53,048 nt of DNA from a candidate division KSB1 bacterium (lineage in GTDB: Bacteria > Zhuqueibacterota > Zhuqueibacteria > Oleimicrobiales > Geothermoviventaceae), in assembly GCA_034506315.1 (NCBI GenBank), contig JAPDPT010000016.1:1-53048 (forward strand). The letters are read 5' to 3'. This document shows, piece by piece, positions 1 through 53,048 of the stretch (position 1 is its first letter; each line of letters opens with the position of its first letter). A model generated the notes under the pieces. The model had not been told where the DNA came from and made no database searches. It was given only the letters and a program-made list of their open reading frames with translations. A program made the position numbers and the translations under genes.

Positions 1-426
1 CAGGCCAAGCTTCGGCTCTTGGACGATGTAGGTGGAGTCCCGCTCCTCGATCCAAATCTCGTAGTCCCACCGCCCGTTGTTGGCGGGGTCGGGAATGTAC
101 AGACGCTGCAGGTAGAAGGGGAGAGTGACGAACATTCGGTTGGGGCGGTACACCTGATTTTCCCACCACCGCTGGGTGAACGATTCCGCAGTGACCGAGA
201 CCGACGGCTTCCGCAGAGCGGCCAGGCCTGCAGGGTTGTAGAAGAGGCAGCTCAAGTCACCCGCGTGGGCATAATAGGCGCCTCCCACCGCCAGGGCGCG
301 CGGGGCCATCTCGTTGTGCTTTTCCAGGCCCTGGAAGGCAAGAGGGTCACCTCGATGTTGGCCAAGTCCGCAAACGACCCACAGGAATGGGCCCAACGCC
401 GAAACACAAACCTGCAAGCGCCTCAT
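1..426 (-). CDS. PorV-like outer-membrane protein, 3' end cut by window edge
   Basis: Reading the minus strand from the ATG at 426 gives an open frame of 142 codons that runs off the left edge, so only the N-terminal part is present. It begins with a signal-peptide-like stretch, followed by a segment containing ALAVGGAYYAHAGDLSCLFY and NPAGLA. The pattern of a repeated glycine/alanine stretch and then NPAG is typical of the PorV/PorQ and FadL-like outer-membrane barrel families. A GAGGGTACG ribosome-binding site lies just before the ATG. The gene follows another PorV-like gene by 32 bp and shares its strand, so the two are probably co-transcribed. The specific role is unknown. In the FCB group PorV proteins act in type IX secretion, but this assignment rests on fold-level similarity only. 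Confidence 0.8.
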   Translation of the reverse strand, partial: MRRLQVCVSALGPFLWVVCGLGQHRGDPLAFQGLEKHNEMAPRALAVGGAYYAHAGDLSCLFYNPAGLAALRKPSVSVTAESFTQRWWENQVYRPNRMFVTLPFYLQRLYIPDPANNGRWDYEIWIEERDSTYIVQEPKLGL

Positions 427-458
427 CGTACCCTCGCAAAATTGACGTGACCCTTCTT

Positions 459-1427
459 TCACCGGATTTCCAGACCAATCGTGAAGCGGTGCACGGAGCC
501 AAGGAACTCGCTAAACGGCGCGTACGAGTAGTCCACGTGCAGCCGGCTGGCCTTGAGTCCGAAGCCCAGAGCTAGCCCCTCCTCGTCGTAGTTGAACTTG
601 TAGCCTGCGCGTAAGAAGATGGAACGCCGGAAGGCGTACTCCACACCGAGGTGATGCTGCTGGTCGTAGTCGCGGGGATGCGACAGGTCATAGGCCAGCG
701 TCAGTTCGTGGTCCTCCGAAGGGAAGAGGAGGTAGTGAGCAGGGCCGAGAAGCTGGCCGGCAATCCCCAGCGTGAAAGTCTGGGGCATGGGATAGCTCTT
801 GTCCACGTACTTGATTTCGCGCCCGAAATGACGGATTGCAGCGCCGAGCCTCAAGGAACGATAGCCGGTGTCAAACACCAACCCGGCGTCAAACGCTAAA
901 GCCGACTTCGATTCGAGCTCGAGATCCTCGTGCACAAGCTTTGCGGTCAGGCCGAAGGAGAATTTGTCTGTTAGAGCCCGGGCATACGAGACCCCTAGGA
1001 CAACTGCTGAAGGCTTCATGGTCTCACCGGTGAGTCCCGGGTTGTACACGTCGCCGACGAAACCGAGAGCCTCAACCCTCGTGACCTCGATTTCCCCAAC
1101 GTCAACCATCATCGCCTGAAGGCCGACGGTACCCCAGTTCCCTAAGGAGTGCGCCAAGGCTAAGGACGCCTGGCGCGTGTCCAGAAGCCAATCCACGTAG
1201 GAAAGGTTGAGATCCGTCCCGTTAATGGTGGTCAGGGCCCCGGGATTCCAGAACAGACATGCTGCGCCTCGAGGAGCAGCTACGCAGGCCTCCCCCATTG
1301 CCGTGGCGCGGGCATCCGTCGTCACTTTCAAGAACTGGAAGGAGGTCGTGGCCACTTTCTCGAAGGCGTAGAGCTCGGTTACCCCGAGCCGAAAAAGGAG
1401 AATAGCAACAAGCCAGCTCTTTTTCAT
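459..1427 (-). CDS. PorV/PorQ family outer-membrane protein
   Basis: This is a 322-residue protein with an N-terminal signal peptide (MKKSWLVAILLFRLGVTELYA). The following segment reads ATTSFQFLKVTTDARATAMG and then FWNPGAL, the hallmark opening of PorV/PorQ-type proteins (UPF0164/DUF3308-like barrels). The rest alternates hydrophobic and polar residues as expected for a transmembrane beta-barrel and ends in an aromatic-rich strand (VHRFTIGLEIR). An AGAGGTGAGGAC ribosome-binding site precedes the ATG at 1427. It sits 21 bp downstream of the exported fibronectin-type protein gene. PorV in known type IX systems shuttles cargo with C-terminal sorting domains, and the upstream neighbour ends in such a domain, so a cargo/handler relation is plausible but inferred. 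Confidence 0.85.
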   Translation of the reverse strand: MKKSWLVAILLFRLGVTELYAFEKVATTSFQFLKVTTDARATAMGEACVAAPRGAACLFWNPGALTTINGTDLNLSYVDWLLDTRQASLALAHSLGNWGTVGLQAMMVDVGEIEVTRVEALGFVGDVYNPGLTGETMKPSAVVLGVSYARALTDKFSFGLTAKLVHEDLELESKSALAFDAGLVFDTGYRSLRLGAAIRHFGREIKYVDKSYPMPQTFTLGIAGQLLGPAHYLLFPSEDHELTLAYDLSHPRDYDQQHHLGVEYAFRRSIFLRAGYKFNYDEEGLALGFGLKASRLHVDYSYAPFSEFLGSVHRFTIGLEIR

Positions 1428-1448
1428 GTCCTCACCTCTGTCCGCAGA

Positions 1449-3680
1449 TCACTTGATCACCACAAACTTGCCAGAGGTCTGCTCGCCGTCCGGAGTTGTC
1501 ACAACGTAGAAGTAGATTCCGGAGGCGATATCCTGTCCGCTGCGAGTGACCTGAAACCACTCCGTCGAATAGACGGGGTCGTCGTGCTCGATCGTCTGGA
1601 CCAGCTGACCGGAATAGGAGTAGATGCGGATGGTGCAACGCTTCGGTAACGCGTAGAAGCCGATCCTCTTTTCCACATTCCCGGAGCCCTGGAATCCGGA
1701 GCGGACGTAGAAGGGGTTCGGCACCACGTGAACCTTGCCCAGCTTGTCCGTGGCCCCGATGTTCTTGACGTGCGCTGTAATGTTAGTTCGACCGCTACGA
1801 TTACCCTTGTCGTCAACGGAGAGCACCGAGTAGTACCGCTTCTCGCCGATCTTGTACTCCGGATCATCGTCGTTGAACTCGTAGAGGTTCTCCGGATTGA
1901 CCTGACCCACCCGCACCTCGCCTAAGAGCTTCCAGGGCCCCATGGGGGCGGAACTTCGATAGACCTCGAACTTGGCCACCGGGCCCGTAAGCCGCGGATG
2001 CCGGAACTGCTCCACGGATCTCTTCCACGTGATGCGCACAGCCCCGCTCATCGTATTCTCGACATGGATGACGGGCGCTGGCGGGGGCACAGGGATGGTG
2101 TAAACACCGTCTTTCGGGTTGTCCTCGGGCCATACCGGAACCTCCGGTTCCCGGCCGAGATAGGCCTCGAAGGCCTTATGAGCAACGTCCTGCACGGTAA
2201 TCACCTTGGAGTTCACATAGTCGGGATAGCCGAAGTCATCGAGATAGTGCTCGGTCATGACCTCGCCCCCAAGGACGATCTTCCGATTCCAGCTCGGAAT
2301 TGTTGCCCATTGTGTCTGGGTCTGGCCTCCTTCGGCGAGCTTGCCAGGCTGGCCTCCGTAGCCGACCACCTCCGCAAGTGAAAACTCCAGTCGGTCGCCG
2401 TGGTGGAGGGTGTAAGGGCCAAACACAATGTGTTTCTGGCCCGCGTCATTGCTCTGTCGGTAGTTGTAAGCGGCTCTCCCAATCCACCGCTCCGATGGTG
2501 GGTTGGGCCAGGTCGTGCTCTCGGGCTTGTAGGTGCCACTCCAACGATTGTCCGGGTTGATGGATTGGTCCTTCATTTTCTGGGAGTTCGTGTTTCCGGT
2601 ACTCACCTTGTTCGACCAGGGCTGCTTGATGTGGAAGTGTTCGTCGAGCTCGTAGTACTGTCCCTGGTAGGTCGACAGGATGGCCACAGCTTCGGACTCA
2701 TTGCGTTCGGGATGGTACGGATCGACAATGGCGAGGTGGGTTGTGTCGTAGAACAGGATACAGAAGCCCGGAGCCTGCGGGCTGCAGAGGCCGCCCCCGT
2801 TTTCGCCCGTCCGGGCGAAGCGGCGGAAAAGCTCCTTGTTCGGCTCCGGTTTACCGGCCAGATTCGGATCCAGCGCCGTACGCATGTCCAAATTGAAAGC
2901 GAGCCAATAGTCGGCGTCCCACCACCCGTTCTGATCGCCCCGGTAGATTCCCCCTTCGTACTTCCAGGTCCCGTAATGACGTTGGTACCCGTACATGGAG
3001 GGAGCGAAGCCATAGATGAACAGGACCATGAAGTCGACCAGGGTGGAATCACGCTCGATGGTCTCGGGGTTACCGTCCGTGTCCCCGGTGTACTCCAGAG
3101 TGTATTCGTAGATGATGAAGTCATCGTAGTCCGGGTAACTCCAGGCGCGTGAAACCCGCGTTACGGTCACCCCGAGGTTAGTGGCCCACTTGGCAATAAT
3201 GATTTCCTCTGCCTCATCAGGGTCGTAATTGGGATTGAGGTCACCGTTGGGGAGCAAGGGGAAGTTTTCAATCTCCTGCATCTCCAACGGGAAGCTCCAC
3301 CTCCCGAAAACCACTTCGGGGGTGCTGGCGCCTACGCCGCCGCAGAAGGAGTAGATGCGATTGGACTTGCCCGGCCTGCCCTTTAGATTGGCGGCCATGT
3401 ACATTCCTGCGCCGAGGATGTTGTGTTGGCCGCTGTACTCGATGCCCTCCACGACGGTCCTCGAGCGCGACGGCCACTCCATTAGGGGGACACTCGTCTT
3501 ATTACCTGCTTCACCGGTCATCCACCCACGGCCGATCTCGCCGGTATTGTAGACGGTCTCATGGAGCATCCCGCGGTCGTGGATCCGGTACTCGCGGATC
3601 TGAGACCACAAGGACCCCGGCGCCAACAAGAGAAGCGCAACCCCCAAGAACGGCGCGAGACGTTGCTGCACTCCGACCAT
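1449..3680 (-). CDS. large exported protein with fibronectin III domain and type IX-like C-terminal tail
   Basis: The frame can open at 3737, but the ATG at 3680 is preferred because it starts a clean signal peptide (MVGVQQRLAPFLGVALLLLA, then PGSLWSQ). The first part would also overlap the preceding receptor gene. The mature protein is about 720 residues. The N-terminal two thirds, rich in Trp, Tyr and Asp, matches no family I can name. Near residues 520-620 a fibronectin type III-like unit is visible (ITWKRS ... FEVYRSS ... YYSVLSVDDKGN). The last 90 residues look like a Por secretion tail or FlgD-like Ig domain: VVPNPF, then IRIYSYSGQLV, then ASGIYFYVV and GKFVVIK at the end. It is likely secreted to or beyond the outer membrane. 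Its position after a TonB receptor suggests a SusD-like accessory or surface role, but no SusD signature was seen. Confidence 0.8.
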   Translation of the reverse strand: MVGVQQRLAPFLGVALLLLAPGSLWSQIREYRIHDRGMLHETVYNTGEIGRGWMTGEAGNKTSVPLMEWPSRSRTVVEGIEYSGQHNILGAGMYMAANLKGRPGKSNRIYSFCGGVGASTPEVVFGRWSFPLEMQEIENFPLLPNGDLNPNYDPDEAEEIIIAKWATNLGVTVTRVSRAWSYPDYDDFIIYEYTLEYTGDTDGNPETIERDSTLVDFMVLFIYGFAPSMYGYQRHYGTWKYEGGIYRGDQNGWWDADYWLAFNLDMRTALDPNLAGKPEPNKELFRRFARTGENGGGLCSPQAPGFCILFYDTTHLAIVDPYHPERNESEAVAILSTYQGQYYELDEHFHIKQPWSNKVSTGNTNSQKMKDQSINPDNRWSGTYKPESTTWPNPPSERWIGRAAYNYRQSNDAGQKHIVFGPYTLHHGDRLEFSLAEVVGYGGQPGKLAEGGQTQTQWATIPSWNRKIVLGGEVMTEHYLDDFGYPDYVNSKVITVQDVAHKAFEAYLGREPEVPVWPEDNPKDGVYTIPVPPPAPVIHVENTMSGAVRITWKRSVEQFRHPRLTGPVAKFEVYRSSAPMGPWKLLGEVRVGQVNPENLYEFNDDDPEYKIGEKRYYSVLSVDDKGNRSGRTNITAHVKNIGATDKLGKVHVVPNPFYVRSGFQGSGNVEKRIGFYALPKRCTIRIYSYSGQLVQTIEHDDPVYSTEWFQVTRSGQDIASGIYFYVVTTPDGEQTSGKFVVIK

Positions 3681-3711
3681 CGTTCCCTCACCCTCGTACC
3701 GTTGCGAGTTC

Positions 3712-6624
3712 TCAGAGATTGAAAATAATCCCGACACGATAATGGCGCGGTTCGTTGCGGAGCAGGAAGAACTCCTGGTTGGTCACGTAAGGGGAGTTTT
3801 CTGCGCCCCGGTAATTGAACAGGTTCTTGCGGTCTTTCTCCCACACCACGACGTTGTATTCGTCTCGGAACGTGCGATAGTAGTGGTAGAGCCGCTTGTT
3901 CAGGAGGTTAAAGACCTCCAGATAGACGGATGCGCCCGTATTGCCGAAGCGAAAACGCTTTTCGACGCGGGCACGGCTTTCCACCTCGTCCGGCGTCCTC
4001 TTGTTGAAGCGGAGGCCGAGTCCCTTCTCATCCCAAGTGTAAGGCCGACCCGTCAAGTAGCGGAGGGTAAGGCTCAGCGCAATGTTACCGACCGGCCGGT
4101 GGCCAAAGAACACGGGTCCGAAGCGGGCTGGAGTAAGAAACCGGATGTCGGCTACCGCCTTGTGCGTGCGGTCATAGTCGAGGTAAATGTCCTCGGGGCT
4201 CGGCAAGATTACCCGCTCCTGTCCCTCCGGAGGCCTTTCGAAGTAGGTCACGGGCGCGTCCAGGGCGTTGCTACTTTTCCCTTTGGCCGACTCGTAGTTG
4301 TAGCGGAGGGAGCCGCGCAGCAGGCCGGTTTTCTTCTCCAGGCTTATATGGAAGCCCTTGATATCCGCGTAGTCCCGGTTGACGTAGGTCTGATAGACAC
4401 TCTGCTGCTCATCGTAGTAATAGGCCGTCTCGACCAGGTCCGTCACGTCCTTGTAGTAGGCACTCACGTCGAGGTAGAAGCCAAAGGGCATGGAATGGAC
4501 CAGCCCCACGTCGTAGGCTTTGGTGTTCTCCGGCCGCAGACGAGGGTTGCCAAGAATCTGGATCTCGTTAAATCGGGTCACCTGGTTGTAGTAGATTTGG
4601 TTGAAGTCCGGTCTCTGGGTGAAGGTGCCGTAATTGAGGTGAAAGACTGCGTTCTCCGAGACCGGAAACGAGATGCCTATCCGAGGCTGAAGCCGGAGGT
4701 AGAGCCGAGTCTTCTCCTTACGCGCAAGCTCCGGGTCGTAATACTTCCCCCTCTCGCGATAGGGAAGCGATGGATCGTAATGGGGATTCCGCAAGGGGGA
4801 GTATATGTCGGCATAGTACCGCGTATTCAGGTCGTAAAAGTCCAGTCGGAGGCCAACATTGGCGATCAGGCCCTGGAACTCCATCTTGTCCTGAACGAAC
4901 AGCGCGCCTTCGTACGGGTTCGCGTGGAAGGACAGGATGCGATCGCTGCCTTCCTGCGTGAAATTGAATCTCCAATCGGCTCTGAGATCGTAGTAGAAGA
5001 ACTGGAGTCCTGCTTTTAGAAGATGGGAACGCGTGACCTGGCTTGTGAGGCTCGTGTTCACAGAGTAGGTGGCAGATAGGTCCCGGCCTCGACTGCTTGT
5101 GTGCACTCTCCCCACGCGGTGGAAAGAAGGTCCTGTGTAGTCTACCCAGTTCCGGTTGTTGGAGTAGTCGTAGAGCAGTTGTCCCTGACGGAGGAGTTCG
5201 ACGTCCTGTTCGAAACGATGCCCGAAATAGTTGAGCTTAAAGTCGAGAAACGTGTTCACGCTGAAGATGTGCTGGTAGTCTATTCCGAGCTGCCGTGACA
5301 CGGAGAGGCGTTTCGGCACGCTCAGGGTTCGGTCGAAGGTCCACCACTCGAAGTTGCTGTCGAGGTAATTCTCGAAGCCTCGATCGTACGTAAAGGACAC
5401 ACGCCACCGGTTGTCGGGATTAGGCCGGTGGGTGAGATTTCCCATCACCTGCCAGTCCAGATCAGGGTAGGGGGTAGGAACCAAAGGATTGACCAGATTG
5501 TGCCTTGCCGCCAAGAAAAGTCGGGTATTCTTGGACAGGGGACCGCCGGAAGAGAGATCAATGCGATAGTCCCAATTGTTCTTGTACTCCAAGCCGGCCT
5601 CACGTACGGAGAGAAGCCACCAAGTGCGCGCGAGATTAGCCATGCGCAACGAGTCCTGGTGGTTCAGCGGATTGGGGGGCCAGACGATGCGAGGCGGCAG
5701 GTACTTCGTTACGCCGTACCCCACATCCCATAGAGGTTTGCCGGGATCGGTCGGGTTCTCCTTCAGCCACTCCTCGGAGTCGTTGAGCTGGTTGAACCAT
5801 TTCAAGTTGGCCGGGGAGTAGAGGCTACCGCCCCAGCTCTTGTAGTGGGGTAGAGTGGCGGATAGTTCGAGACGCGTCTCCCAAGCGTCTTTGCCCTCTT
5901 TGGTGACCATATTGACTACGCCGGACTGCACATTGCCGTACTCCGCGCTGAACCCAGAGGTGTAGACCTCCACTTGTTCAAGGCCAATCACCATGGGCTG
6001 AAAAGCCCGTTCGTTGTTCAGGGGATTCACGATGGTGCCGCCGTTGATCAGGTAGAGGGATTCTCCGATGCGCCCCCCTCGGAAGTGGTCGTCGATCACG
6101 TCGGCCTGCAGATCCAGGATATCCGTGATGTCTGCGACCCCTGCCACACTCATCACTTCGTCGACCTGGTAGGTCTGCCGAGTTGCGGTGAGGTCAGCCT
6201 CGACTTTCGTCGGCCGGTAGGCGGTCACCACGAGTTCCCGGCCTACGATGGCCTGAGGCTGGAGCTGGAAGTCTAAGCGCGTGGTCCTATCGATAATCAC
6301 CTGGACCCTTTGGCGCCTCTCCTTCGCGTAGCCGATGAAGGAAGCCTCGACGGTGTAAGTGCCCGGAGGTACGTTCAAGATGACGTAGTGGCCGTTCTCA
6401 TCTGTAGCGGCTCCGAGAGGCCATTGCATCGGACGCTCCTCCTCTCCGGACCAGTAGGCGACCACCACGACGTTGGCGCCCGGAAGGGGCTCGCCTTTCT
6501 CCCGGTCCACTACCCGCCCTGCGATTTTACCTGTCTCCGCCGCTTGCAGACGGGCAGCAAGGACGATTAAGGTCATTCCCAGGCTGAGGATTCGAACGTA
6601 CATCGATTGCCTGCGCAGTGCCAT
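3712..6624 (-). CDS. TonB-dependent outer-membrane receptor
   Basis: This 970-residue protein has a signal peptide, then a carboxypeptidase-regulatory-like beta-sandwich (GKIAGRVVDREKGEPLPGAN). A plug domain follows (residues about 140-260: VMSVAGVADITDILDLQADV, VYTSGFSAEYGNVQSGVVNM), and then a long beta-barrel ending YRVGIIFNL. Length and order match TonB-dependent receptors of the Bacteroidota type, which import large ligands across the outer membrane using TonB energy. The ATG at 6624 follows GGGAGGTAGGCGGAG. An alternative ATG at 6603 would shorten the leader by seven residues. It is co-directional with the TRAP transporter genes upstream (gap 102 bp) and the exported protein downstream (gap 31 bp), so it likely forms the outer-membrane step of the same uptake route. 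The ligand is unknown. The CBM9 and dehydrogenase neighbours suggest a sugar acid or oligosaccharide. Confidence 0.93.
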   Translation of the reverse strand: MALRRQSMYVRILSLGMTLIVLAARLQAAETGKIAGRVVDREKGEPLPGANVVVVAYWSGEEERPMQWPLGAATDENGHYVILNVPPGTYTVEASFIGYAKERRQRVQVIIDRTTRLDFQLQPQAIVGRELVVTAYRPTKVEADLTATRQTYQVDEVMSVAGVADITDILDLQADVIDDHFRGGRIGESLYLINGGTIVNPLNNERAFQPMVIGLEQVEVYTSGFSAEYGNVQSGVVNMVTKEGKDAWETRLELSATLPHYKSWGGSLYSPANLKWFNQLNDSEEWLKENPTDPGKPLWDVGYGVTKYLPPRIVWPPNPLNHQDSLRMANLARTWWLLSVREAGLEYKNNWDYRIDLSSGGPLSKNTRLFLAARHNLVNPLVPTPYPDLDWQVMGNLTHRPNPDNRWRVSFTYDRGFENYLDSNFEWWTFDRTLSVPKRLSVSRQLGIDYQHIFSVNTFLDFKLNYFGHRFEQDVELLRQGQLLYDYSNNRNWVDYTGPSFHRVGRVHTSSRGRDLSATYSVNTSLTSQVTRSHLLKAGLQFFYYDLRADWRFNFTQEGSDRILSFHANPYEGALFVQDKMEFQGLIANVGLRLDFYDLNTRYYADIYSPLRNPHYDPSLPYRERGKYYDPELARKEKTRLYLRLQPRIGISFPVSENAVFHLNYGTFTQRPDFNQIYYNQVTRFNEIQILGNPRLRPENTKAYDVGLVHSMPFGFYLDVSAYYKDVTDLVETAYYYDEQQSVYQTYVNRDYADIKGFHISLEKKTGLLRGSLRYNYESAKGKSSNALDAPVTYFERPPEGQERVILPSPEDIYLDYDRTHKAVADIRFLTPARFGPVFFGHRPVGNIALSLTLRYLTGRPYTWDEKGLGLRFNKRTPDEVESRARVEKRFRFGNTGASVYLEVFNLLNKRLYHYYRTFRDEYNVVVWEKDRKNLFNYRGAENSPYVTNQEFFLLRNEPRHYRVGIIFNL

Positions 6625-6726
6625 CTCCGCCTACCTCCCTGACTTCGTCGCCTCCTCCCGGCACGAGGCAGGGGCGACAAGGTTCTCGAGGATGATTCGC
6701 CTGCCCAACGAACGATTCAGATCCCT

Positions 6727-8034
6727 TTACCTCTCCGCGATTAGCCCGAACAGCTCAGGAAGCCAGAGGCTGAGCTGAGGTATGTATGTCACGAGGAGCA
6801 GGCTGAGTAGCATTGCCGCGTAGAAGGGCAACAACGGCCGAATCGCTTCCACGAGGCTCAAGCGCGCCACCCCGCAACCCACAAACAGCACGGCTCCTAC
6901 CGGCGGCGTACAAATGCCGATGCATAAGTTGAGCACCATCATGATCCCAAAGTGAATGGGCGACATGCCGATCCGCAGGGCTACGGGAAGGAAGACAGGG
7001 GTGAAGATCAGCACAGCCGGTGTGGCGTCCATGAAGGTCCCAACCACGAGGAGGATCAGGTTCATCAACGCCCGGAGGGTCACACGGCTGTCGGTCAAGT
7101 TGAGGATGGCCGCCGTTACCGTTTGCGGCACATTTCTGTACGCAAGCACCCAGGATAGAGCCATCGATGTCCCAATCACCAATAGGACGACAGCGCTTGA
7201 GGTCGCAGTGTCCGTTAGAATTTTCGGTAGATCGCGCGGCTTCACCTCGCGGTAGACCAGGATTGCCAACAGCGCCGAGTAGAGAACGGCAATCGCTGCC
7301 GCTTCTGTGGCCGTGAACAGACCAGCTACCATGCCCCCCACGACTATCACCACCAAGAGCAGGCTCAGCAGGGCATCCAGCAGCTTGCGGATCGCCCACG
7401 AAAGAGCAGCTCTGGCTGTGCCCCGGTAATCCCAGCGCACAGCCAGTATCGCTGCCGTCCCCATCAGGAGAAATCCGGTGAGGATTCCTGGGATGTAGCC
7501 CGCCAGAAACAACGCCGCGACGGAGACGCCCCCGCTGGCCAGCGAGTAAACGATCAGGATATTGCTCGGAGGAATCAGGAGCCCCTTGGTGGCGGAGGTC
7601 ATATTGACCGCCGCGCTGAACCCACGCTCGTAGCCTTCGCGGTCCATCTCCGGGATCATGAAAGAGCCGATAGCTGAGGTGGCGGCCACCGCTGACCCCG
7701 AAATCGCCCCAAAGAGCATACATCCGAGAATATTCACGTATACCAGCTCCCCAGGCAACGCGCCAACCACCACCCGCGCGAAATCGATCAGGCGACGCGC
7801 TATGCCACCCTGGGCCATCAGCCGTCACGGGAGGATAAAGAACGGAATGGCTACGAGGGCGAAGCTGTCCAGGCCTGTAGCTACCTTCTGCGCGACCTGA
7901 GTGACGGCTGGAAGGGGTGGCATGGTGACGGACAGGGTGCAAGCTGTAGCCACGCCGATCGCGACAGCAATCGGAACGTTGAGGAGAAGGCACAGACCGA
8001 AGACGAAGATCAGGATTAGGGTCGAGATGTCCAT
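6727..8034 (-). pseudogene. dctM: TRAP transporter large permease DctM, interrupted by in-frame TGA
   Basis: The minus strand from 8034 encodes a typical DctM N-terminus (MDISTLILIFVFGLCLLLNV ... GLDSFALVAIPFFILP) and meets TGA at 7825-7827. After the TGA the same frame continues as RLMAQGGIARRLIDFARVVV and runs to 6727. The family sequence at this point is FFILAGNLM-QGGIARRLI, so the stop replaces the conserved glycine with no length change. The total of 435 positions equals a normal DctM of 12 membrane helices. DctM carries the substrate path of TRAP transporters. As written the product would be truncated at 69 residues, or restart at the ATG at 7818 without its first helices. Possible explanations are a nonsense mutation, a base-call error or readthrough. 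Selenocysteine is unlikely because the position is a glycine and no convincing hairpin follows. The genes around it look intact. Confidence 0.85.
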
Positions 8035-8151
8035 CCGCCGTCCTCAGGCGTTCCAAAGGGGACCGTTGCCTCCCAGGGGAATGGAGTGGCATCCAGAAGA
8101 AGACGGTCCAGCTCGCCCTACGGAACGCCGGAGCTGGCTGATGCCCGCTTT

Positions 8152-8679
8152 TCATCCCGCTCCCTCCCTGGTCTTCGGCTGGACTGCTTCGATCGCGGAG
8201 TGGCTACGAATCTTCGAGACCGTTTCCATTAAGTGGCAGAAGGAGTACAGAACGAAAAGGATGCCGGCAATGGGCAGCGCCAGATAGACGTAACCCATCT
8301 TCACCCTGAGGGCCGCCGAAATTTGGTTGAGACGGAGCGAAATGTAGACAAGCCTCAAGCCACCGCGGATGAGAACCGCAACGGCGAACCCGATTATGCT
8401 GAGGTGGGCCAGAACTTCGGCGGCAAGCTTGGCCCGCGTGGGAAGACGGCTGGTCAGTGCGTCCACGCCCAGGTGGGCCTTCTGCCCCAGGGCATAGGCA
8501 CCGCCCAGTAAGCCAATCCAGATCAAGAGGAAAGTGGCCAGCTCCTCGGTGAACGAACTCGGCCGCCGGATCACAAATCGCGCCATCACTTGCCAGCTCA
8601 CGTCGACCACGAGAATCGCCATGAGTACGGCCAAGAATCGGGGGAGCAGGAGATCAATGGTCCCGAGCGCCCGGTTCAC
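8152..8679 (-). CDS. dctQ: TRAP transporter small permease DctQ
   Basis: This 175-residue membrane protein has four predicted helices. Its first half carries the DctQ pattern ARFVIRRPSSFTEELATFLL followed by IWIGLLGGAYALGQKAHLGVD, which is highly characteristic of the small subunit of tripartite ATP-independent periplasmic transporters. The protein pairs with DctM in the inner membrane and helps couple Na+ or H+ flow to uptake of carboxylates and sugar acids. It lies between dctP (47 bp upstream) and dctM (117 bp downstream), the usual dctP-Q-M order. The coding region looks intact, in contrast to dctM. Confidence 0.93.
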   Translation of the reverse strand: MNRALGTIDLLLPRFLAVLMAILVVDVSWQVMARFVIRRPSSFTEELATFLLIWIGLLGGAYALGQKAHLGVDALTSRLPTRAKLAAEVLAHLSIIGFAVAVLIRGGLRLVYISLRLNQISAALRVKMGYVYLALPIAGILFVLYSFCHLMETVSKIRSHSAIEAVQPKTREGAG

Positions 8680-8725
8680 GGTCTTTGCCCCTTTTTTCTC
8701 CCGTCACCGCGGGGCAATGCCCCGC

Positions 8726-9799
8726 TCACGGCGCAGCCTCGGCCACTGCCTTTTGAGCGGTGTCCTCGTCTGGATGTCGCTGTTCAAGATACGCCAGAGG
8801 ATGGCTTTCTTCTGGCGCGGCTGCACTGCGAATTTCTTCGACAAGCCGGTACAAGTCGTGGTGCGAGTGTCTCAGTTCCTCGTACAGGACTTGCACCCTC
8901 TGGCGGAAAGACTCCACGTCGGGAACGATCACCTGAACACCGGCTCGACGGACGGCGGCTAGATCCTGTTCGACCGCGGTTGCCCAGAGCCTTCTTTTAT
9001 AAGCCACAGATTCCTCAGCGGCCTGCTCCAGCCACCGGCGCTCAATGGGCTGGAGACGATCCCAAGTGTGCGTGCTGATCACCAGTGCGTCTGGAGGAGA
9101 AGAGTGCCCGTCGAGGATCAAATACTTACACATTTCGAAGTGGCGAGATTCATAGAAGGTGGGGATGTTGTTCTCCGCGCCGTCTACCACACCCTGTTGG
9201 AGGGCTGTGTAAAGTTCCCCGAAGGCGATCGGCGTCGCCGAACCGCCGAGGGTGTTGACCGTGCGGATCGACCAGTAGCTCTGCATCACCCGGATCTTCA
9301 GGCCGTGCAGGTCTTCCGGCCGCAGGACCGGCCGGTTGACAAGGTAAAAGTTGCGGGAGCCCGTCTCGTAGTAGCACAGCCCCCGAAGCCAATACCGTTC
9401 GCCTTCAAGAAGGAGACGTCTGCCAAGGGGCCCCACCAGTACGCGCCACTTGTGCTTCTCGTCCACGAACAGGTAGGGCAGGCTAAAGACGGCCCTCGAG
9501 GGGACAAAGTTTTCGAGTACGCTGGAGGAAACTTTGGCCAGGTCAAGGGATCTGACCTGGAGGGATTCGAGGTATTCCCGTTCTCCACCGAGTTGACCCG
9601 CTGGGAAGATGTCCAGCCGCAGGGCACCGTGCGACAAAGCTTCCAGTCTGCTCCCCAGATAAGCCATCGCCTGATGGACTGGATGCCGGGTGTCCAGCAC
9701 ATAGGCCAGCTTGAGGACCCGCACCGTACCGCCCTGGTTACAGCCGGCCAGGAAGAGCGATAAGAGGAGCGCACCACATTTGCGAGCTCGCGCGACCAT
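8726..9799 (-). CDS. dctP: TRAP transporter solute-binding lipoprotein DctP
   Basis: This 357-residue protein starts with a lipoprotein signal (LLLSLFLAGC, lipid-modified Cys at 20). It carries the DctP-fold motifs: FPAGQLGGEREYLESLQ near residue 65, SLPYLF near 108, GLKIRVMQS near 168 with the conserved Arg that binds the ligand carboxylate, and GVVDGAENNIPTFYESRHFE near 208. It is a periplasmic, membrane-anchored receptor that delivers substrate to DctQM. The C-terminus has an unusual extension of about 40 charged residues after the last helix. Its paralogue at 14556-15572 shares many segments, including GLCYYETGSR and DGHSSPPD/DEHSSPPD. The pattern resembles the uronate or sugar-acid branch of the family, which is inferred from context and not from residues. 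Confidence 0.93.
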   Translation of the reverse strand: MVARARKCGALLLSLFLAGCNQGGTVRVLKLAYVLDTRHPVHQAMAYLGSRLEALSHGALRLDIFPAGQLGGEREYLESLQVRSLDLAKVSSSVLENFVPSRAVFSLPYLFVDEKHKWRVLVGPLGRRLLLEGERYWLRGLCYYETGSRNFYLVNRPVLRPEDLHGLKIRVMQSYWSIRTVNTLGGSATPIAFGELYTALQQGVVDGAENNIPTFYESRHFEMCKYLILDGHSSPPDALVISTHTWDRLQPIERRWLEQAAEESVAYKRRLWATAVEQDLAAVRRAGVQVIVPDVESFRQRVQVLYEELRHSHHDLYRLVEEIRSAAAPEESHPLAYLEQRHPDEDTAQKAVAEAAP

Positions 9800-9808
9800 C
9801 GCTTCCGC

Positions 9809-10573
9809 TCAGTCCATGAGCATCCCGCCGTTCACCTCGATTGTCTCGCCCGTAATGTAGCTGGCGTGCTCGGAAGCCAGGAAAACGACGGCTGCCGCTA
9901 CCTCGTCCGGCGTCCCTTCTCGTCCCAGTGGGATTAGCTCGAGGAACCTTTGACGAACCTCCGGTGCAGTGAACTTGTCGTGATAGGGGGTCGTGATGAC
10001 TCCCGGGTTAACGGCGTTCACCGTGATGCCCGTCCGGGCGAGTTCCTTGGCAAGCCCCTTGGTAAAAGCGATGACTCCTGCCTTGGCGGCCGAATAGTGG
10101 GTGGCGCCGAGGCCGCCGCCATTACGCCCCGCGATGGAGGCGATGTTGACAATGCGGCCCCAGCCCTGCTTCTTCATCGTTGGCAGGACTGCCTGGCTGC
10201 AGAGAAATACGCTTTTCAGATTGAGGGCGATCACTTCATCCCAAAGCTCTTCCCGCATGTCGGCGATCAGGCAGCGTTCCACAAGGGAGCCGGCGTTGTT
10301 CACGAGGATGTCGATTCGTCCCCCGAATCGCTCGAGCGTGGCCTGAACCAGACGATCGACCTCCTTTTTCTGGGTTACGTCGGCCCGCATCGCCTCTGCT
10401 CGGGCCCCGATCTTGTAGAGCGTCTGCACAACGTTGTAGGCTTCCTGCTCGCTGTGGCAATAGTTAACGACCACGGCCGCGCCGCATCTGCCGAGCTGCA
10501 GCGCAATGGCCCGACCGATACCCGTCGCCGCACCTGTGACAATCGCCACCCTTCCTGCCAGCTCTATCTTCAC
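9809..10573 (-). CDS. short-chain dehydrogenase/reductase (FabG-like)
   Basis: This 254-residue cytoplasmic enzyme has the classical SDR layout: the glycine-rich nucleotide-binding motif TGAATGIG near residue 14, NNAG near 91, the catalytic Ser and Tyr-x-x-x-Lys in NIASIAGRNGGG and HYSAAK (residues about 143-165), and the C-terminal ASYITGETIEVNGG. It catalyses NAD(P)H-dependent oxidoreduction of an alcohol/ketone pair. The start is GTG at 10573, overlapping the stop of the CBM9-like gene by four bases (GTGA), which implies translational coupling. Although it resembles FabG, its position in a TRAP/FadR-type catabolic locus makes a sugar or sugar-acid dehydrogenase role more likely than fatty acid synthesis. 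The substrate cannot be read from the sequence. Confidence 0.9.
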   Translation of the reverse strand: MKIELAGRVAIVTGAATGIGRAIALQLGRCGAAVVVNYCHSEQEAYNVVQTLYKIGARAEAMRADVTQKKEVDRLVQATLERFGGRIDILVNNAGSLVERCLIADMREELWDEVIALNLKSVFLCSQAVLPTMKKQGWGRIVNIASIAGRNGGGLGATHYSAAKAGVIAFTKGLAKELARTGITVNAVNPGVITTPYHDKFTAPEVRQRFLELIPLGREGTPDEVAAAVVFLASEHASYITGETIEVNGGMLMD

Positions 10574-13317
10574 TGGCTATCTCCATCCGCCCCGAAGTCT
10601 GAGATTCTTCTTGCGGATCCGAAGTCGATCCTTGTCTTCTGGCGAAGAATCCCTTTCAGAAACAAGATGCAGTCGCCTTCGGGCGTTAATGCCGAGCGAA
10701 ACGCGTCGATCTGCAGGTCACGGCCGTTGAGCCGGACGTGCGTGCACGGCGCCGACCATCCGCGAATGCGAAACACAGGGTTGAAGGCTGGCCTCTCGGG
10801 CGAAGCCAAAAGGATGACGGAGCCCTCCCATGAGTCAGATTCCCGCCTGGGGTTAGCCTGGAGCATGTACGCGCGCTCGCGATGGCTGTACCCGGTACAC
10901 TGCAATCCCTGCAGGCAGGTGAGGGGAGGAGGGTCCAGCCAACTCCGTGCGGAAGCGGAAGCGATTTGGCCTGTCCGCGTCGTGTCGGTGCCCACGAGCA
11001 TTAGCCAGACCGTGGGGTACCGCTCGCAATCCACGTCCGCCTGGATGTAACCGATGCTCCCGTGGTAGGGCCTGTCCAGTCCTACCGCGTTGAACCCATC
11101 GATCCGCCACTTATTCACGGGCCAGTGCCCCCGCTGGCCGTAGTCTTCGATGACCTGGCTACCGATGGTTATCGTCTCTGGCCGCACGCCCGGCAGGAGT
11201 TCCGAGCGCAGGGAGAACACGAGAAACGGTTTGGGCCGCTCCCGGAAATGGACCTGGAAAAGGAAATCTTGCCACTCGACAAGAATACGACGATAAAGCT
11301 CCGGATCTCGGGAGAGCTGCGTGTTCGAATATTCCTCGCCCTTCAGGTTGCCGAGGGTGCAAAATTTCTCCTCGTACAGCTGTCGTGGCTGCACTCCTGG
11401 CGGATTGACCAGGATCGCTTCGCTTACCTCGTGACGAGCGGAGCGATTTGCCCAAAGCTGTACCTCTCGAACCCCGACGCCGTCCGGGTAGAACGTGTAG
11501 TACTCATCGACCCACTCGTTGTAATAGATCCGGTCGTGAGGGTCGGAGAGGGCGTACCGCCATCGGACAACGGCCCTTGCTTCCGTGGCCTCGAGGACCT
11601 CCACCTGCGAATGCCGGCAGTCCTTGTCCTGCATGGGTCCGCAACAGCCCTGTCCCCCACCTCCCCAGGCCTCTACGAACTCGTAGGAGTACGCTGCCTG
11701 GTCCAGATCCCACCAGGGGACGTAGCTGGCGCCTCGCCAGAAGACAAATCGGGCCGGGAGGTGAGGAAAGAGGAGTTGCACCGCCTCATCCACGGAGCCG
11801 CCGTAACTGTAAGGGCCGGAGATTACCGCGAAGGTGTCCGGGATCGCCGGATCGATCTTCGTAAAGCGCTGGGCGAATCGGCCAAGGGAGCGCCCGTGCT
11901 GGTCCAGCAGGTTGCACTCGATTCGATAGGGGCCTTCCGGCAGGTTACGGAGAGAGTCGATCGAAAAAGCAGGCCCCATTTGGCGGAATGGCTCCAGGTC
12001 TGCAAGGCATGTCTCCAGAAGCGGCACGCTTAGACCCTCCCGAAAGAGGCTCAGCCGCAGACGAGCTCCCTGCCAGATGTCGCCGCCGACCCTCAAGCGC
12101 AATTGGACCGGGCGTGTACGGATTCTCCGCGAGTAGAACGGCTCGAGGTCGAACTCCACAAAGGGCGGAACCCGCACCACGTACGTGGAACCGTACAGAA
12201 TCTCCCCGGAATCGAAGGCCAGGAGGTTAATGCTCAGCCTGTTCTCGCCATCCTCCCAGATCCGGTAAGCCATTTCGACCGTCGCCGTGTCCCCGGCCCG
12301 GATCTCGACGGTCTGCCAGTCCGTCGAGGCTCTTCCGGAAGGCGAGAGAGTGGAGGCAGCAATCCGAATCCTGCGTAGCGCCTCCTCGCCTGCAGAGATC
12401 CGGAGACGCAGGGGGTTGGTCCCGAAAAGGGAGGGGCTATCCATGGGGCCGTAGGAGTCTTGCGCGTCTGGGAACGCGATTTCGTGAACCCAGACGCCTG
12501 TTTCCCCGAAGACCAGATCACCGAACTGGATGGGTTCGTGGAAGTGGCCGGGTGATTCCCGGATGGAATCGAACACGTACACCCACGCGCTGTACTCGGT
12601 TGGATAGGCCGGTTCTGGAACCGCTGGCTCGAAATACTCCGGCCTCTTGGGAGCTGGTTGCCGGACCCTGCACAGGTTGATTCCCCAGGTTGTCCCTCTG
12701 GGGGGCTCTGCGAGTCCGAAAGAGGAAAACGCGATGGCGATCTCTGCGATCCAGGCTGAATCACCGAGGGAGGTCCGTGCTCGCCAGAAGCCGTTCCAGG
12801 AGACGTCGAAATCACACGTTCGGGAGCCAGGGATTCGACGGAAGCACTGCTGGTCGAACTGAACTCCGTTGGGGTTCAGCACGAAGTGGTGGTAGCTGCG
12901 ATGGTTGTGGTCGACGTCGAGGAAAATCTCTATCCTGTCGTCCCAGAAGATCGCCTCCTGGTCCCAGGCTTCCCATGGCTGGTAGTTACGCTGCATGGAT
13001 GCAGGAGAAGGCTCAAGACAGACGAAGCCGAGGTAGAGGTTTTCCTCGTCGTAGGCGAGGTAGGCAGTCGTCTGGTGGCGCGCAGGTCTCGGGCCCTGGG
13101 AGCCTGTCAACGTAAAACCGGATACGGAGGCAGCTTTTTTCCACGCCTCGTCGTCCAGACGGCCGTCAAGGACCGGGGCCTGATCGATTCGAGGGCAATG
13201 CAATGTTTGGATGCCCCGGCTCACCAGGGGCGAGACCGCACCCCAGCCTGTGCCGACGAGAGCCAACAACGAAATGGGCAACAGAGGAAGAGGTTTTGGG
13301 CTGAGCGTACAGAGCAT
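10570..13317 (-). CDS. exported protein with CBM9-like N-terminal domain
   Basis: This 915-residue protein has a signal peptide (LLPISLLALVGTGWGA). Residues about 40-270 match the carbohydrate-binding module 9/DOMON-like fold seen in many bacterial exported proteins: IDQAPVLDGRLDDEAWKKA, then YLAYDEENLYLGF, then DDRIEIFLDVDHN and WIAEIAIAFSSFGL. The remaining 640 residues are Trp- and Tyr-rich with beta character and contain CCGPMQDKDC. I do not recognise a catalytic family there. The module commonly binds sugar ends, so a role in recognising or modifying an extracellular glycan is plausible. The gene lies 39 bp after the FadR-type regulator and overlaps the SDR gene, placing it early in the operon. 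Whether it is an enzyme or a binding protein is open. Confidence 0.8.
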   Translation of the reverse strand: MLCTLSPKPLPLLPISLLALVGTGWGAVSPLVSRGIQTLHCPRIDQAPVLDGRLDDEAWKKAASVSGFTLTGSQGPRPARHQTTAYLAYDEENLYLGFVCLEPSPASMQRNYQPWEAWDQEAIFWDDRIEIFLDVDHNHRSYHHFVLNPNGVQFDQQCFRRIPGSRTCDFDVSWNGFWRARTSLGDSAWIAEIAIAFSSFGLAEPPRGTTWGINLCRVRQPAPKRPEYFEPAVPEPAYPTEYSAWVYVFDSIRESPGHFHEPIQFGDLVFGETGVWVHEIAFPDAQDSYGPMDSPSLFGTNPLRLRISAGEEALRRIRIAASTLSPSGRASTDWQTVEIRAGDTATVEMAYRIWEDGENRLSINLLAFDSGEILYGSTYVVRVPPFVEFDLEPFYSRRIRTRPVQLRLRVGGDIWQGARLRLSLFREGLSVPLLETCLADLEPFRQMGPAFSIDSLRNLPEGPYRIECNLLDQHGRSLGRFAQRFTKIDPAIPDTFAVISGPYSYGGSVDEAVQLLFPHLPARFVFWRGASYVPWWDLDQAAYSYEFVEAWGGGGQGCCGPMQDKDCRHSQVEVLEATEARAVVRWRYALSDPHDRIYYNEWVDEYYTFYPDGVGVREVQLWANRSARHEVSEAILVNPPGVQPRQLYEEKFCTLGNLKGEEYSNTQLSRDPELYRRILVEWQDFLFQVHFRERPKPFLVFSLRSELLPGVRPETITIGSQVIEDYGQRGHWPVNKWRIDGFNAVGLDRPYHGSIGYIQADVDCERYPTVWLMLVGTDTTRTGQIASASARSWLDPPPLTCLQGLQCTGYSHRERAYMLQANPRRESDSWEGSVILLASPERPAFNPVFRIRGWSAPCTHVRLNGRDLQIDAFRSALTPEGDCILFLKGILRQKTRIDFGSARRISDFGADGDSQ

Positions 13318-13356
13318 ATGGCCACTTGTTCGTGTAGGGCCGAGCGGAATTCCAGG

Positions 13357-14169
13357 TTATTCCCTGGGGTCCGAGTGAAGGATACCGCTTTTCTGGAGAA
13401 AGATGCGCGCATGCTCCTCGGCTTTTTCCAGATGCTCCCGCATCGCTTGGTAGGCGCCATCGCCGTCCCGCTTCTCCACGGCTTCGAGGATCCTGCGGTG
13501 GTACCGGATAGCCAGGTCAGGGGCTCGCTCTTGCTTGTACGTGTCGGAGATGAAGCGAGGGAGGAGCTGAAAGAGGGGTTCAAGGACAATGGGCACCAGA
13601 GGGTTGCGGGAGATGGCCGCCAGCTGGCGGTGGAACTCGATGTCGGCCAGGATCATCTCGTCGGGCGCTCCGTCGAACGTCGCTTCCATGATCGCCAGCT
13701 GCTGGCGCAGGATGCGCAGATCTTCGTCTGACCGCTGGCAGGCGGCCAGCCGGGCGACGTCGGGTTCGAGGAACTTCCGCACCTGGACGAGATGCAGATG
13801 GCTTTCGGGCCCGCATTTCATCTCCAGCAGGTGCGCGAACGGGTCGACGACGATGGCGGGTGAAAGTTCAGCGACGTAGGCGCCGCTTCCTTTGCGGATT
13901 TCCACCAGGCCGCGGGCCGAGAGCATCCGCAGCGCCTCCCGCACGGCCGTCCGGCTTACCCCAAAAGCCTCGCACAGCTCCAGCTCGCTCGGCAGCCGTT
14001 CGCCGGGAAGGAATACCTTCCGCAGGATGGCGTCGCGGATCTGTTTCTCGACCTTTAAGCTGAGCGACTCTTCGCGATGGACCGGGACGAAGGGGATTTC
14101 CCTCATTTCAGCCCGCGCCGAGGATTCCGTCCCTCCCCCCAACGAAGATCCCTTTTCGATTTCATTCAT
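13357..14169 (-). CDS. FadR/GntR-family transcriptional regulator (FCD domain)
   Basis: This 270-residue cytoplasmic regulator has an N-terminal winged helix typical of GntR proteins (residues about 30-105: LRKVFLPGERLPSELELCEA, FGVSRTAVREALRML, GLVEIRKGSGAYV). It is followed by an all-helical FCD ligand-binding domain with metal-ligand-like residues (DIEFHRQLA near 175 and later YHRRILEAVEKRD). The family senses sugar acids, carboxylates or acyl-CoA and usually represses its own operon. A GAGGAGAATCG ribosome-binding site precedes the ATG at 14169. A strong promoter and a palindrome overlapping its start site lie immediately upstream, consistent with autorepression. It heads the run of uptake and dehydrogenase genes. 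About 25 residues before the DNA-binding domain form a polar leader. Confidence 0.92.
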   Translation of the reverse strand: MNEIEKGSSLGGGTESSARAEMREIPFVPVHREESLSLKVEKQIRDAILRKVFLPGERLPSELELCEAFGVSRTAVREALRMLSARGLVEIRKGSGAYVAELSPAIVVDPFAHLLEMKCGPESHLHLVQVRKFLEPDVARLAACQRSDEDLRILRQQLAIMEATFDGAPDEMILADIEFHRQLAAISRNPLVPIVLEPLFQLLPRFISDTYKQERAPDLAIRYHRRILEAVEKRDGDGAYQAMREHLEKAEEHARIFLQKSGILHSDPRE

Positions 14170-14236
14170 CGATTCTCCTCAATGCGCCAGGCGCTCCTTT
14201 CCGGACGGGAATTGTGCCGAAGCCGCATACGGAATG

Positions 14237-14260
14237 TTGTATGACAGAATTCTGTATCAA
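14237..14260. promoter_or_regulatory. candidate operator for the FadR-type regulator
   Basis: The perfect 12-bp palindrome ACAGAATTCTGT occupies 14244-14255, flanked by TTGTATG on the left and ATCAA on the right. It starts at the edge of the -10 element of the minus-strand promoter and covers the predicted start site, so a bound repressor would block transcription. GntR/FadR-type sites are typically short inverted repeats with GT...AC half-sites, which this resembles. Binding is inferred from position and symmetry. Confidence 0.6.
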
Positions 14261-14288
14261 TTCTAATTCCCTCCCGGATTCCTGTCAA
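14260..14288 (-). promoter_or_regulatory. sigma70-type promoter of the regulator operon
   Basis: Read on the minus strand, TTGACA (14283-14288) is a perfect -35 element. A 17-nt spacer follows, then TAGAAT (14260-14265), which matches five of six bases of the -10 consensus. The predicted start site is near 14253, about 85 nt before the regulator ATG at 14169. This is the best vegetative promoter seen in the window and probably drives the regulator and the genes behind it. Confidence 0.75.
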
Positions 14289-14555
14289 GTCCTTTCTTCG
14301 ATCGGGCAAAGTTTCCCGCGAGCAGAGCGCCCGCAATGCGAAACAGTGGGGAAGGAACTGAGCTGCTTCAGGTGGGGTCGCCCCGAAAGGCCACGCCGTC
14401 CCCGAAGAGGGGGCGGGGAAAGCTGCGTGGAGCCCGGATCTGGGGCAGAGACCGTTTCGGATACCCCGGGGGCTAAGGCCCCTTCGTGCCGGGGGTCCCA
14501 GCCAGGGTAGGGAGAGGTCGCCAGCCGCGGGCCCGAGTGGCTTCCGGAATGCAGT
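14289..14555. other. intergenic stretch between dctP paralogue and regulator promoter
   Basis: No coding frame with a credible start and composition is present. A short G/C-rich hairpin (GGGGC TAAG GCCCC, around 14469-14482) follows the stop of the minus-strand dctP paralogue at a distance of about 75 nt. It could contribute to termination, but no clear T-run follows it. Confidence 0.4.
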
Positions 14556-15572
14556 CTACGGTGTCCGCTCCTCGAGAGGACCCGTACGGTCCCTTTCGAC
14601 CCGCTTCACAAGAGCGTATAGGTCGGGATTGTGCTCGCGCAGCTCATCGTAAAGAGGCTGGACACGTTCGCGAAAGGCTTTGCGGTCGACCGAAACCATT
14701 TCCACCCCTGCCCGGATCACCTCCTGCTGATCCCGAGCCATCGCTTCTGCCCATAGCTTCCGGTGATAGTTGGAGGAGGCTTTGGCAGCCGAAACCAGCC
14801 ACATTCGCTGCTGCTTGCTCAGTTTGCTCCATGTTTCCATGGACACAACGACGACGTCGGGCGGGGAGCTGTGTTCGTCGAGGACGAAATAGCGGCACAA
14901 TCGATGGTGACCGGCGCTCCGGAAGGTGGGGAGATTGTTCTCCGCGCCGTCCACAAGGCCGCGCTCAAAAGCGTCCGCCAGTTCGCGGAACACGATCGGG
15001 GCCGGAGAGGCGCCGAAGATTTCGATCATCCGCATCGACCAGTAGCTGGGGATCACCCGAATGACGAGCCCGCGAAGATCGTCAGGTCCCGTTACCCTCC
15101 GGTTGACCAGATAGAAGGAGCGGGAGCCCGTTTCGTAGTAGCAGAGGCCCCGGAGCGAATATCTTGCACAGTCCTCCAAGATCTGCCGTCCGACGGGTCC
15201 CTCCAGTACTTGCCACTTGTGCGCCTCATCCTCAAACACATATGGCAGGCTGAAAAGGGCCATTTCTGGCACGAAGTTCTCAAGGGTGCTTGCCGAGACC
15301 TTGGCCATATCCAGGGAGCCAATCTGTAACGATTCAACACACTCCCATTCATTGCCAAGCTCGCCGTCTGGGTAAACCTGGATTTTCAGTGTCCCGCGCG
15401 AGAGATCCCATACCCTTTGCGCCAGGTACTCCAGGGCCATGTGCACGGGGTGTCCCCTATCCAAGGAGTGGGCCAGCCGGAGGGTCTGGGGAGACCGCCG
15501 GCCACAGCCGACCAGGAGGGTCCCTGCCGCGAGCAGAACCAAACTCCGGACGAGTGCTGGGCTTCGTCCCAT
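14556..15572 (-). CDS. second TRAP solute-binding lipoprotein (DctP paralogue)
   Basis: This protein of about 338 residues has a lipoprotein signal (LVLLAAGTLLVGC). The ATG at 15572 is preferred over 15614 because it gives a normal-length signal peptide. DctP motifs are clear: YPDGELGNEWECVESLQIGS, FSLPYVFEDEAHKW, LRGLVIRVIPSYWSMR with the ligand-binding Arg, and GLVDGAENNLPTFRSAGHH. It is clearly paralogous to the dctP at 8726-9799, which suggests duplication within the locus. It has no adjacent permease genes of its own and is separated from the rest of the operon by the regulator and its promoter. It may share the DctQM permease with a different affinity or substrate, or feed a sensor. Its transcription is likely separate from the main operon. 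Confidence 0.9.
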   Translation of the reverse strand: MGRSPALVRSLVLLAAGTLLVGCGRRSPQTLRLAHSLDRGHPVHMALEYLAQRVWDLSRGTLKIQVYPDGELGNEWECVESLQIGSLDMAKVSASTLENFVPEMALFSLPYVFEDEAHKWQVLEGPVGRQILEDCARYSLRGLCYYETGSRSFYLVNRRVTGPDDLRGLVIRVIPSYWSMRMIEIFGASPAPIVFRELADAFERGLVDGAENNLPTFRSAGHHRLCRYFVLDEHSSPPDVVVVSMETWSKLSKQQRMWLVSAAKASSNYHRKLWAEAMARDQQEVIRAGVEMVSVDRKAFRERVQPLYDELREHNPDLYALVKRVERDRTGPLEERTP

Positions 15573-15939
15573 CTTTCTTTCGACCCCTTGTCGCAGTGCC
15601 AAGGTATTTGTCATCAGTCTTGCCAGGTGAAGCGGGGGACGGTCGTCATCCCGAGATATCGGACTGCGGATTGGAAATGTGAAGCGCTGGGCGAGCAGAC
15701 GCCCACGTAGCTTCAGTCATCCGGACAGACACCGGCTCGAGAAGGCGGAGGCGGCAGCCTTTTCGGGAGGCCTTACCTAAGAGCCGGGTCCCCGTGGTGA
15801 GTCGGCCTACGAGCCTTGTGTAGGAGGAGCACCGCAGAACGGGGACTGCAAGATCTTCTCTCGAAGTAGCGTCAACGGCTGTGCCCTCAGACGCTTGGGG
15901 TAGGGTTTGGATTTTCCTGAAGAGCCGTCGAGCAGGCTC
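15573..15939. other. intergenic region between divergent dctP paralogue and fliC
   Basis: This stretch separates a minus-strand gene from the plus-strand flagellar cluster and should hold the promoter of the dctP paralogue. I found no coding frame, RNA family or clear sigma70 hexamer pair that I would defend. Several short G/C-rich inverted repeats are present but are not distinctive. Confidence 0.35.
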
Positions 15940-15966
15940 TAAAGTTACAGAGTGGGCGGACGATAT
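15940..15966 (+). promoter_or_regulatory. sigma28 (FliA) promoter of fliC
   Basis: TAAA at 15940-15943, a 15-nt spacer, then GACGATAT at 15959-15966 matches the flagellar sigma28 consensus TAAA-N15-GCCGATAA with two mismatches in the -10 box. The start of transcription would lie near 15975, giving a flagellin leader of about 135 nt. The element shares the sequence TAAAGT-ACA with the second site before flgM, supporting a common sigma factor. Confidence 0.75.
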
Positions 15967-16108
15967 TAGGATCGAGCTTCAGGAAGGGCTGCGCGACAGG
16001 ACGTCGTAAGCTCTCTCAGCCGGCTGAGAGCACGGAGAGTTGCAAGAGGGGGGTCTGTGACTGAGCAGGGACGCTTGGTTTGCAGGAGTTAAACAGGGAG
16101 GTTGAACC

Positions 16109-17224
16109 ATGAGTCTGCGCATCATGCACAACATCGCGGCGATGAACGCCCACCGGCAGTTGCTGATCTCGGACAGCATGCTGAGCAAGTCCCTGGAGCG
16201 TTTGTCGTCGGGCTACCGGGTGAACCGCGCAGCCGATGACGCGGCCGGTCTGGCGATTTCGCAGCGCATGCGAGCCAAGATCGTCGGCCTGCAGCAGGCC
16301 AGCCGCAATGCCAGCCAGGCGGTGAACCTTGTGCAGACCGCCGAGGGGGCGATGAACGAAATCCACAACATGCTCACCCGGATGCGCGAACTGGCGGTCC
16401 AGGCAGCCAGCGACTCGGTGAGCGACACCGACCGCGAGGCCATCAACGCCGAGTTCGAGGCGCTGCGCAACGAAATCGACCGCATCGCAAGTGTGACCGA
16501 GTACAACGGGGCCAAGCTCATCGACGGATCCTATCAGGGCAACACGGTCAGCACGGCCTCGTCGGCCTACACCGTCGATAGCGTCGTGAAGATCACGCTG
16601 ACAGGCGCCGCCGACGGCACCTACACCTTCGCGGATGCGACGGGGAACACCATCTCCCTCACCAACGGGACGGTGACAGAGACGGTAACCCTCAGCAGCG
16701 CTCCGGCCACGGGGACGACCACCGTGCTGAACTTCTCGACCCTGGGCGTGCAGGTCGAGATCAACTGGCTCTACAATGACCGTGAACTGGACGGCAAGAC
16801 GATCATTGTCCAGTCGGGAAGCGGCGGTGTGTTCCAGGTTGGCGCGGACAACACCGGAGCCAATCGGATCTCCTTCAGCATCGGCGATCTGAAAGCGACC
16901 GGCTCCAACCTGAATCTGAGCGGCGTCACGCTGGCCACCCGTTCCGGGGCTCAGTCGGCTATTGACGCCATCGATGCCGCGATCACCTATGTGAACGAGG
17001 CCCGCGGCGACCTCGGTGCCGTGCAGAACCGCTTGACCTACACCATCGCCAACGTGAACAATGCCGTGGAAAACCTGCAGGCGTCGGAGTCCACGATCCG
17101 CGACGCTGACTTCGCCGAGGAGATCACCCAGTTCACCCGGGCGCAGATCCTCGTACAGGCGGGTACGGCCATGCTCGCTCAGGCCAACGTGGCCCCGCAG
17201 GCGGTCCTGCAGCTGCTCGGCTAA
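16109..17224 (+). CDS. fliC: flagellin
   Basis: This 371-residue flagellin builds the extracellular filament after export through the flagellar type III system. The N-terminal D0/D1 region is canonical ([55 protein letters not shown]), and so is the C-terminal D1/D0 region ([38 protein letters not shown]). The middle (about residues 145-285) is a short, Thr/Ser/Gly-rich variable domain exposed on the filament. GGGAGG precedes the ATG by eight bases. The gene is transcribed from the sigma28-type promoter at 15940 and closed by a strong hairpin, so it is probably a high-expression monocistron. A single flagellin gene is seen in the window. Confidence 0.98.
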
Positions 17225-17243
17225 GCCGGCCATCTGACGGTGT

Positions 17244-17280
17244 GGGAGGGGCGGAGGCCCTCTGGCTTTTCGCCCCTCCC
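17244..17280 (+). terminator. hairpin terminator after fliC
   Basis: GGGAGGGGCG (17244-17253) pairs perfectly with CGCCCCTCCC (17271-17280) across a 17-nt loop, starting 20 nt after the flagellin stop codon. Only a weak pyrimidine run follows (TCTGTTC), so it may attenuate transcription or stabilise the fliC message rather than stop all transcription into flaG. Confidence 0.65.
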
Positions 17281-17318
17281 TCTGTTCGATGGGCTCCTGC
17301 AGGCTTGAGGTGGTAACG

Positions 17319-17726
17319 ATGCAGGCCCAAGGCATCACGAACAAGGTCGCCGAAGCCCCTGTGGTTGTGGTAGAACCCCCTGCTTCTATCCTGCCACCTT
17401 CGAGGCGGGAAGAAGGGGCCGTCTCCACCCTCTCTTTGGATGAGGTCCTACTGGAGGCTTCAGACCGTGGTTCTTCGCAACGCCCCCCGGAAATCTCGGA
17501 ATTGCAGGAGGCCGCGGAGGAAGTTGCCAAGCGCATCGAAGAGGTGGTGCGGAGCCTTCAGCGGGATCTCCACTTTGAAGTGCACAAAGAAACGGGCATC
17601 CTGTACGTCAAGGTCACCGACGCGAGAGACGGCAAAGTTCTCCGCGAGCTGCCCATGAAGGAACTCTTGGATACCCTTGCTCGCCTCGACAAGATCGCGG
17701 GACTCTTTCTCGATGGCAAGGCATAG
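17319..17726 (+). CDS. flaG: FlaG-family flagellar protein
   Basis: This protein of 135 residues has a disordered, Pro/Ser-rich N-terminal half. Its C-terminal half matches FlaG: LHFEVHKETGILYVKVTDAR, then KVLRELPMKELLDTLARLDK, then IAGLFLDGKA. The conserved core near residues 88-120 with VKV.D..DGKVLRE.P is the family signature. FlaG proteins influence filament length and sit between flagellin and fliD in many genomes, exactly as here. The ATG at 17319 with GAGGTGG upstream is preferred to the ATG at 17289, which lacks a ribosome-binding site and adds ten unrelated residues. The gap to fliD is 84 bp with no promoter recognised. Confidence 0.9.
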   Translation: MQAQGITNKVAEAPVVVVEPPASILPPSRREEGAVSTLSLDEVLLEASDRGSSQRPPEISELQEAAEEVAKRIEEVVRSLQRDLHFEVHKETGILYVKVTDARDGKVLRELPMKELLDTLARLDKIAGLFLDGKA

Positions 17727-17810
17727 GAGTCCGTCCGACCCTACTTCCGTTCGACCAGCGCAAGCCCAGGCGTACAGTGAACTTGCTAAGATGTCCCGAG
17801 GTGCCTTCGT

Positions 17811-20800
17811 ATGCTTACCCAGGGCGTGTCCTTCGGCGGACTGATCAGCGGACTCGATACCCAGCGGATTATCGAGCAGCTGATGGCTATCGAACGCCGG
17901 CCCGTCGATCTTCTCACGCGCCGCCAGAACCAGTATGAGGACCTCCTCTCGGCCTGGAGAGAGGTGAACTCGAAGCTTCTCAGTCTCCGGAGCGCGGCTG
18001 AAAGTCTTCTGGAGGCTCAGGATTTCGGTCTGTTCAAAGCCTCCTCCGAGGACGAGGACCTTGTGTCGGTGTCCGCCTCTTCGTCAGCGCGGCCGGAATC
18101 TCACACCGTTCGAGTGCTTTCCCTTGCCCAGGCTCAGAAGCTCTCCTCCCGGATTTTCGAAGCGGCCAACGAGGCCCTCGGCTACGCGGGCGAGATTCTC
18201 GTAAACGGCGTGGCGGTTTCCATCGCCGAAAGCTACAGCCTTCTCGACATCCGAGACGCTATCAATGCCGCGGACGTCGGCGTGACCGCCTCCGTTGTCA
18301 AGGTGGCGGAGGGTGCTTTCCGACTCATACTCGCCGCGAACGAGACCGGAAGCTCGGGGTTTGCTCTGCTCGATGCGAGCTCCACTAACATTCTCCAGTC
18401 CCTCGGCTTCTCGACGGGAGTCGAGCGTGTCAAGAACGAGATCGACGCTGGCGGTGCCGCTACAGACTACTTCGCCAGCCGAAGCGCTTCCATTCAGGCC
18501 CTCCTGGGAATGACCCGCGCTCCGAGCGGCACCATCCGGATCAACGGGGTGGCCATCGAGGTCGACTTGGCCACGGATACCTTGGAGAGCCTGAAGGCGA
18601 AAATCGACGCGGCGGGCATCCCTGGTGTCACCACCTCCATCACCTCAACAACGGTAGAGGGTGAGGTACGCTACCGGTTGGAGATCCAAGGGGCCTCTGC
18701 GTGGGAAGACAGCGACAACGTACTGGAAGCTCTCGGTGTCTTGCAGGCCGACTTTTCCCAGGGCAGCCAGCAGGTCCTGACCGGTTCTGTGGCCAACCGC
18801 GGCGCCGACGGCCTAACCCCGATCACCGCTTCTACCCGATGGTCGGAGATCTACGGGGCAAATGTACAGGTCGGGGACACCATAACGGTCATAGGAACCG
18901 ACCACGAGGGGAACCGAGTCTCCGGGGTGTACACGATCAGCGATACGGGCGAGACCCTGCAGAACTTCCTCACCTATCTGGAGACGCTCTTCGGCGGGAA
19001 AATAACCGCGGGGATCGACGCAACCGGTCGGCTCACGATCACGGACAAGCAGGTTGGAGAGAGCAGGCTTTCTATCCGATTGACCGAAAACAATGAGGGT
19101 GGAGGGAATCTGAACTTCGGGACCCTCAAGGTTTCGGCGTACGGATACTCGATCCAGCTGGCCGCCGGGCAGGATGCGGAATTTGAGATCGACGGCGTAC
19201 GCCTTGTTCGCTCGACCAACGTGGTGACAGACGCGATCGATGGACTGACCCTGACGCTGCACAAAGCCGACGAGGAAACCCCAGTCAACATTTCCGTGAC
19301 GCGGGACCTGGATGCGGTGAAGCAGCGAATCCGGGACTTCGCAAACCGCTACAACGAGATCGTCTCTTACATCAACGAGCAGTTTACTTACAATCCGGAG
19401 ACCCAAAAGGCTGGGACCCTTTTCGGCGACGCCACGCTGCGCACCATCCAGTCGACGATCCGGCGGGTTTTGGTGGAGTCGGTCAAGGGACTTCCCAGCA
19501 ACCTCAATGCGCTGGCCCAGATCGGGATTTCCACGGATCGGCATGGCCTGATCCAGATCGATGACGCCAAGCTGACCAAGGCCCTCGAAGAGGACTTTGA
19601 GGGGGTGGTGCGGCTGTTCATAGGCCGGGGCAGTGCCAGCGACTCCGACATTCAGGTACTCTCCTTCGACAAGTACACGAAACCCGGTACGTACGACGTC
19701 GTCATTACGCAAGCCGCCACGCGCGCCTCGGTCGTAGGGAGCGTGGATCTCACCTCGGGGCTTATGACCGACACGGTCCTCACGATCCAAGACTGTCACA
19801 CGGGATGGGCGGCAACGATCCAGCTGCGGGCCGGGGAGAACATCGACACCATCGTGTCCCGGATTAACGAGGAACTCGCCCGGGAGTACAACCAGCAGCT
19901 TTCGAGCTCGGTAGCGAAAACAGCCGGGGGTAGCCCAATCCGTACCTCGACCCTCCTGGTGGACGTAGACACGGGCGCGGATCCTGCTCTTGCCGAGGGT
20001 GACGTGATAACAATCTCGGGATGGAACCACGACGGCAGCAGCGTCTACGGAACGTTCACCGTAACGGCGACGAGCACCGTCCAAGACCTTTTGCGCAAGA
20101 TTCAAGACGCCTTTGCGGGGAAGGTCGTGGCGTCCTTGGACGCCGAGGGGCACATTTTGATCGAAGACACGGTGGCCGGGACCAGTTCTACGAGTCTCAC
20201 CCTCGTACGCACCCACGGAGGTGAGCAGTTCCAGGACTTCGGAAGCTTCAGCGTCCGCGTGCCGGGCCGGTACAGTCTCGGCATCACGGCGAGCAATGAA
20301 AACGGTCACCTCAAGCTTGTCCACAACTCCTATGGCTCCCTGAACGGGTTCAGCGTGGTCGAGGGCAGCGGGCAATTGGGAATTGCAGAAGGTACCTACA
20401 CGGGTCAGGACGTCACGGGGACAATCAACGGGGAAACGGCCACCGGCAGAGGGCGAGTGCTCACCGGGAACTCGGATCAGACAAATATCGCAGGCCTGGC
20501 GATCTTGGTTAAGCTTACTCCCGAACAACTGCTGGCGCAAGGCGAAAACCAGGGCACGGTCACCGTGACCAAAGGTGTAGCGCAGCAGATGAAAGATCTG
20601 CTGGACTTCATCACCGATTCGTACACGGGTTACGTTGCAGAACGGCAGGAAGTCCTTCAACAGATCATTGACAATATCCAGGAGCGGATCGACATCTGGG
20701 AAGATCGTCTGGCCTTGCGTCGCGTGCAGTTAGAGAATCGCTTCACCCAGCTGGAACGAATGCTGGCCACTCTGAACTCTCTCGGTTCCTATCTCGGTTC

Positions 20801-20831
20801 CCAGCTGGGTTCCATCTCGCGCCTGCGATAG
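17811..20831 (+). CDS. fliD: flagellar filament cap protein FliD, unusually long
   Basis: FliD caps the filament and guides flagellin folding. The N-terminal domain is typical (FGGLISGLDTQRIIEQLMAI, coiled-coil to about residue 65), followed by a hook-associated IN-type stretch (IRINGVAIEVDLATDTLES). The C-terminal coiled coil is also typical (DFITDSYTGYVAERQEVLQQ, then LENRFTQLERMLATLNSLGS). The length, 1006 residues, is about twice the usual 450-700. The excess is made of inserted Thr-rich modules. Two of these, near residues 353-430 and 729-815, are related to each other: VGDTITVIGTDHEGN and EGDVITISGWNHDGS, each followed by TVQDLL/TLQNFL, FGGK/FAGK, and a LTITDK/ILIEDT strand. The start has GAGGTG at a suitable distance. 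fliS follows 38 bp later. Confidence 0.96.
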   Translation: MLTQGVSFGGLISGLDTQRIIEQLMAIERRPVDLLTRRQNQYEDLLSAWREVNSKLLSLRSAAESLLEAQDFGLFKASSEDEDLVSVSASSSARPESHTVRVLSLAQAQKLSSRIFEAANEALGYAGEILVNGVAVSIAESYSLLDIRDAINAADVGVTASVVKVAEGAFRLILAANETGSSGFALLDASSTNILQSLGFSTGVERVKNEIDAGGAATDYFASRSASIQALLGMTRAPSGTIRINGVAIEVDLATDTLESLKAKIDAAGIPGVTTSITSTTVEGEVRYRLEIQGASAWEDSDNVLEALGVLQADFSQGSQQVLTGSVANRGADGLTPITASTRWSEIYGANVQVGDTITVIGTDHEGNRVSGVYTISDTGETLQNFLTYLETLFGGKITAGIDATGRLTITDKQVGESRLSIRLTENNEGGGNLNFGTLKVSAYGYSIQLAAGQDAEFEIDGVRLVRSTNVVTDAIDGLTLTLHKADEETPVNISVTRDLDAVKQRIRDFANRYNEIVSYINEQFTYNPETQKAGTLFGDATLRTIQSTIRRVLVESVKGLPSNLNALAQIGISTDRHGLIQIDDAKLTKALEEDFEGVVRLFIGRGSASDSDIQVLSFDKYTKPGTYDVVITQAATRASVVGSVDLTSGLMTDTVLTIQDCHTGWAATIQLRAGENIDTIVSRINEELAREYNQQLSSSVAKTAGGSPIRTSTLLVDVDTGADPALAEGDVITISGWNHDGSSVYGTFTVTATSTVQDLLRKIQDAFAGKVVASLDAEGHILIEDTVAGTSSTSLTLVRTHGGEQFQDFGSFSVRVPGRYSLGITASNENGHLKLVHNSYGSLNGFSVVEGSGQLGIAEGTYTGQDVTGTINGETATGRGRVLTGNSDQTNIAGLAILVKLTPEQLLAQGENQGTVTVTKGVAQQMKDLLDFITDSYTGYVAERQEVLQQIIDNIQERIDIWEDRLALRRVQLENRFTQLERMLATLNSLGSYLGSQLGSISRLR

Positions 20832-20869
20832 TCTTCGTAGCGGCAGGGAGAAATCTTGGAGGAGGTTGA

Positions 20870-21292
20870 ATGGCAGCTGCAGTGGGACTCGGAGAGTACA
20901 AGAAGGTCCAGGTCGTTACCTCCGACCAGAGCAGACTGGTGGTCATGTTGTACGAGGCTGCGATTCGGCATTTGGAGATGGCCAAGGATTGCCTCCGAAA
21001 GGGGGACTGGATCGGCAAAGGTGAGCACATTCTCCGTGCCCAAGACATCCTGATGGAGCTGCTGGGTGCGCTGGACCTCGAAGCGGGTCCCATCGCAAAG
21101 AATCTGAACTCTCTGTACCTTTTCATGTACCGCCATCTCAACGAAGCCAACCTGCACAAGAGCGAGCGGCACGTGGATCAGGTCCTCCGCATCCTTTCCA
21201 CCCTCTGCGAGGCGTGGAAGGAGGCGGCAAGCAAGATTACCCGGGAGGGCGTACCCGAGGCAGAGGTTGGTCAGGCGACGATCGTTGCATAG
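20870..21292 (+). CDS. fliS: flagellar export chaperone FliS
   Basis: This 140-residue, mostly helical cytoplasmic protein matches FliS. The N-terminal YKKVQVVTSDQSRLVVMLYE corresponds to the family motif Y...Q...A.P..L..MLYDGA, followed by GDWIGKGEHILRAQDILMEL and LYLFMYRHLNEANLHK. FliS holds flagellin monomers and prevents early polymerisation before export. GGAGGAGG precedes the ATG. It lies between fliD and flgN, the usual location. Confidence 0.95.
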   Translation: MAAAVGLGEYKKVQVVTSDQSRLVVMLYEAAIRHLEMAKDCLRKGDWIGKGEHILRAQDILMELLGALDLEAGPIAKNLNSLYLFMYRHLNEANLHKSERHVDQVLRILSTLCEAWKEAASKITREGVPEAEVGQATIVA

Positions 21293-21302
21293 GGAGTTGC
21301 AG

Positions 21303-21752
21303 ATGGTCGCAGGGTACGCCGAGTCCATCGCTGAGTTGCTGCGCGAGCGTCTGGCCGAACAAATCCGCAGCGTGGAGAGACTGCGCGCCGTCGCGGAACG
21401 GGAGCGCGAACTTCTGCAAAAGCGAGACCTGGACCGGGTGATTCAGCAGGAGGCGGAGAAAGAGAAGCTCGTGGAGGTTATCCGCCAGCGGGACCGCGAA
21501 ATCGAGACGCTCCGCCGGGCATGGCAGAAAAACATCGGGCATCCCGCCGCGGGGGAGGTGGAGGCTCTGCTTTCCCGACTCGGCGAGCAGGTCCGACAGC
21601 TGATCGAAGTGGAAGGCGATAATGTTACCATTGTCCGGCAGCTGCGTGACGAGGTCGAGGCCGAGCTGCGAAAGCTGATGGGAATGCGCCAGGGAGGTGG
21701 ATACCCGCCAGCGAACCAAGTCTCAGGTCGGTTTGTGGATACGGAGGCTTGA
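21303..21752 (+). CDS. flgN: FlgN-like flagellar export chaperone
   Basis: This protein of 149 residues is dominated by a long charged coiled coil (residues 5-90: LLRERLAEQIRSVERLRAVA, REIETLRRAWQK) and is followed closely by flgM, as flgN is in many genomes. FlgN chaperones the hook-filament junction proteins FlgK and FlgL. Sequence similarity among FlgN proteins is low, so the call leans on helix pattern, length and position. The ATG at 21303 is chosen because GGGAG lies seven bases upstream and because the earlier ATG at 21267 would lie inside fliS. Confidence 0.75.
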   Translation: MVAGYAESIAELLRERLAEQIRSVERLRAVAERERELLQKRDLDRVIQQEAEKEKLVEVIRQRDREIETLRRAWQKNIGHPAAGEVEALLSRLGEQVRQLIEVEGDNVTIVRQLRDEVEAELRKLMGMRQGGGYPPANQVSGRFVDTEA

Positions 21753-21779
21753 GGGCCGCACGTCTCTCCAGCCAGGCGC

Positions 21780-21807
21780 TAAAGTCACAAGTGGATCGTG
21801 CCGATAA
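21780..21807 (+). promoter_or_regulatory. sigma28 (FliA) promoter of flgM
   Basis: TAAA (21780-21783), a 16-nt spacer and a perfect GCCGATAA (21800-21807) match the sigma28 consensus. It lies in the 110-bp gap between flgN and flgM, 55 nt before the flgM ATG. Placing the anti-sigma factor under its own target sigma factor gives the negative feedback known for FlgM. Confidence 0.85.
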
Positions 21808-21862
21808 TCTATGGGTAGGGACACAGCGGGTGTGGTGTAGCGAACCAGGTAAGGGAAATCCG

Positions 21863-22276
21863 ATGGAAATTCGCGGTGTAGGACCTTCAAAGGCACCCCA
21901 GGAATACCAGCGACCTGCTGATCCGCGGTCCGCTTCGGCGAGGCCGACGACCCAGGCCGAGGACACGGTGCAGATCTCGGAAGAGGCACGACGTCTACTC
22001 CAGAACGAGGTCAAGCATTGGCTCTCGGTAGGTCGGCGGGTCGAAGACTTGGCGAACAGCCTGGCAGATCGCCTCCTTCAGGCCGGCCTCGCCAAGAGCC
22101 CTGAGGAAGCCAGGTCTTTGTCGGAAAAGGTAGCGGGAGCGCTGGCGGAACCCACAGGCAAGTCTTCCCGGCCTAACCTGGCTGAGATCCAGGAGCGAGT
22201 ACGCTCCGGTTACTACTCGAGTCCTGGCATCGTGGAGCGGATCGCGGAGAAGATTCTCGGCGAACTGGGTCTGTAG
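21863..22276 (+). CDS. flgM: FlgM-like anti-sigma28 factor
   Basis: The protein has 137 residues, longer than the usual 90-100. The N-terminal 50 residues are disordered and start MEIRGVGPSKAPQEYQRP. The C-terminal segment NLAEIQERVRSGYYSSPGIV followed by ERIAEKILGEL matches the FlgM core (L...V..G.Y..D...VA.KIL) that binds and inhibits sigma28 until FlgM is exported. A middle helical segment (residues about 40-95, SEEARRLLQNEVKHWLSVGR) is not found in standard FlgM. The start at 21863 is set by the sigma28 promoter at 21780-21807, which overlaps an earlier ATG-started frame. A strong terminator follows. Confidence 0.85.
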   Translation: MEIRGVGPSKAPQEYQRPADPRSASARPTTQAEDTVQISEEARRLLQNEVKHWLSVGRRVEDLANSLADRLLQAGLAKSPEEARSLSEKVAGALAEPTGKSSRPNLAEIQERVRSGYYSSPGIVERIAEKILGELGL

Positions 22277-22299
22277 CGTCACCGTCGAACCCGCAGAGG

Positions 22300-22335
22300 A
22301 GGCCCCATCGGACCATGGGTGGGGCCTTCTTGTTT
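22300..22335 (+). terminator. rho-independent terminator after flgM
   Basis: AGGCCCCA (22300-22307) pairs with TGGGGCCT (22320-22327) across a 12-nt loop, followed by the T-rich tract TCTTGTTTG. It lies 24 nt after the flgM stop and closes the flagellar cluster. Confidence 0.85.
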
Positions 22336-22474
22336 GTAGGGGGGCAGGTGAGGGCTCCTGATGCCCGAATTTCACCGGGGGCTGCGAATTAGCTCTTTCC
22401 CCGAGACCATTTGCGCCTTCCAAATCCCAGGCACCTGCAGTATATTCACAAGGTCCAACGGAAGACGAGGTACG

Positions 22475-23425
22475 GTGGAGATCCGATCGCCGAAAAATGA
22501 GGCGGAGCTGGAGGCGGTGTTCGACCTCTGTGCTCTCGCCTTCAGCGGCACGTCGCGCGCGTACTTCTCGCGGAGTGTGCGGAACGATCCCGACTGGGAG
22601 CCCTGGCACACGCGCGTTCTCTGCGAGGGCGATCGTATTGTCTCGACCGTTCAGATCTTCGCCCGCGAAATCGCCTTCCACAATGGATGGATCCCCTGCG
22701 CGGGGATCGGCAACGTGGCCACCCACCCGGCATTCCGTGGGAGAGGCCTGGCATCATCTCTTCTGGCAGACACCCTCCGTCTGGTGCGACAAAACGGTTA
22801 CGCGGTGTCGCTCTTATTCACAGGCATTCCGGGCTTCTACCGTCGACTTGGCTACCGTGTCCTCCCCACACGGAGGAATATCCTCCGGTGGCGGGAGGGG
22901 GCGGTACCCGGAGGCCGCGGGGTCCGGGCGATGGCTCCTGGGGATTGGCCCTACGTCCGGGACCTTCACGAGAACCATGCGCGTGGGTGTCCCGTCCTGG
23001 TGCGTCGCAGCGCCGAGCGCTGGGCGGCTCTCGACAAGAGCGCGATTTCGTATCGTCCTCAGTGGCTGGTCCACGACGCCCAGCAAGGGGTGGACGGCTA
23101 CTTGCGCCTCGATCGAATCGATGACAGGTGGTGGGTTACCGAGTACGGGGCTCCCTCAGAGGAAATCCTCGATGCCCTATTGGACGAGGCGTTCCGGCGA
23201 TCGGGCGCAAGCCAGATCCTCGTGGACAGTCTCGATCGAGAGGGGCTGCTGGCAAAAAGTCCCTTCCTGGCGGGCTCGGCACAAGTAGGCGAGCTGATGA
23301 TCGCGATTCTGGACCGAGATCTTCTCACGCGCTCTCTCGGCCTCTCACAGCCGGAGGAGGTAGACGAATACGTGGAACACCTCTCCCAGCAGGGAGTAGA
23401 CATGTGGCGAACGGATTTCTTTTAG
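22475..23425 (+). CDS. GNAT-family N-acetyltransferase
   Basis: This protein of about 316 residues has the GNAT acetyl-CoA fold. The signature IGNVATHPAFRGRGLASSLL (motif A, V..H..RG.G...L) lies near residue 80, followed by VSLLFTGIPGFYRRLGYRVL. The second half resembles the Eis-like branch that carries an extra C-terminal domain. The acceptor is unknown. The GTG at 22475 with GAGG four bases upstream is preferred to the ATG at 22361, whose first 38 residues lack family similarity and whose start lies next to the flgM terminator. It is 43 bp upstream of the radical SAM gene and may be co-transcribed with it. Confidence 0.85.
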   Translation: MEIRSPKNEAELEAVFDLCALAFSGTSRAYFSRSVRNDPDWEPWHTRVLCEGDRIVSTVQIFAREIAFHNGWIPCAGIGNVATHPAFRGRGLASSLLADTLRLVRQNGYAVSLLFTGIPGFYRRLGYRVLPTRRNILRWREGAVPGGRGVRAMAPGDWPYVRDLHENHARGCPVLVRRSAERWAALDKSAISYRPQWLVHDAQQGVDGYLRLDRIDDRWWVTEYGAPSEEILDALLDEAFRRSGASQILVDSLDREGLLAKSPFLAGSAQVGELMIAILDRDLLTRSLGLSQPEEVDEYVEHLSQQGVDMWRTDFF

Positions 23426-23468
23426 CGGATCCACTGGGCGTGAGGACGGAATAGGGAGGTGTAGCTCC

Positions 23469-24797
23469 TTGAGGCCACGGGGCAAGAAGGAAGAGGACCA
23501 GATCGCTCCGCACCTGATTGTCGCCGATGCCGCGGGTACCATCCTCGAGGTTCCGGAATTGCTCATGGCCGGAATGGGGATTCGGTGTGTCCACTTGCCG
23601 GCCCCGGAGGAGCTCATTCCCTTGCCGTTCGGAAGTAATCTCTACGTGCTGCCTGGAAGGATCCCCATAGGTTATGATCCAGATCGAGACGAGCTGGTGG
23701 AGGTTCCGGAGTACGCGGGACGTCCGGTACAGGCGGTAGCGGCGTTTATGGCCCCGGCTCACACATGGATCTATCGGGCGGCGTATCGGAAGACGGCGGA
23801 CGCCCCGGTCCTTCCGTTGTTCGCCTACGCTGCCGTCGGCTGGCAGGAAGGCGATTATTGGGTAGCTGGGGTTCGTGTGGATCCGGACATCCGGCAGGAT
23901 CCGGCTCAGTTTAACCTGGCTGAGATCGAGCGCCGGGCGGAGGAAGTCCTGCGGCGTTACGCGGGTAACCGGCTCGTGAGGCACCTGGTCGAGAACTGCG
24001 TGCGACGATACGGCTGTCCTGCTGCACGGAACTTCGTCCTTGGCCGATGGGAATGTCCCGTTCCCACCAGTCCCGGCTGCAATGCGGCGTGCGTGGGATG
24101 CCTTTCTCTGCAGCCCAGCGGGAGTCCTCCCGCTTCGCAGGACAGGATCGAATTCGTTCCTGCCGTCGACGAGATCGTGGAGTTCTGCGTCCCCCACCTC
24201 GAAAGCGCCCCCGAGGCCATCATCAGCTTTGGGCAGGGGTGTGAAGGGGAACCATTGCTGGTTGCGGATGTTCTGGAGGAAAGCATCCGCGAGATCCGGA
24301 AGCGCACCCGGTCCGGCACGATTAACCTGAACACCAATGCCTTTGATCCGGAGGCGGTGGAACGGCTTTGCCGGGCGGGGCTGGACAGCATCAGGGTAAG
24401 CCTCGCCAGCGCCCAGAACGTCTATTACGAGCGCTATTTCCAACCCCGCGACTACGGTTTCGAGGACGTGCTGGAGTCCATCCGCGTGGCCAAGAGGCAA
24501 GGTGTCTGGGTGAGCCTCAACTATTTCGTCTTCCCTGGTTTCACCGACCACCCGGCGGAGATGCACGCTTTCTTCGAGCTCCTGCAGGAACTGCAGCCGG
24601 ACATGGTGCAAACGAGAAACTTGAATCTCGACCCGGACCTGTTCCTCGAGCAGGTGGTCCGGGATGAGCTGGACGACGCGGAGGCCATCGGGATCCTGAA
24701 CTGGCTCGAGGCCATGCGCAGACAAGCTCCGTGGCTGCGGGTGGGGTACTTCAATCCGCCGGTGCATCGTCTGCGCGTTCCCGAGGGGGTGGGATGA
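23469..24797 (+). CDS. radical SAM protein
   Basis: This 442-residue cytoplasmic enzyme has the radical SAM cluster motif in the form CxxxCxxC (PGCNAACVGCLSLQ, about residue 200). It is preceded by a 190-residue N-terminal domain and followed by the TIM-barrel core (AIISFGQGCEGEPLL, GTINLNTNAFDPEAVERLCR, GLDSIRVSLAS). The SGEPL-like GCEGEPLL segment is the usual SAM-binding GGE region. The reaction is unknown. It probably starts with TTG at 23469 behind GGGAGGTG. Its stop overlaps the start of the TtcA-like gene (ATGA), so the pair is likely coupled in translation and possibly in function, for example tRNA or cofactor sulfur chemistry. Confidence 0.88.
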   Translation: MRPRGKKEEDQIAPHLIVADAAGTILEVPELLMAGMGIRCVHLPAPEELIPLPFGSNLYVLPGRIPIGYDPDRDELVEVPEYAGRPVQAVAAFMAPAHTWIYRAAYRKTADAPVLPLFAYAAVGWQEGDYWVAGVRVDPDIRQDPAQFNLAEIERRAEEVLRRYAGNRLVRHLVENCVRRYGCPAARNFVLGRWECPVPTSPGCNAACVGCLSLQPSGSPPASQDRIEFVPAVDEIVEFCVPHLESAPEAIISFGQGCEGEPLLVADVLEESIREIRKRTRSGTINLNTNAFDPEAVERLCRAGLDSIRVSLASAQNVYYERYFQPRDYGFEDVLESIRVAKRQGVWVSLNYFVFPGFTDHPAEMHAFFELLQELQPDMVQTRNLNLDPDLFLEQVVRDELDDAEAIGILNWLEAMRRQAPWLRVGYFNPPVHRLRVPEGVG

Positions 24798-25564
24798 GCC
24801 GTTCGGCCGCCCTTTCGTCCCTGCACCGGGGGCTCATCAGCCGCGTCGACAAAGCGATCCGTGAATACGCACTGGTGGAGCCGGGGGATCGTGTGCTGGT
24901 GGCGGTTTCCGGAGGGGCAGATTCTCTGTCCTTAGTGACCCTCCTCCTGGAAACCCGATACCTTGCTCGCTGGGATCTCGAGCTTGTCCCCGTCCACGTG
25001 CACATGGGTTTCAAGCCCATCGATCACGAAGGATTGGTGCGGATGCGGGAGCATCTGCAGCGGCTTGGCCTTGAGCTCAGGATCTACGATAGCCAGATCG
25101 GCCCTCTGGCGCACTCGGATTTCAATCGCGCCAATCCCTGCTTTCTTTGCGCGAGGTTGCGGCGTCAACGGCTTTTTGAGATCGCGGACGAGCTGGGCTG
25201 CGGCAAGCTGGCGTTTGGCCACCATCGGGACGACGTGGTGCAGACCTTTTTCTTGAATCTTCTCTACAGCCGCGAAATCAGCACCATGGTGCCCAAGCAG
25301 GACTTCTTCGGTGGACGGTTTTACATCATCCGACCCCTTTACTACGTGGACAAGTGGATGCTTCAGCGTTTTGCCGCCGAGCAGGGGTTTCCGGTGTTCG
25401 AGAGCGGCTGCCCGAGCTCGGGTCGCACGGAAAGGGACCGGCTTGCGGAGCGGATCCAGCAGCTCGTCGAGGGGAATAAGCAGCTCTACGACAACATCTT
25501 CAAGGCTCTTCACCGCGTGAAGCTGGACTACCTGCCTCGCCAACAGCCTGGGGGATTCCGCTAA
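24794..25564 (+). CDS. TtcA-like tRNA thiolation enzyme (PP-loop ATPase)
   Basis: This protein of 256 residues has the PP-loop motif VAVSGGADSL near residue 38, which activates a substrate with ATP. It also has CFLCARLRRQRL near 115 and FGHHRDDVVQTFFLNLLYS near 145, both characteristic of TtcA, the enzyme that makes 2-thiocytidine 32 in tRNA. In E. coli TtcA three cysteines bind the Fe-S cluster. Here the CxxC in CFLC and a single later Cys in FESGCPSSG occupy equivalent positions. The last part differs from E. coli TtcA, with CPSSGRTERD replacing the usual CNLCGSQ, so a related substrate is possible. The ATG at 24794 overlaps the stop of the radical SAM gene and has GGGGGTGGG upstream. Confidence 0.85.
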   Translation: MSRSAALSSLHRGLISRVDKAIREYALVEPGDRVLVAVSGGADSLSLVTLLLETRYLARWDLELVPVHVHMGFKPIDHEGLVRMREHLQRLGLELRIYDSQIGPLAHSDFNRANPCFLCARLRRQRLFEIADELGCGKLAFGHHRDDVVQTFFLNLLYSREISTMVPKQDFFGGRFYIIRPLYYVDKWMLQRFAAEQGFPVFESGCPSSGRTERDRLAERIQQLVEGNKQLYDNIFKALHRVKLDYLPRQQPGGFR

Positions 25565-25609
25565 AGTCCTCGGCGGTCGGGTAAATGTTAGGAAAGCACG
25601 GAGGCGTCA

Positions 25610-26770
25610 ATGAGTCCTGAAGAGATGAGGGTAGTCGAGGCCTTCCGCCGTGAGTTCGGCACAGCCCCGGAAGTGGTCGCCAGCGCTCCTGGCCGAGTCA
25701 ATCTGATCGGTGAGCACACCGACTACAATGAGGGCTTTGTGTTTCCGATGGCTGTGGACCGGCGGATATGGGTCGCCGGGAAGCGCTCATCTTCGGACAC
25801 GATACGGCTCGTTAGTCTCAATGGGCTGGGTTCTTGCGAGGTGCCCGTAGCCAGGCTGGAACGTTCAGGCTCCTGGGCAGACTATCCGGTTGGAGTGGTT
25901 TGGGCCCTGCAGAGACGAGGAATCTCGGCGGAAGGCTTCGACGCAGTCTTTTTCGGGACGGTGCCCATTGGCTCCGGACTCAGCAGCTCAGCCGCGCTTG
26001 AGGTGGCAACCCTTTACCTCCTACTGGGCTTGTGGGAACTGGAACTCCAGCCCAAGGATCGACCCCTCGTCTGCCATGAAGCCGAGACGGGGTTTGTGGG
26101 CGTCCGCTGCGGGATTATGGACCAATTCATTTCCGCACTTGCTGCGCAGGACCACGCCCTCTTCCTGGACTGTCGCACTATAGAGTACGAGCAAGTTCCA
26201 CTTCAGCTGGGCTCCCACTGCATCGTGATCACGGACTCGAAGAAGAAAAGGGGGCTCGTCGACTCGGAATACAACCGCAGACGGCAGGAATGTGAAGAAG
26301 GAGTCCGATTGCTTCAGGAGGCGGGCGAGAAAGTCAAGGCCCTGCGCGACGTTACCCAGGAGATGCTCGAAGCTCACGCCCACCGCTTGCCGGAAACGGT
26401 TCTGCGGCGCTGCCGACACGTGGTGACGGAGAACTACCGGGTCCTCAAGAGCGTGGAGGCTCTTGCCCGCAGCGATCTGGAGGAGTTCGGGGCGCTGATG
26501 AACGAGTCCCACGATAGCCTCCGACAAGATTATCAGGTCAGCTGCGAGGAGCTGGATCTCCTGGTGGAAACGGCGCGCGCAGCCCCGGGCGTTTTGGGGT
26601 CGCGTCTTACCGGCGCCGGATTCGGAGGTTGCACAGTCACACTGGCCCGCCAGGACGCTGTGGATGAGCTAATCGGGCGCAGCACAGAGGCCTACCGCCG
26701 TCGTTTCGGCTACGAGCCGGAGTTCATGGTCTCCACCGCGTGCCGGGGGGCGGAGTTCCTCCGTCTCTAA
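25610..26770 (+). CDS. galK: galactokinase
   Basis: This 386-residue GHMP-family kinase phosphorylates galactose at C1 with ATP in the Leloir pathway. Motifs are in the right order: the galactokinase signature GRVNLIGEHTDYNEGFVFPM near residue 28, the ATP loop PIGSGLSSSAALEV near 124, and the GHMP C-terminal motif LTGAGFGGCTVTL near 335. Length is standard. CGGAGG stands before the ATG. No other Leloir genes are adjacent, so the gene may be expressed alone. It is downstream of the TtcA-like gene by 45 bp with no terminator seen between them. Confidence 0.97.
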   Translation: MSPEEMRVVEAFRREFGTAPEVVASAPGRVNLIGEHTDYNEGFVFPMAVDRRIWVAGKRSSSDTIRLVSLNGLGSCEVPVARLERSGSWADYPVGVVWALQRRGISAEGFDAVFFGTVPIGSGLSSSAALEVATLYLLLGLWELELQPKDRPLVCHEAETGFVGVRCGIMDQFISALAAQDHALFLDCRTIEYEQVPLQLGSHCIVITDSKKKRGLVDSEYNRRRQECEEGVRLLQEAGEKVKALRDVTQEMLEAHAHRLPETVLRRCRHVVTENYRVLKSVEALARSDLEEFGALMNESHDSLRQDYQVSCEELDLLVETARAAPGVLGSRLTGAGFGGCTVTLARQDAVDELIGRSTEAYRRRFGYEPEFMVSTACRGAEFLRL

Positions 26771-27053
26771 GGTTAGACCCTTGCAGGCTTGCGGATTCTC
26801 GTCGCGAATGGGGTCCTCGATGTCCGCCAGACGCAGGGTAAGCTGTGGCTCAACCTGATTTCCCCTTCGCCGGGCGGGAGAAGCCACAGATTATGATGGA
26901 ATCGGCCGGGGGATCCACCTCTTTTCCCAACTTCCGGAAATTCCTGTGCCCCCGTTTGCAGCGATAGGAACACTCGTAACCCCTGCAGCGAGGGGCAGTC
27001 CAGGATCTACAGAGTTTCCCGCAACTTGTACGGGGCCAGAAATCGGGGTCTTG
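26771..27053. other. upstream region of the hydrogenase operon
   Basis: No coding frame is supported here. Two direct copies of TGCAGCGA start at 26957 and 26984, and CCCCT/AGGGG arms surround the second copy (26980-26995). These lie about 60-110 bp upstream of the sigma54-type element, the zone where NtrC-type activators bind. They are therefore candidates for activator sites, on position alone. Confidence 0.35.
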
Positions 27054-27068
27054 TGGCACGGGTTTGGC
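27054..27068 (+). promoter_or_regulatory. sigma54-type promoter of the hydrogenase operon
   Basis: TGGCACG at 27054-27060, four bases, then TGGC at 27065-27068 match the sigma54 consensus TGGCACG-N4-TTGC with one mismatch. The essential GG (-24) and GC (-12) pairs are present at the correct ten-base separation. Transcription would start near 27080, 50 nt before the GTG start at 27130. An NtrC-type activator gene lies downstream of the operon, which supports this reading. Confidence 0.7.
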
Positions 27069-27129
27069 GGAAGGTCGCGGTACAAGCGGATCAAGCCCGA
27101 CGCAAGGAGCGGCAAAGAGGAGAAGGTCC

Positions 27130-29112
27130 GTGAGCAAGGTATTGGGGACCTGCGGTTTCTGTGGGTGCGGCTGTGGCGTCTTTTTCGAGGTCGAGAACGG
27201 GAGGGTGATAGGGGTTGCCCCTCAAAAGGCCCACCCGGTGAGCGCGGGGACGCTGTGCTTCAAAGGATGGAATGGGTTTAAGGCGCTTCGCCATCCGGAA
27301 CGTCTCAGACGCCCGCTTTTGCGCCACAACGGCCACTGGCGCGAGGCGAGTTGGACAGAAGCTCTCCAGTGGGTTGGCCAAAGGTTTCGAGAGGTACTTG
27401 GGAAGTACGGCCCCCAGGCCGTCGGGGTGATCGGATCCACGAAGATTACGAATGAGGAGGCGTATCTGCTGGGCCGTCTGGCCCGAGCGGGCTTGGGCAC
27501 AAACAACGTCGATACGGCAGTCAGGCTAACCCATGGACCCACCCTGGCGGTCCTGTCGCACGCGTGGGGTCGTCTCGGACCCACGGCGCGGATCACGTCC
27601 GTTCAGGAGAGTGATACTATCGTTGTGCTGGGGGAGAATCCGAAGGATCAGGCGGCACGGCTCGGTTCCTATCTTCTGCGGGCGGCCAAAGACGGGGTCC
27701 CCTTCGTAGTCGTAGACCCCCGAAAGACGGACCTGGCCAGCTTTGCGACGGTGCACCTGGCCGTGCGCCCAGGTACCGACGCCTTGCTCCTGTCGGGGAT
27801 TCTGCGGGAAATCGTGACCCGGGGCTTGCAGAGAGCCGAGCCGGACAATCTCGCTGACCTATCGAGGCTTGCCGAGCCCTACACGTTGGAGCGCGTGACG
27901 GCCGAGTGTGGGGTAGCTGCGGAGGACGTGCGCCGAGTGGCAGACCTTCTGGGTAAGGCAAGGCGTCCCCTCGTCCTCTATGGGCCAGGGGTTACAGGTC
28001 AGGTGAACGGGACAGCTGCCGTCGCACTAATCTTGGATCTCCTCCTGCTTCTCGATGCCTTTCGCCAGGACTGGGTAGGATTTCTTCCCGTTTACCATTC
28101 CGCGAACGAGAGGGGGGTCTGCGATTTTGGACTTCTGCCCGACCGTCTGCCCGGCCTGCAATCCCTGGCAGATGAGCAGATTGTGTCCCGGCTATCGCGG
28201 GAGTGGGGAAGGGATGTCCCCTCCTGGCCAGGCAAAAGCTTTGGCGAAATGCTTCGCGCCGCAGCCTCCGGCGAGCTCAAAGCCCTGTACGTGGTCGGAG
28301 AAAACGTCGTAAGGCTCTGGCCCAACCCCAATGGGGTACGAAAGGCGCTTGAGAATCTCGAGCTTCTGGTCGTCCAGGACCTCTTCTTGACGGAAACAGC
28401 GCAGCTTGCCCACGCCGTCCTGCCGGCCGCAGGTTACTACGAGAAAGAAGGGACGGTGACCAGCCTGGAGGGCAGGGTCCAGGTTGTGCGGCGCGTAGTA
28501 GACCCACCGGGTGAAGCGCGGCCCGACGTTCAGATCTTCCTGGATCTGTTGGATGCGCTGGGGCAGAAGGTGGAGTTGAGGAACGCGGCTGAAGTTTTCT
28601 CTCGAGCCGCCCAGTTGGTTCCGGGCTACTCGGGCCTGACGTGGGAGCGGGTAAGCGCGCCCGGAGGGGCCCTGGTGGACGCCGAGGACCTGTGGAAAGG
28701 GGCCCGGCCTTCGCTCCTGATACCGGACCTTAAACCCCCTGCGGAAAGACCGGATGCCGACTTCCCCTTGCTGGGCTTCCTGGGTTCGCCGCCGTTCCAC
28801 TGGCGGACCGGCACCATGGTGGAGCGGGCCCACACCCTGGCCAGGGAATACCCGGAGCCCGAGGTCTGGGCGAATCCAGAGGATGCCCAAGCGCTGGGCC
28901 TTCGGAGCGGGATGCCGGTGCGTCTGGTTACGCGCTACGGTGCGATCCAGAGAACCCTCCGCGTGGCGAAGGAGATCCCGAAAGGAGCGCTCTTCCTGCC
29001 GGTGCACTATCGCAATGGGTTGACCGTGGAAATCGTGCCGGATGTACTGGAAGCTGCTTCGAAGACGCCGGCGATGAGATCGTTCGCGGCGAAGCTGGAG
29101 AGGCTGGGATGA
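27130..29112 (+). CDS. molybdopterin oxidoreductase, FdhF/NuoG-like, lacking formate dehydrogenase catalytic residues
   Basis: This protein of 660 residues starts with a [4Fe-4S] motif (C8, C11, C15, C43; CxxCxxxC). It continues with the molybdopterin guanine dinucleotide-binding fold (GTNNVD near 124, VVVDPRKTDLASF near 194, AVLPAAGYYEKEGTVTSLEG) and a C-terminal cofactor-binding barrel (ANPEDAQALGLRSGMPVRLV). Aligned to E. coli FdhF, the catalytic Sec/Cys140 position is Thr134 (RLTHGP), the next His is kept, and the catalytic Arg333 region PVRGQNN reads PVYHSAN. It is therefore unlikely to oxidise formate. It could act as an electron-relay subunit, as NuoG does in complex I, or use another substrate. 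GTG at 27130 follows GAGGAGAAGG. The ATG at 27064 lies inside the promoter. It overlaps the next gene by four bases. Confidence 0.88.
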   Translation: MSKVLGTCGFCGCGCGVFFEVENGRVIGVAPQKAHPVSAGTLCFKGWNGFKALRHPERLRRPLLRHNGHWREASWTEALQWVGQRFREVLGKYGPQAVGVIGSTKITNEEAYLLGRLARAGLGTNNVDTAVRLTHGPTLAVLSHAWGRLGPTARITSVQESDTIVVLGENPKDQAARLGSYLLRAAKDGVPFVVVDPRKTDLASFATVHLAVRPGTDALLLSGILREIVTRGLQRAEPDNLADLSRLAEPYTLERVTAECGVAAEDVRRVADLLGKARRPLVLYGPGVTGQVNGTAAVALILDLLLLLDAFRQDWVGFLPVYHSANERGVCDFGLLPDRLPGLQSLADEQIVSRLSREWGRDVPSWPGKSFGEMLRAAASGELKALYVVGENVVRLWPNPNGVRKALENLELLVVQDLFLTETAQLAHAVLPAAGYYEKEGTVTSLEGRVQVVRRVVDPPGEARPDVQIFLDLLDALGQKVELRNAAEVFSRAAQLVPGYSGLTWERVSAPGGALVDAEDLWKGARPSLLIPDLKPPAERPDADFPLLGFLGSPPFHWRTGTMVERAHTLAREYPEPEVWANPEDAQALGLRSGMPVRLVTRYGAIQRTLRVAKEIPKGALFLPVHYRNGLTVEIVPDVLEAASKTPAMRSFAAKLERLG

Positions 29113-30191
29113 AAGTCGGCGACGTCCTTACGGCGGAGAAAAGCTCGGTGCTGAAGGCGCTGGACGCGCTACGCAGGGACTGGCGTATCATAGGTCCGAC
29201 AAGAGGCGTGGACGGCGAGGTTGTCTTCGCGGAGATCGCCTCCTCGCAGGATCTGTTTTTCGACTACGTCAACGAACTGGACCCCATCAAGAGGTTTTTC
29301 GCTCCCCAGACCGAGCCCTTATTCCGCTTCCGGTTGGAAGGCGTTCCCGAACTCCAGCCTCCGGAACCTCCGCCCAAACAGATTCTTTTCGGTGTTCGTT
29401 CCTGCGACGTGAAAGCCCTGGAACACTGGGACAAGTTCTACGGCGGCAGGTTTGTCGATGAGCTCTACTTTGCCCGACGCGAGAGAACGGTCGTGGTGAG
29501 TTTAGCCTGCAACAAACCGTTACCGACCTGTTTTTGCATCTGCACAGACACCGGACCTTACTTAAAGAGCGGCTTCGACGTCCAGTTGACGGATCTCGGC
29601 GACAGGTACTTGGTCGAGGTCGGGACTGAAAAGGGGCTGGCTGTCCTTGCGCAGGGTGGGCTCGAGGCTACGGAAGCCACCGAAGCCGATCTGAAGCAGC
29701 GGGCAGAACGGATGCGTCAATGCGACGCACAGTTTGTGACCACCGCGTATATGGCCAAAGGTATTATTCAGCTCACCCAGGGCCGGGTGAAACCCGAGCT
29801 GTGGGAGGAGATGGGGCGAGAGTGCTTCAGCTGCGGCGCCTGCACCCACCTCTGCCCGATGTGTACCTGTTTCGATGTCCAGGACTTCATGGAAGATACC
29901 ACCTGCGGCGTGCGGGAACGGTGCTGGGATTCCTGCCAGTACTCCGGCTATACGCGGGAGACGTCCGGTCACAATCCGCGCGCTGCAACCTCGAGGCGCG
30001 TGGAGAGGAGGTTTTTCCACAAGCTGAGTTTCCAGTACATGCAACAGGACGGGCACCACGGATGTGTGGGGTGTGGCCGCTGCATCATCTCCTGCCAGGC
30101 AATGGGTTTGCTGGATTTGCCCGCTGTGCTGAAGCGACTGCGTCGGGAGGGTCAGCCGGTCGAACCGGCGCGGACGTTACCCCAGGATTAG
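29109..30191 (+). CDS. sulfhydrogenase beta-like (HydB/AsrA-type) iron-sulfur subunit
   Basis: This 360-residue cytoplasmic protein carries a core shared by HydB and AsrA: FGVRSCDVKALEHWDKFY near residue 98, then CNKPLPTCFCICTDTGP near 138. A two-cluster ferredoxin domain follows in the C-terminal third (ECFSCGACTHLCPMCTCFDV near 238 and CVGCGRCIISC near 320). In sulfhydrogenases and anaerobic sulfite reductases this subunit passes electrons between a flavin partner and the catalytic unit. It overlaps the molybdopterin gene by ATGA and is 19 bp before the flavin subunit gene, so the three form an electron-input module for the hydrogenase. The CP normally following the last cluster cysteine is replaced by CQ. 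Confidence 0.9.
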   Translation: MKVGDVLTAEKSSVLKALDALRRDWRIIGPTRGVDGEVVFAEIASSQDLFFDYVNELDPIKRFFAPQTEPLFRFRLEGVPELQPPEPPPKQILFGVRSCDVKALEHWDKFYGGRFVDELYFARRERTVVVSLACNKPLPTCFCICTDTGPYLKSGFDVQLTDLGDRYLVEVGTEKGLAVLAQGGLEATEATEADLKQRAERMRQCDAQFVTTAYMAKGIIQLTQGRVKPELWEEMGRECFSCGACTHLCPMCTCFDVQDFMEDTTCGVRERCWDSCQYSGYTRETSGHNPRAATSRRVERRFFHKLSFQYMQQDGHHGCVGCGRCIISCQAMGLLDLPAVLKRLRREGQPVEPARTLPQD

Positions 30192-30210
30192 ATCAGGGAT
30201 GGAGGCATAG

Positions 30211-31056
30211 GTGAGCAAGGATCGCGGCAACGGGCACCTATACATGCCTCGGCTGGCCAGGGTCATCCGCATCGCGGACGAAACGTACGATACCAAGACC
30301 TTCACCCTCCGCTTCGTTGACGAGGAGTCCCAACAGCAGTTCTCCTTCCGCTCCGGGCAGTTTGTCGAGGTAAGTGTGTTCGGGGCGGGGGAAGCCCCCT
30401 TCGGTCTGGCTTCTAATCCCAACCGGAAGGAAGACTTCGATATCACCGTGCGGGCTGTTGGGCGGGTGACGCGAGCGCTGCACGAGCGAAAGGTTGGGGA
30501 TGTCATTGGGGTCCGTGGACCCCTGGGCAACTACTTCCCGTTCGAGGAGGTCTTCGGCTACGATATCCTGATCGTGGGGGGCGGCATCGGTCTTCCGCCG
30601 CTGAGATCGCTGATCGAGCCGATGCTCGACGCCAGGGACAAATTTGGCCGGATCATCATCCTCTACGGAGCCCGTACCCCGCAGGACCGGGTGTACAAGC
30701 ACCTCCTCTCCGAGTGGGAGAAGAGGACTGACATCGAGTTCCTTCAGACCGTTGACGTAGGGGACAGCACCTGGACTGGGCACGTCGGCGTCGTCACCAC
30801 GCTTTTTGATAAGATTACCGTCGACCCGGCCAGGACGGTGGCTTTTACGTGCGGTCCCCCGATCATGATCAAGTTTGTGATCCAGGACTTGCTGGCCATG
30901 GGCTTTGACCCCGACCACATCATCTCCACCCTTGAGCGCTACATGAAGTGCGGCGTCGGTAAGTGTGGTCATTGCGCGATCAACCATAAGTACGTGTGCA
31001 CCGACGGGCCGGTCTTCAGCTTTCGGCAGATGCAGGCCTTCCGGGAACCATTGTAG
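30211..31056 (+). CDS. sulfhydrogenase gamma-like (HydG/AsrB-type) FAD/NAD(P)-binding subunit
   Basis: This 281-residue protein has a ferredoxin-reductase fold: an FAD domain (FSFRSGQFVEVSVFGAGEAP, FDITVRAVGRVTRALHE), an NAD(P) domain (IVGGGIGLPPLRSLIEPM, IILYGARTPQDRVYK, AFTCGPPIMIKFV), and a C-terminal [2Fe-2S] motif CGVGKCGHCAI...C. This is the gamma subunit type of sulfhydrogenases and of PyrK-like proteins. It moves hydride electrons between NAD(P)H and Fe-S chains in the cytoplasm. The start is GTG at 30211 behind GGAGG. In the operon it should connect the NAD(P) pool to the HydB-like and molybdopterin-fold proteins, and through them to the membrane hydrogenase. Confidence 0.92.
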   Translation: MSKDRGNGHLYMPRLARVIRIADETYDTKTFTLRFVDEESQQQFSFRSGQFVEVSVFGAGEAPFGLASNPNRKEDFDITVRAVGRVTRALHERKVGDVIGVRGPLGNYFPFEEVFGYDILIVGGGIGLPPLRSLIEPMLDARDKFGRIIILYGARTPQDRVYKHLLSEWEKRTDIEFLQTVDVGDSTWTGHVGVVTTLFDKITVDPARTVAFTCGPPIMIKFVIQDLLAMGFDPDHIISTLERYMKCGVGKCGHCAINHKYVCTDGPVFSFRQMQAFREPL

Positions 31057-31082
31057 AGGCACAGCGGGAGGGGCTCGAAACG

Positions 31083-31901
31083 ATGCCCAGTCGACCAAGA
31101 GGAATCACGGCTCTGACTTGTGGGATGTTCCTGTTGGTCTGGACACGTGTAGGGGCGCAGACGTGTGGCCGTTGCCATGGGCTACCTGGCTTGGTGAGTC
31201 CAGAAGGGAAAGTCGTATCGGTCGACACCGCAACTTATGCTCGCTCCGCCCACGGAAAACTGGAATGTACGAGCTGTCACAGGGGTGAGTGGGTCTATCC
31301 CCATACGGAGAAGAGCGCTCCTTTGACCTGTGGTCAGTGCCATCCGAGCGAGCAACGGGATTACGAACTGGGTGCCCACGGCAAGGCCGCTGCCGCCGGC
31401 AGTCTTGATGTTCCTACCTGCACCACATGTCACGGTGTGCACGATGTGGCGTCCATGGCCAGTCTGGCTGCCCAGCGGCAACCCCTGCAAAACCTCTTGC
31501 TCAACAAGTGCGTGGAGTGCCACACGAACTCCTCCCTGATGCAGAAATACGGGATCCCTCTGGACCGCTTTGCAAGCTACGAATCAAGTGCCCATGGACG
31601 CGCGGACCGATTTGGGTCAGTAGCTGTGGCGCGCTGTGCCACCTGCCATGGGTCACACGCGATCCTCCCGTCGGCCGACCCTCATTCCCCAGTGAACCCG
31701 ACGAATCTGGCAGGGACCTGTGGCAAGTGCCACGAGGACGCCGAGCGGTTTGTGGGGCGCCGGTACCACGTTGTTGCCGAGGCCATGCCAAGCCCGGTCA
31801 CCTATGACCGGTTGCTGCACTCGTTCTTCGGTATACTGCTGGCGTTCGGGATCCTTGCTACGGTTTTCTGCGCGGTTGCGGCATTTCGTGGAGAGAGATG
31901 A
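31083..31901 (+). CDS. heptaheme c-type cytochrome with C-terminal membrane anchor
   Basis: The protein has 272 residues with a signal peptide (ALTCGMFLLVWTRVGAQ). Seven CxxCH heme-binding motifs follow: CGRCH, CTSCH, CGQCH, CTTCH, CVECH, CATCH and CGKCH. A C-terminal hydrophobic helix (FFGILLAFGILATVFCAVAA) should hold it in the inner membrane with the hemes in the periplasm. The ATG at 31083 has GGGAGGGG upstream; an earlier ATG at 30996 would lie inside the preceding gene. It overlaps the maturation protease gene by ATGA. A periplasmic multiheme protein within an operon of cytoplasm-facing hydrogenase subunits is unusual and suggests a link to quinones or extracellular acceptors. Confidence 0.92.
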   Translation: MPSRPRGITALTCGMFLLVWTRVGAQTCGRCHGLPGLVSPEGKVVSVDTATYARSAHGKLECTSCHRGEWVYPHTEKSAPLTCGQCHPSEQRDYELGAHGKAAAAGSLDVPTCTTCHGVHDVASMASLAAQRQPLQNLLLNKCVECHTNSSLMQKYGIPLDRFASYESSAHGRADRFGSVAVARCATCHGSHAILPSADPHSPVNPTNLAGTCGKCHEDAERFVGRRYHVVAEAMPSPVTYDRLLHSFFGILLAFGILATVFCAVAAFRGER

Positions 31902-32368
31902 GCTCCCTTATGGACTCATTGCGGGAATGGGCTGGTGGCAAGTCCGTGGTGGTCGTCGGTGTCGGCAACGAGTTACGAGGAGACGACGGGGCAGGGGTAG
32001 CTGTGGTGCGCGAACTGCAGCGCAAAGGCCTGCGGGCTGTGGCCGCAGGGGAGACGCCTGAGCTGTACACCGACGTGATCAAGGGTCTGGCTTGCCCCAA
32101 AGTGTTGTTCGTGGACGCCGTGGACCTTGGGAAAAACCCCGGCGACGTGGCGTTGCTCAGAGCAGATGAGTTAGCGGACAACCGTTGGGATGCTCACCGA
32201 CCCTCCCTTTCCTTGGTGATGCGCTATTTGGAGCAGGAGGGGGCAGGCGAATGTCTCCTCCTCGGAATTCAGCCCGCGCAGATTACCTTCGGGCAGTCGA
32301 TGTCCGCAGCCGTCCGCACAGCTGTGGAACAGATTTCCGCTTTGCTCTGGGAACTGCTGGCTAAATGA
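31898..32368 (+). CDS. hycI: [NiFe] hydrogenase maturation endopeptidase (HycI-like)
   Basis: This protein of 156 residues has the HyaD/HycI protease pattern: VVGVGNELRGDDGAGVAVVR near residue 18 with the nickel-sensing Asp/Glu, VLFVDAVDLG near 69, and DAHRPSLSLVMRYLEQ near 93. The enzyme removes the C-terminal peptide of the hydrogenase large subunit after nickel insertion. Its substrate in this operon, the large subunit at 35970, ends with DPCFSCTER plus 33 residues, the same layout as E. coli HycE, which is cut after this Arg. It overlaps both neighbours by ATGA. Confidence 0.9.
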   Translation: MSSLMDSLREWAGGKSVVVVGVGNELRGDDGAGVAVVRELQRKGLRAVAAGETPELYTDVIKGLACPKVLFVDAVDLGKNPGDVALLRADELADNRWDAHRPSLSLVMRYLEQEGAGECLLLGIQPAQITFGQSMSAAVRTAVEQISALLWELLAK

Positions 32369-33846
32369 CCGAGGGCCTCGAGGCGATGGATGCGTTGATC
32401 CTCATCCTGTTTGTGGTTCCTGTGGCTGGAGCAATCGGAGCGGCGCTTGTTCGCGATCGAAAGACGGGGGATGGAATTGCGGTCCTGGCGGCGGGCCTTC
32501 CCCTGATCGCGACCGCCTACCTGGCGGCCACGGGCGCTCCGGTTGCCCGTGAGCGGCTCGTGTTCACCTTCCCATGGCTCCAGGGGCTAAAAGTCCCTGG
32601 ATTGTTCGGATACCAGCTCGATCCCCTCGGCCTTCTCTTGCTCACGGTGGTAGAGCTTCTCGGCTTCTTGGTCGTCGTCTACGCCACCCGATATCTCGGA
32701 CGGGGAAACAGGGAGCATCCTACGGACGAGGGCAAGCCGCGCCATCACTTCTGGATGCTCCTGTTCATCGCCTCAATGACCGGAGTTGCCCTGTCACCCA
32801 ATCTACTCCAGCTCTATCTATTCTGGGAGATGACCACCGTATGCTCGTGGGCTCTAATCTCCCACTACCGCAACGAGCCCTCACTGCGTGCCGGTTTCAA
32901 GGCCGTTCTGATGACCGTCTTTGGAGGCCTGTTCTTTTCGGTCGCCCTGGTCATTCTTTACGTGAACACAGGCTCCTTCGATTTTGCAGCGCTGGACCGG
33001 ATATCGCCCGAGCTTCGCTCGCTGGTCTTCCTTCTTTTGTTGGTCGCCGCATGGGCCAAGTCCGCACAGGTCCCCTTCTACACGTGGCTCCCGGATGCAA
33101 TGGAAGCTCCCACCACGGTGAGCATGTACCTGCACGCGGCTGCGATGGTCAAGGCTGGGGTCTTCCTTATCGCCCGAGTGGCTATCGCCAATTATCACCT
33201 CTCTTTCCGCTCTGGCCTCCTGGTGGGTATCATGGCCGTGGTGACCATGCTGGTCGGCGTCTATCTATTCTTCTTCCAGGATGACCTGAAGCGTCTTCTT
33301 GCCTACTCGACGATTACGCACCTCGCGTACATTTTCTTTGGGGCGGCGCTGGGCATTATGGGGTCACAGACGGGGCTCCTGGGAGGCCTGCTTCACATCA
33401 TCAATCACGCGATGGGTAAAGCCGTTCTCTTCTTGTGCGTGGGGGCGATCAGTTACACAACCGGGCTGCGTTCGATCCGAGAGCTGAGCGGGCTCAGCTA
33501 CCGCGCGCCCCTGGTGTCGATTGCCTTTTTCGTGGGAATGCTGACCATCACTGGCGTGCCACCGTTTGCAGGGTTCTGGAGCAAGTTCTTCCTGCTCAGT
33601 GGCGCGATCAATCTTGGTGGCACGGTCGGATGGTTTTTGCTGATCCCGTTTTTCCTGGAAGTGGTGGTGGCGTTTGCCTGGTTTCTGCGGGTTGGGCACA
33701 GCGTGTTTTTCGGAGAGGTATCGCCGGTGGCGGCCCAGGCTAAGGATCCACCCAGGCTTATGGCTTTGGCGCTGATCGTGCTGTCTGTTATGTGTTTGGC
33801 CGCCCCAGTGGTCGGCTTGCCCATCATCAATATGATCCGATTCTGA
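32365..33846 (+). CDS. hyfD: hydrogenase antiporter-like membrane subunit (HyfD/NuoL/M/N family)
   Basis: This 493-residue protein with about 14 membrane helices belongs to the proton-pumping family shared by complex I, Mrp antiporters and group 4 hydrogenases. Typical charged residues are in place: the TM5 glutamate in LYLFWEMTTVCSWAL (about residue 155), the TM7 lysine in AAWAKSAQVPFYTWLPDAM, AMVKAG in TM8, and the TM12 lysine in HIINHAMGKAVLF. It should conduct H+ or Na+ driven by the redox arm. Three antiporter-like proteins occur in this operon, as in E. coli hyf. The hyfD label for this copy rests on length and is less secure than for the others. It starts by ATGA overlap with the protease gene. 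Confidence 0.85.
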   Translation: MTEGLEAMDALILILFVVPVAGAIGAALVRDRKTGDGIAVLAAGLPLIATAYLAATGAPVARERLVFTFPWLQGLKVPGLFGYQLDPLGLLLLTVVELLGFLVVVYATRYLGRGNREHPTDEGKPRHHFWMLLFIASMTGVALSPNLLQLYLFWEMTTVCSWALISHYRNEPSLRAGFKAVLMTVFGGLFFSVALVILYVNTGSFDFAALDRISPELRSLVFLLLLVAAWAKSAQVPFYTWLPDAMEAPTTVSMYLHAAAMVKAGVFLIARVAIANYHLSFRSGLLVGIMAVVTMLVGVYLFFFQDDLKRLLAYSTITHLAYIFFGAALGIMGSQTGLLGGLLHIINHAMGKAVLFLCVGAISYTTGLRSIRELSGLSYRAPLVSIAFFVGMLTITGVPPFAGFWSKFFLLSGAINLGGTVGWFLLIPFFLEVVVAFAWFLRVGHSVFFGEVSPVAAQAKDPPRLMALALIVLSVMCLAAPVVGLPIINMIRF

Positions 33847-33870
33847 TGGCGAGGCACTGAGGAGCAGGTC

Positions 33871-35928
33871 ATGGGAGCATTGGCGCACTACGGTTGGGCC
33901 CTCGGTATCCTCCTCGTAGGGGTCGTGGTGACGTTTTTTGTCGGTCTGCGGACGCGCAGGATCGGTGGGCTCGCCCTCGGCTTTGCCGCCCCCGCATGTG
34001 CCCTTGCCTTTCTGGCGGCCGTGGAGGTTTTCGTGAGCGGGACCGTTTCGAGTCGTCCGCTCTTTACTGTGCCAGGCCTCGGCGCCGTGTTGATTGTGCG
34101 TTTGGATCAGCTGAGCGCTCTGTTCCTGGGTATCATCTCCGTAGTATGTTTTTTGGCCATCCTGTATTCCGTCCGCTACATGGAGATTCCCTGGTTCGCG
34201 GAGCTTTCCTTAGCCGGATATTACCCACCCCTCCTGCTTTTCACCTGCGCTACTATGGCCGTCGTCGGCATGGTCGACATGTTCTTCTTTTTCCTGGCGT
34301 GGGAGTTCATGACCCTCTCCTCTTACACGCTCGTGATCTTCGACCGCAAGCGGAAGGAGAGGCTGCGCGCTGGCTTTAAGTACTTCCTGATCATGCACAT
34401 TGCCACCGGCCTCATGTTTCTGGGTGCGCTTGTAATCTATTCGTTTGGAAAGTCGTTTACCTTTGACGGACTGCGGGTTACCCTCCAGGCAATTGTAGAA
34501 ACGCATCCCGCGACCGTTCACTTCGCTTTGATTTGCTTCTTCCTGGGCTTCGCCACTAAGGCGGGTGTTCTGCCCTTCGGCGACTGGCTCCCGGACGCGT
34601 ATCCCGCCGCGCCAAGTCCCGCGTCCTCCGCCTTTTCCGGCACCATGTCCAAATTAGGTGTGTACGGCCTGGTGCGAGTCTTCTACGAGATCCTCCCCGC
34701 CAGTAGTTACTCCAAGACGTACGGGCTCGTCATCGCCCTATTCGGGACCCTCAGCATCTTCGTCGGCACCATGACCGCCATGATGCAGGAGGATTCCAAA
34801 CGCCTCCTCAGCTTCCACGTGATCGGGCAGGTCGGGTATATGCTGCTGGGTGTGGGAGTGGGGGTCTATTTCCTGCCCACCAATGCGAACCTTGCCCTGG
34901 TGGCGATCTCTGCGGGTCTTTTCCATTTGCTGAACAATGCCATTTACAAGTCGAGTCTCTTCCTCAATGCCGGCTCGATCTTTTACAAGACGGAGACGCG
35001 AAATCTCAACTGGATCGGGGGGCTCGCGAAGCTCATGCCGGTGAGCGCGGCTACGGCGGTGGTCGCTTCGCTGAGCATCGCAGGGATCCCCCCGTTCAAT
35101 GGATTCGCAAGCAAGTGGCTGATCTACCAAAGTTCCGTATTCGGCGGCATGCGCATGCCCCTATTCATGGGCTTCGCCATCATCGCGATCTTCGTGTCCG
35201 CTTTGACGCTGGCCTCTTTTGTGAAGTTTTTCGGCGCCAGCTTCTTCGGTAAATTGAAGGCCCCCAAGACGGACGTCGAGAGGGGGGATGTGCCTCTCTC
35301 GATGCAGGTACCCCAGCTGGTGCTGTCCGGGCTGTGTGTTTTCTTCGGCCTGGCGCCTCTTTTGCCCTTGAGGCTTATCTACTCGAGCCTTACAGCAATT
35401 CGCTCCCAGCTTGGGGCCGCCGGGTTCAGGGAGCTGTTTTCGGGGAAGGCTTCGTCGATCGGCCTGTCATTCGGGGACGGAGTCATCGCCAACTGGAATC
35501 CCGTTTGGATGGGTTTGGCCCTGGCGGGATTCGCTTTGCTCGCGTGGGGGGTCATGCGCGCGGGTCGTGCCCCGCGACGAACGGTGGCGACTTGGTACTG
35601 CGGTGAACCGCACGGCGATCTGGAAACGCACTACCCGGCACACGGTTTCTACCAGCCTTTCAAACAGTTCTTCCGCGTGAGGATCGGGAAATACGAATGG
35701 GAGGGTGTCTACCTGACGATCAAGTACCCACCGATCCGACTGCGAGAGGACAACTGGCTTACGCGTCTTATCAGCCTGGATCGTTGGCTATTCTATCCCG
35801 TAGTCAGGGGCTTTTACCAGATTCTGGAGTGGTTCGCCGGCTCCCATGTAGGGATTCCGCACGTGTACCTGACCTGGGCCATCCTGGGGGTGGTGGCGGC
35901 GATCGCACTGGTTTTCAGTCTCCACTGA
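33871..35928 (+). CDS. hyfB: hydrogenase antiporter-like membrane subunit (HyfB/HycC-like)
   Basis: This 685-residue protein has about 16 membrane helices. The antiporter core is intact: glutamate in FFFLAWEFMTLSSYTLVIFD, lysine in CFFLGFATKAGVLPFGDWLP, MSKLGVYGLVRVFYE, and lysine in HLLNNAIYKSSLF. The long C-terminal region with TWYCGEPHGDLETHYPAHGF and PFKQFFRVRI is characteristic of HycC/HyfB and separates it from NuoL, NuoM and NuoN. GAGGAG precedes the ATG. It probably forms a second ion channel of the membrane arm next to the NuoH-like subunit. Confidence 0.9.
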   Translation: MGALAHYGWALGILLVGVVVTFFVGLRTRRIGGLALGFAAPACALAFLAAVEVFVSGTVSSRPLFTVPGLGAVLIVRLDQLSALFLGIISVVCFLAILYSVRYMEIPWFAELSLAGYYPPLLLFTCATMAVVGMVDMFFFFLAWEFMTLSSYTLVIFDRKRKERLRAGFKYFLIMHIATGLMFLGALVIYSFGKSFTFDGLRVTLQAIVETHPATVHFALICFFLGFATKAGVLPFGDWLPDAYPAAPSPASSAFSGTMSKLGVYGLVRVFYEILPASSYSKTYGLVIALFGTLSIFVGTMTAMMQEDSKRLLSFHVIGQVGYMLLGVGVGVYFLPTNANLALVAISAGLFHLLNNAIYKSSLFLNAGSIFYKTETRNLNWIGGLAKLMPVSAATAVVASLSIAGIPPFNGFASKWLIYQSSVFGGMRMPLFMGFAIIAIFVSALTLASFVKFFGASFFGKLKAPKTDVERGDVPLSMQVPQLVLSGLCVFFGLAPLLPLRLIYSSLTAIRSQLGAAGFRELFSGKASSIGLSFGDGVIANWNPVWMGLALAGFALLAWGVMRAGRAPRRTVATWYCGEPHGDLETHYPAHGFYQPFKQFFRVRIGKYEWEGVYLTIKYPPIRLREDNWLTRLISLDRWLFYPVVRGFYQILEWFAGSHVGIPHVYLTWAILGVVAAIALVFSLH

Positions 35929-35969
35929 GCTGAAAGTGGCCGAGGAACGGATTGAGGAGTGGAGCGGCT

Positions 35970-37658
35970 ATGACAACCGCAGAGGTAATCCAAAAGCTCA
36001 GGGAAAGATTCGGAGGGAAAATCGCAGAGGCCGCGACACCCGTCCCGGACATGGTGATGATCACCGTGTCCCGCGACGACGCGGTCGAAGTGGCCGATTT
36101 TCTTTTCAACGATTGGAGGGCTCGCTTCATCATCGCCGCCGGGACCGACTACCGGGAGGTAAGCGGGGAGTACCTCGTGGACTACAATTTCTCCCTCGCG
36201 GCGGACCACATTTTCCTGACCATGCGCGTGCGGATCGGTGCTGCCGATCCCTGGATCTACGCGATAACCCCGAGGGTGCCGGCGGCCAACTGGGCGGAGC
36301 GCGAAATCCAGGACATCCTCGGAATCCGGCTGGTCGGCCACCCCGATCCACGCCGTCTTGTCCTATCGGATGATTGGCCCGAAGGCTTACACCCGCTCCG
36401 CCGCGACGTCCCTTACGACATCTGGCCTGAGCACAATGAGGTGCGTAAGCCCCCCATGGCCAATCCGCCGGAGGGGGCCAGTGTCGTGCCCATCGGGCCT
36501 TTCTTCCCCGTGCTCGAAGAACCTGCCTATTTCCGCGTGTTCGTGGAAGGGGAGAAGGTCGTAGGCTGTGACTACCGCGGGTTTTACAATCACCGCGGCA
36601 TTGAGAAGCTCGCCGATAGCCAGCTGAACTACAACCAGGTCCCCTTCCTTGCCGAGCGCATCTGCGGCATATGAGGGTTCGTGCACAGTACGGGGTACTG
36701 TCAAGCACTGGAAAAAGCAGCAGAGATTGAGGTCCCACCGAGGGCGCGCTTCATCCGGACGATCATCCTCGAGCTGGAGCGCATTCACAGCCATCTGCTC
36801 TGGCTGGGGATTGCGGGGCATATCATCGGCTTCGATACCATCCTGATGCAGGCGTGGCGAATCCGCGAGCCCGTTATGTGGCTTGCGGAAGAGATCACCG
36901 GCAACCGCAAGCTTTACGGAATGAACATTGTGGGCGGAGTCCGCCGCGACATCCCGGCTGAGCTTCATCCGAAGATCTTGGAGGTGATGGACCACGTCGA
37001 AAAGGAAACCCGGGCTGTGCTGAACGCTGTGGTGGACGACTCGACGATCCGGATGCGTCTGGAAGGCGTGGGCAAAGTGCCCAATGAAGAGGCCATCGCC
37101 CACTCCATTCTGGGCCCCTCGGCGCGCGGTTCAGGTGTCGCTATCGACATCCGTGCCGACCACCCCTATGCGGCCTATGCGGAGACGGGCGTGAATGTCA
37201 TTGTCGAGACGGGCGAGGACATTTGGGCGCGCACCGTTGTCCGGATCAAGGAGACATTGGAGTCGATCCGCATTGTGCGCGACGCCCTGGCGATGATGCC
37301 CAGGGGTCCCATTCAGGCGGTGATCGACAAGCCGATTCCGCCGGGCCGAGTGGCGTGCTCCTCGGTGGAGGCCCCGCGCGGAGAGACCCATCACTTCGTA
37401 ATCACCAGCGAGGAGCCCCGACCCTACCGGTGGAAAGCAAGGGCGCCGACATTTCAGAACCTCCAGGTGGTACCTCTCGCCATCTTAAACGAAACGATTG
37501 CAGATGTGCCCATCACGCTGGGCAGCTTCGACCCGTGCTTCTCCTGCACAGAGCGGGTGGAGGCTGTCGATGTCCGCAACGGCCAGCTTAAGGTCTACTC
37601 GAAGAGAGAGCTTGAGGAACTCTCCAGGGCGTTGACCCGCCGACTTCGCGGTCGTTGA
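35970..37658 (+). CDS. hyfG: group 4 [NiFe] hydrogenase large subunit with NuoC-like domain, predicted selenocysteine at TGA 36672-36674
   Basis: The reading frame begins at ATG 35970 (GAGTGGAG upstream) and reaches the stop at 37658 if the TGA at 36672-36674 is decoded, giving 562 residues. Residues 1-165 are NuoC-like (WAEREIQDILGI, HPDPRRLVLSDDWPEGLHPL); the rest is the NuoD-like nickel subunit, as in HycE and HyfG. Around the TGA the protein reads AERICGI-Sec-GFVHSTGYCQALE, while HycE has AERVCGICGFAHSTAY. The TGA thus takes the second cysteine of the N-terminal nickel motif (position 235), a residue that bridges Ni and Fe. The C-terminal motif DPCFSC (C523, C526) is intact, followed by a cleavable 33-residue tail. 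A hairpin fitting the bacterial SECIS pattern follows the TGA. The alternatives are nonsense mutation or base error. Confidence 0.85.
36681..36708 (+). promoter_or_regulatory. candidate bacterial SECIS hairpin in hydrogenase large-subunit mRNA
   Basis: ACAGTAC (36685-36691) and GTACTGT (36695-36701) form a perfect 7-bp stem around the loop GGG. Below it GTGC (36681-36684) pairs with GCAC (36705-36708), leaving a CAA bulge on the 3' side. The loop begins 17 nt after the TGA and starts with G. Both properties fit the published bacterial SECIS consensus (loop 16-37 nt from the UGA, G within its first two bases). Function is inferred from structure and place. Confidence 0.7.
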
Positions 37659-37688
37659 GCCGCGAACAAGCTGTCGTCTGGAGGTACG

Positions 37689-38594
37689 ATGAACCAGAAC
37701 GTCATCCTGGGTGTCGTGAATGTCGTTCTTGTGTTCCTGCTCTCGCCTCTGCTGGAAGGGACGCTGCGCAAGCTCAAAGCATTCGTGCACTCGCGCGTCG
37801 GTCCACCCGTCTACCAGCCGTATCTGGATCTGCTGAAGCTTCTCGGCAAGGAGGAGGTGGAGTGCGAGGGCACGGTCCTCTTCCGCTGGTCGCCAGTTGT
37901 GGCTCTGGCGGCGGTGTTGTCTGTAGCGCTCCTGACGCCAGTCGGTCTGGTACCTCCCCTGGACGCGGCGGGCGAGGTGATCGTGTTCGTCTACCTTATC
38001 ACACTGAGCGGCGTGGCGGTAATGGCCAGCGGAATTGGCTCGGGTAGCCCGTATGGGATCGTCGGCTCTGCCCGGGAGATGATGCTGATCCTGACGGTGG
38101 AGCCGGTGTTGGCCATTGCGCTCATTACGGTCGCCGTGAAGGCAGGCTCAATGAAGTTCTCGGATATCCTCGCCTATCAGACGAGCCATCCGTATTCGCT
38201 TTCCATGGTGCTGGTCACGTTTTCGCTCTTCATGGCCGTATTGGCTCAACTGGCCAAGCTCCCGTTCGACATTGTGGAGGCGGAGACGGAGATCATGGAG
38301 GGGCCGTTCATCGAGCAGAGCGGACCCCGCCTGGCGTTGTTCAAATGGAGCTTCTACGCCAAGGAGCTGATCTTCGCCTCTCTTCTGGCAACGATCTTTT
38401 TCCCATGGCCGCGGATCAGCGAGCCGGTTCTTACGGTAGTGGTTCATCTGCTCAAGATTGTCCTGCTGCTGCTCATCGTGGGGGTCATTGACGCGGTGAA
38501 TCCCCGACTGCGCATCGACCAGGCAATACGTTTCTACGGCGCGCTGATCTTTGTGGCCTTTGCCGGCTTGGCGTTCGCCATTGTCGGATCGTAA
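37689..38594 (+). CDS. hyfC: hydrogenase membrane anchor subunit (HyfC/HycD, NuoH-like)
   Basis: This 301-residue protein of about eight helices matches NuoH, the subunit at the join of membrane and soluble arms. Diagnostic segments are LRKLKAFVHSRVGPPVYQPY near residue 27 with the LLGKEEV that follows, GSGSPYGIVGSAREMMLILT near 118, and LPFDIVEAETEIMEGPFIEQ near 194 with the conserved acidic residues that link electron transfer to ion pumping. The gene starts behind GGAGG 30 bp after the large subunit. Confidence 0.95.
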   Translation: MNQNVILGVVNVVLVFLLSPLLEGTLRKLKAFVHSRVGPPVYQPYLDLLKLLGKEEVECEGTVLFRWSPVVALAAVLSVALLTPVGLVPPLDAAGEVIVFVYLITLSGVAVMASGIGSGSPYGIVGSAREMMLILTVEPVLAIALITVAVKAGSMKFSDILAYQTSHPYSLSMVLVTFSLFMAVLAQLAKLPFDIVEAETEIMEGPFIEQSGPRLALFKWSFYAKELIFASLLATIFFPWPRISEPVLTVVVHLLKIVLLLLIVGVIDAVNPRLRIDQAIRFYGALIFVAFAGLAFAIVGS

Positions 38595-38626
38595 GGGCGG
38601 GTACGCACCTCCAGGCGGAGAGGGTC

Positions 38627-39115
38627 ATGTTCAAGGGGAAGATCAAGGAAGCACGGATTTGTTTCGCCCATCCTCGGGTAACGTTGAAATACCCGTTCGA
38701 GCCGCTGGAGCCTCCGGACGGGTTCCGGGGCCGAATCCAGGTGGACGTCGAGAAGTGTATCGGCTGCGGGGGATGCGGTAACGTTTGTCCCTCCCGGCTC
38801 ATTCGGTTCTACGACGAGGGCGATCGCACGCGGATGGAATTCATCTTGGACCGCTGCACGTACTGCGGCCGCTGCGCCGACGTCTGTCCCGAAAAAGCCG
38901 TCACGATGACCAAGGAATTCGAGACGGCCACGGACAATCTGGAGGACTTGTACATCGTGCAGGAGCTGTACATGGGCACCTGCAATCGCTGTGGTCGGTG
39001 TTTCGAGACCGAGAACTGGATCGACAAGATTCCGACGCGCCGCCACCGGGAGGGTGCTCTGTTTGTTGGGCCGGCCATGCCGCACGCGAAGCCGGTCGGG
39101 GAGGTAGGAGGATGA
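38627..39115 (+). CDS. hyfH: hydrogenase ferredoxin-like subunit (HyfH/HycF, NuoI-like)
   Basis: This 162-residue protein has two [4Fe-4S] motifs, CIGCGGCGNVCPS near residue 44 and CTYCGRCADVCPEKAV near 83. It carries electrons between the input module and the small subunit. A third cysteine group, CNRCGRCF, lies near residue 121 and lacks a normal fourth ligand spacing. HycF and HyfH also have extra C-terminal cysteines, so a metal or structural site is possible. It overlaps the next gene by ATGA. Confidence 0.92.
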   Translation: MFKGKIKEARICFAHPRVTLKYPFEPLEPPDGFRGRIQVDVEKCIGCGGCGNVCPSRLIRFYDEGDRTRMEFILDRCTYCGRCADVCPEKAVTMTKEFETATDNLEDLYIVQELYMGTCNRCGRCFETENWIDKIPTRRHREGALFVGPAMPHAKPVGEVGG

Positions 39116-39777
39116 CGGAACAAACCCTCGTGGTCCTGACGCTGGCCTTCTTGATCGTGAGCATTTTTACGGTGGAGCTTCGCAACCTTCGCGTCACGGT
39201 CTTCTTCTACTGGATGCATTCCGTGCTCCTGTTCCTGACAATTGGCGCCTACGCGTACGTAATGAAGAACCCATCCCTCTACTTTTGGTGCGCTACAGTC
39301 TTCCTTTTCAAGATGGTGATCATCCCAACGCTGATGGCGACCTTTCTCAAGCGCGTCCCGGTCTATGAGTTTAGGCCGGTTTTGGGGTTTGCTGTCTCGC
39401 TGGTCATCATCTCGGCTGTGGAGATCGTGTTCTTCAACCTGTTCCGGCATTACGCCTACCTGCTGGCGCCCGCTGGCCATTATCAGCAGGAGCCGACTCG
39501 CTCCCTGCTGGCGGGTGCGTTTACCGTGTTTACCCTGGGACTTTACGCCCTCCTGACGCGCAGAGACGCCCTAAAGACGGTAATCGGTCTGGCTCTGATG
39601 GAGAACGGGGTTCACCTGGTGCTCCTGGCCCTCGCTTCTCAGCTACCGGAAACGACAATGATTGGCATCCTGACAGACGTGGTCGTGGTGGTGGGACTGC
39701 TTCTCTACATTAGCACCACCATCTACGAGGTATTTGGGTTCACCGATACCGCACGGTTGTCGGAACTGAGGCGCTGA
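39112..39777 (+). CDS. hyfE: hydrogenase membrane subunit HyfE-like
   Basis: This 221-residue protein has about seven hydrophobic helices. The C-terminal 120 residues resemble NuoK and MrpC (LKTVIGLALMENGVHLVLLA, then GILTDVVVVVGLLLYISTTI). The length matches HyfE (216 residues in E. coli). The start ATG at 39112 overlaps the stop of the ferredoxin gene. An earlier in-frame start upstream lies inside that gene and is rejected. It likely contributes a half-channel in the membrane arm between the NuoH-like and antiporter-like parts. Confidence 0.9.
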   Translation: MTEQTLVVLTLAFLIVSIFTVELRNLRVTVFFYWMHSVLLFLTIGAYAYVMKNPSLYFWCATVFLFKMVIIPTLMATFLKRVPVYEFRPVLGFAVSLVIISAVEIVFFNLFRHYAYLLAPAGHYQQEPTRSLLAGAFTVFTLGLYALLTRRDALKTVIGLALMENGVHLVLLALASQLPETTMIGILTDVVVVVGLLLYISTTIYEVFGFTDTARLSELRR

Positions 39778-39795
39778 TCCCAAGGGGAAGGTCGC

Positions 39796-41310
39796 ATGGT
39801 GGAATCCTTGCTGCCCGTATGGGTGATCCTCCTGCCCGTGATGGGTTCCCTCGCCGTCTTTGGCCTCGGCTTCACTCCGGCGCGCCGAATGAGGGAAGCT
39901 CTCGCCTTGGGCGTGGAGGTCGTGGCTTTTCTGATTTCGGCCAACGTGGCGCGGCAGGTATGGGCGGGTGCGCGTCTGACAAGCCTGAACATGTCCCTGT
40001 ACATCGGCGGGCTCAACGCTCTGATGCTGATCCTCGTCCACGCCATGGTCCTGGTGATTCTTGTTCAGGCGGTCCCGTACATGAGGAAAGAACTGGTTTC
40101 GGGGCGCACCACGGACGGCCGGCTTACGCTCTTCTACGCCCTGGTCCTTCTGTTTGCGGGCACGATGAGCTGGACGGTCACCACCAACAACATGGTCATG
40201 CTTTATGTGGCGATGGAGGGAAGCACCCTCGCTACAGCTCTCCTGGTAGCGTTCTACCGTGCGCGGGCCTCACTTGAGGCTGGATACAAGTACGTGCTCT
40301 TGGTGGTGACCGGAATGACGTTCTCCCTCTTTGGCATCATTCTGGTCTACGCGGCAGGGGTACAGCATCTGGGCTCCGGCCGAAGTGCCCTCATGATGAC
40401 CGAGATGGGGAAGATCGCTAACGCGATCCCGAAAGACATTGCGCTCATGGCCACCGCGTTCATGACCTGCGGGTTCGCCACGAAGGCGGGACTTGTACCG
40501 TTCCACGCGTGGCTTCCGGACGCCCATGCCGAAGCGCCGACGCCGATCAGCGCGCTCCTGTCGGGCCTGGTCATCAAGATTGGGGCATACGCCCTGGTCC
40601 GAACGGTGACGATCTTCGCGCCCCACTACCGGGCCATCGTCCTGTTTATCGCCATCCTGACGTCCGTGAGCATGGTGGTTGGGATCGTGATGGCCTTGGT
40701 CCAGGACGATCTCAAGCGACTTCTTGCCTATTCCAGTGTATCCCAGATCAGCTACGTGTTTGAGGGGTTGGGGCTCGGAACATACTTGGGGATCTACGGC
40801 GGGCTCTTCCATCTCGTGAATCACACGATTATCAAGGCCCTGCTGTTTCTGAGCGTAGGGTCCATCATGTACGCCACCGGCGGGAAACGCAAGATCTCCG
40901 AGCTCGGCGGACTGGCCGGCAAGATGCCCATCACCGCGGTTGCGTTTTTCATCGGTGCTCTTTCGATTGGGGGCCTGCCGCCCTTCAACGGCTTCATGAG
41001 CAAGTTTACGATCTTTCTCGCGGTAGGAGAGGCAAAGCTCCTGTGGGCGGCGGGGATCGGCATCTTCACAGGAATGCTGACCATTAGCTGCCTGGTCTGG
41101 GCCGCCTATCGAGTCTTCTGGAGAAAGCCCGCTGTTGAGGTGGCATCAACCAATCCTGGCGAGGTTCGCGAGGTCCCAGTGATGATGTGGGTAAGCCTGG
41201 TGATCCTTGCCACGGCGTGTGTGGTGATCGGCCTGTATCCACAAGTTTTGTACCCCGCACTGGACGCCGCGACGCGCGCCGTTCTCCAGATCTGGGCCGG
41301 CGGTTATTGA
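39796..41310 (+). CDS. hyfF: hydrogenase antiporter-like membrane subunit (HyfF-like)
   Basis: This 504-residue protein with about 14 helices is the third antiporter-like subunit of the operon. The key residues are present: glutamate in MLYVAMEGSTLATALLVAFY, lysine in CGFATKAGLVPFHAWLPDAH, LVIKIGAYALVRTV, and lysine in HLVNHTIIKALLF. The start has AGGGGAAGG. Its position between the HyfE-like and small-subunit genes equals that of hyfF in the E. coli operon order. It should add an ion-translocating module at the far end of the membrane arm. Confidence 0.93.
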   Translation: MVESLLPVWVILLPVMGSLAVFGLGFTPARRMREALALGVEVVAFLISANVARQVWAGARLTSLNMSLYIGGLNALMLILVHAMVLVILVQAVPYMRKELVSGRTTDGRLTLFYALVLLFAGTMSWTVTTNNMVMLYVAMEGSTLATALLVAFYRARASLEAGYKYVLLVVTGMTFSLFGIILVYAAGVQHLGSGRSALMMTEMGKIANAIPKDIALMATAFMTCGFATKAGLVPFHAWLPDAHAEAPTPISALLSGLVIKIGAYALVRTVTIFAPHYRAIVLFIAILTSVSMVVGIVMALVQDDLKRLLAYSSVSQISYVFEGLGLGTYLGIYGGLFHLVNHTIIKALLFLSVGSIMYATGGKRKISELGGLAGKMPITAVAFFIGALSIGGLPPFNGFMSKFTIFLAVGEAKLLWAAGIGIFTGMLTISCLVWAAYRVFWRKPAVEVASTNPGEVREVPVMMWVSLVILATACVVIGLYPQVLYPALDAATRAVLQIWAGGY

Positions 41311-41363
41311 GACGAACGAACCTGTTCGGGATTGGCACCGGATCGAATGAGGAGAGAGGCTGA

Positions 41364-41861
41364 ATGTTAGCGAGACTCTGCAGAAAGGCGTTTCCCAAAG
41401 CCCTGTGGGTCTACCACGCGAATGCCGGCGCCTGCAACGGCTGCGATATCGAAGTGATCAATGTCCTGACCCCTTACTACGACGCCGAGCGCTTTGGCAT
41501 CAAACTGGTGGGCTCGCCTCGGCACGCGGACGTGATTCTGGTTACGGGCGCCGTTACTCGCCAGGTAGCTCCGGCATTGCGGCGTCTATTGGAAGCCACA
41601 CCCGATCCCAAGCTGGTGTTCGCGATCGGATCGTGCGCGTGCGGCGGGGACATGTGGTTCGACACGTACAACATCTGGGGAGGGGCGAACAAGGTCGTCC
41701 CGGTGAACTATTACGTGCCCGGATGTCCGCCGCGTCCAGAAGCCATTCTGTACGGTGTCGCTGTGGCGCTCGGCCTGGCACCGAAGAAGGTAGCGAGGAG
41801 GGAGCAGCGAGACTTCCCGCACTTTGAGGAGCCGACCTCAAAGTTCGTGCGAAGTCCCTGA
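41364..41861 (+). CDS. hyfI: [NiFe] hydrogenase small subunit (HyfI/HycG, NuoB-like)
   Basis: This 165-residue protein carries the proximal [4Fe-4S] cluster that hands electrons to the nickel site. Ligand motifs are complete: ACNGCDIE (C24, C27), AIGSCACGGDMWFDTYN near 93, and YVPGCPPRPEAILYG near 118. The fold and short length match group 4 small subunits, without a signal peptide, so the enzyme faces the cytoplasm. It is the last gene before a strong terminator. GGAGAGAGG precedes the ATG. Confidence 0.95.
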   Translation: MLARLCRKAFPKALWVYHANAGACNGCDIEVINVLTPYYDAERFGIKLVGSPRHADVILVTGAVTRQVAPALRRLLEATPDPKLVFAIGSCACGGDMWFDTYNIWGGANKVVPVNYYVPGCPPRPEAILYGVAVALGLAPKKVARREQRDFPHFEEPTSKFVRSP

Positions 41862-41884
41862 GGCGAACGAGCGAAGCAGCAGCC

Positions 41885-41926
41885 GAAGAGAAGGGTGCGG
41901 GCCATTCCTGCACCCTTTCTTCGTTT
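41885..41926 (+). terminator. rho-independent terminator of the hydrogenase operon
   Basis: AAGGGTGC (41891-41898) pairs with GCACCCTT (41910-41917) around an 11-nt loop. The stem extends by GAAGA/TCTTC with one bulged base, and a T-rich tail TCTTCGTTTT follows. It lies 29 nt after the small-subunit stop and separates the structural genes from the sensor kinase gene. Confidence 0.85.
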
Positions 41927-41953
41927 TGCAGCGGCTGTGGAAAACCGTACATT
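41926..41953 (+). promoter_or_regulatory. possible sigma70-type promoter of the regulatory genes
   Basis: TTGCAG (41926-41931), a 16-nt spacer and TACATT (41948-41953) each match four of six consensus bases. A promoter is expected here because a strong terminator stands just upstream and the kinase ATG is at 41985. The match itself is weak. Confidence 0.35.
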
Positions 41954-41984
41954 AGAGCGATTAGAGATCGAGGGCGATCCTAAG

Positions 41985-44033
41985 ATGCCGGAACAGGCGG
42001 CGGCCACATCTGCGTACCCTCCCACGATCAGCGGGGTTGTGCAGACCATTCCAGACCGGTGCAAGCGCTGTTATTCCTGCGTACGCACGTGCCCGGCCAA
42101 GGCGATAAAGATTGTGGGCGGGCAGGCGCACGTGATGCCGGAGCGGTGCATCGGGTGTGGGAGCTGCATCCGTGCCTGCGGCCAGAACGCTAAACGCGTA
42201 GCGAGCGGGTTGGAGAAGACCGAGGAGCTCCTCGATTCCGGTGAACCGGTGGTTGCCATCCTCGCGCCGTCCTTCCCCGCCGCCTTCCCAGGGATCCCTT
42301 ACCCTAAGATCGTCGGAGCGATCAAGCAGATTGGTTTTCGCTACGTGGTCGAAGTGGCTCTGGGCGCGGACCTCATCAGCCGGGAATATACGCGGCTGGC
42401 GCAGTCGCGCTCCATGCCCCTCATCATCACCACCCCTTGCCCCGCCATCGTGAGCTACGTCGAGAAGTACCGACCGGGGCTGCTTCTTTTCCTGGCCCCG
42501 ATTGTTTCCCCAATGATTGCCACAGCCCGCGTGGTGAAGTGGAAACTCTGGCCCAACGCCAAGGTTGTGTTCATCGGACCCTGCATCGGCAAGAAGCGGG
42601 AAAAAGATGACCCGAAAGTCGCAGGAGTAGTGGATGAGGTCCTGACGTACCGCGAGTTCAAGGAACTCTTGGCCAGGCGGGGCGGAGCGTTTGAAACGGC
42701 GCCGGAGGCGGAGTTCGACGGGCCCAGTGCGTACATCGGACGGATTTTCCCGGTGTCGGGCGGCCTTCTGAAGACCGCGGCGTTGCGTGGGGACATTCTG
42801 GACAACGATATCATCGTCACCGAAGGACGGGAACGGGCCCTGGAAATCCTGAAGAGTGTCGAGCAGGGTCGCGTGGAGGCGCGTTTTCTGGACATCCTGT
42901 TTTGTGAGGGGTGCATCAACGGCCCTGTCATGGACAACGACCTGTCCGTCTTCATTCGGAAAGACATCGTTGCCAACTACGTCCGCAGTCGGCTGGCGAC
43001 GCAATCGCGCGAAGAGGTGGAGCGCCAATGGGAAAGCCTGGCTGATGTCTCCCTGCGCCGCGAGTTCACCAAGGAGGACCTGTCGCTGCCCACACCTACG
43101 GAAGAAGACATCCGCAGGATTCTGGCCAGTATCGGCAAGTACGGGCCTGAGGACGAGCTGAACTGCGGGGCATGCGGCTATTCCAGCTGTCGTGAGAAGG
43201 CGGCAGCTGTTTTCCAGGGCTTGGCCGAGGTCGAGATGTGTCTTCCGTATCTGATCGAGCGCCTCGAGAGGATGAATCAGGAACTTCTGCAGGCGCAGGA
43301 GAGGATGATCCGTGCGGCTCGCCTGGCGTCGATGGGTGAGCTTGCCGCGGGTGTGGCCCACGAGATCAACAACCCCCTCACGGGCGTGCTGACGTACATC
43401 AAGGTCATGGAGAGGAGGCTTGCGTCGGAGGAAGTCCCGCGTGGGGACCTTGCCAAGCTGCGTCAGTACCTGGACACCATGGAACACGAGATCGTGCGCT
43501 GCTCGGAGATTGTCAAGAATCTGCTGGAATTTGCTCGTCCCACCAAGCCCACCATCGAACCGGTCGCGGTGCCGGAGCTGTTTTCGAAGGCGCTTGCCCT
43601 GGTGAAGCACCAGATTGAACTCCAGAACATTCGCATCGTGGAGGAATATCCGGAGGACCTGCCGCGAATCGAGGTCGATTTTAAACAATTTCAGCAGGTC
43701 CTGCTCAACCTGATCATCAATTCGGCTCAGGCCATGCCCAACGGGGGTACCCTTATCTTGAAAGCGGAAGCTGTGGATTCCGGCGAATACGTGGATCTGA
43801 TCGTGGAGGATACAGGCTGCGGCATCCGGAAGGAGGATCTACCGCGGATCTTCGATCCGTTCTTCACGACGAAACTCGACAAGAAGGGCACGGGGCTTGG
43901 CTTGTCGATGGTCTACAGCATCGTCCAGCGGCACGGAGGTTCAATCGACGTGCAGAGCGAGGTGGGAGTGGGGACCAAATTCACGATCCGGGTGCCCGTA
44001 AAGTCCAGGATGAGCAACGAAGAGGCCGCTTGA
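41985..44033 (+). CDS. [FeFe]-hydrogenase-like sensor histidine kinase
   Basis: This 682-residue soluble protein has four parts. Residues 20-70 hold two ferredoxin clusters (CKRCYSCVRTC, CIGCGSCIRAC). Residues 85-340 resemble the [FeFe]-hydrogenase catalytic domain: TTPCPAI (C152), FIGPC (C200) and FCEGC (C307, C310). These keep the four cysteines that hold the cubane of the H-cluster, but Pro151 replaces the cysteine that relays protons in catalytic enzymes. Residues 390-420 form an extra Fe-S domain (NCGACGYSSC ... C419). Residues 445-682 are a histidine kinase with H459 (GVAHEINNP), NLIINSAQAM and GTGLGLSM boxes. This is a HydS/HsfB-like redox or H2 sensor. ATG 41985 is chosen over 41895, which lies in the terminator. 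GAGGG precedes it. Confidence 0.92.
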   Translation: MPEQAAATSAYPPTISGVVQTIPDRCKRCYSCVRTCPAKAIKIVGGQAHVMPERCIGCGSCIRACGQNAKRVASGLEKTEELLDSGEPVVAILAPSFPAAFPGIPYPKIVGAIKQIGFRYVVEVALGADLISREYTRLAQSRSMPLIITTPCPAIVSYVEKYRPGLLLFLAPIVSPMIATARVVKWKLWPNAKVVFIGPCIGKKREKDDPKVAGVVDEVLTYREFKELLARRGGAFETAPEAEFDGPSAYIGRIFPVSGGLLKTAALRGDILDNDIIVTEGRERALEILKSVEQGRVEARFLDILFCEGCINGPVMDNDLSVFIRKDIVANYVRSRLATQSREEVERQWESLADVSLRREFTKEDLSLPTPTEEDIRRILASIGKYGPEDELNCGACGYSSCREKAAAVFQGLAEVEMCLPYLIERLERMNQELLQAQERMIRAARLASMGELAAGVAHEINNPLTGVLTYIKVMERRLASEEVPRGDLAKLRQYLDTMEHEIVRCSEIVKNLLEFARPTKPTIEPVAVPELFSKALALVKHQIELQNIRIVEEYPEDLPRIEVDFKQFQQVLLNLIINSAQAMPNGGTLILKAEAVDSGEYVDLIVEDTGCGIRKEDLPRIFDPFFTTKLDKKGTGLGLSMVYSIVQRHGGSIDVQSEVGVGTKFTIRVPVKSRMSNEEAA

Positions 44034-44103
44034 GACGAAAATAAGGGTGCCGAGACCTGGGGCAGATGTCCGTGTCCGGGTCAGGTAGCCAAGAGGTGCG
44101 GAC

Positions 44104-44616
44104 ATGGTGCAAGAGATGAAAGACGAAAAGGATCGTCCCGACATCCTTGTGGTGGACGATGAGTTGGTCATGCGGGAGTCGCTCAAGGAATGGCTCGAGC
44201 TGGATGGCTTTTCCGTACGCACGGCTGAGAGCGGCGTTCAGGCCCTGGAGCTCATCACCGAGAAGCGGCCGGACGTGGCGGTCGTGGACATCAAGATGCC
44301 CGGGATGGACGGGGTCACGCTGCTGCGGAAGATCAAAGAGCTGGACCATTCCATCCCCGTGGTCATGATCACCGCGCATGCCACCATCGAAAATGCGATC
44401 CAATCGATGAAGGACGGCGCCTACGACTATATCATGAAGCCGTTTCCACCGGAGAAGCTTTCCAATGTGCTTCGCAAGGTGGTGGAGCACGAGAGGCTGC
44501 GGGCCGAGAATATCCGGCTTCAAAAAGAGCGGCGTACTTTCCTGAGAATCGCGGTGGGTATCCTGGTCAATTTCTTGCTCTTGGCTGCCCTGCTGTACTT
44601 CGTTTTCAGGAAGTAG
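44104..44616 (+). CDS. receiver-domain protein with C-terminal membrane anchor
   Basis: This 170-residue protein has a full receiver domain: acidic pocket VVDDE near residue 17, phosphoacceptor D62 in VAVVDIKMPGMDG, T90 in MITAH, and K112 in MKPF. After a charged linker (residues 125-146) it ends in one hydrophobic helix (about 148-168, LRIAVGILVNFLLLAALLYF) and a short RK tail. There is no DNA-binding domain. It probably sits on the inner face of the membrane, receives phosphate from the adjacent kinase and acts as a phosphate sink or a localised effector. Such anchored receivers are uncommon. AGAGGTG lies before the ATG. Confidence 0.85.
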   Translation: MVQEMKDEKDRPDILVVDDELVMRESLKEWLELDGFSVRTAESGVQALELITEKRPDVAVVDIKMPGMDGVTLLRKIKELDHSIPVVMITAHATIENAIQSMKDGAYDYIMKPFPPEKLSNVLRKVVEHERLRAENIRLQKERRTFLRIAVGILVNFLLLAALLYFVFRK

Positions 44617-44676
44617 CTGTCTCCGGTCTGTGCCTCTCAGGGCAGCCGGTACGGTGAAAGGAGGTCCAGAGCCGCA

Positions 44677-46041
44677 ATGGCGGGAGAGAAGGCCACAGTG
44701 CTGATCGTGGATGACGACCCGTTCGTCCGGGAATTCCTCGAACACACCTTCAGCAAGCAGGGCCATGTTGTCGTCAGTTGCGAGCGGGGCGCCGATGGCG
44801 TTCGGATGCTGTGGCAGAACGATTTCGATGCGGTCTTTTTGGATGTCCGCCTTCCGGATAGCGATGGGATCGCTGTCCTGCGCCAGATGCGGAATCTGGG
44901 CAAGCGCGCCGAGATTGTCATGATCACCGGCTTTGCTTCCGTAGATACGGCTGTGCAGGCCATGCGCGAGGGCGCGTACGACTATCTACAGAAGCCCCTG
45001 TCCGAGGACGCAGTCCTTCGGGTTCTGGACAAGATCCGGGAGCGCCACCATCTCCTTGAACTGTTCGATCGTGACACGGGTTACCCCGTGGGGCCTGGAA
45101 GGCCTGAGCGTATTATTACCCGCAGCCCCCGCATGCTGGAAATTCTCGAGCTGGTGGATCGGGTGGCTCCGACGGACTGCACAGTTCTGATCATGGGCGA
45201 AAGCGGGACGGGGAAGGAGCTTATCGCCAAAGCCATCCACTACCGGAGTCGGCGCCGAGAGAAGCCGTTTATCGTCGTAGACTGCGGCGCCCTGGTCGAA
45301 ACGCTGTTCGAGAGCGAGCTCTTTGGCCATGAGAAGGGGGCCTTCACAGGTGCAACCCAAACGCGGTTGGGATCCTTCGAGCTTGCAAACGGCGGCACGT
45401 TCTTCTTTGACGAGATCGGCAACATCTCCCTGAGCACGCAGGCCAAGATCCTCCGCGCGATCCAAGAAAAGGAGATCCGGCGTGTGGGGGGGAATAAGCC
45501 GATCCAGGTGGACGTGCGGATCGTCGCCGCAACCAACCTGGATTTGCGGCGGGCTGTGGACAGCGGGAAGTTCCGCGAGGATTTGTTCTATCGCCTGACC
45601 GTTTTCCCGATCTACTTGCCCCCACTTCGGGAGCGCAAGGAGGATATTCTTCCCCTGGCCAATTATTTCCTCCGGCGTTTCGCCCGCCAGCTGGGGAAGC
45701 AGGTTTTCGGACTCAGCAAGGAAGCGGAGCAGATTCTGGTGCAGTATAGCTGGCCGGGAAATGTCCGGGAGCTGGAAAACGCGATCGAGAGGGCGCTGGT
45801 ACTGGAGGATTCGGAGCAGATCCGGGCCACAAACCTTCCGGAGCACATCGTAGCTGAGGCAACAGGAGGTCGTTTCGTAAGCCCAGAGCCGGGTATCCGT
45901 CCTCTCTGGGAGATTGAGAGGGATTACATCGCTCTGGCGCTCAAAAAAGTGGGCGGAAATATCTCGAAGGCATCCCGCCTTTTGGAGATCGACCGCAAGA
46001 CCCTGTACGCCAAGATTCGCAAGTACGGTTTAGAGTCCTGA
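44677..46041 (+). CDS. NtrC-family sigma54-dependent response regulator
   Basis: This 454-residue regulator has a receiver domain (D56 in VFLDVRLPDSDG, K107 in LQKPL). An AAA+ domain follows with Walker A GESGTGKE near 174, the sigma54-contact loop GAFTGA at 221-226, FFFDEIGNISLSTQAK as Walker B, and SWPGNVRELENAIERALVL. A Fis-type helix-turn-helix ends the protein (GGNISKASRLLEIDRKTLYA). Such proteins open sigma54 promoters when phosphorylated. The sigma54-type element at 27054 upstream of the hydrogenase operon is the obvious candidate target, and the kinase two genes upstream the likely donor. GGAGG precedes the ATG. Confidence 0.95.
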   Translation: MAGEKATVLIVDDDPFVREFLEHTFSKQGHVVVSCERGADGVRMLWQNDFDAVFLDVRLPDSDGIAVLRQMRNLGKRAEIVMITGFASVDTAVQAMREGAYDYLQKPLSEDAVLRVLDKIRERHHLLELFDRDTGYPVGPGRPERIITRSPRMLEILELVDRVAPTDCTVLIMGESGTGKELIAKAIHYRSRRREKPFIVVDCGALVETLFESELFGHEKGAFTGATQTRLGSFELANGGTFFFDEIGNISLSTQAKILRAIQEKEIRRVGGNKPIQVDVRIVAATNLDLRRAVDSGKFREDLFYRLTVFPIYLPPLRERKEDILPLANYFLRRFARQLGKQVFGLSKEAEQILVQYSWPGNVRELENAIERALVLEDSEQIRATNLPEHIVAEATGGRFVSPEPGIRPLWEIERDYIALALKKVGGNISKASRLLEIDRKTLYAKIRKYGLES

Positions 46042-46288
46042 GCTGCTCAAACACGCCTTGGCGTCGGGCCGGCAGGAAGCAGACAGGTGTAGGGGCTCGG
46101 TCCGTTCCGCAGATACCGTCCGACCCGGGGCGAAGCGAGAGTGCCGTGGGCGGTCCACGAGAACAGGAACGCGGCTGTTTTGCGTAATTGGACCGCATAC
46201 GGAAGACCTGTGGCCAATTGGGTCCGGCGGGGTGCTTGCGCGGGCCCAGGGTTCGGGTCCCGGGGCAGATGGGGCCGAGACAAAGGGC
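46042..46288. other. intergenic region after the regulator genes
   Basis: No credible coding frame, RNA gene or clear terminator is seen. The sequence is G/C-rich with scattered short inverted repeats. Small frames on both strands lack ribosome-binding sites and recognisable content. Confidence 0.4.
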
Positions 46289-46317
46289 TTGAATCTTTGC
46301 TGACCGCGTGGTATGTT
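46289..46317 (+). promoter_or_regulatory. candidate sigma70-type promoter of the cytochrome fusion gene
   Basis: TTGAAT (46289-46294), a 17-nt spacer and TATGTT (46312-46317) match four of six bases in each box with ideal spacing. Transcription would start about 80 nt before the ATG at 46403. Confidence 0.45.
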
Positions 46318-46402
46318 GCCGCACGGCAAGGGGAGGGGCAGACGTTTCGGTTCGGATGGCTCGGGGACCTGACACTGGCGCAGCAGCACGGGAAAGACCG
46401 GG

Positions 46403-47911
46403 ATGGGCCCTGCGGGAAGAGACCGGGCGCGGGTCGAGTGGTTCCTTTTAGGCTCGTTGGCTGGAGTTGGTCTCGCCTTGGGTTTACACTGGGGCTCCGT
46501 ATTGACCTCCTCAGACGCATTTTGCGATAGTTGCCACGTCCACCCGCACGCCACCAGATCGTGGAAGGAGTCGAGCCATTTTCGAAACCCAAGCGGGGTA
46601 GTGACCCATTGCACGGAATGTCACTTGCCGCCGCGGGGCCCAGTCCGGTGGCGCGAGAAAGTCCGGCTTGGGGCTAAGGATCTCTACCACACGCTATTCA
46701 GACCGGCCGAGGGGATCGATTGGAATGAGAGAGGCCGTACTGCCCGCGCCGTGTCCTACACCTACGATGCCGCCTGCCTCCGGTGCCACAAGGACCTCTT
46801 CCCGCCCCAGCTAAGCAAGAAGGGGGAGCAAGGCCACATTCATTACCTGCAGCAGAAGACAAAGGTCGCGTGCATCCGCTGCCATCTTGGCGTTGGGCAT
46901 GGGGTCAAGGCGGAGACCACGGCGGTGCTCGCCCAGGAGCCTACCACGCAACCCTACAGGCCTGCGGAGCCGCAGGGCGACGGAGAGCGCTTCCAAGACT
47001 ATGTGGAGATTATTCCCGGTACCGGTGTGCGGTTTGAGATGGTAGCGATCCCCGGCGACACCTTCCTCATGGGCAGCCCGGAGGACGAAGATTTCCGAGA
47101 GCCTGACGAAGGCCCCGTCCGCAAGGTGTACGTGGACAGCTTTTGGATCGGGCGGACGGAGGTCACCTGGGCTGAGTACGAAGCCTTCTATCGCGCGACC
47201 GGCGTCAAGGCGAGCCGCTATTCTTCCGTTGAGGGGGCCGACGTGGAAACGGGTCCCACACCGCCGTACGGCTCGCCGGACCAGGGCTGGGGAAGGGGAG
47301 ACAGGCCCGCCATAACCATGACCTGGTATGCCGCCGTGAAGTATTGCGAATGGCTTTCTCGCGTGACCGGCCGCCGCTATCGACTTCCGACGGAGGCGGA
47401 GTGGGAGTACGCCTGTCGAGGGGGAACTCAGGGCGCCTACTTCTTCCCAGGCGAGCCTTCTCGTTACAGCGCGCGTACGCTTCGGGCCAAGCTGTTCGGA
47501 GCCGACACGGCCGTCATCGGTCGATATGCCTGGTACGCGGAGAACAGTGGCGGTCGCACGCACTTGCCCTTCACCAAAAGACCGAATCCTTTCGGCCTGT
47601 TCAATATGATCGGCAACGTCCGTGAGTTCTGTCTCGATTGGTACTCCCCGGATGCCTACCGGTTGGAACCCGAGGCCGAAGTCTTGGTGAATCCTAAAGG
47701 TCCTCCTACGGGCACGGAGCATGTGGTAAGGGGCGGGTCGTTCCTTAGCGACGCGGCTGAGCTGCGCTGTGCTGCTCGCGACCATACGCGCCACGACGCG
47801 TGGCTCCTTACGGATCCTCAGGTCCCCAAAAGCATCTGGTGGTACTCGGACTGTGTGGATGTGGGATTCAGGGTTGTGCGCGAGTGGCGGCCGAAGGGGC
47901 CGATCCGTTGA
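46403..47911 (+). CDS. fusion of NapC/NrfH-like tetraheme cytochrome and FGE/PvdO-like domain
   Basis: This 502-residue protein has an N-terminal membrane helix (WFLLGSLAGVGLALGLHWGS). Four CxxCH motifs (CDSCH, CTECH, CLRCH, CIRCH) within residues 40-165 follow the NapC/NirT pattern of quinol-oxidising membrane cytochromes. From residue 205 to the end the protein is a formylglycine-generating-enzyme-like domain: MVAIPGDTFLMGSPEDED, VYVDSFWIGRTEVTWAEYEA, YRLPTEAEWEYACRGG, MIGNVREFCLDWY, VVRGGSF and GFRVVRE. The copper-binding cysteine pair of true FGE (FLC....YC) is absent (FLSDAAEL). The second domain is therefore probably not a sulfatase activator, and its role is unknown. Both domains should face the periplasm. 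The joining of an electron-transfer cytochrome with this fold is unusual. Confidence 0.88.
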   Translation: MGPAGRDRARVEWFLLGSLAGVGLALGLHWGSVLTSSDAFCDSCHVHPHATRSWKESSHFRNPSGVVTHCTECHLPPRGPVRWREKVRLGAKDLYHTLFRPAEGIDWNERGRTARAVSYTYDAACLRCHKDLFPPQLSKKGEQGHIHYLQQKTKVACIRCHLGVGHGVKAETTAVLAQEPTTQPYRPAEPQGDGERFQDYVEIIPGTGVRFEMVAIPGDTFLMGSPEDEDFREPDEGPVRKVYVDSFWIGRTEVTWAEYEAFYRATGVKASRYSSVEGADVETGPTPPYGSPDQGWGRGDRPAITMTWYAAVKYCEWLSRVTGRRYRLPTEAEWEYACRGGTQGAYFFPGEPSRYSARTLRAKLFGADTAVIGRYAWYAENSGGRTHLPFTKRPNPFGLFNMIGNVREFCLDWYSPDAYRLEPEAEVLVNPKGPPTGTEHVVRGGSFLSDAAELRCAARDHTRHDAWLLTDPQVPKSIWWYSDCVDVGFRVVREWRPKGPIR

Positions 47912-47959
47912 GGCCCCGGTCCTGCCAGCATTCGAAAAACGATACGGGAGAGGGATGCA

Positions 47960-49294
47960 ATGCGGAGATTGAGCGCCATCGGTTTGTGGACGCTGGTACT
48001 GGGAGGGGTCATGGTTCCGCAGGTCCAAGCCGGCTTCTTCCCTTATGCCTACGAGGTCTACCGACTGCCCAACGGGCTCAGCGCCATCCTCATCCCCATG
48101 CCGGGGAGCGGGCTGGTAGCGTACTACTCGGTGGTCCGGACAGGCAGTCGGGATGAGTGGGAGCCTCACCGCTCGGGCTTTGCCCACTTCTTCGAGCACA
48201 TGATGTTCCGGGGTACAAAGAAGTACCCGGGCGAGGTGTACGACCGATTGGTCACCGAAATGGGCGCCTCCGCCAACGCCTACACCACAGACGATTACAC
48301 CTGCTATTACATGGTCGCAGCACGCGAGAATCTCGAGCAGGTGATGGAGCTGGAAAGCGACCGGTTCCAGAACCTAAACTACGACGAGACCGCCTTCAAG
48401 ACCGAGGCTGGGGCGGTCTATGGCGAGTATCGGAAGGGTCGCGTCAACCCGTGGTGGGTGCTCGAGGAAGAGCTGCTCAACACCGCCTTCGACGTTCACA
48501 CCTACAAACACACGACCATCGGCTTTGAGGAAGACATCCAGCTCATGCCCACCCTGTACGAATACAGTCTGAGCTTTTTCCGTCGTTACTACCGGCCGGA
48601 CAACGTCGTGCTCTTGATTGCCGGGGACTTCGACAAAGAGGGAGTCAAATCTTTGCTGAACAAGTACTATGGTTCTTGGGAACCCGGCTACGTGCCGCCG
48701 CAAATTCAGCCGGAGCCCGACCAGAAAGCGGAGCGCTTCAAGGAAGTCCGCTACAACGGTCGAACTCTTCCCATTCTTGCCATTGGCTACAAAGGGGCGG
48801 CCTTTGACCCGCAGGACAAGATGGTGGCGGCGGCCTATGTCCTGGGTGAGCTGGCGTTTGGGGAGAACAGCGAGATCTACAAGAAGCTCGTCGTTCGCGA
48901 GCAGAAGGTCCAGTTCATCCAGGGCGACTTCGGCTTCAATCGCGACCCGAAGCTCTACGTAATCTACACGATGGTGAAGAAGGAAGAGGACATCCCCTAT
49001 GTGCGGGATCAGATCGACGCGACGGCGACGAAGTTCAGAGAAGAGCTCGTCTCCGAGGAGGAACTGGAAAAGGTCAAAAGCCACATGACGTACGGATTCC
49101 TCATGGAGCTGGACACGCCCGGCCATGTGGCGGGCAACCTGGCCCCCTTTGTGGCCCTGACCGGCGGGATTGAGGCCGTGGATCAGCTCCTGACCACGAT
49201 TCAATCGCTGCGGCCGGAGGATGTGCGCGAGGCGGCCCGCCGCTTTCTGCAGAACGAGCGTCGCACCGTGATCTTGTTGAAAGGAGTGAAGTGA
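47960..49294 (+). CDS. M16-family zinc peptidase, catalytic subunit
   Basis: This 444-residue exported protein has a signal peptide (MRRLSAIGLWTLVLGGVMVP, then QVQA). The M16 inverted zinc motif HxxEH appears as FAHFFEHMMFRGTKKYPG near residue 77, and the third ligand glutamate lies about 75 residues further in the segment EAGAVYGEYRKG. The family cleaves small peptides, often with an inactive partner chain. The next gene overlaps by one base and encodes such a partner, so they likely form a heterodimer in the periplasm or at the outer membrane. Length is typical for a single-chain bacterial M16. Confidence 0.95.
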   Translation: MRRLSAIGLWTLVLGGVMVPQVQAGFFPYAYEVYRLPNGLSAILIPMPGSGLVAYYSVVRTGSRDEWEPHRSGFAHFFEHMMFRGTKKYPGEVYDRLVTEMGASANAYTTDDYTCYYMVAARENLEQVMELESDRFQNLNYDETAFKTEAGAVYGEYRKGRVNPWWVLEEELLNTAFDVHTYKHTTIGFEEDIQLMPTLYEYSLSFFRRYYRPDNVVLLIAGDFDKEGVKSLLNKYYGSWEPGYVPPQIQPEPDQKAERFKEVRYNGRTLPILAIGYKGAAFDPQDKMVAAAYVLGELAFGENSEIYKKLVVREQKVQFIQGDFGFNRDPKLYVIYTMVKKEEDIPYVRDQIDATATKFREELVSEEELEKVKSHMTYGFLMELDTPGHVAGNLAPFVALTGGIEAVDQLLTTIQSLRPEDVREAARRFLQNERRTVILLKGVK

Positions 49295-50796
49295 TGAAGG
49301 CGAGGATCTGGCTGGCGTTGGCCATCGTGCCGGTATTGGTACTCGGTTGTGCCAGGCGTCGAGGGGTGGAAAACATGGTGCTTTTGCCCGCTCACGACGA
49401 CCCCACAGTTTCCTTCCGCTTCCTATTCCAGGTGGGGTCCCAGGATGATCCGCCGGGGAAGGAAGGTCTCGCTGCACTGACCGCTGCTCTCCTCACGGAG
49501 GGCTCCACGCAAAAGCGCCCATACGAAGAAATCCTGGACCTGCTGTACCCAATGGCCGCTTCGATCTCCGAGCAGGTCGACAAGGAGGTCACTGTGTTCG
49601 CTGGGCGCGTCCACAAAGATCACCTCGCGCGCTTTTACGACCTTTTCAAGGAGGTATTGCTGGAGCCTAGCTTCCGCGAGGAAGACTTCGTCCGTGTCAA
49701 GACGGATTTCCTGAACCACATTCGCAACACCCTCCGCTATGCCGACGACGAAGAGCTGGGCAAGGAGGCACTCTATCAGTTCATCTTCCGTGGGTCTCCT
49801 TACGAGCACCTCGAGGAGGGCACCGTAGCGGGCCTGGAGAGCATCACGTTAGACGATGTGCGGGAGTTCTACCGGAAATACTATACCCGGGACAGGCTTG
49901 TCATTGGGCTCGGCGGTGGCTTCGAGGCCGGTTTTCCGGAGCGCGTTTGCAAGGATTTTGCCATTCTCCCGGCGGGCACAGCGCCGCGGGTGCCCGCGCC
50001 GGAGCCGGAGAGATTCGAGGGGATCCACGTACGGATCATAGAGAAAGATGTGCCCGCCACAGCCATCAGCTTCGGTTTCCCAATCGAAGTTTTGCGGGGG
50101 AGTCGGGACTTCTACGCCCTGGCGCTGGCCACCTCGTGGCTCGGAGAACACCGGAATTCTTTCTCCCATCTGTATCAGGTCATCCGTGAAGCACGAGGCC
50201 TGAACTACGGCGACTACGCCTACATCGAGCACTTCCCCAATGGCGGGAGGAGGCAATTCCCGCCGCCCAACGTGCCGCGACGTCGGCAGATCTTCCAGAT
50301 CTGGATCCGACCTGTGCCCAATGAGGCTCGACTTTTCGCGTTCCGGGCGGCCCTTCGGGAGCTCCAAAAGCTCGTCGATCAGGGGATGACCAAGGAGCAG
50401 TTCGAGCTTACGCGCAAGTTCCTCAAGGGCTATCTGCTGCATTACGCGCCCACCACAGACCTTCGCCTCGGCTACGCCCTGGACGATCGTTTCTACGGGA
50501 TTGACGGTCACTACCTCGATAACTTCCGCAGGGCCCTCGACGAGCTGACGCTCGAGGAAGTGAATGCCGCGATCCGCAGGCACCTGCAGTACCGGAACAT
50601 CAAGGTTGTCTTCGTGACCAGAGGGGCCGCTGAGCTCAAGGAAGCCTTGATCTCCAACGCTCCGAGTCCGATATCGTACCCCACACCAAAGCCGACGGAG
50701 GTTCTGGAAGAAGACCGAGAGATCGCGACCTACCCCCTGGCTGTGAAGCCCGAAAATGTGGAAATCGTACCGGTCGATGTCGTTTTCGAGCGTTGA
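49294..50796 (+). CDS. M16-family peptidase-like lipoprotein, inactive partner
   Basis: This 500-residue protein has a lipoprotein signal (LALAIVPVLVLGC). It shares the M16 fold (FRFLFQVGSQDDPPGKEGLA, then LTAALLTEGSTQK), but the place of HxxEH reads LAALTAALLTEG, so the zinc ligands are lost. The C-terminal half retains the M16 substrate-binding pattern (FSHLYQVIREARGLNYGDYA). This matches the non-catalytic beta chain of M16 heterodimers and would anchor the pair to a membrane. ATG 49294 overlaps the previous stop (TGATG), with AAGGAG upstream. The GTG at 49291 is an alternative start. Confidence 0.92.
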   Translation: MKARIWLALAIVPVLVLGCARRRGVENMVLLPAHDDPTVSFRFLFQVGSQDDPPGKEGLAALTAALLTEGSTQKRPYEEILDLLYPMAASISEQVDKEVTVFAGRVHKDHLARFYDLFKEVLLEPSFREEDFVRVKTDFLNHIRNTLRYADDEELGKEALYQFIFRGSPYEHLEEGTVAGLESITLDDVREFYRKYYTRDRLVIGLGGGFEAGFPERVCKDFAILPAGTAPRVPAPEPERFEGIHVRIIEKDVPATAISFGFPIEVLRGSRDFYALALATSWLGEHRNSFSHLYQVIREARGLNYGDYAYIEHFPNGGRRQFPPPNVPRRRQIFQIWIRPVPNEARLFAFRAALRELQKLVDQGMTKEQFELTRKFLKGYLLHYAPTTDLRLGYALDDRFYGIDGHYLDNFRRALDELTLEEVNAAIRRHLQYRNIKVVFVTRGAAELKEALISNAPSPISYPTPKPTEVLEEDREIATYPLAVKPENVEIVPVDVVFER

Positions 50797-50864
50797 GCTC
50801 GGGCGACGGGGACGGATGGCTTCGAGAAACAGCTCTATTTCAGGCATGCGAAGGAGGCTTTGCC

Positions 50865-52163
50865 ATGGCTTCGGAAATAAGTCGACGAGATTTCGTCGGT
50901 GCTCTGGCGCTGGGTAGTTCCCTTCTTCTCGCGTGCGCAAAGGCAGCCAAGAGGGAATACAGCTTTCCGCCCCTTCTTGATAAGGCCCCCGATGGACCGA
51001 AGCTCCGCGCAGGTCTGATCGGCTGTGGTGGACGGGGCACAGGGGCGGCTCTGGATTTTCTCGCCGCCGGTCCCAACCTGGAGATCGTAGCCCTGGCGGA
51101 CGTTTTCCAGGACCGAGTTGACGCCTGTCGCGCCCGTCTGAAAGAGCAGGCCGGGGTGGATGTGCCGGTGAAGAATTGCTTCGTCGGTTTCGATGCCTAC
51201 CAGAAGGTTCTCGAGGCCGGGGTGGACGTGGTGATCCTGGCAACCCCACCTCACTTTCGACCCGAGCATTTCGCGGCAGCCGTAGACGCTCGTAAACACG
51301 TCTTCATGGAAAAGCCCGTGGCCGTGGATCCGGTCGGAGCGCGCTCCGTCATGGATGCGGCCACAAAGGCCCGTGCAATCGGGTTGAGCGTAGTGACGGG
51401 TACGCAGCGACGGCACCAGCGCGAGTACCTGGCCACGTTCCGGCGGGTCCTCGATGGGGCCATTGGAGACATCACGGCCGCGCGGTGCTACTGGAACGGC
51501 GGCCAGCTCTGGTACCGGTTGCGAAGGCCCGGCTGGTCCGATATGGAGTGGATGCTGCGCGACTGGGTGAACTGGCGCTGGTTATCCGGCGATCATATCG
51601 TCGAGCAGCACGTGCACAACATCGACGTGATCAACTGGTTCCTGGGGATGCACCCGGTGAAAGCAGTGGGGATGGGGGCGAGGATGCGTCGGGTCACGGG
51701 CGACCAGTACGACTTCTTCAGCGTCGATTTCCAGATGCCGAACGGTGTGCACGTGCTCAGCATGTGCAGGCAGATCAATGGATGCGCCAATGACGTGTCC
51801 GAATGGGTGGTGGGGACCAAAGGCTACACCAATTGCAAGGACACGATTTACAATCGCAAGGGGGAGATCGTCTGGAAGTACGAAGGCCCGAAGGTCAATC
51901 CGTACGTGCAGGAACACATCGACCTGGTCACCTCGATACGAACCGAAAAACCCATTATGGAGGCAGAGGAGACGGCGATCTCCACCCTCGTGGCGATCAT
52001 GGGAAGAGAAGCGGCGTACACAGGCAGGGAGGTCACCTGGGAGGAAATGCTGTCCTCCCAGATGCGCCTCGGGCCGAAGGAGTACAGAATGGGCGACGTC
52101 GGCATCGAAGCCGTTGTACCCATTCCCGGTACGGCAGAGACGAGTCCGAGGGAAGACGCCTGA
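50865..52163 (+). CDS. Tat-exported Gfo/Idh/MocA-family oxidoreductase
   Basis: This 432-residue protein begins with a twin-arginine signal (SRRDFVGALALGSSLLLACA). It then has the Gfo/Idh/MocA NAD(P) fold: GLIGCGGRGTGAALDFLAAG near 50, VVILATPPHFRPEHFAAAVD near 125, and HVFMEKPVAVD near 150 with the catalytic Lys of EKP. The C-terminal sheet contains GDHIVEQHVHNIDVINWFLG with the second catalytic-type His. The enzymes oxidise or epimerise sugars, and the exported form with a bound cofactor is common in Planctomycetes and FCB bacteria. ATG 50865 is set by AAGGAGG and the Tat signal; the frame opens earlier at 50793. It lies 71 bp before a Tat-exported isomerase-like gene, suggesting a joint role in sugar conversion. 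Confidence 0.93.
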   Translation: MASEISRRDFVGALALGSSLLLACAKAAKREYSFPPLLDKAPDGPKLRAGLIGCGGRGTGAALDFLAAGPNLEIVALADVFQDRVDACRARLKEQAGVDVPVKNCFVGFDAYQKVLEAGVDVVILATPPHFRPEHFAAAVDARKHVFMEKPVAVDPVGARSVMDAATKARAIGLSVVTGTQRRHQREYLATFRRVLDGAIGDITAARCYWNGGQLWYRLRRPGWSDMEWMLRDWVNWRWLSGDHIVEQHVHNIDVINWFLGMHPVKAVGMGARMRRVTGDQYDFFSVDFQMPNGVHVLSMCRQINGCANDVSEWVVGTKGYTNCKDTIYNRKGEIVWKYEGPKVNPYVQEHIDLVTSIRTEKPIMEAEETAISTLVAIMGREAAYTGREVTWEEMLSSQMRLGPKEYRMGDVGIEAVVPIPGTAETSPREDA

Positions 52164-52234
52164 TTCGGGGCCCTTCTTTGGGGTGAGCTTGACCATGGAG
52201 CAAGGGGTTCTATCCTTGGAGGGTAGGAGGTCTT

Positions 52235-53048
52235 ATGCGAGTCGATCGAAGAACCTTCCTCAAGGCTTCTGCTGTGGCAGGACTGTCGTCGGTCCTGCCC
52301 GGGTTGGGTCGGGCGATGGAGATCCCTGATCCCCCGCGCAAAGCGGTACTGAGATTGTCCTGTCAGGAGAGTGTAGCTCCGGGACGAAACCTGCAGGAGA
52401 AGTTGGATCAGCTGGAAAAGTGGGGATTCGAAGGGATCGAGCCTCACGGCCGGGGGCTGGCGGAGCGATTGGGAGAATACCAGGCAGCTCTCCGGGGGAG
52501 AAAGATTCGCGTGAGCGCCGTCTGCGCGGGCTACGAAGGCGTGCCCATCTCGGCAGATCCTCAAGAGCGCGAGCGGGCTCGCCAGTCCATCAAGCGGTTG
52601 CTGGAGGTGGCTGGCGCTCTCGGCGCTACGGGGCTGATCGTCGTCCCTGCCTTCCTGCGCCATGAGTCCTTGCCGCACCACGAGGCCCGGCGGTTCCTGG
52701 TCGAGGATTTCTTACCGGATGTCGGTGCCCACGCCGCCCAGCACGGAACGCGTGTCCTTCTTGAGCCCCTCAATCGCCGGGAGGCCTACTTTCTTCGGCT
52801 CGTAGCGGATGCCGCAGCCCTTTGCCGCGACAGCGGAAGTCCTGGTGTGGCCTGTATGGGAGACTTCTGGCACATGACCTGGGAAGAAACGAGCGATATG
52901 GGGGCGTTCATCTCTGCGGGCGACTACCTTCACCATGTGCACATGGCCAGCCGCAAACACCGCAACATGCCCGGGGAAGACGAAGGCGACGACTACGTGC
53001 TCGGGTTCCGCGGTTTAAAGATCATCGGCTATCAGGACTTCGTAAGCC
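52235..53048 (+). CDS. Tat-exported sugar isomerase/epimerase-like protein, 3' end cut by window edge
   Basis: The first 271 residues are present and the frame is open at the window end. A twin-arginine signal (DRRTFLKASAVAGLSSVLPG) is followed by an AP-endonuclease/xylose-isomerase-like TIM barrel: LDQLEKWGFEGIEPHGRG, VSAVCAGYEG, GARVLLEPLN-type strand (GTRVLLEPLNRREAY near 180), then GVACMGDFWHMTWEE and HHVHMASRKHRNMPGED. The Glu, Asp and His residues at these strands usually bind a metal in the family. GGTAGGAGG precedes the ATG at 52235. The preceding gene is a Tat-exported oxidoreductase, a frequent partner. Confidence 0.9.
   Translation, partial: MRVDRRTFLKASAVAGLSSVLPGLGRAMEIPDPPRKAVLRLSCQESVAPGRNLQEKLDQLEKWGFEGIEPHGRGLAERLGEYQAALRGRKIRVSAVCAGYEGVPISADPQERERARQSIKRLLEVAGALGATGLIVVPAFLRHESLPHHEARRFLVEDFLPDVGAHAAQHGTRVLLEPLNRREAYFLRLVADAAALCRDSGSPGVACMGDFWHMTWEETSDMGAFISAGDYLHHVHMASRKHRNMPGEDEGDDYVLGFRGLKIIGYQDFVS

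What the first reader, a model, noticed from the sequence alone, without database searches (positions are those of the whole stretch)
35970..37658. Predicted selenocysteine at a bridging ligand (N-terminal motif) of a group 4 [NiFe] hydrogenase
The hydrogenase large subunit reads RICGI-TGA-GFVHS in one continuous frame. The TGA replaces only the second cysteine of the N-terminal nickel motif, and both flanks align to HycE/HyfG without any gap. All other ligands (first Cys of the motif, DPCFSC) are intact, and the operon is otherwise complete, which argues against decay. Known [NiFeSe] hydrogenases place Sec in the C-terminal motif, replacing a terminal ligand. Here Sec would replace a residue that bridges Ni and Fe. 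I know of no described enzyme with this arrangement, although I cannot search for one.
Basis: partly seen in the sequence, partly recalled or inferred. Interest (0 to 1): 0.95.

Follow-up and report, generated by a model that had tools for sequence, protein, structure and literature searches.

The report
Hydrogenase with predicted selenium-bridged nickel–iron site
A bacterial hydrogenase gene carries a UGA codon that 19 related genes (itself included) from two groups of bacteria share at exactly the same place, next to a conserved RNA hairpin, and it is predicted to insert selenocysteine where related enzymes have the cysteine that likely bridges nickel and iron, a place for selenium that our literature searches did not find in any natural hydrogenase.

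Summary
TGA at 36672-36674 is codon 235 of a 562-residue HycE/HyfG-type large subunit; the frame is open on both sides and the other three ligands are present. Nineteen distinct orthologues (15 in the window's class, window included, and 4 Chloroflexota) have TGA at this codon. At E<=1e-150, 14 of 82 genomes of the phylum match and all 14 have it; 120 of 120 listed database homologues have Cys there. Of 178 codon columns with an invariant residue, six use a single codon, and all six lie at -1 to +9 of the UGA; five are what the published bacterial SECIS model needs for this peptide. The window's genome holds selA (fragment), selB, tRNA-Sec (UCA) and a selD with its own in-frame TGA. The second Cys of this motif bridges Ni and Fe in known enzymes, so Sec would be a bridging selenolate; described natural [NiFeSe] enzymes carry Sec in the UxxC motif. 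Bridging-site Sec is known to us only from laboratory variants of E. coli hydrogenases. Against: the closest relative's assembly lacks selB and a clear tRNA-Sec, and no protein data exist.

The parts
35970..37658 (+). Predicted group 4 [NiFe]-hydrogenase large subunit (HycE/HyfG type), 562 aa with one in-frame TGA; PF00329 + PF00374 + PF00346
   Evidence: AlphaFold model (Cys at 235) pLDDT 84.7, best fold match 7z0s_E (E. coli formate hydrogenlyase large subunit), TM 0.89
36657..36674 (+). N-terminal nickel motif RICGI-U
   Evidence: motif and TGA the same in 19 of 19 orthologues
36672..36674 (+). UGA codon 235, predicted selenocysteine in place of the second Cys of the motif
   Evidence: conserved in 19 of 19; Cys in 120 of 120 database homologues listed
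36675..36716 (+). Region with the predicted bacterial SECIS element (42 nt after the UGA that were folded)
   Evidence: meets the bSECIS model quoted in PMC13188914
36685..36701 (+). SECIS hairpin: 7-bp stem ACAGUAC/GUACUGU, GGG loop, 17 nt between UGA and loop
   Evidence: 7 bp in 11 and 6 bp in 8 of 19; fixed codons CAC AGT ACG nnn TAC TGT
37530..37547 (+). C-terminal nickel motif DPCFSC (Cys523, Cys526 intact)
37557..37655 (+). C-terminal extension after DPCFSCTER, probably removed by the HycI-type protease (inferred by analogy with HycE, recalled)
   Evidence: Sequence; protease gene
31898..32368 (+). HycI-type hydrogenase maturation protease
   Evidence: PF01750; TIGR00142 108.6 bits, below its 119.1 cut-off; superfamily model TIGR00072 over its cut-off
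32365..33846 (+). Proton-pump-like membrane subunit, HyfD type
   Evidence: hydrogenase 4 subunit D, 510.7 bits, cut-off 430
33871..35928 (+). Proton-pump-like membrane subunit, HyfB type
   Evidence: best NCBIfam match hydrogenase 4 subunit B, below its cut-off
37689..38594 (+). NuoH/HyfC-type membrane subunit
   Evidence: PF00146
38627..39115 (+). HycF-type 2x[4Fe-4S] subunit
   Evidence: Fer4 domains, two stretches; HycF likeness by place in the operon
39112..39777 (+). HyfE-type membrane subunit
   Evidence: PF00420; NF008556 (hydrogenase 4 membrane subunit) on the longer ORF, 108.7 bits, below its cut-off of 136
39796..41310 (+). Proton-pump-like membrane subunit, HyfF type
   Evidence: best NCBIfam match hydrogenase 4 subunit F, below its cut-off
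41364..41861 (+). Hydrogenase small subunit (PF01058) with CNGC...GSCACGG...PGCPP
27064..29112 (+). Molybdopterin oxidoreductase in the same run of genes; Thr where formate dehydrogenases have Sec/Cys (RLTHGP)
29109..30191 (+). Fer4_22 iron-sulfur subunit, probable electron carrier
30211..31056 (+). FAD/NAD-binding flavoprotein subunit, probable NAD(P)H entry point

Best explanation
The in-frame UGA of this predicted group 4 [NiFe]-hydrogenase large subunit is most likely read as selenocysteine by the cell's own SelB and tRNA-Sec, guided by a conserved hairpin that starts 11 bases after the UGA, so that selenium would replace the sulfur that bridges nickel and iron in related enzymes. Shown by sequence: the UGA and the hairpin codons are conserved across two bacterial groups, the other three ligands and four catalytic or canopy residues are kept, and selA (a fragment), selB, selC and selD are in the genome. 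Inferred: that the UGA is decoded as Sec and not only as a stop; that Sec235 takes the bridging place that the second Cys of this motif has in known structures; and that the membrane complex evolves H2 or takes it up while moving protons. The probable benefit, untested, is a softer and more easily re-reduced bridging ligand, which would speed recovery from oxidation by O2 or sulfide or change the balance between H2 production and uptake.
For: Conservation: 19 distinct orthologues with TGA at the same codon. Cys pairs: of the 120 database homologues listed (out of 7,931 matches), 119 matched a motif search with Cys and the 120th (P0107) has Cys on reading; seven more distant group 4-like paralogues in the window's own class keep Cys there, and the four of their genomes that were tested have SelB over its cut-off. 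RNA signal: among 178 columns with an invariant degenerate residue, 6 have a single codon in all 19 sequences and all 6 lie at codons -1, +4, +5, +6, +8, +9 (6 of 9 columns in -1..+10 against 0 of 169 elsewhere; Fisher p 2e-9). The five after the UGA follow from the bSECIS model: CAC, AGT, TAC and TGT keep the stem paired, and ACG is the only Thr codon that puts a G at the start of the loop (deduction mine). Between the two Sec groups these five codons agree in 300 of 300 comparisons, against 44% of synonymous comparisons outside -1..+16. Machinery in the own genome: selB 367 bits (C13:51025-52902), tRNA-Sec with UCA anticodon next to it, selA fragment over its cut-off, selD with in-frame TGA in an RCAG-U-ASK motif. 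All 4 Chloroflexota genomes have SelB over its cut-off.
Against: No protein, selenium or transcript data. The nearest genome, G001 (same genus, 92% identical protein, called 100% complete), has selA and a TGA-bearing selD but neither SelB over cut-off nor a tRNA-Sec above 47.2 bits. Of the 15 TGA-bearing genomes of the window's class, 4 (G001, G049, G053, G059) lack a SelB over cut-off (G049 and G059 hold pieces), 5 (G001, G013, G018, G055, G059) lack a tRNA-Sec hit above 60 bits (only 114 of 326 to 1,239 candidates were scored per genome), and G057 lacks SelD over cut-off. Every one of the 24 genomes tested has SelA over cut-off, so machinery does not single out the TGA carriers. As a free-folding RNA the 45-mer is not unusually stable (codon-shuffle P 0.11 to 0.90 in 17 sequences; z -1.4, -0.2 and +0.5 for three lengths); its minimum-energy fold differs from the hairpin in 5 of 19 (L010, L011, L012, L091, L092), and L096 misses the model's energy limit (-6.6 against -7.5). 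The stem pairs do not covary, since their bases hardly vary. The fixed ATA at -1 is unexplained. The range -1..+10 was chosen after looking.
Confidence: 0.92

Rival explanations
1. The TGA is a sequencing error or a nonsense mutation in a decaying gene.
For: The window's genome is a draft in 95 contigs, and a TGA in one genome alone would be weak evidence.
Against: 19 distinct sequences share it, invariant residues run on to codon +303 after it, the TGA forms are 54-92% identical to the window's protein where measured over most of its length, and synonymous sites next to the TGA are frozen.
Confidence: 0.01
2. The large subunit is split: translation stops at UGA and restarts just after it (GTG at 36681, with GAGGG before it), giving two chains that assemble.
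For: A GTG lies at codon +3 in the window, and the fixed ATA makes an ATGA overlap in 19 of 19.
Against: Codon +3 is GTG in only 12 of 19 (GTT in 6, GTA in 1). In the other 7 the next in-frame ATG, GTG or TTG is 30 to 34 codons away (5) or absent within the 39 codons scanned (L019, partly unread there, and L091); the ATG of ATGA is in another frame and its ORF varies from 13 to 122 codons. A split there would leave the second ligand of the motif missing.
Confidence: 0.03
3. UGA is read through but as Cys (or Trp) and not as Sec, for example by mischarged tRNA-Sec under selenium shortage.
For: The tools cannot tell which residue is inserted; Cys stands at this place in 120 of 120 listed homologues.
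Against: A genome with SelA, SelB, SelD and tRNA-Sec would be expected to insert Sec; TGA ends 11 of the 15 neighbouring genes looked at, so it is an ordinary stop too, and a plain Cys codon would serve better if Cys were wanted.
Confidence: 0.04
4. Sec is inserted, but its value is regulatory: the UGA makes synthesis of the hydrogenase depend on selenium, and the bridging position as such is neutral.
For: Sec variants of E. coli Hyd-1 (at any of the positions) and Hyd-2 were less active than the native enzymes in H2 oxidation (PMC9961374 and PMC11212049, passages read).
Against: Long conservation, with no Cys orthologue among the 14 phylum genomes that match at E<=1e-150, speaks for a catalytic or protective benefit.
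Confidence: 0.15

Closest known systems
Natural [NiFeSe] hydrogenases (HysA of Desulfovibrio/Desulfomicrobium; FrhA and VhuU of methanogens)
   Same: Selenocysteine as a nickel ligand of a [NiFe]-hydrogenase large subunit, decoded from UGA
   Different: Sec stands in a UxxC motif (table 1 of PMC13188914, FrhA and MvhA/VhuA/VhuU rows) and replaces a terminal, non-bridging nickel ligand (the counterpart of Cys546 of Hyd-2; PMC11212049, passage); here it is in the N-terminal motif (CxxU) at the bridging ligand, and the enzyme is a membrane-bound group 4 type
E. coli HycE (formate hydrogenlyase) and HyfG, group 4 [NiFe]-hydrogenase large subunits
   Same: Same domains, ligand and canopy residues (E184, S274, R470, D521 opposite E193, S283, R478, D529 of HycE) and operon make-up
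   Different: All four ligands are Cys in HycE
Engineered Cys-to-Sec variants of E. coli Hyd-1 (Evans 2021, not held, known through papers that cite it) and Hyd-2 (Evans 2024, PMC11212049, passages read)
   Same: Sec placed in turn at each of the four ligands (61, 64, 546, 549 in Hyd-2), position 64 being the counterpart of residue 235 (by motif, recalled)
   Different: Made in the laboratory by UAG recoding, group 1 enzymes, lowered activity; here evolution has kept it
Other selenoproteins with CxxU motifs (HdrA, GrdA, MvhD/VhuD)
   Same: Sec as the last residue of a CxxU motif (table 1 of PMC13188914)
   Different: Not hydrogenase large subunits; no Ni-Fe site
CooK of Desulfovibrio vulgaris (PMC5042321, passages)
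   Same: A TGA codon in a gene of a membrane-bound energy-conserving hydrogenase complex, for which those authors considered Sec
   Different: A membrane subunit, a mutation within one species, no metal ligand shown

Membership tests
Bacterial selenoprotein | In-frame UGA opposite a conserved Cys of homologues, in more than one sequence | tested here: met
   19 TGA orthologues; Cys in 120 of 120 listed homologues
Bacterial selenoprotein | bSECIS element after the UGA (loop 3-9 nt, stem 4-16 bp, G in first two loop positions, spacing 16-37 nt, energy <= -7.5 kcal/mol; PMC13188914) | tested here: met
   Window: 3-nt loop GGG, 7-bp stem, spacing 17, -12.4 kcal/mol. Geometry met in 19 of 19; 45-mer energy met in 18 of 19, in 5 of these 18 by a fold other than the hairpin
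Bacterial selenoprotein | Sec machinery in the genome | tested here: met
   Own genome: selA (fragment at contig end), selB, selD, tRNA-Sec; incomplete in some relatives, see evidence against
Bacterial selenoprotein | Sec found in the protein | not testable with these tools
   Needs 75Se labelling or mass spectrometry
Group 4 [NiFe]-hydrogenase large subunit | N- and C-terminal nickel motifs, complex I 30 kDa/49 kDa-type domains, HycE-like fold | tested here: met
   one ligand is the predicted Sec. No classification by HydDB was run
Group 4 [NiFe]-hydrogenase large subunit | Operon with small subunit, NuoH-like and antiporter-like membrane subunits, maturation protease | tested here: met
Group 4 [NiFe]-hydrogenase large subunit | Hydrogenase activity and Ni-Fe content | not testable with these tools
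   No protein data
Classical [NiFeSe] hydrogenase (Sec at the terminal ligand of the C-terminal motif) | Sec at the first residue of the C-terminal UxxC motif | tested here: not met
   Cys523 there; the UGA is at residue 235; NF033181 and NF045518 match only residues 189-278, far below their cut-offs

The most novel reading that the evidence does not exclude
A naturally evolved lineage of membrane-bound group 4 hydrogenases whose Ni-Fe centre is held by a bridging selenolate, [Ni(mu-SeCys)(mu-SCys)Fe], kept in KSB1-type bacteria and in Chloroflexota and read by a SECIS hairpin inside the active-site motif; in at least one Chloroflexota operon it stands beside a formate dehydrogenase-like gene that also has an in-frame UGA at its Sec site, a formate hydrogenlyase with selenium at both catalytic centres.
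Probability: 0.85. Interest if true: 0.92.

Novelty: new variant of a known kind. Interest (0 to 1): 0.86.

Why it matters
It would be a new selenoprotein subfamily and the first natural hydrogenase known to us with selenium in the Ni-Fe bridge, so nature would have tried a second answer to what selenium does in hydrogenases. As far as our searches show, the question whether a bridging selenolate helps catalysis, oxygen tolerance or direction of reaction has been put only with engineered E. coli enzymes, which had lowered activity; native enzymes that keep it make the question directly testable. It also means that ordinary annotation would cut these large subunits in two, so hydrogen metabolism of KSB1-type bacteria and some Chloroflexota may be missed.

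Tried and rejected
Sequencing error, pseudogene and split-gene readings were tested and rejected (see rivals). A changed genetic code was rejected because 11 of the 15 neighbouring genes looked at end in TGA. Rfam at gathering thresholds found nothing in the window, which says nothing either way for a short bacterial SECIS. RNA stability as a test was uninformative; codon fixation was the informative test. A check whether G001 has lost selB or merely has an assembly gap failed: the neighbouring gene of the own genome's selB has only 39% and 36% matches in G001 and G002, so synteny could not be used, and the own SelB as query found in G001 only matches of 32-38% identity that by length look like other translation GTPases (not tested further). 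The DNA of the closest Cys homologues (P0002-P0008) was not available through the tools left, so whether they keep remains of the hairpin codons, which would show Sec-to-Cys reversion, is open. Weak matches with stop codons inside (33% identity and less) were not followed up, except L025, whose aligned part holds no stop and no nickel ligands. The list was cut by the tool after its best rows.

Full report
What is there. The window (53,048 bases, contig 16 of a 3.41-Mb draft genome in 95 contigs) holds a run of genes for a membrane-bound hydrogenase complex: a HycI-type protease (31898), HyfD- and HyfB-like pumps (32365, 33871), the large subunit (35970-37658), a NuoH-like subunit (37689), a HycF-like ferredoxin (38627), HyfE- and HyfF-like subunits (39112, 39796) and the small subunit (41364). 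Upstream lie a molybdopterin oxidoreductase, a Fer4_22 protein, a flavoprotein and a multihaem cytochrome. The large subunit reads in one frame from 35970 to 37658 with one internal TGA at 36672-36674, codon 235. GC at third positions is the same before and after it (0.77 and 0.76). The protein aligns with E. coli HycE over residues 8-552 (E 3e-128), and its AlphaFold model (made with Cys at 235; mean pLDDT 84.7, under 50 at residues 179-184 and 525-531) matches HycE best (TM 0.89, 40% identity).

The TGA is conserved. Of 60 genomes searched (the own and 59 relatives), 15, the own included, hold an orthologue (64-100% identity) and all 15 have exactly one TGA, at the same codon; the next best match is 45%. 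In a search of 82 genomes of the phylum 14 matched at E<=1e-150 and all 14 had it (the 15th, G047, is in pieces). A pattern scan of the species-genome collection (84,980 species by its description) found 14 loci: 9 are identical for 200 bases each side to loci already in hand, L102 shows the same sequence around the UGA as L006, and 4 are Chloroflexota (L090, L091, L092, L096). That makes 19 distinct sequences. Of the 10 named records of the first group 5 are called candidate division KSB1, 1 Calditrichota and 4 just bacterium; I write KSB1-type for the group. The pattern was written for the peptide R-(I/V)-C-G-I-TGA-G-x-(V/A)-H-(S/T) and its close codon neighbours, so other arrangements would be missed. 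A search of 346 genomes drawn from the class of L092 gave 4 matches at E<=1e-150: L092's own gene with TGA, and three of 43-44% identity with Cys; 400 genomes drawn from its phylum gave 2 at E<=1e-120, both already among those 4. The tool scored only the best 3 or 4 candidates of each of these genomes.

Cys is the usual residue. A search of 5.8 billion predicted proteins gave 7,931 matches and listed the best 120 (57-64% identity); 119 matched a motif search with Cys at this place and the last, P0107, has Cys on reading. That database is of predicted proteins, so full-length TGA forms can hardly appear in it. In the window's own class seven group 4-like paralogues (L020-L024, L026, L028; 41-44% identity) have Cys at 232 and 235, and six of them, L028 being cut short, also at 523 and 526; the four of their genomes that were tested (G026, G022, G010, G044) have SelB over cut-off.

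The RNA signal. Over the 19 sequences, 178 columns (filled in at least 15) have an invariant residue with more than one codon. Only six use one codon throughout: ATA at -1 and CAC, AGT, ACG, TAC, TGT at +4, +5, +6, +8, +9. That is 6 of 9 such columns in -1..+10 against 0 of 169 elsewhere (Fisher p 2e-9; the range was chosen after one search had shown the pattern, and columns are treated as independent). The hairpin they spell, ACAGUA(C)...(G)UACUGU, has 7 base pairs in 11 and 6 in 8 of 19, a 3- or 5-base loop with G at its first or second place, and 17 or 16 bases between UGA and loop. The published bacterial model asks for a 3-9 base loop, a 4-16 bp stem, a G in the first two loop places, a spacing of 16-37 and -7.5 kcal/mol or lower (PMC13188914, legend of figure 2, passage read). 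Geometry is met by 19 of 19. The energy of the 45-mer is met by 18 of 19, but in 5 of these (L010, L011, L012, L091, L092) by a fold other than the hairpin; L096 has -6.6. CAC, AGT, TAC and TGT are the codons that keep the stem fully paired, and ACG is the only Thr codon with the needed G; this deduction is mine. When the same peptide is recoded at random with each gene's codon usage (2,000 draws), the 17-base hairpin is as stable as observed in 0 to 6.7% of draws (17 of the 19 sequences tested, the fragments L019 and L091 left out). The energy of the whole 45-mer is not unusual (P 0.11-0.90; z-scores). Between the two groups the five codons agree in 300 of 300 pairs and ATA in 60 of 60, against 44% of synonymous comparisons outside -1..+16 and 58% at +10..+16. 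So the core seems held by selection and not by recent transfer of the whole gene.

Machinery. The window's genome has SelB (367 bits, cut-off 242) and next to it tRNA-Sec (70.4 bits, gathering 47; ARAGORN reads anticodon UCA), a SelA fragment at a contig end (280.7 bits, cut-off 267.9) and SelD (363.7 bits, cut-off 125) that itself has an in-frame TGA in RCAG-U-ASK, the UxxK site of SelD. In the 24 genomes tested, SelA was over its cut-off in 24, SelD in 23 and SelB in 20. Among the 15 TGA carriers SelB is over cut-off in 11; G049 and G059 hold pieces, G053 no clear piece, G001 none. tRNA-Sec is above 60 bits in 10 of 15; lower hits are probably other tRNAs (not tested), and only 114 candidates were scored per genome. 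G057 lacks SelD over cut-off. Three of the four without SelB are in 330 or more contigs, but G001 is in 30 and is called complete, and its lack is unexplained. All four Chloroflexota genomes have SelB over cut-off; their selA, selD and tRNA-Sec were not searched for.

Evolution. In a maximum-likelihood tree of 62 proteins (18 Sec, without the fragment L019, and 44 Cys: 41 of the 120 homologues and 3) the Sec forms fall into two supported groups, 14 of the window's kind, sister to Cys forms P0002-P0008, and 4 Chloroflexota; 0 of 200 bootstrap trees make them one side of a branch. Either Sec arose twice, or it is old and was replaced by Cys in between. The near-identical hairpin does not decide, because the model dictates most of its codons. 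The fixed ATA is not dictated and is shared (47 of 773 other Ile codons are ATA), which hints at common descent or at a further unknown need.

How it probably works. In [NiFe]-hydrogenases nickel is held by four Cys, two of which bridge to iron (PMC9961374, passage; for E. coli formate hydrogenlyase PMC9474812, passages). That the second Cys of each motif is the bridging one is established knowledge that I recall. Residue 235 is that place in the N-terminal motif; Glu184, Ser274, Arg470 and Asp521 correspond to catalytic and canopy residues of HycE and are invariant in the 36-sequence alignment. So a mature enzyme would have one bridging selenolate. The HycI-type protease and the C-terminal extension suggest normal maturation. 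The upstream flavoprotein and Fe-S proteins suggest that electrons come from NAD(P)H or ferredoxin, since the formate dehydrogenase homologue has Thr in place of its Sec/Cys; this is inference.

What is known. A 2026 review lists 119 selenoprotein families or subfamilies; its two hydrogenase alpha rows are of UxxC type and no group 4 large subunit is there (PMC13188914, table 1 read). Nine literature searches (listings, with passages of 15 papers opened in all) found no natural hydrogenase with Sec in the N-terminal motif; the library holds open-licence papers only. A TGA in CooK, a membrane subunit of another energy-conserving hydrogenase, was discussed as possible Sec (PMC5042321, passages). 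Laboratory precedents exist: Sec at each of the four ligands of E. coli Hyd-1 (Evans 2021, not held, known from PMC9961374 and PMC11212049) and Hyd-2 (PMC11212049, passages read), with lowered H2 oxidation. The finding is thus a new variant of a known kind: selenium in a hydrogenase, at a ligand where nature was not known to put it.

Noticed in passing
L092 minus strand, base 669 of the reverse complement (gene about 5617-7269 and upstream): Beside the Sec hydrogenase of an Anaerolineales genome lies a formate dehydrogenase-like gene with an in-frame TGA in CARL-U-HSP, the known Sec site: possibly a formate hydrogenlyase with Sec at both catalytic centres.
   Followed up: partly
27064-29112: The window's formate dehydrogenase homologue has Thr (RLTHGP) where formate dehydrogenases have Sec or Cys, so it probably does not oxidise formate; the flavoprotein at 30211 may be the electron entry.
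   Followed up: partly
36669-36671: The Ile codon before the UGA is the otherwise uncommon ATA in 19 of 19, forming ATGA; the overlapping ORF is not conserved (13-122 codons), so the reason is unknown.
   Followed up: partly
41895-44033: Fusion of an [FeFe]-hydrogenase-like domain with Fe-S domains and a histidine kinase, followed by two response regulators (44104, 44677 with sigma-54 domain): possibly H2- or redox-sensing control of the operon.
   Followed up: no
46403-47911: NapC/NirT-type cytochrome domain joined to an FGE-sulfatase domain in one frame, a pairing that looks unusual.
   Followed up: no
30996-31901: Multihaem c-type cytochrome gene inside the hydrogenase operon, overlapping its neighbours.
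   Followed up: no
L122 (G000 contig 51, 12500-15500): The genome's selD has an in-frame TGA at its UxxK site (RCAG-U-ASK), a second likely selenoprotein.
   Followed up: partly
G001 (genome of L006): The closest relative has selA, TGA-bearing selD and the TGA hydrogenase, but no SelB over cut-off and no clear tRNA-Sec in its assembly.
   Followed up: partly
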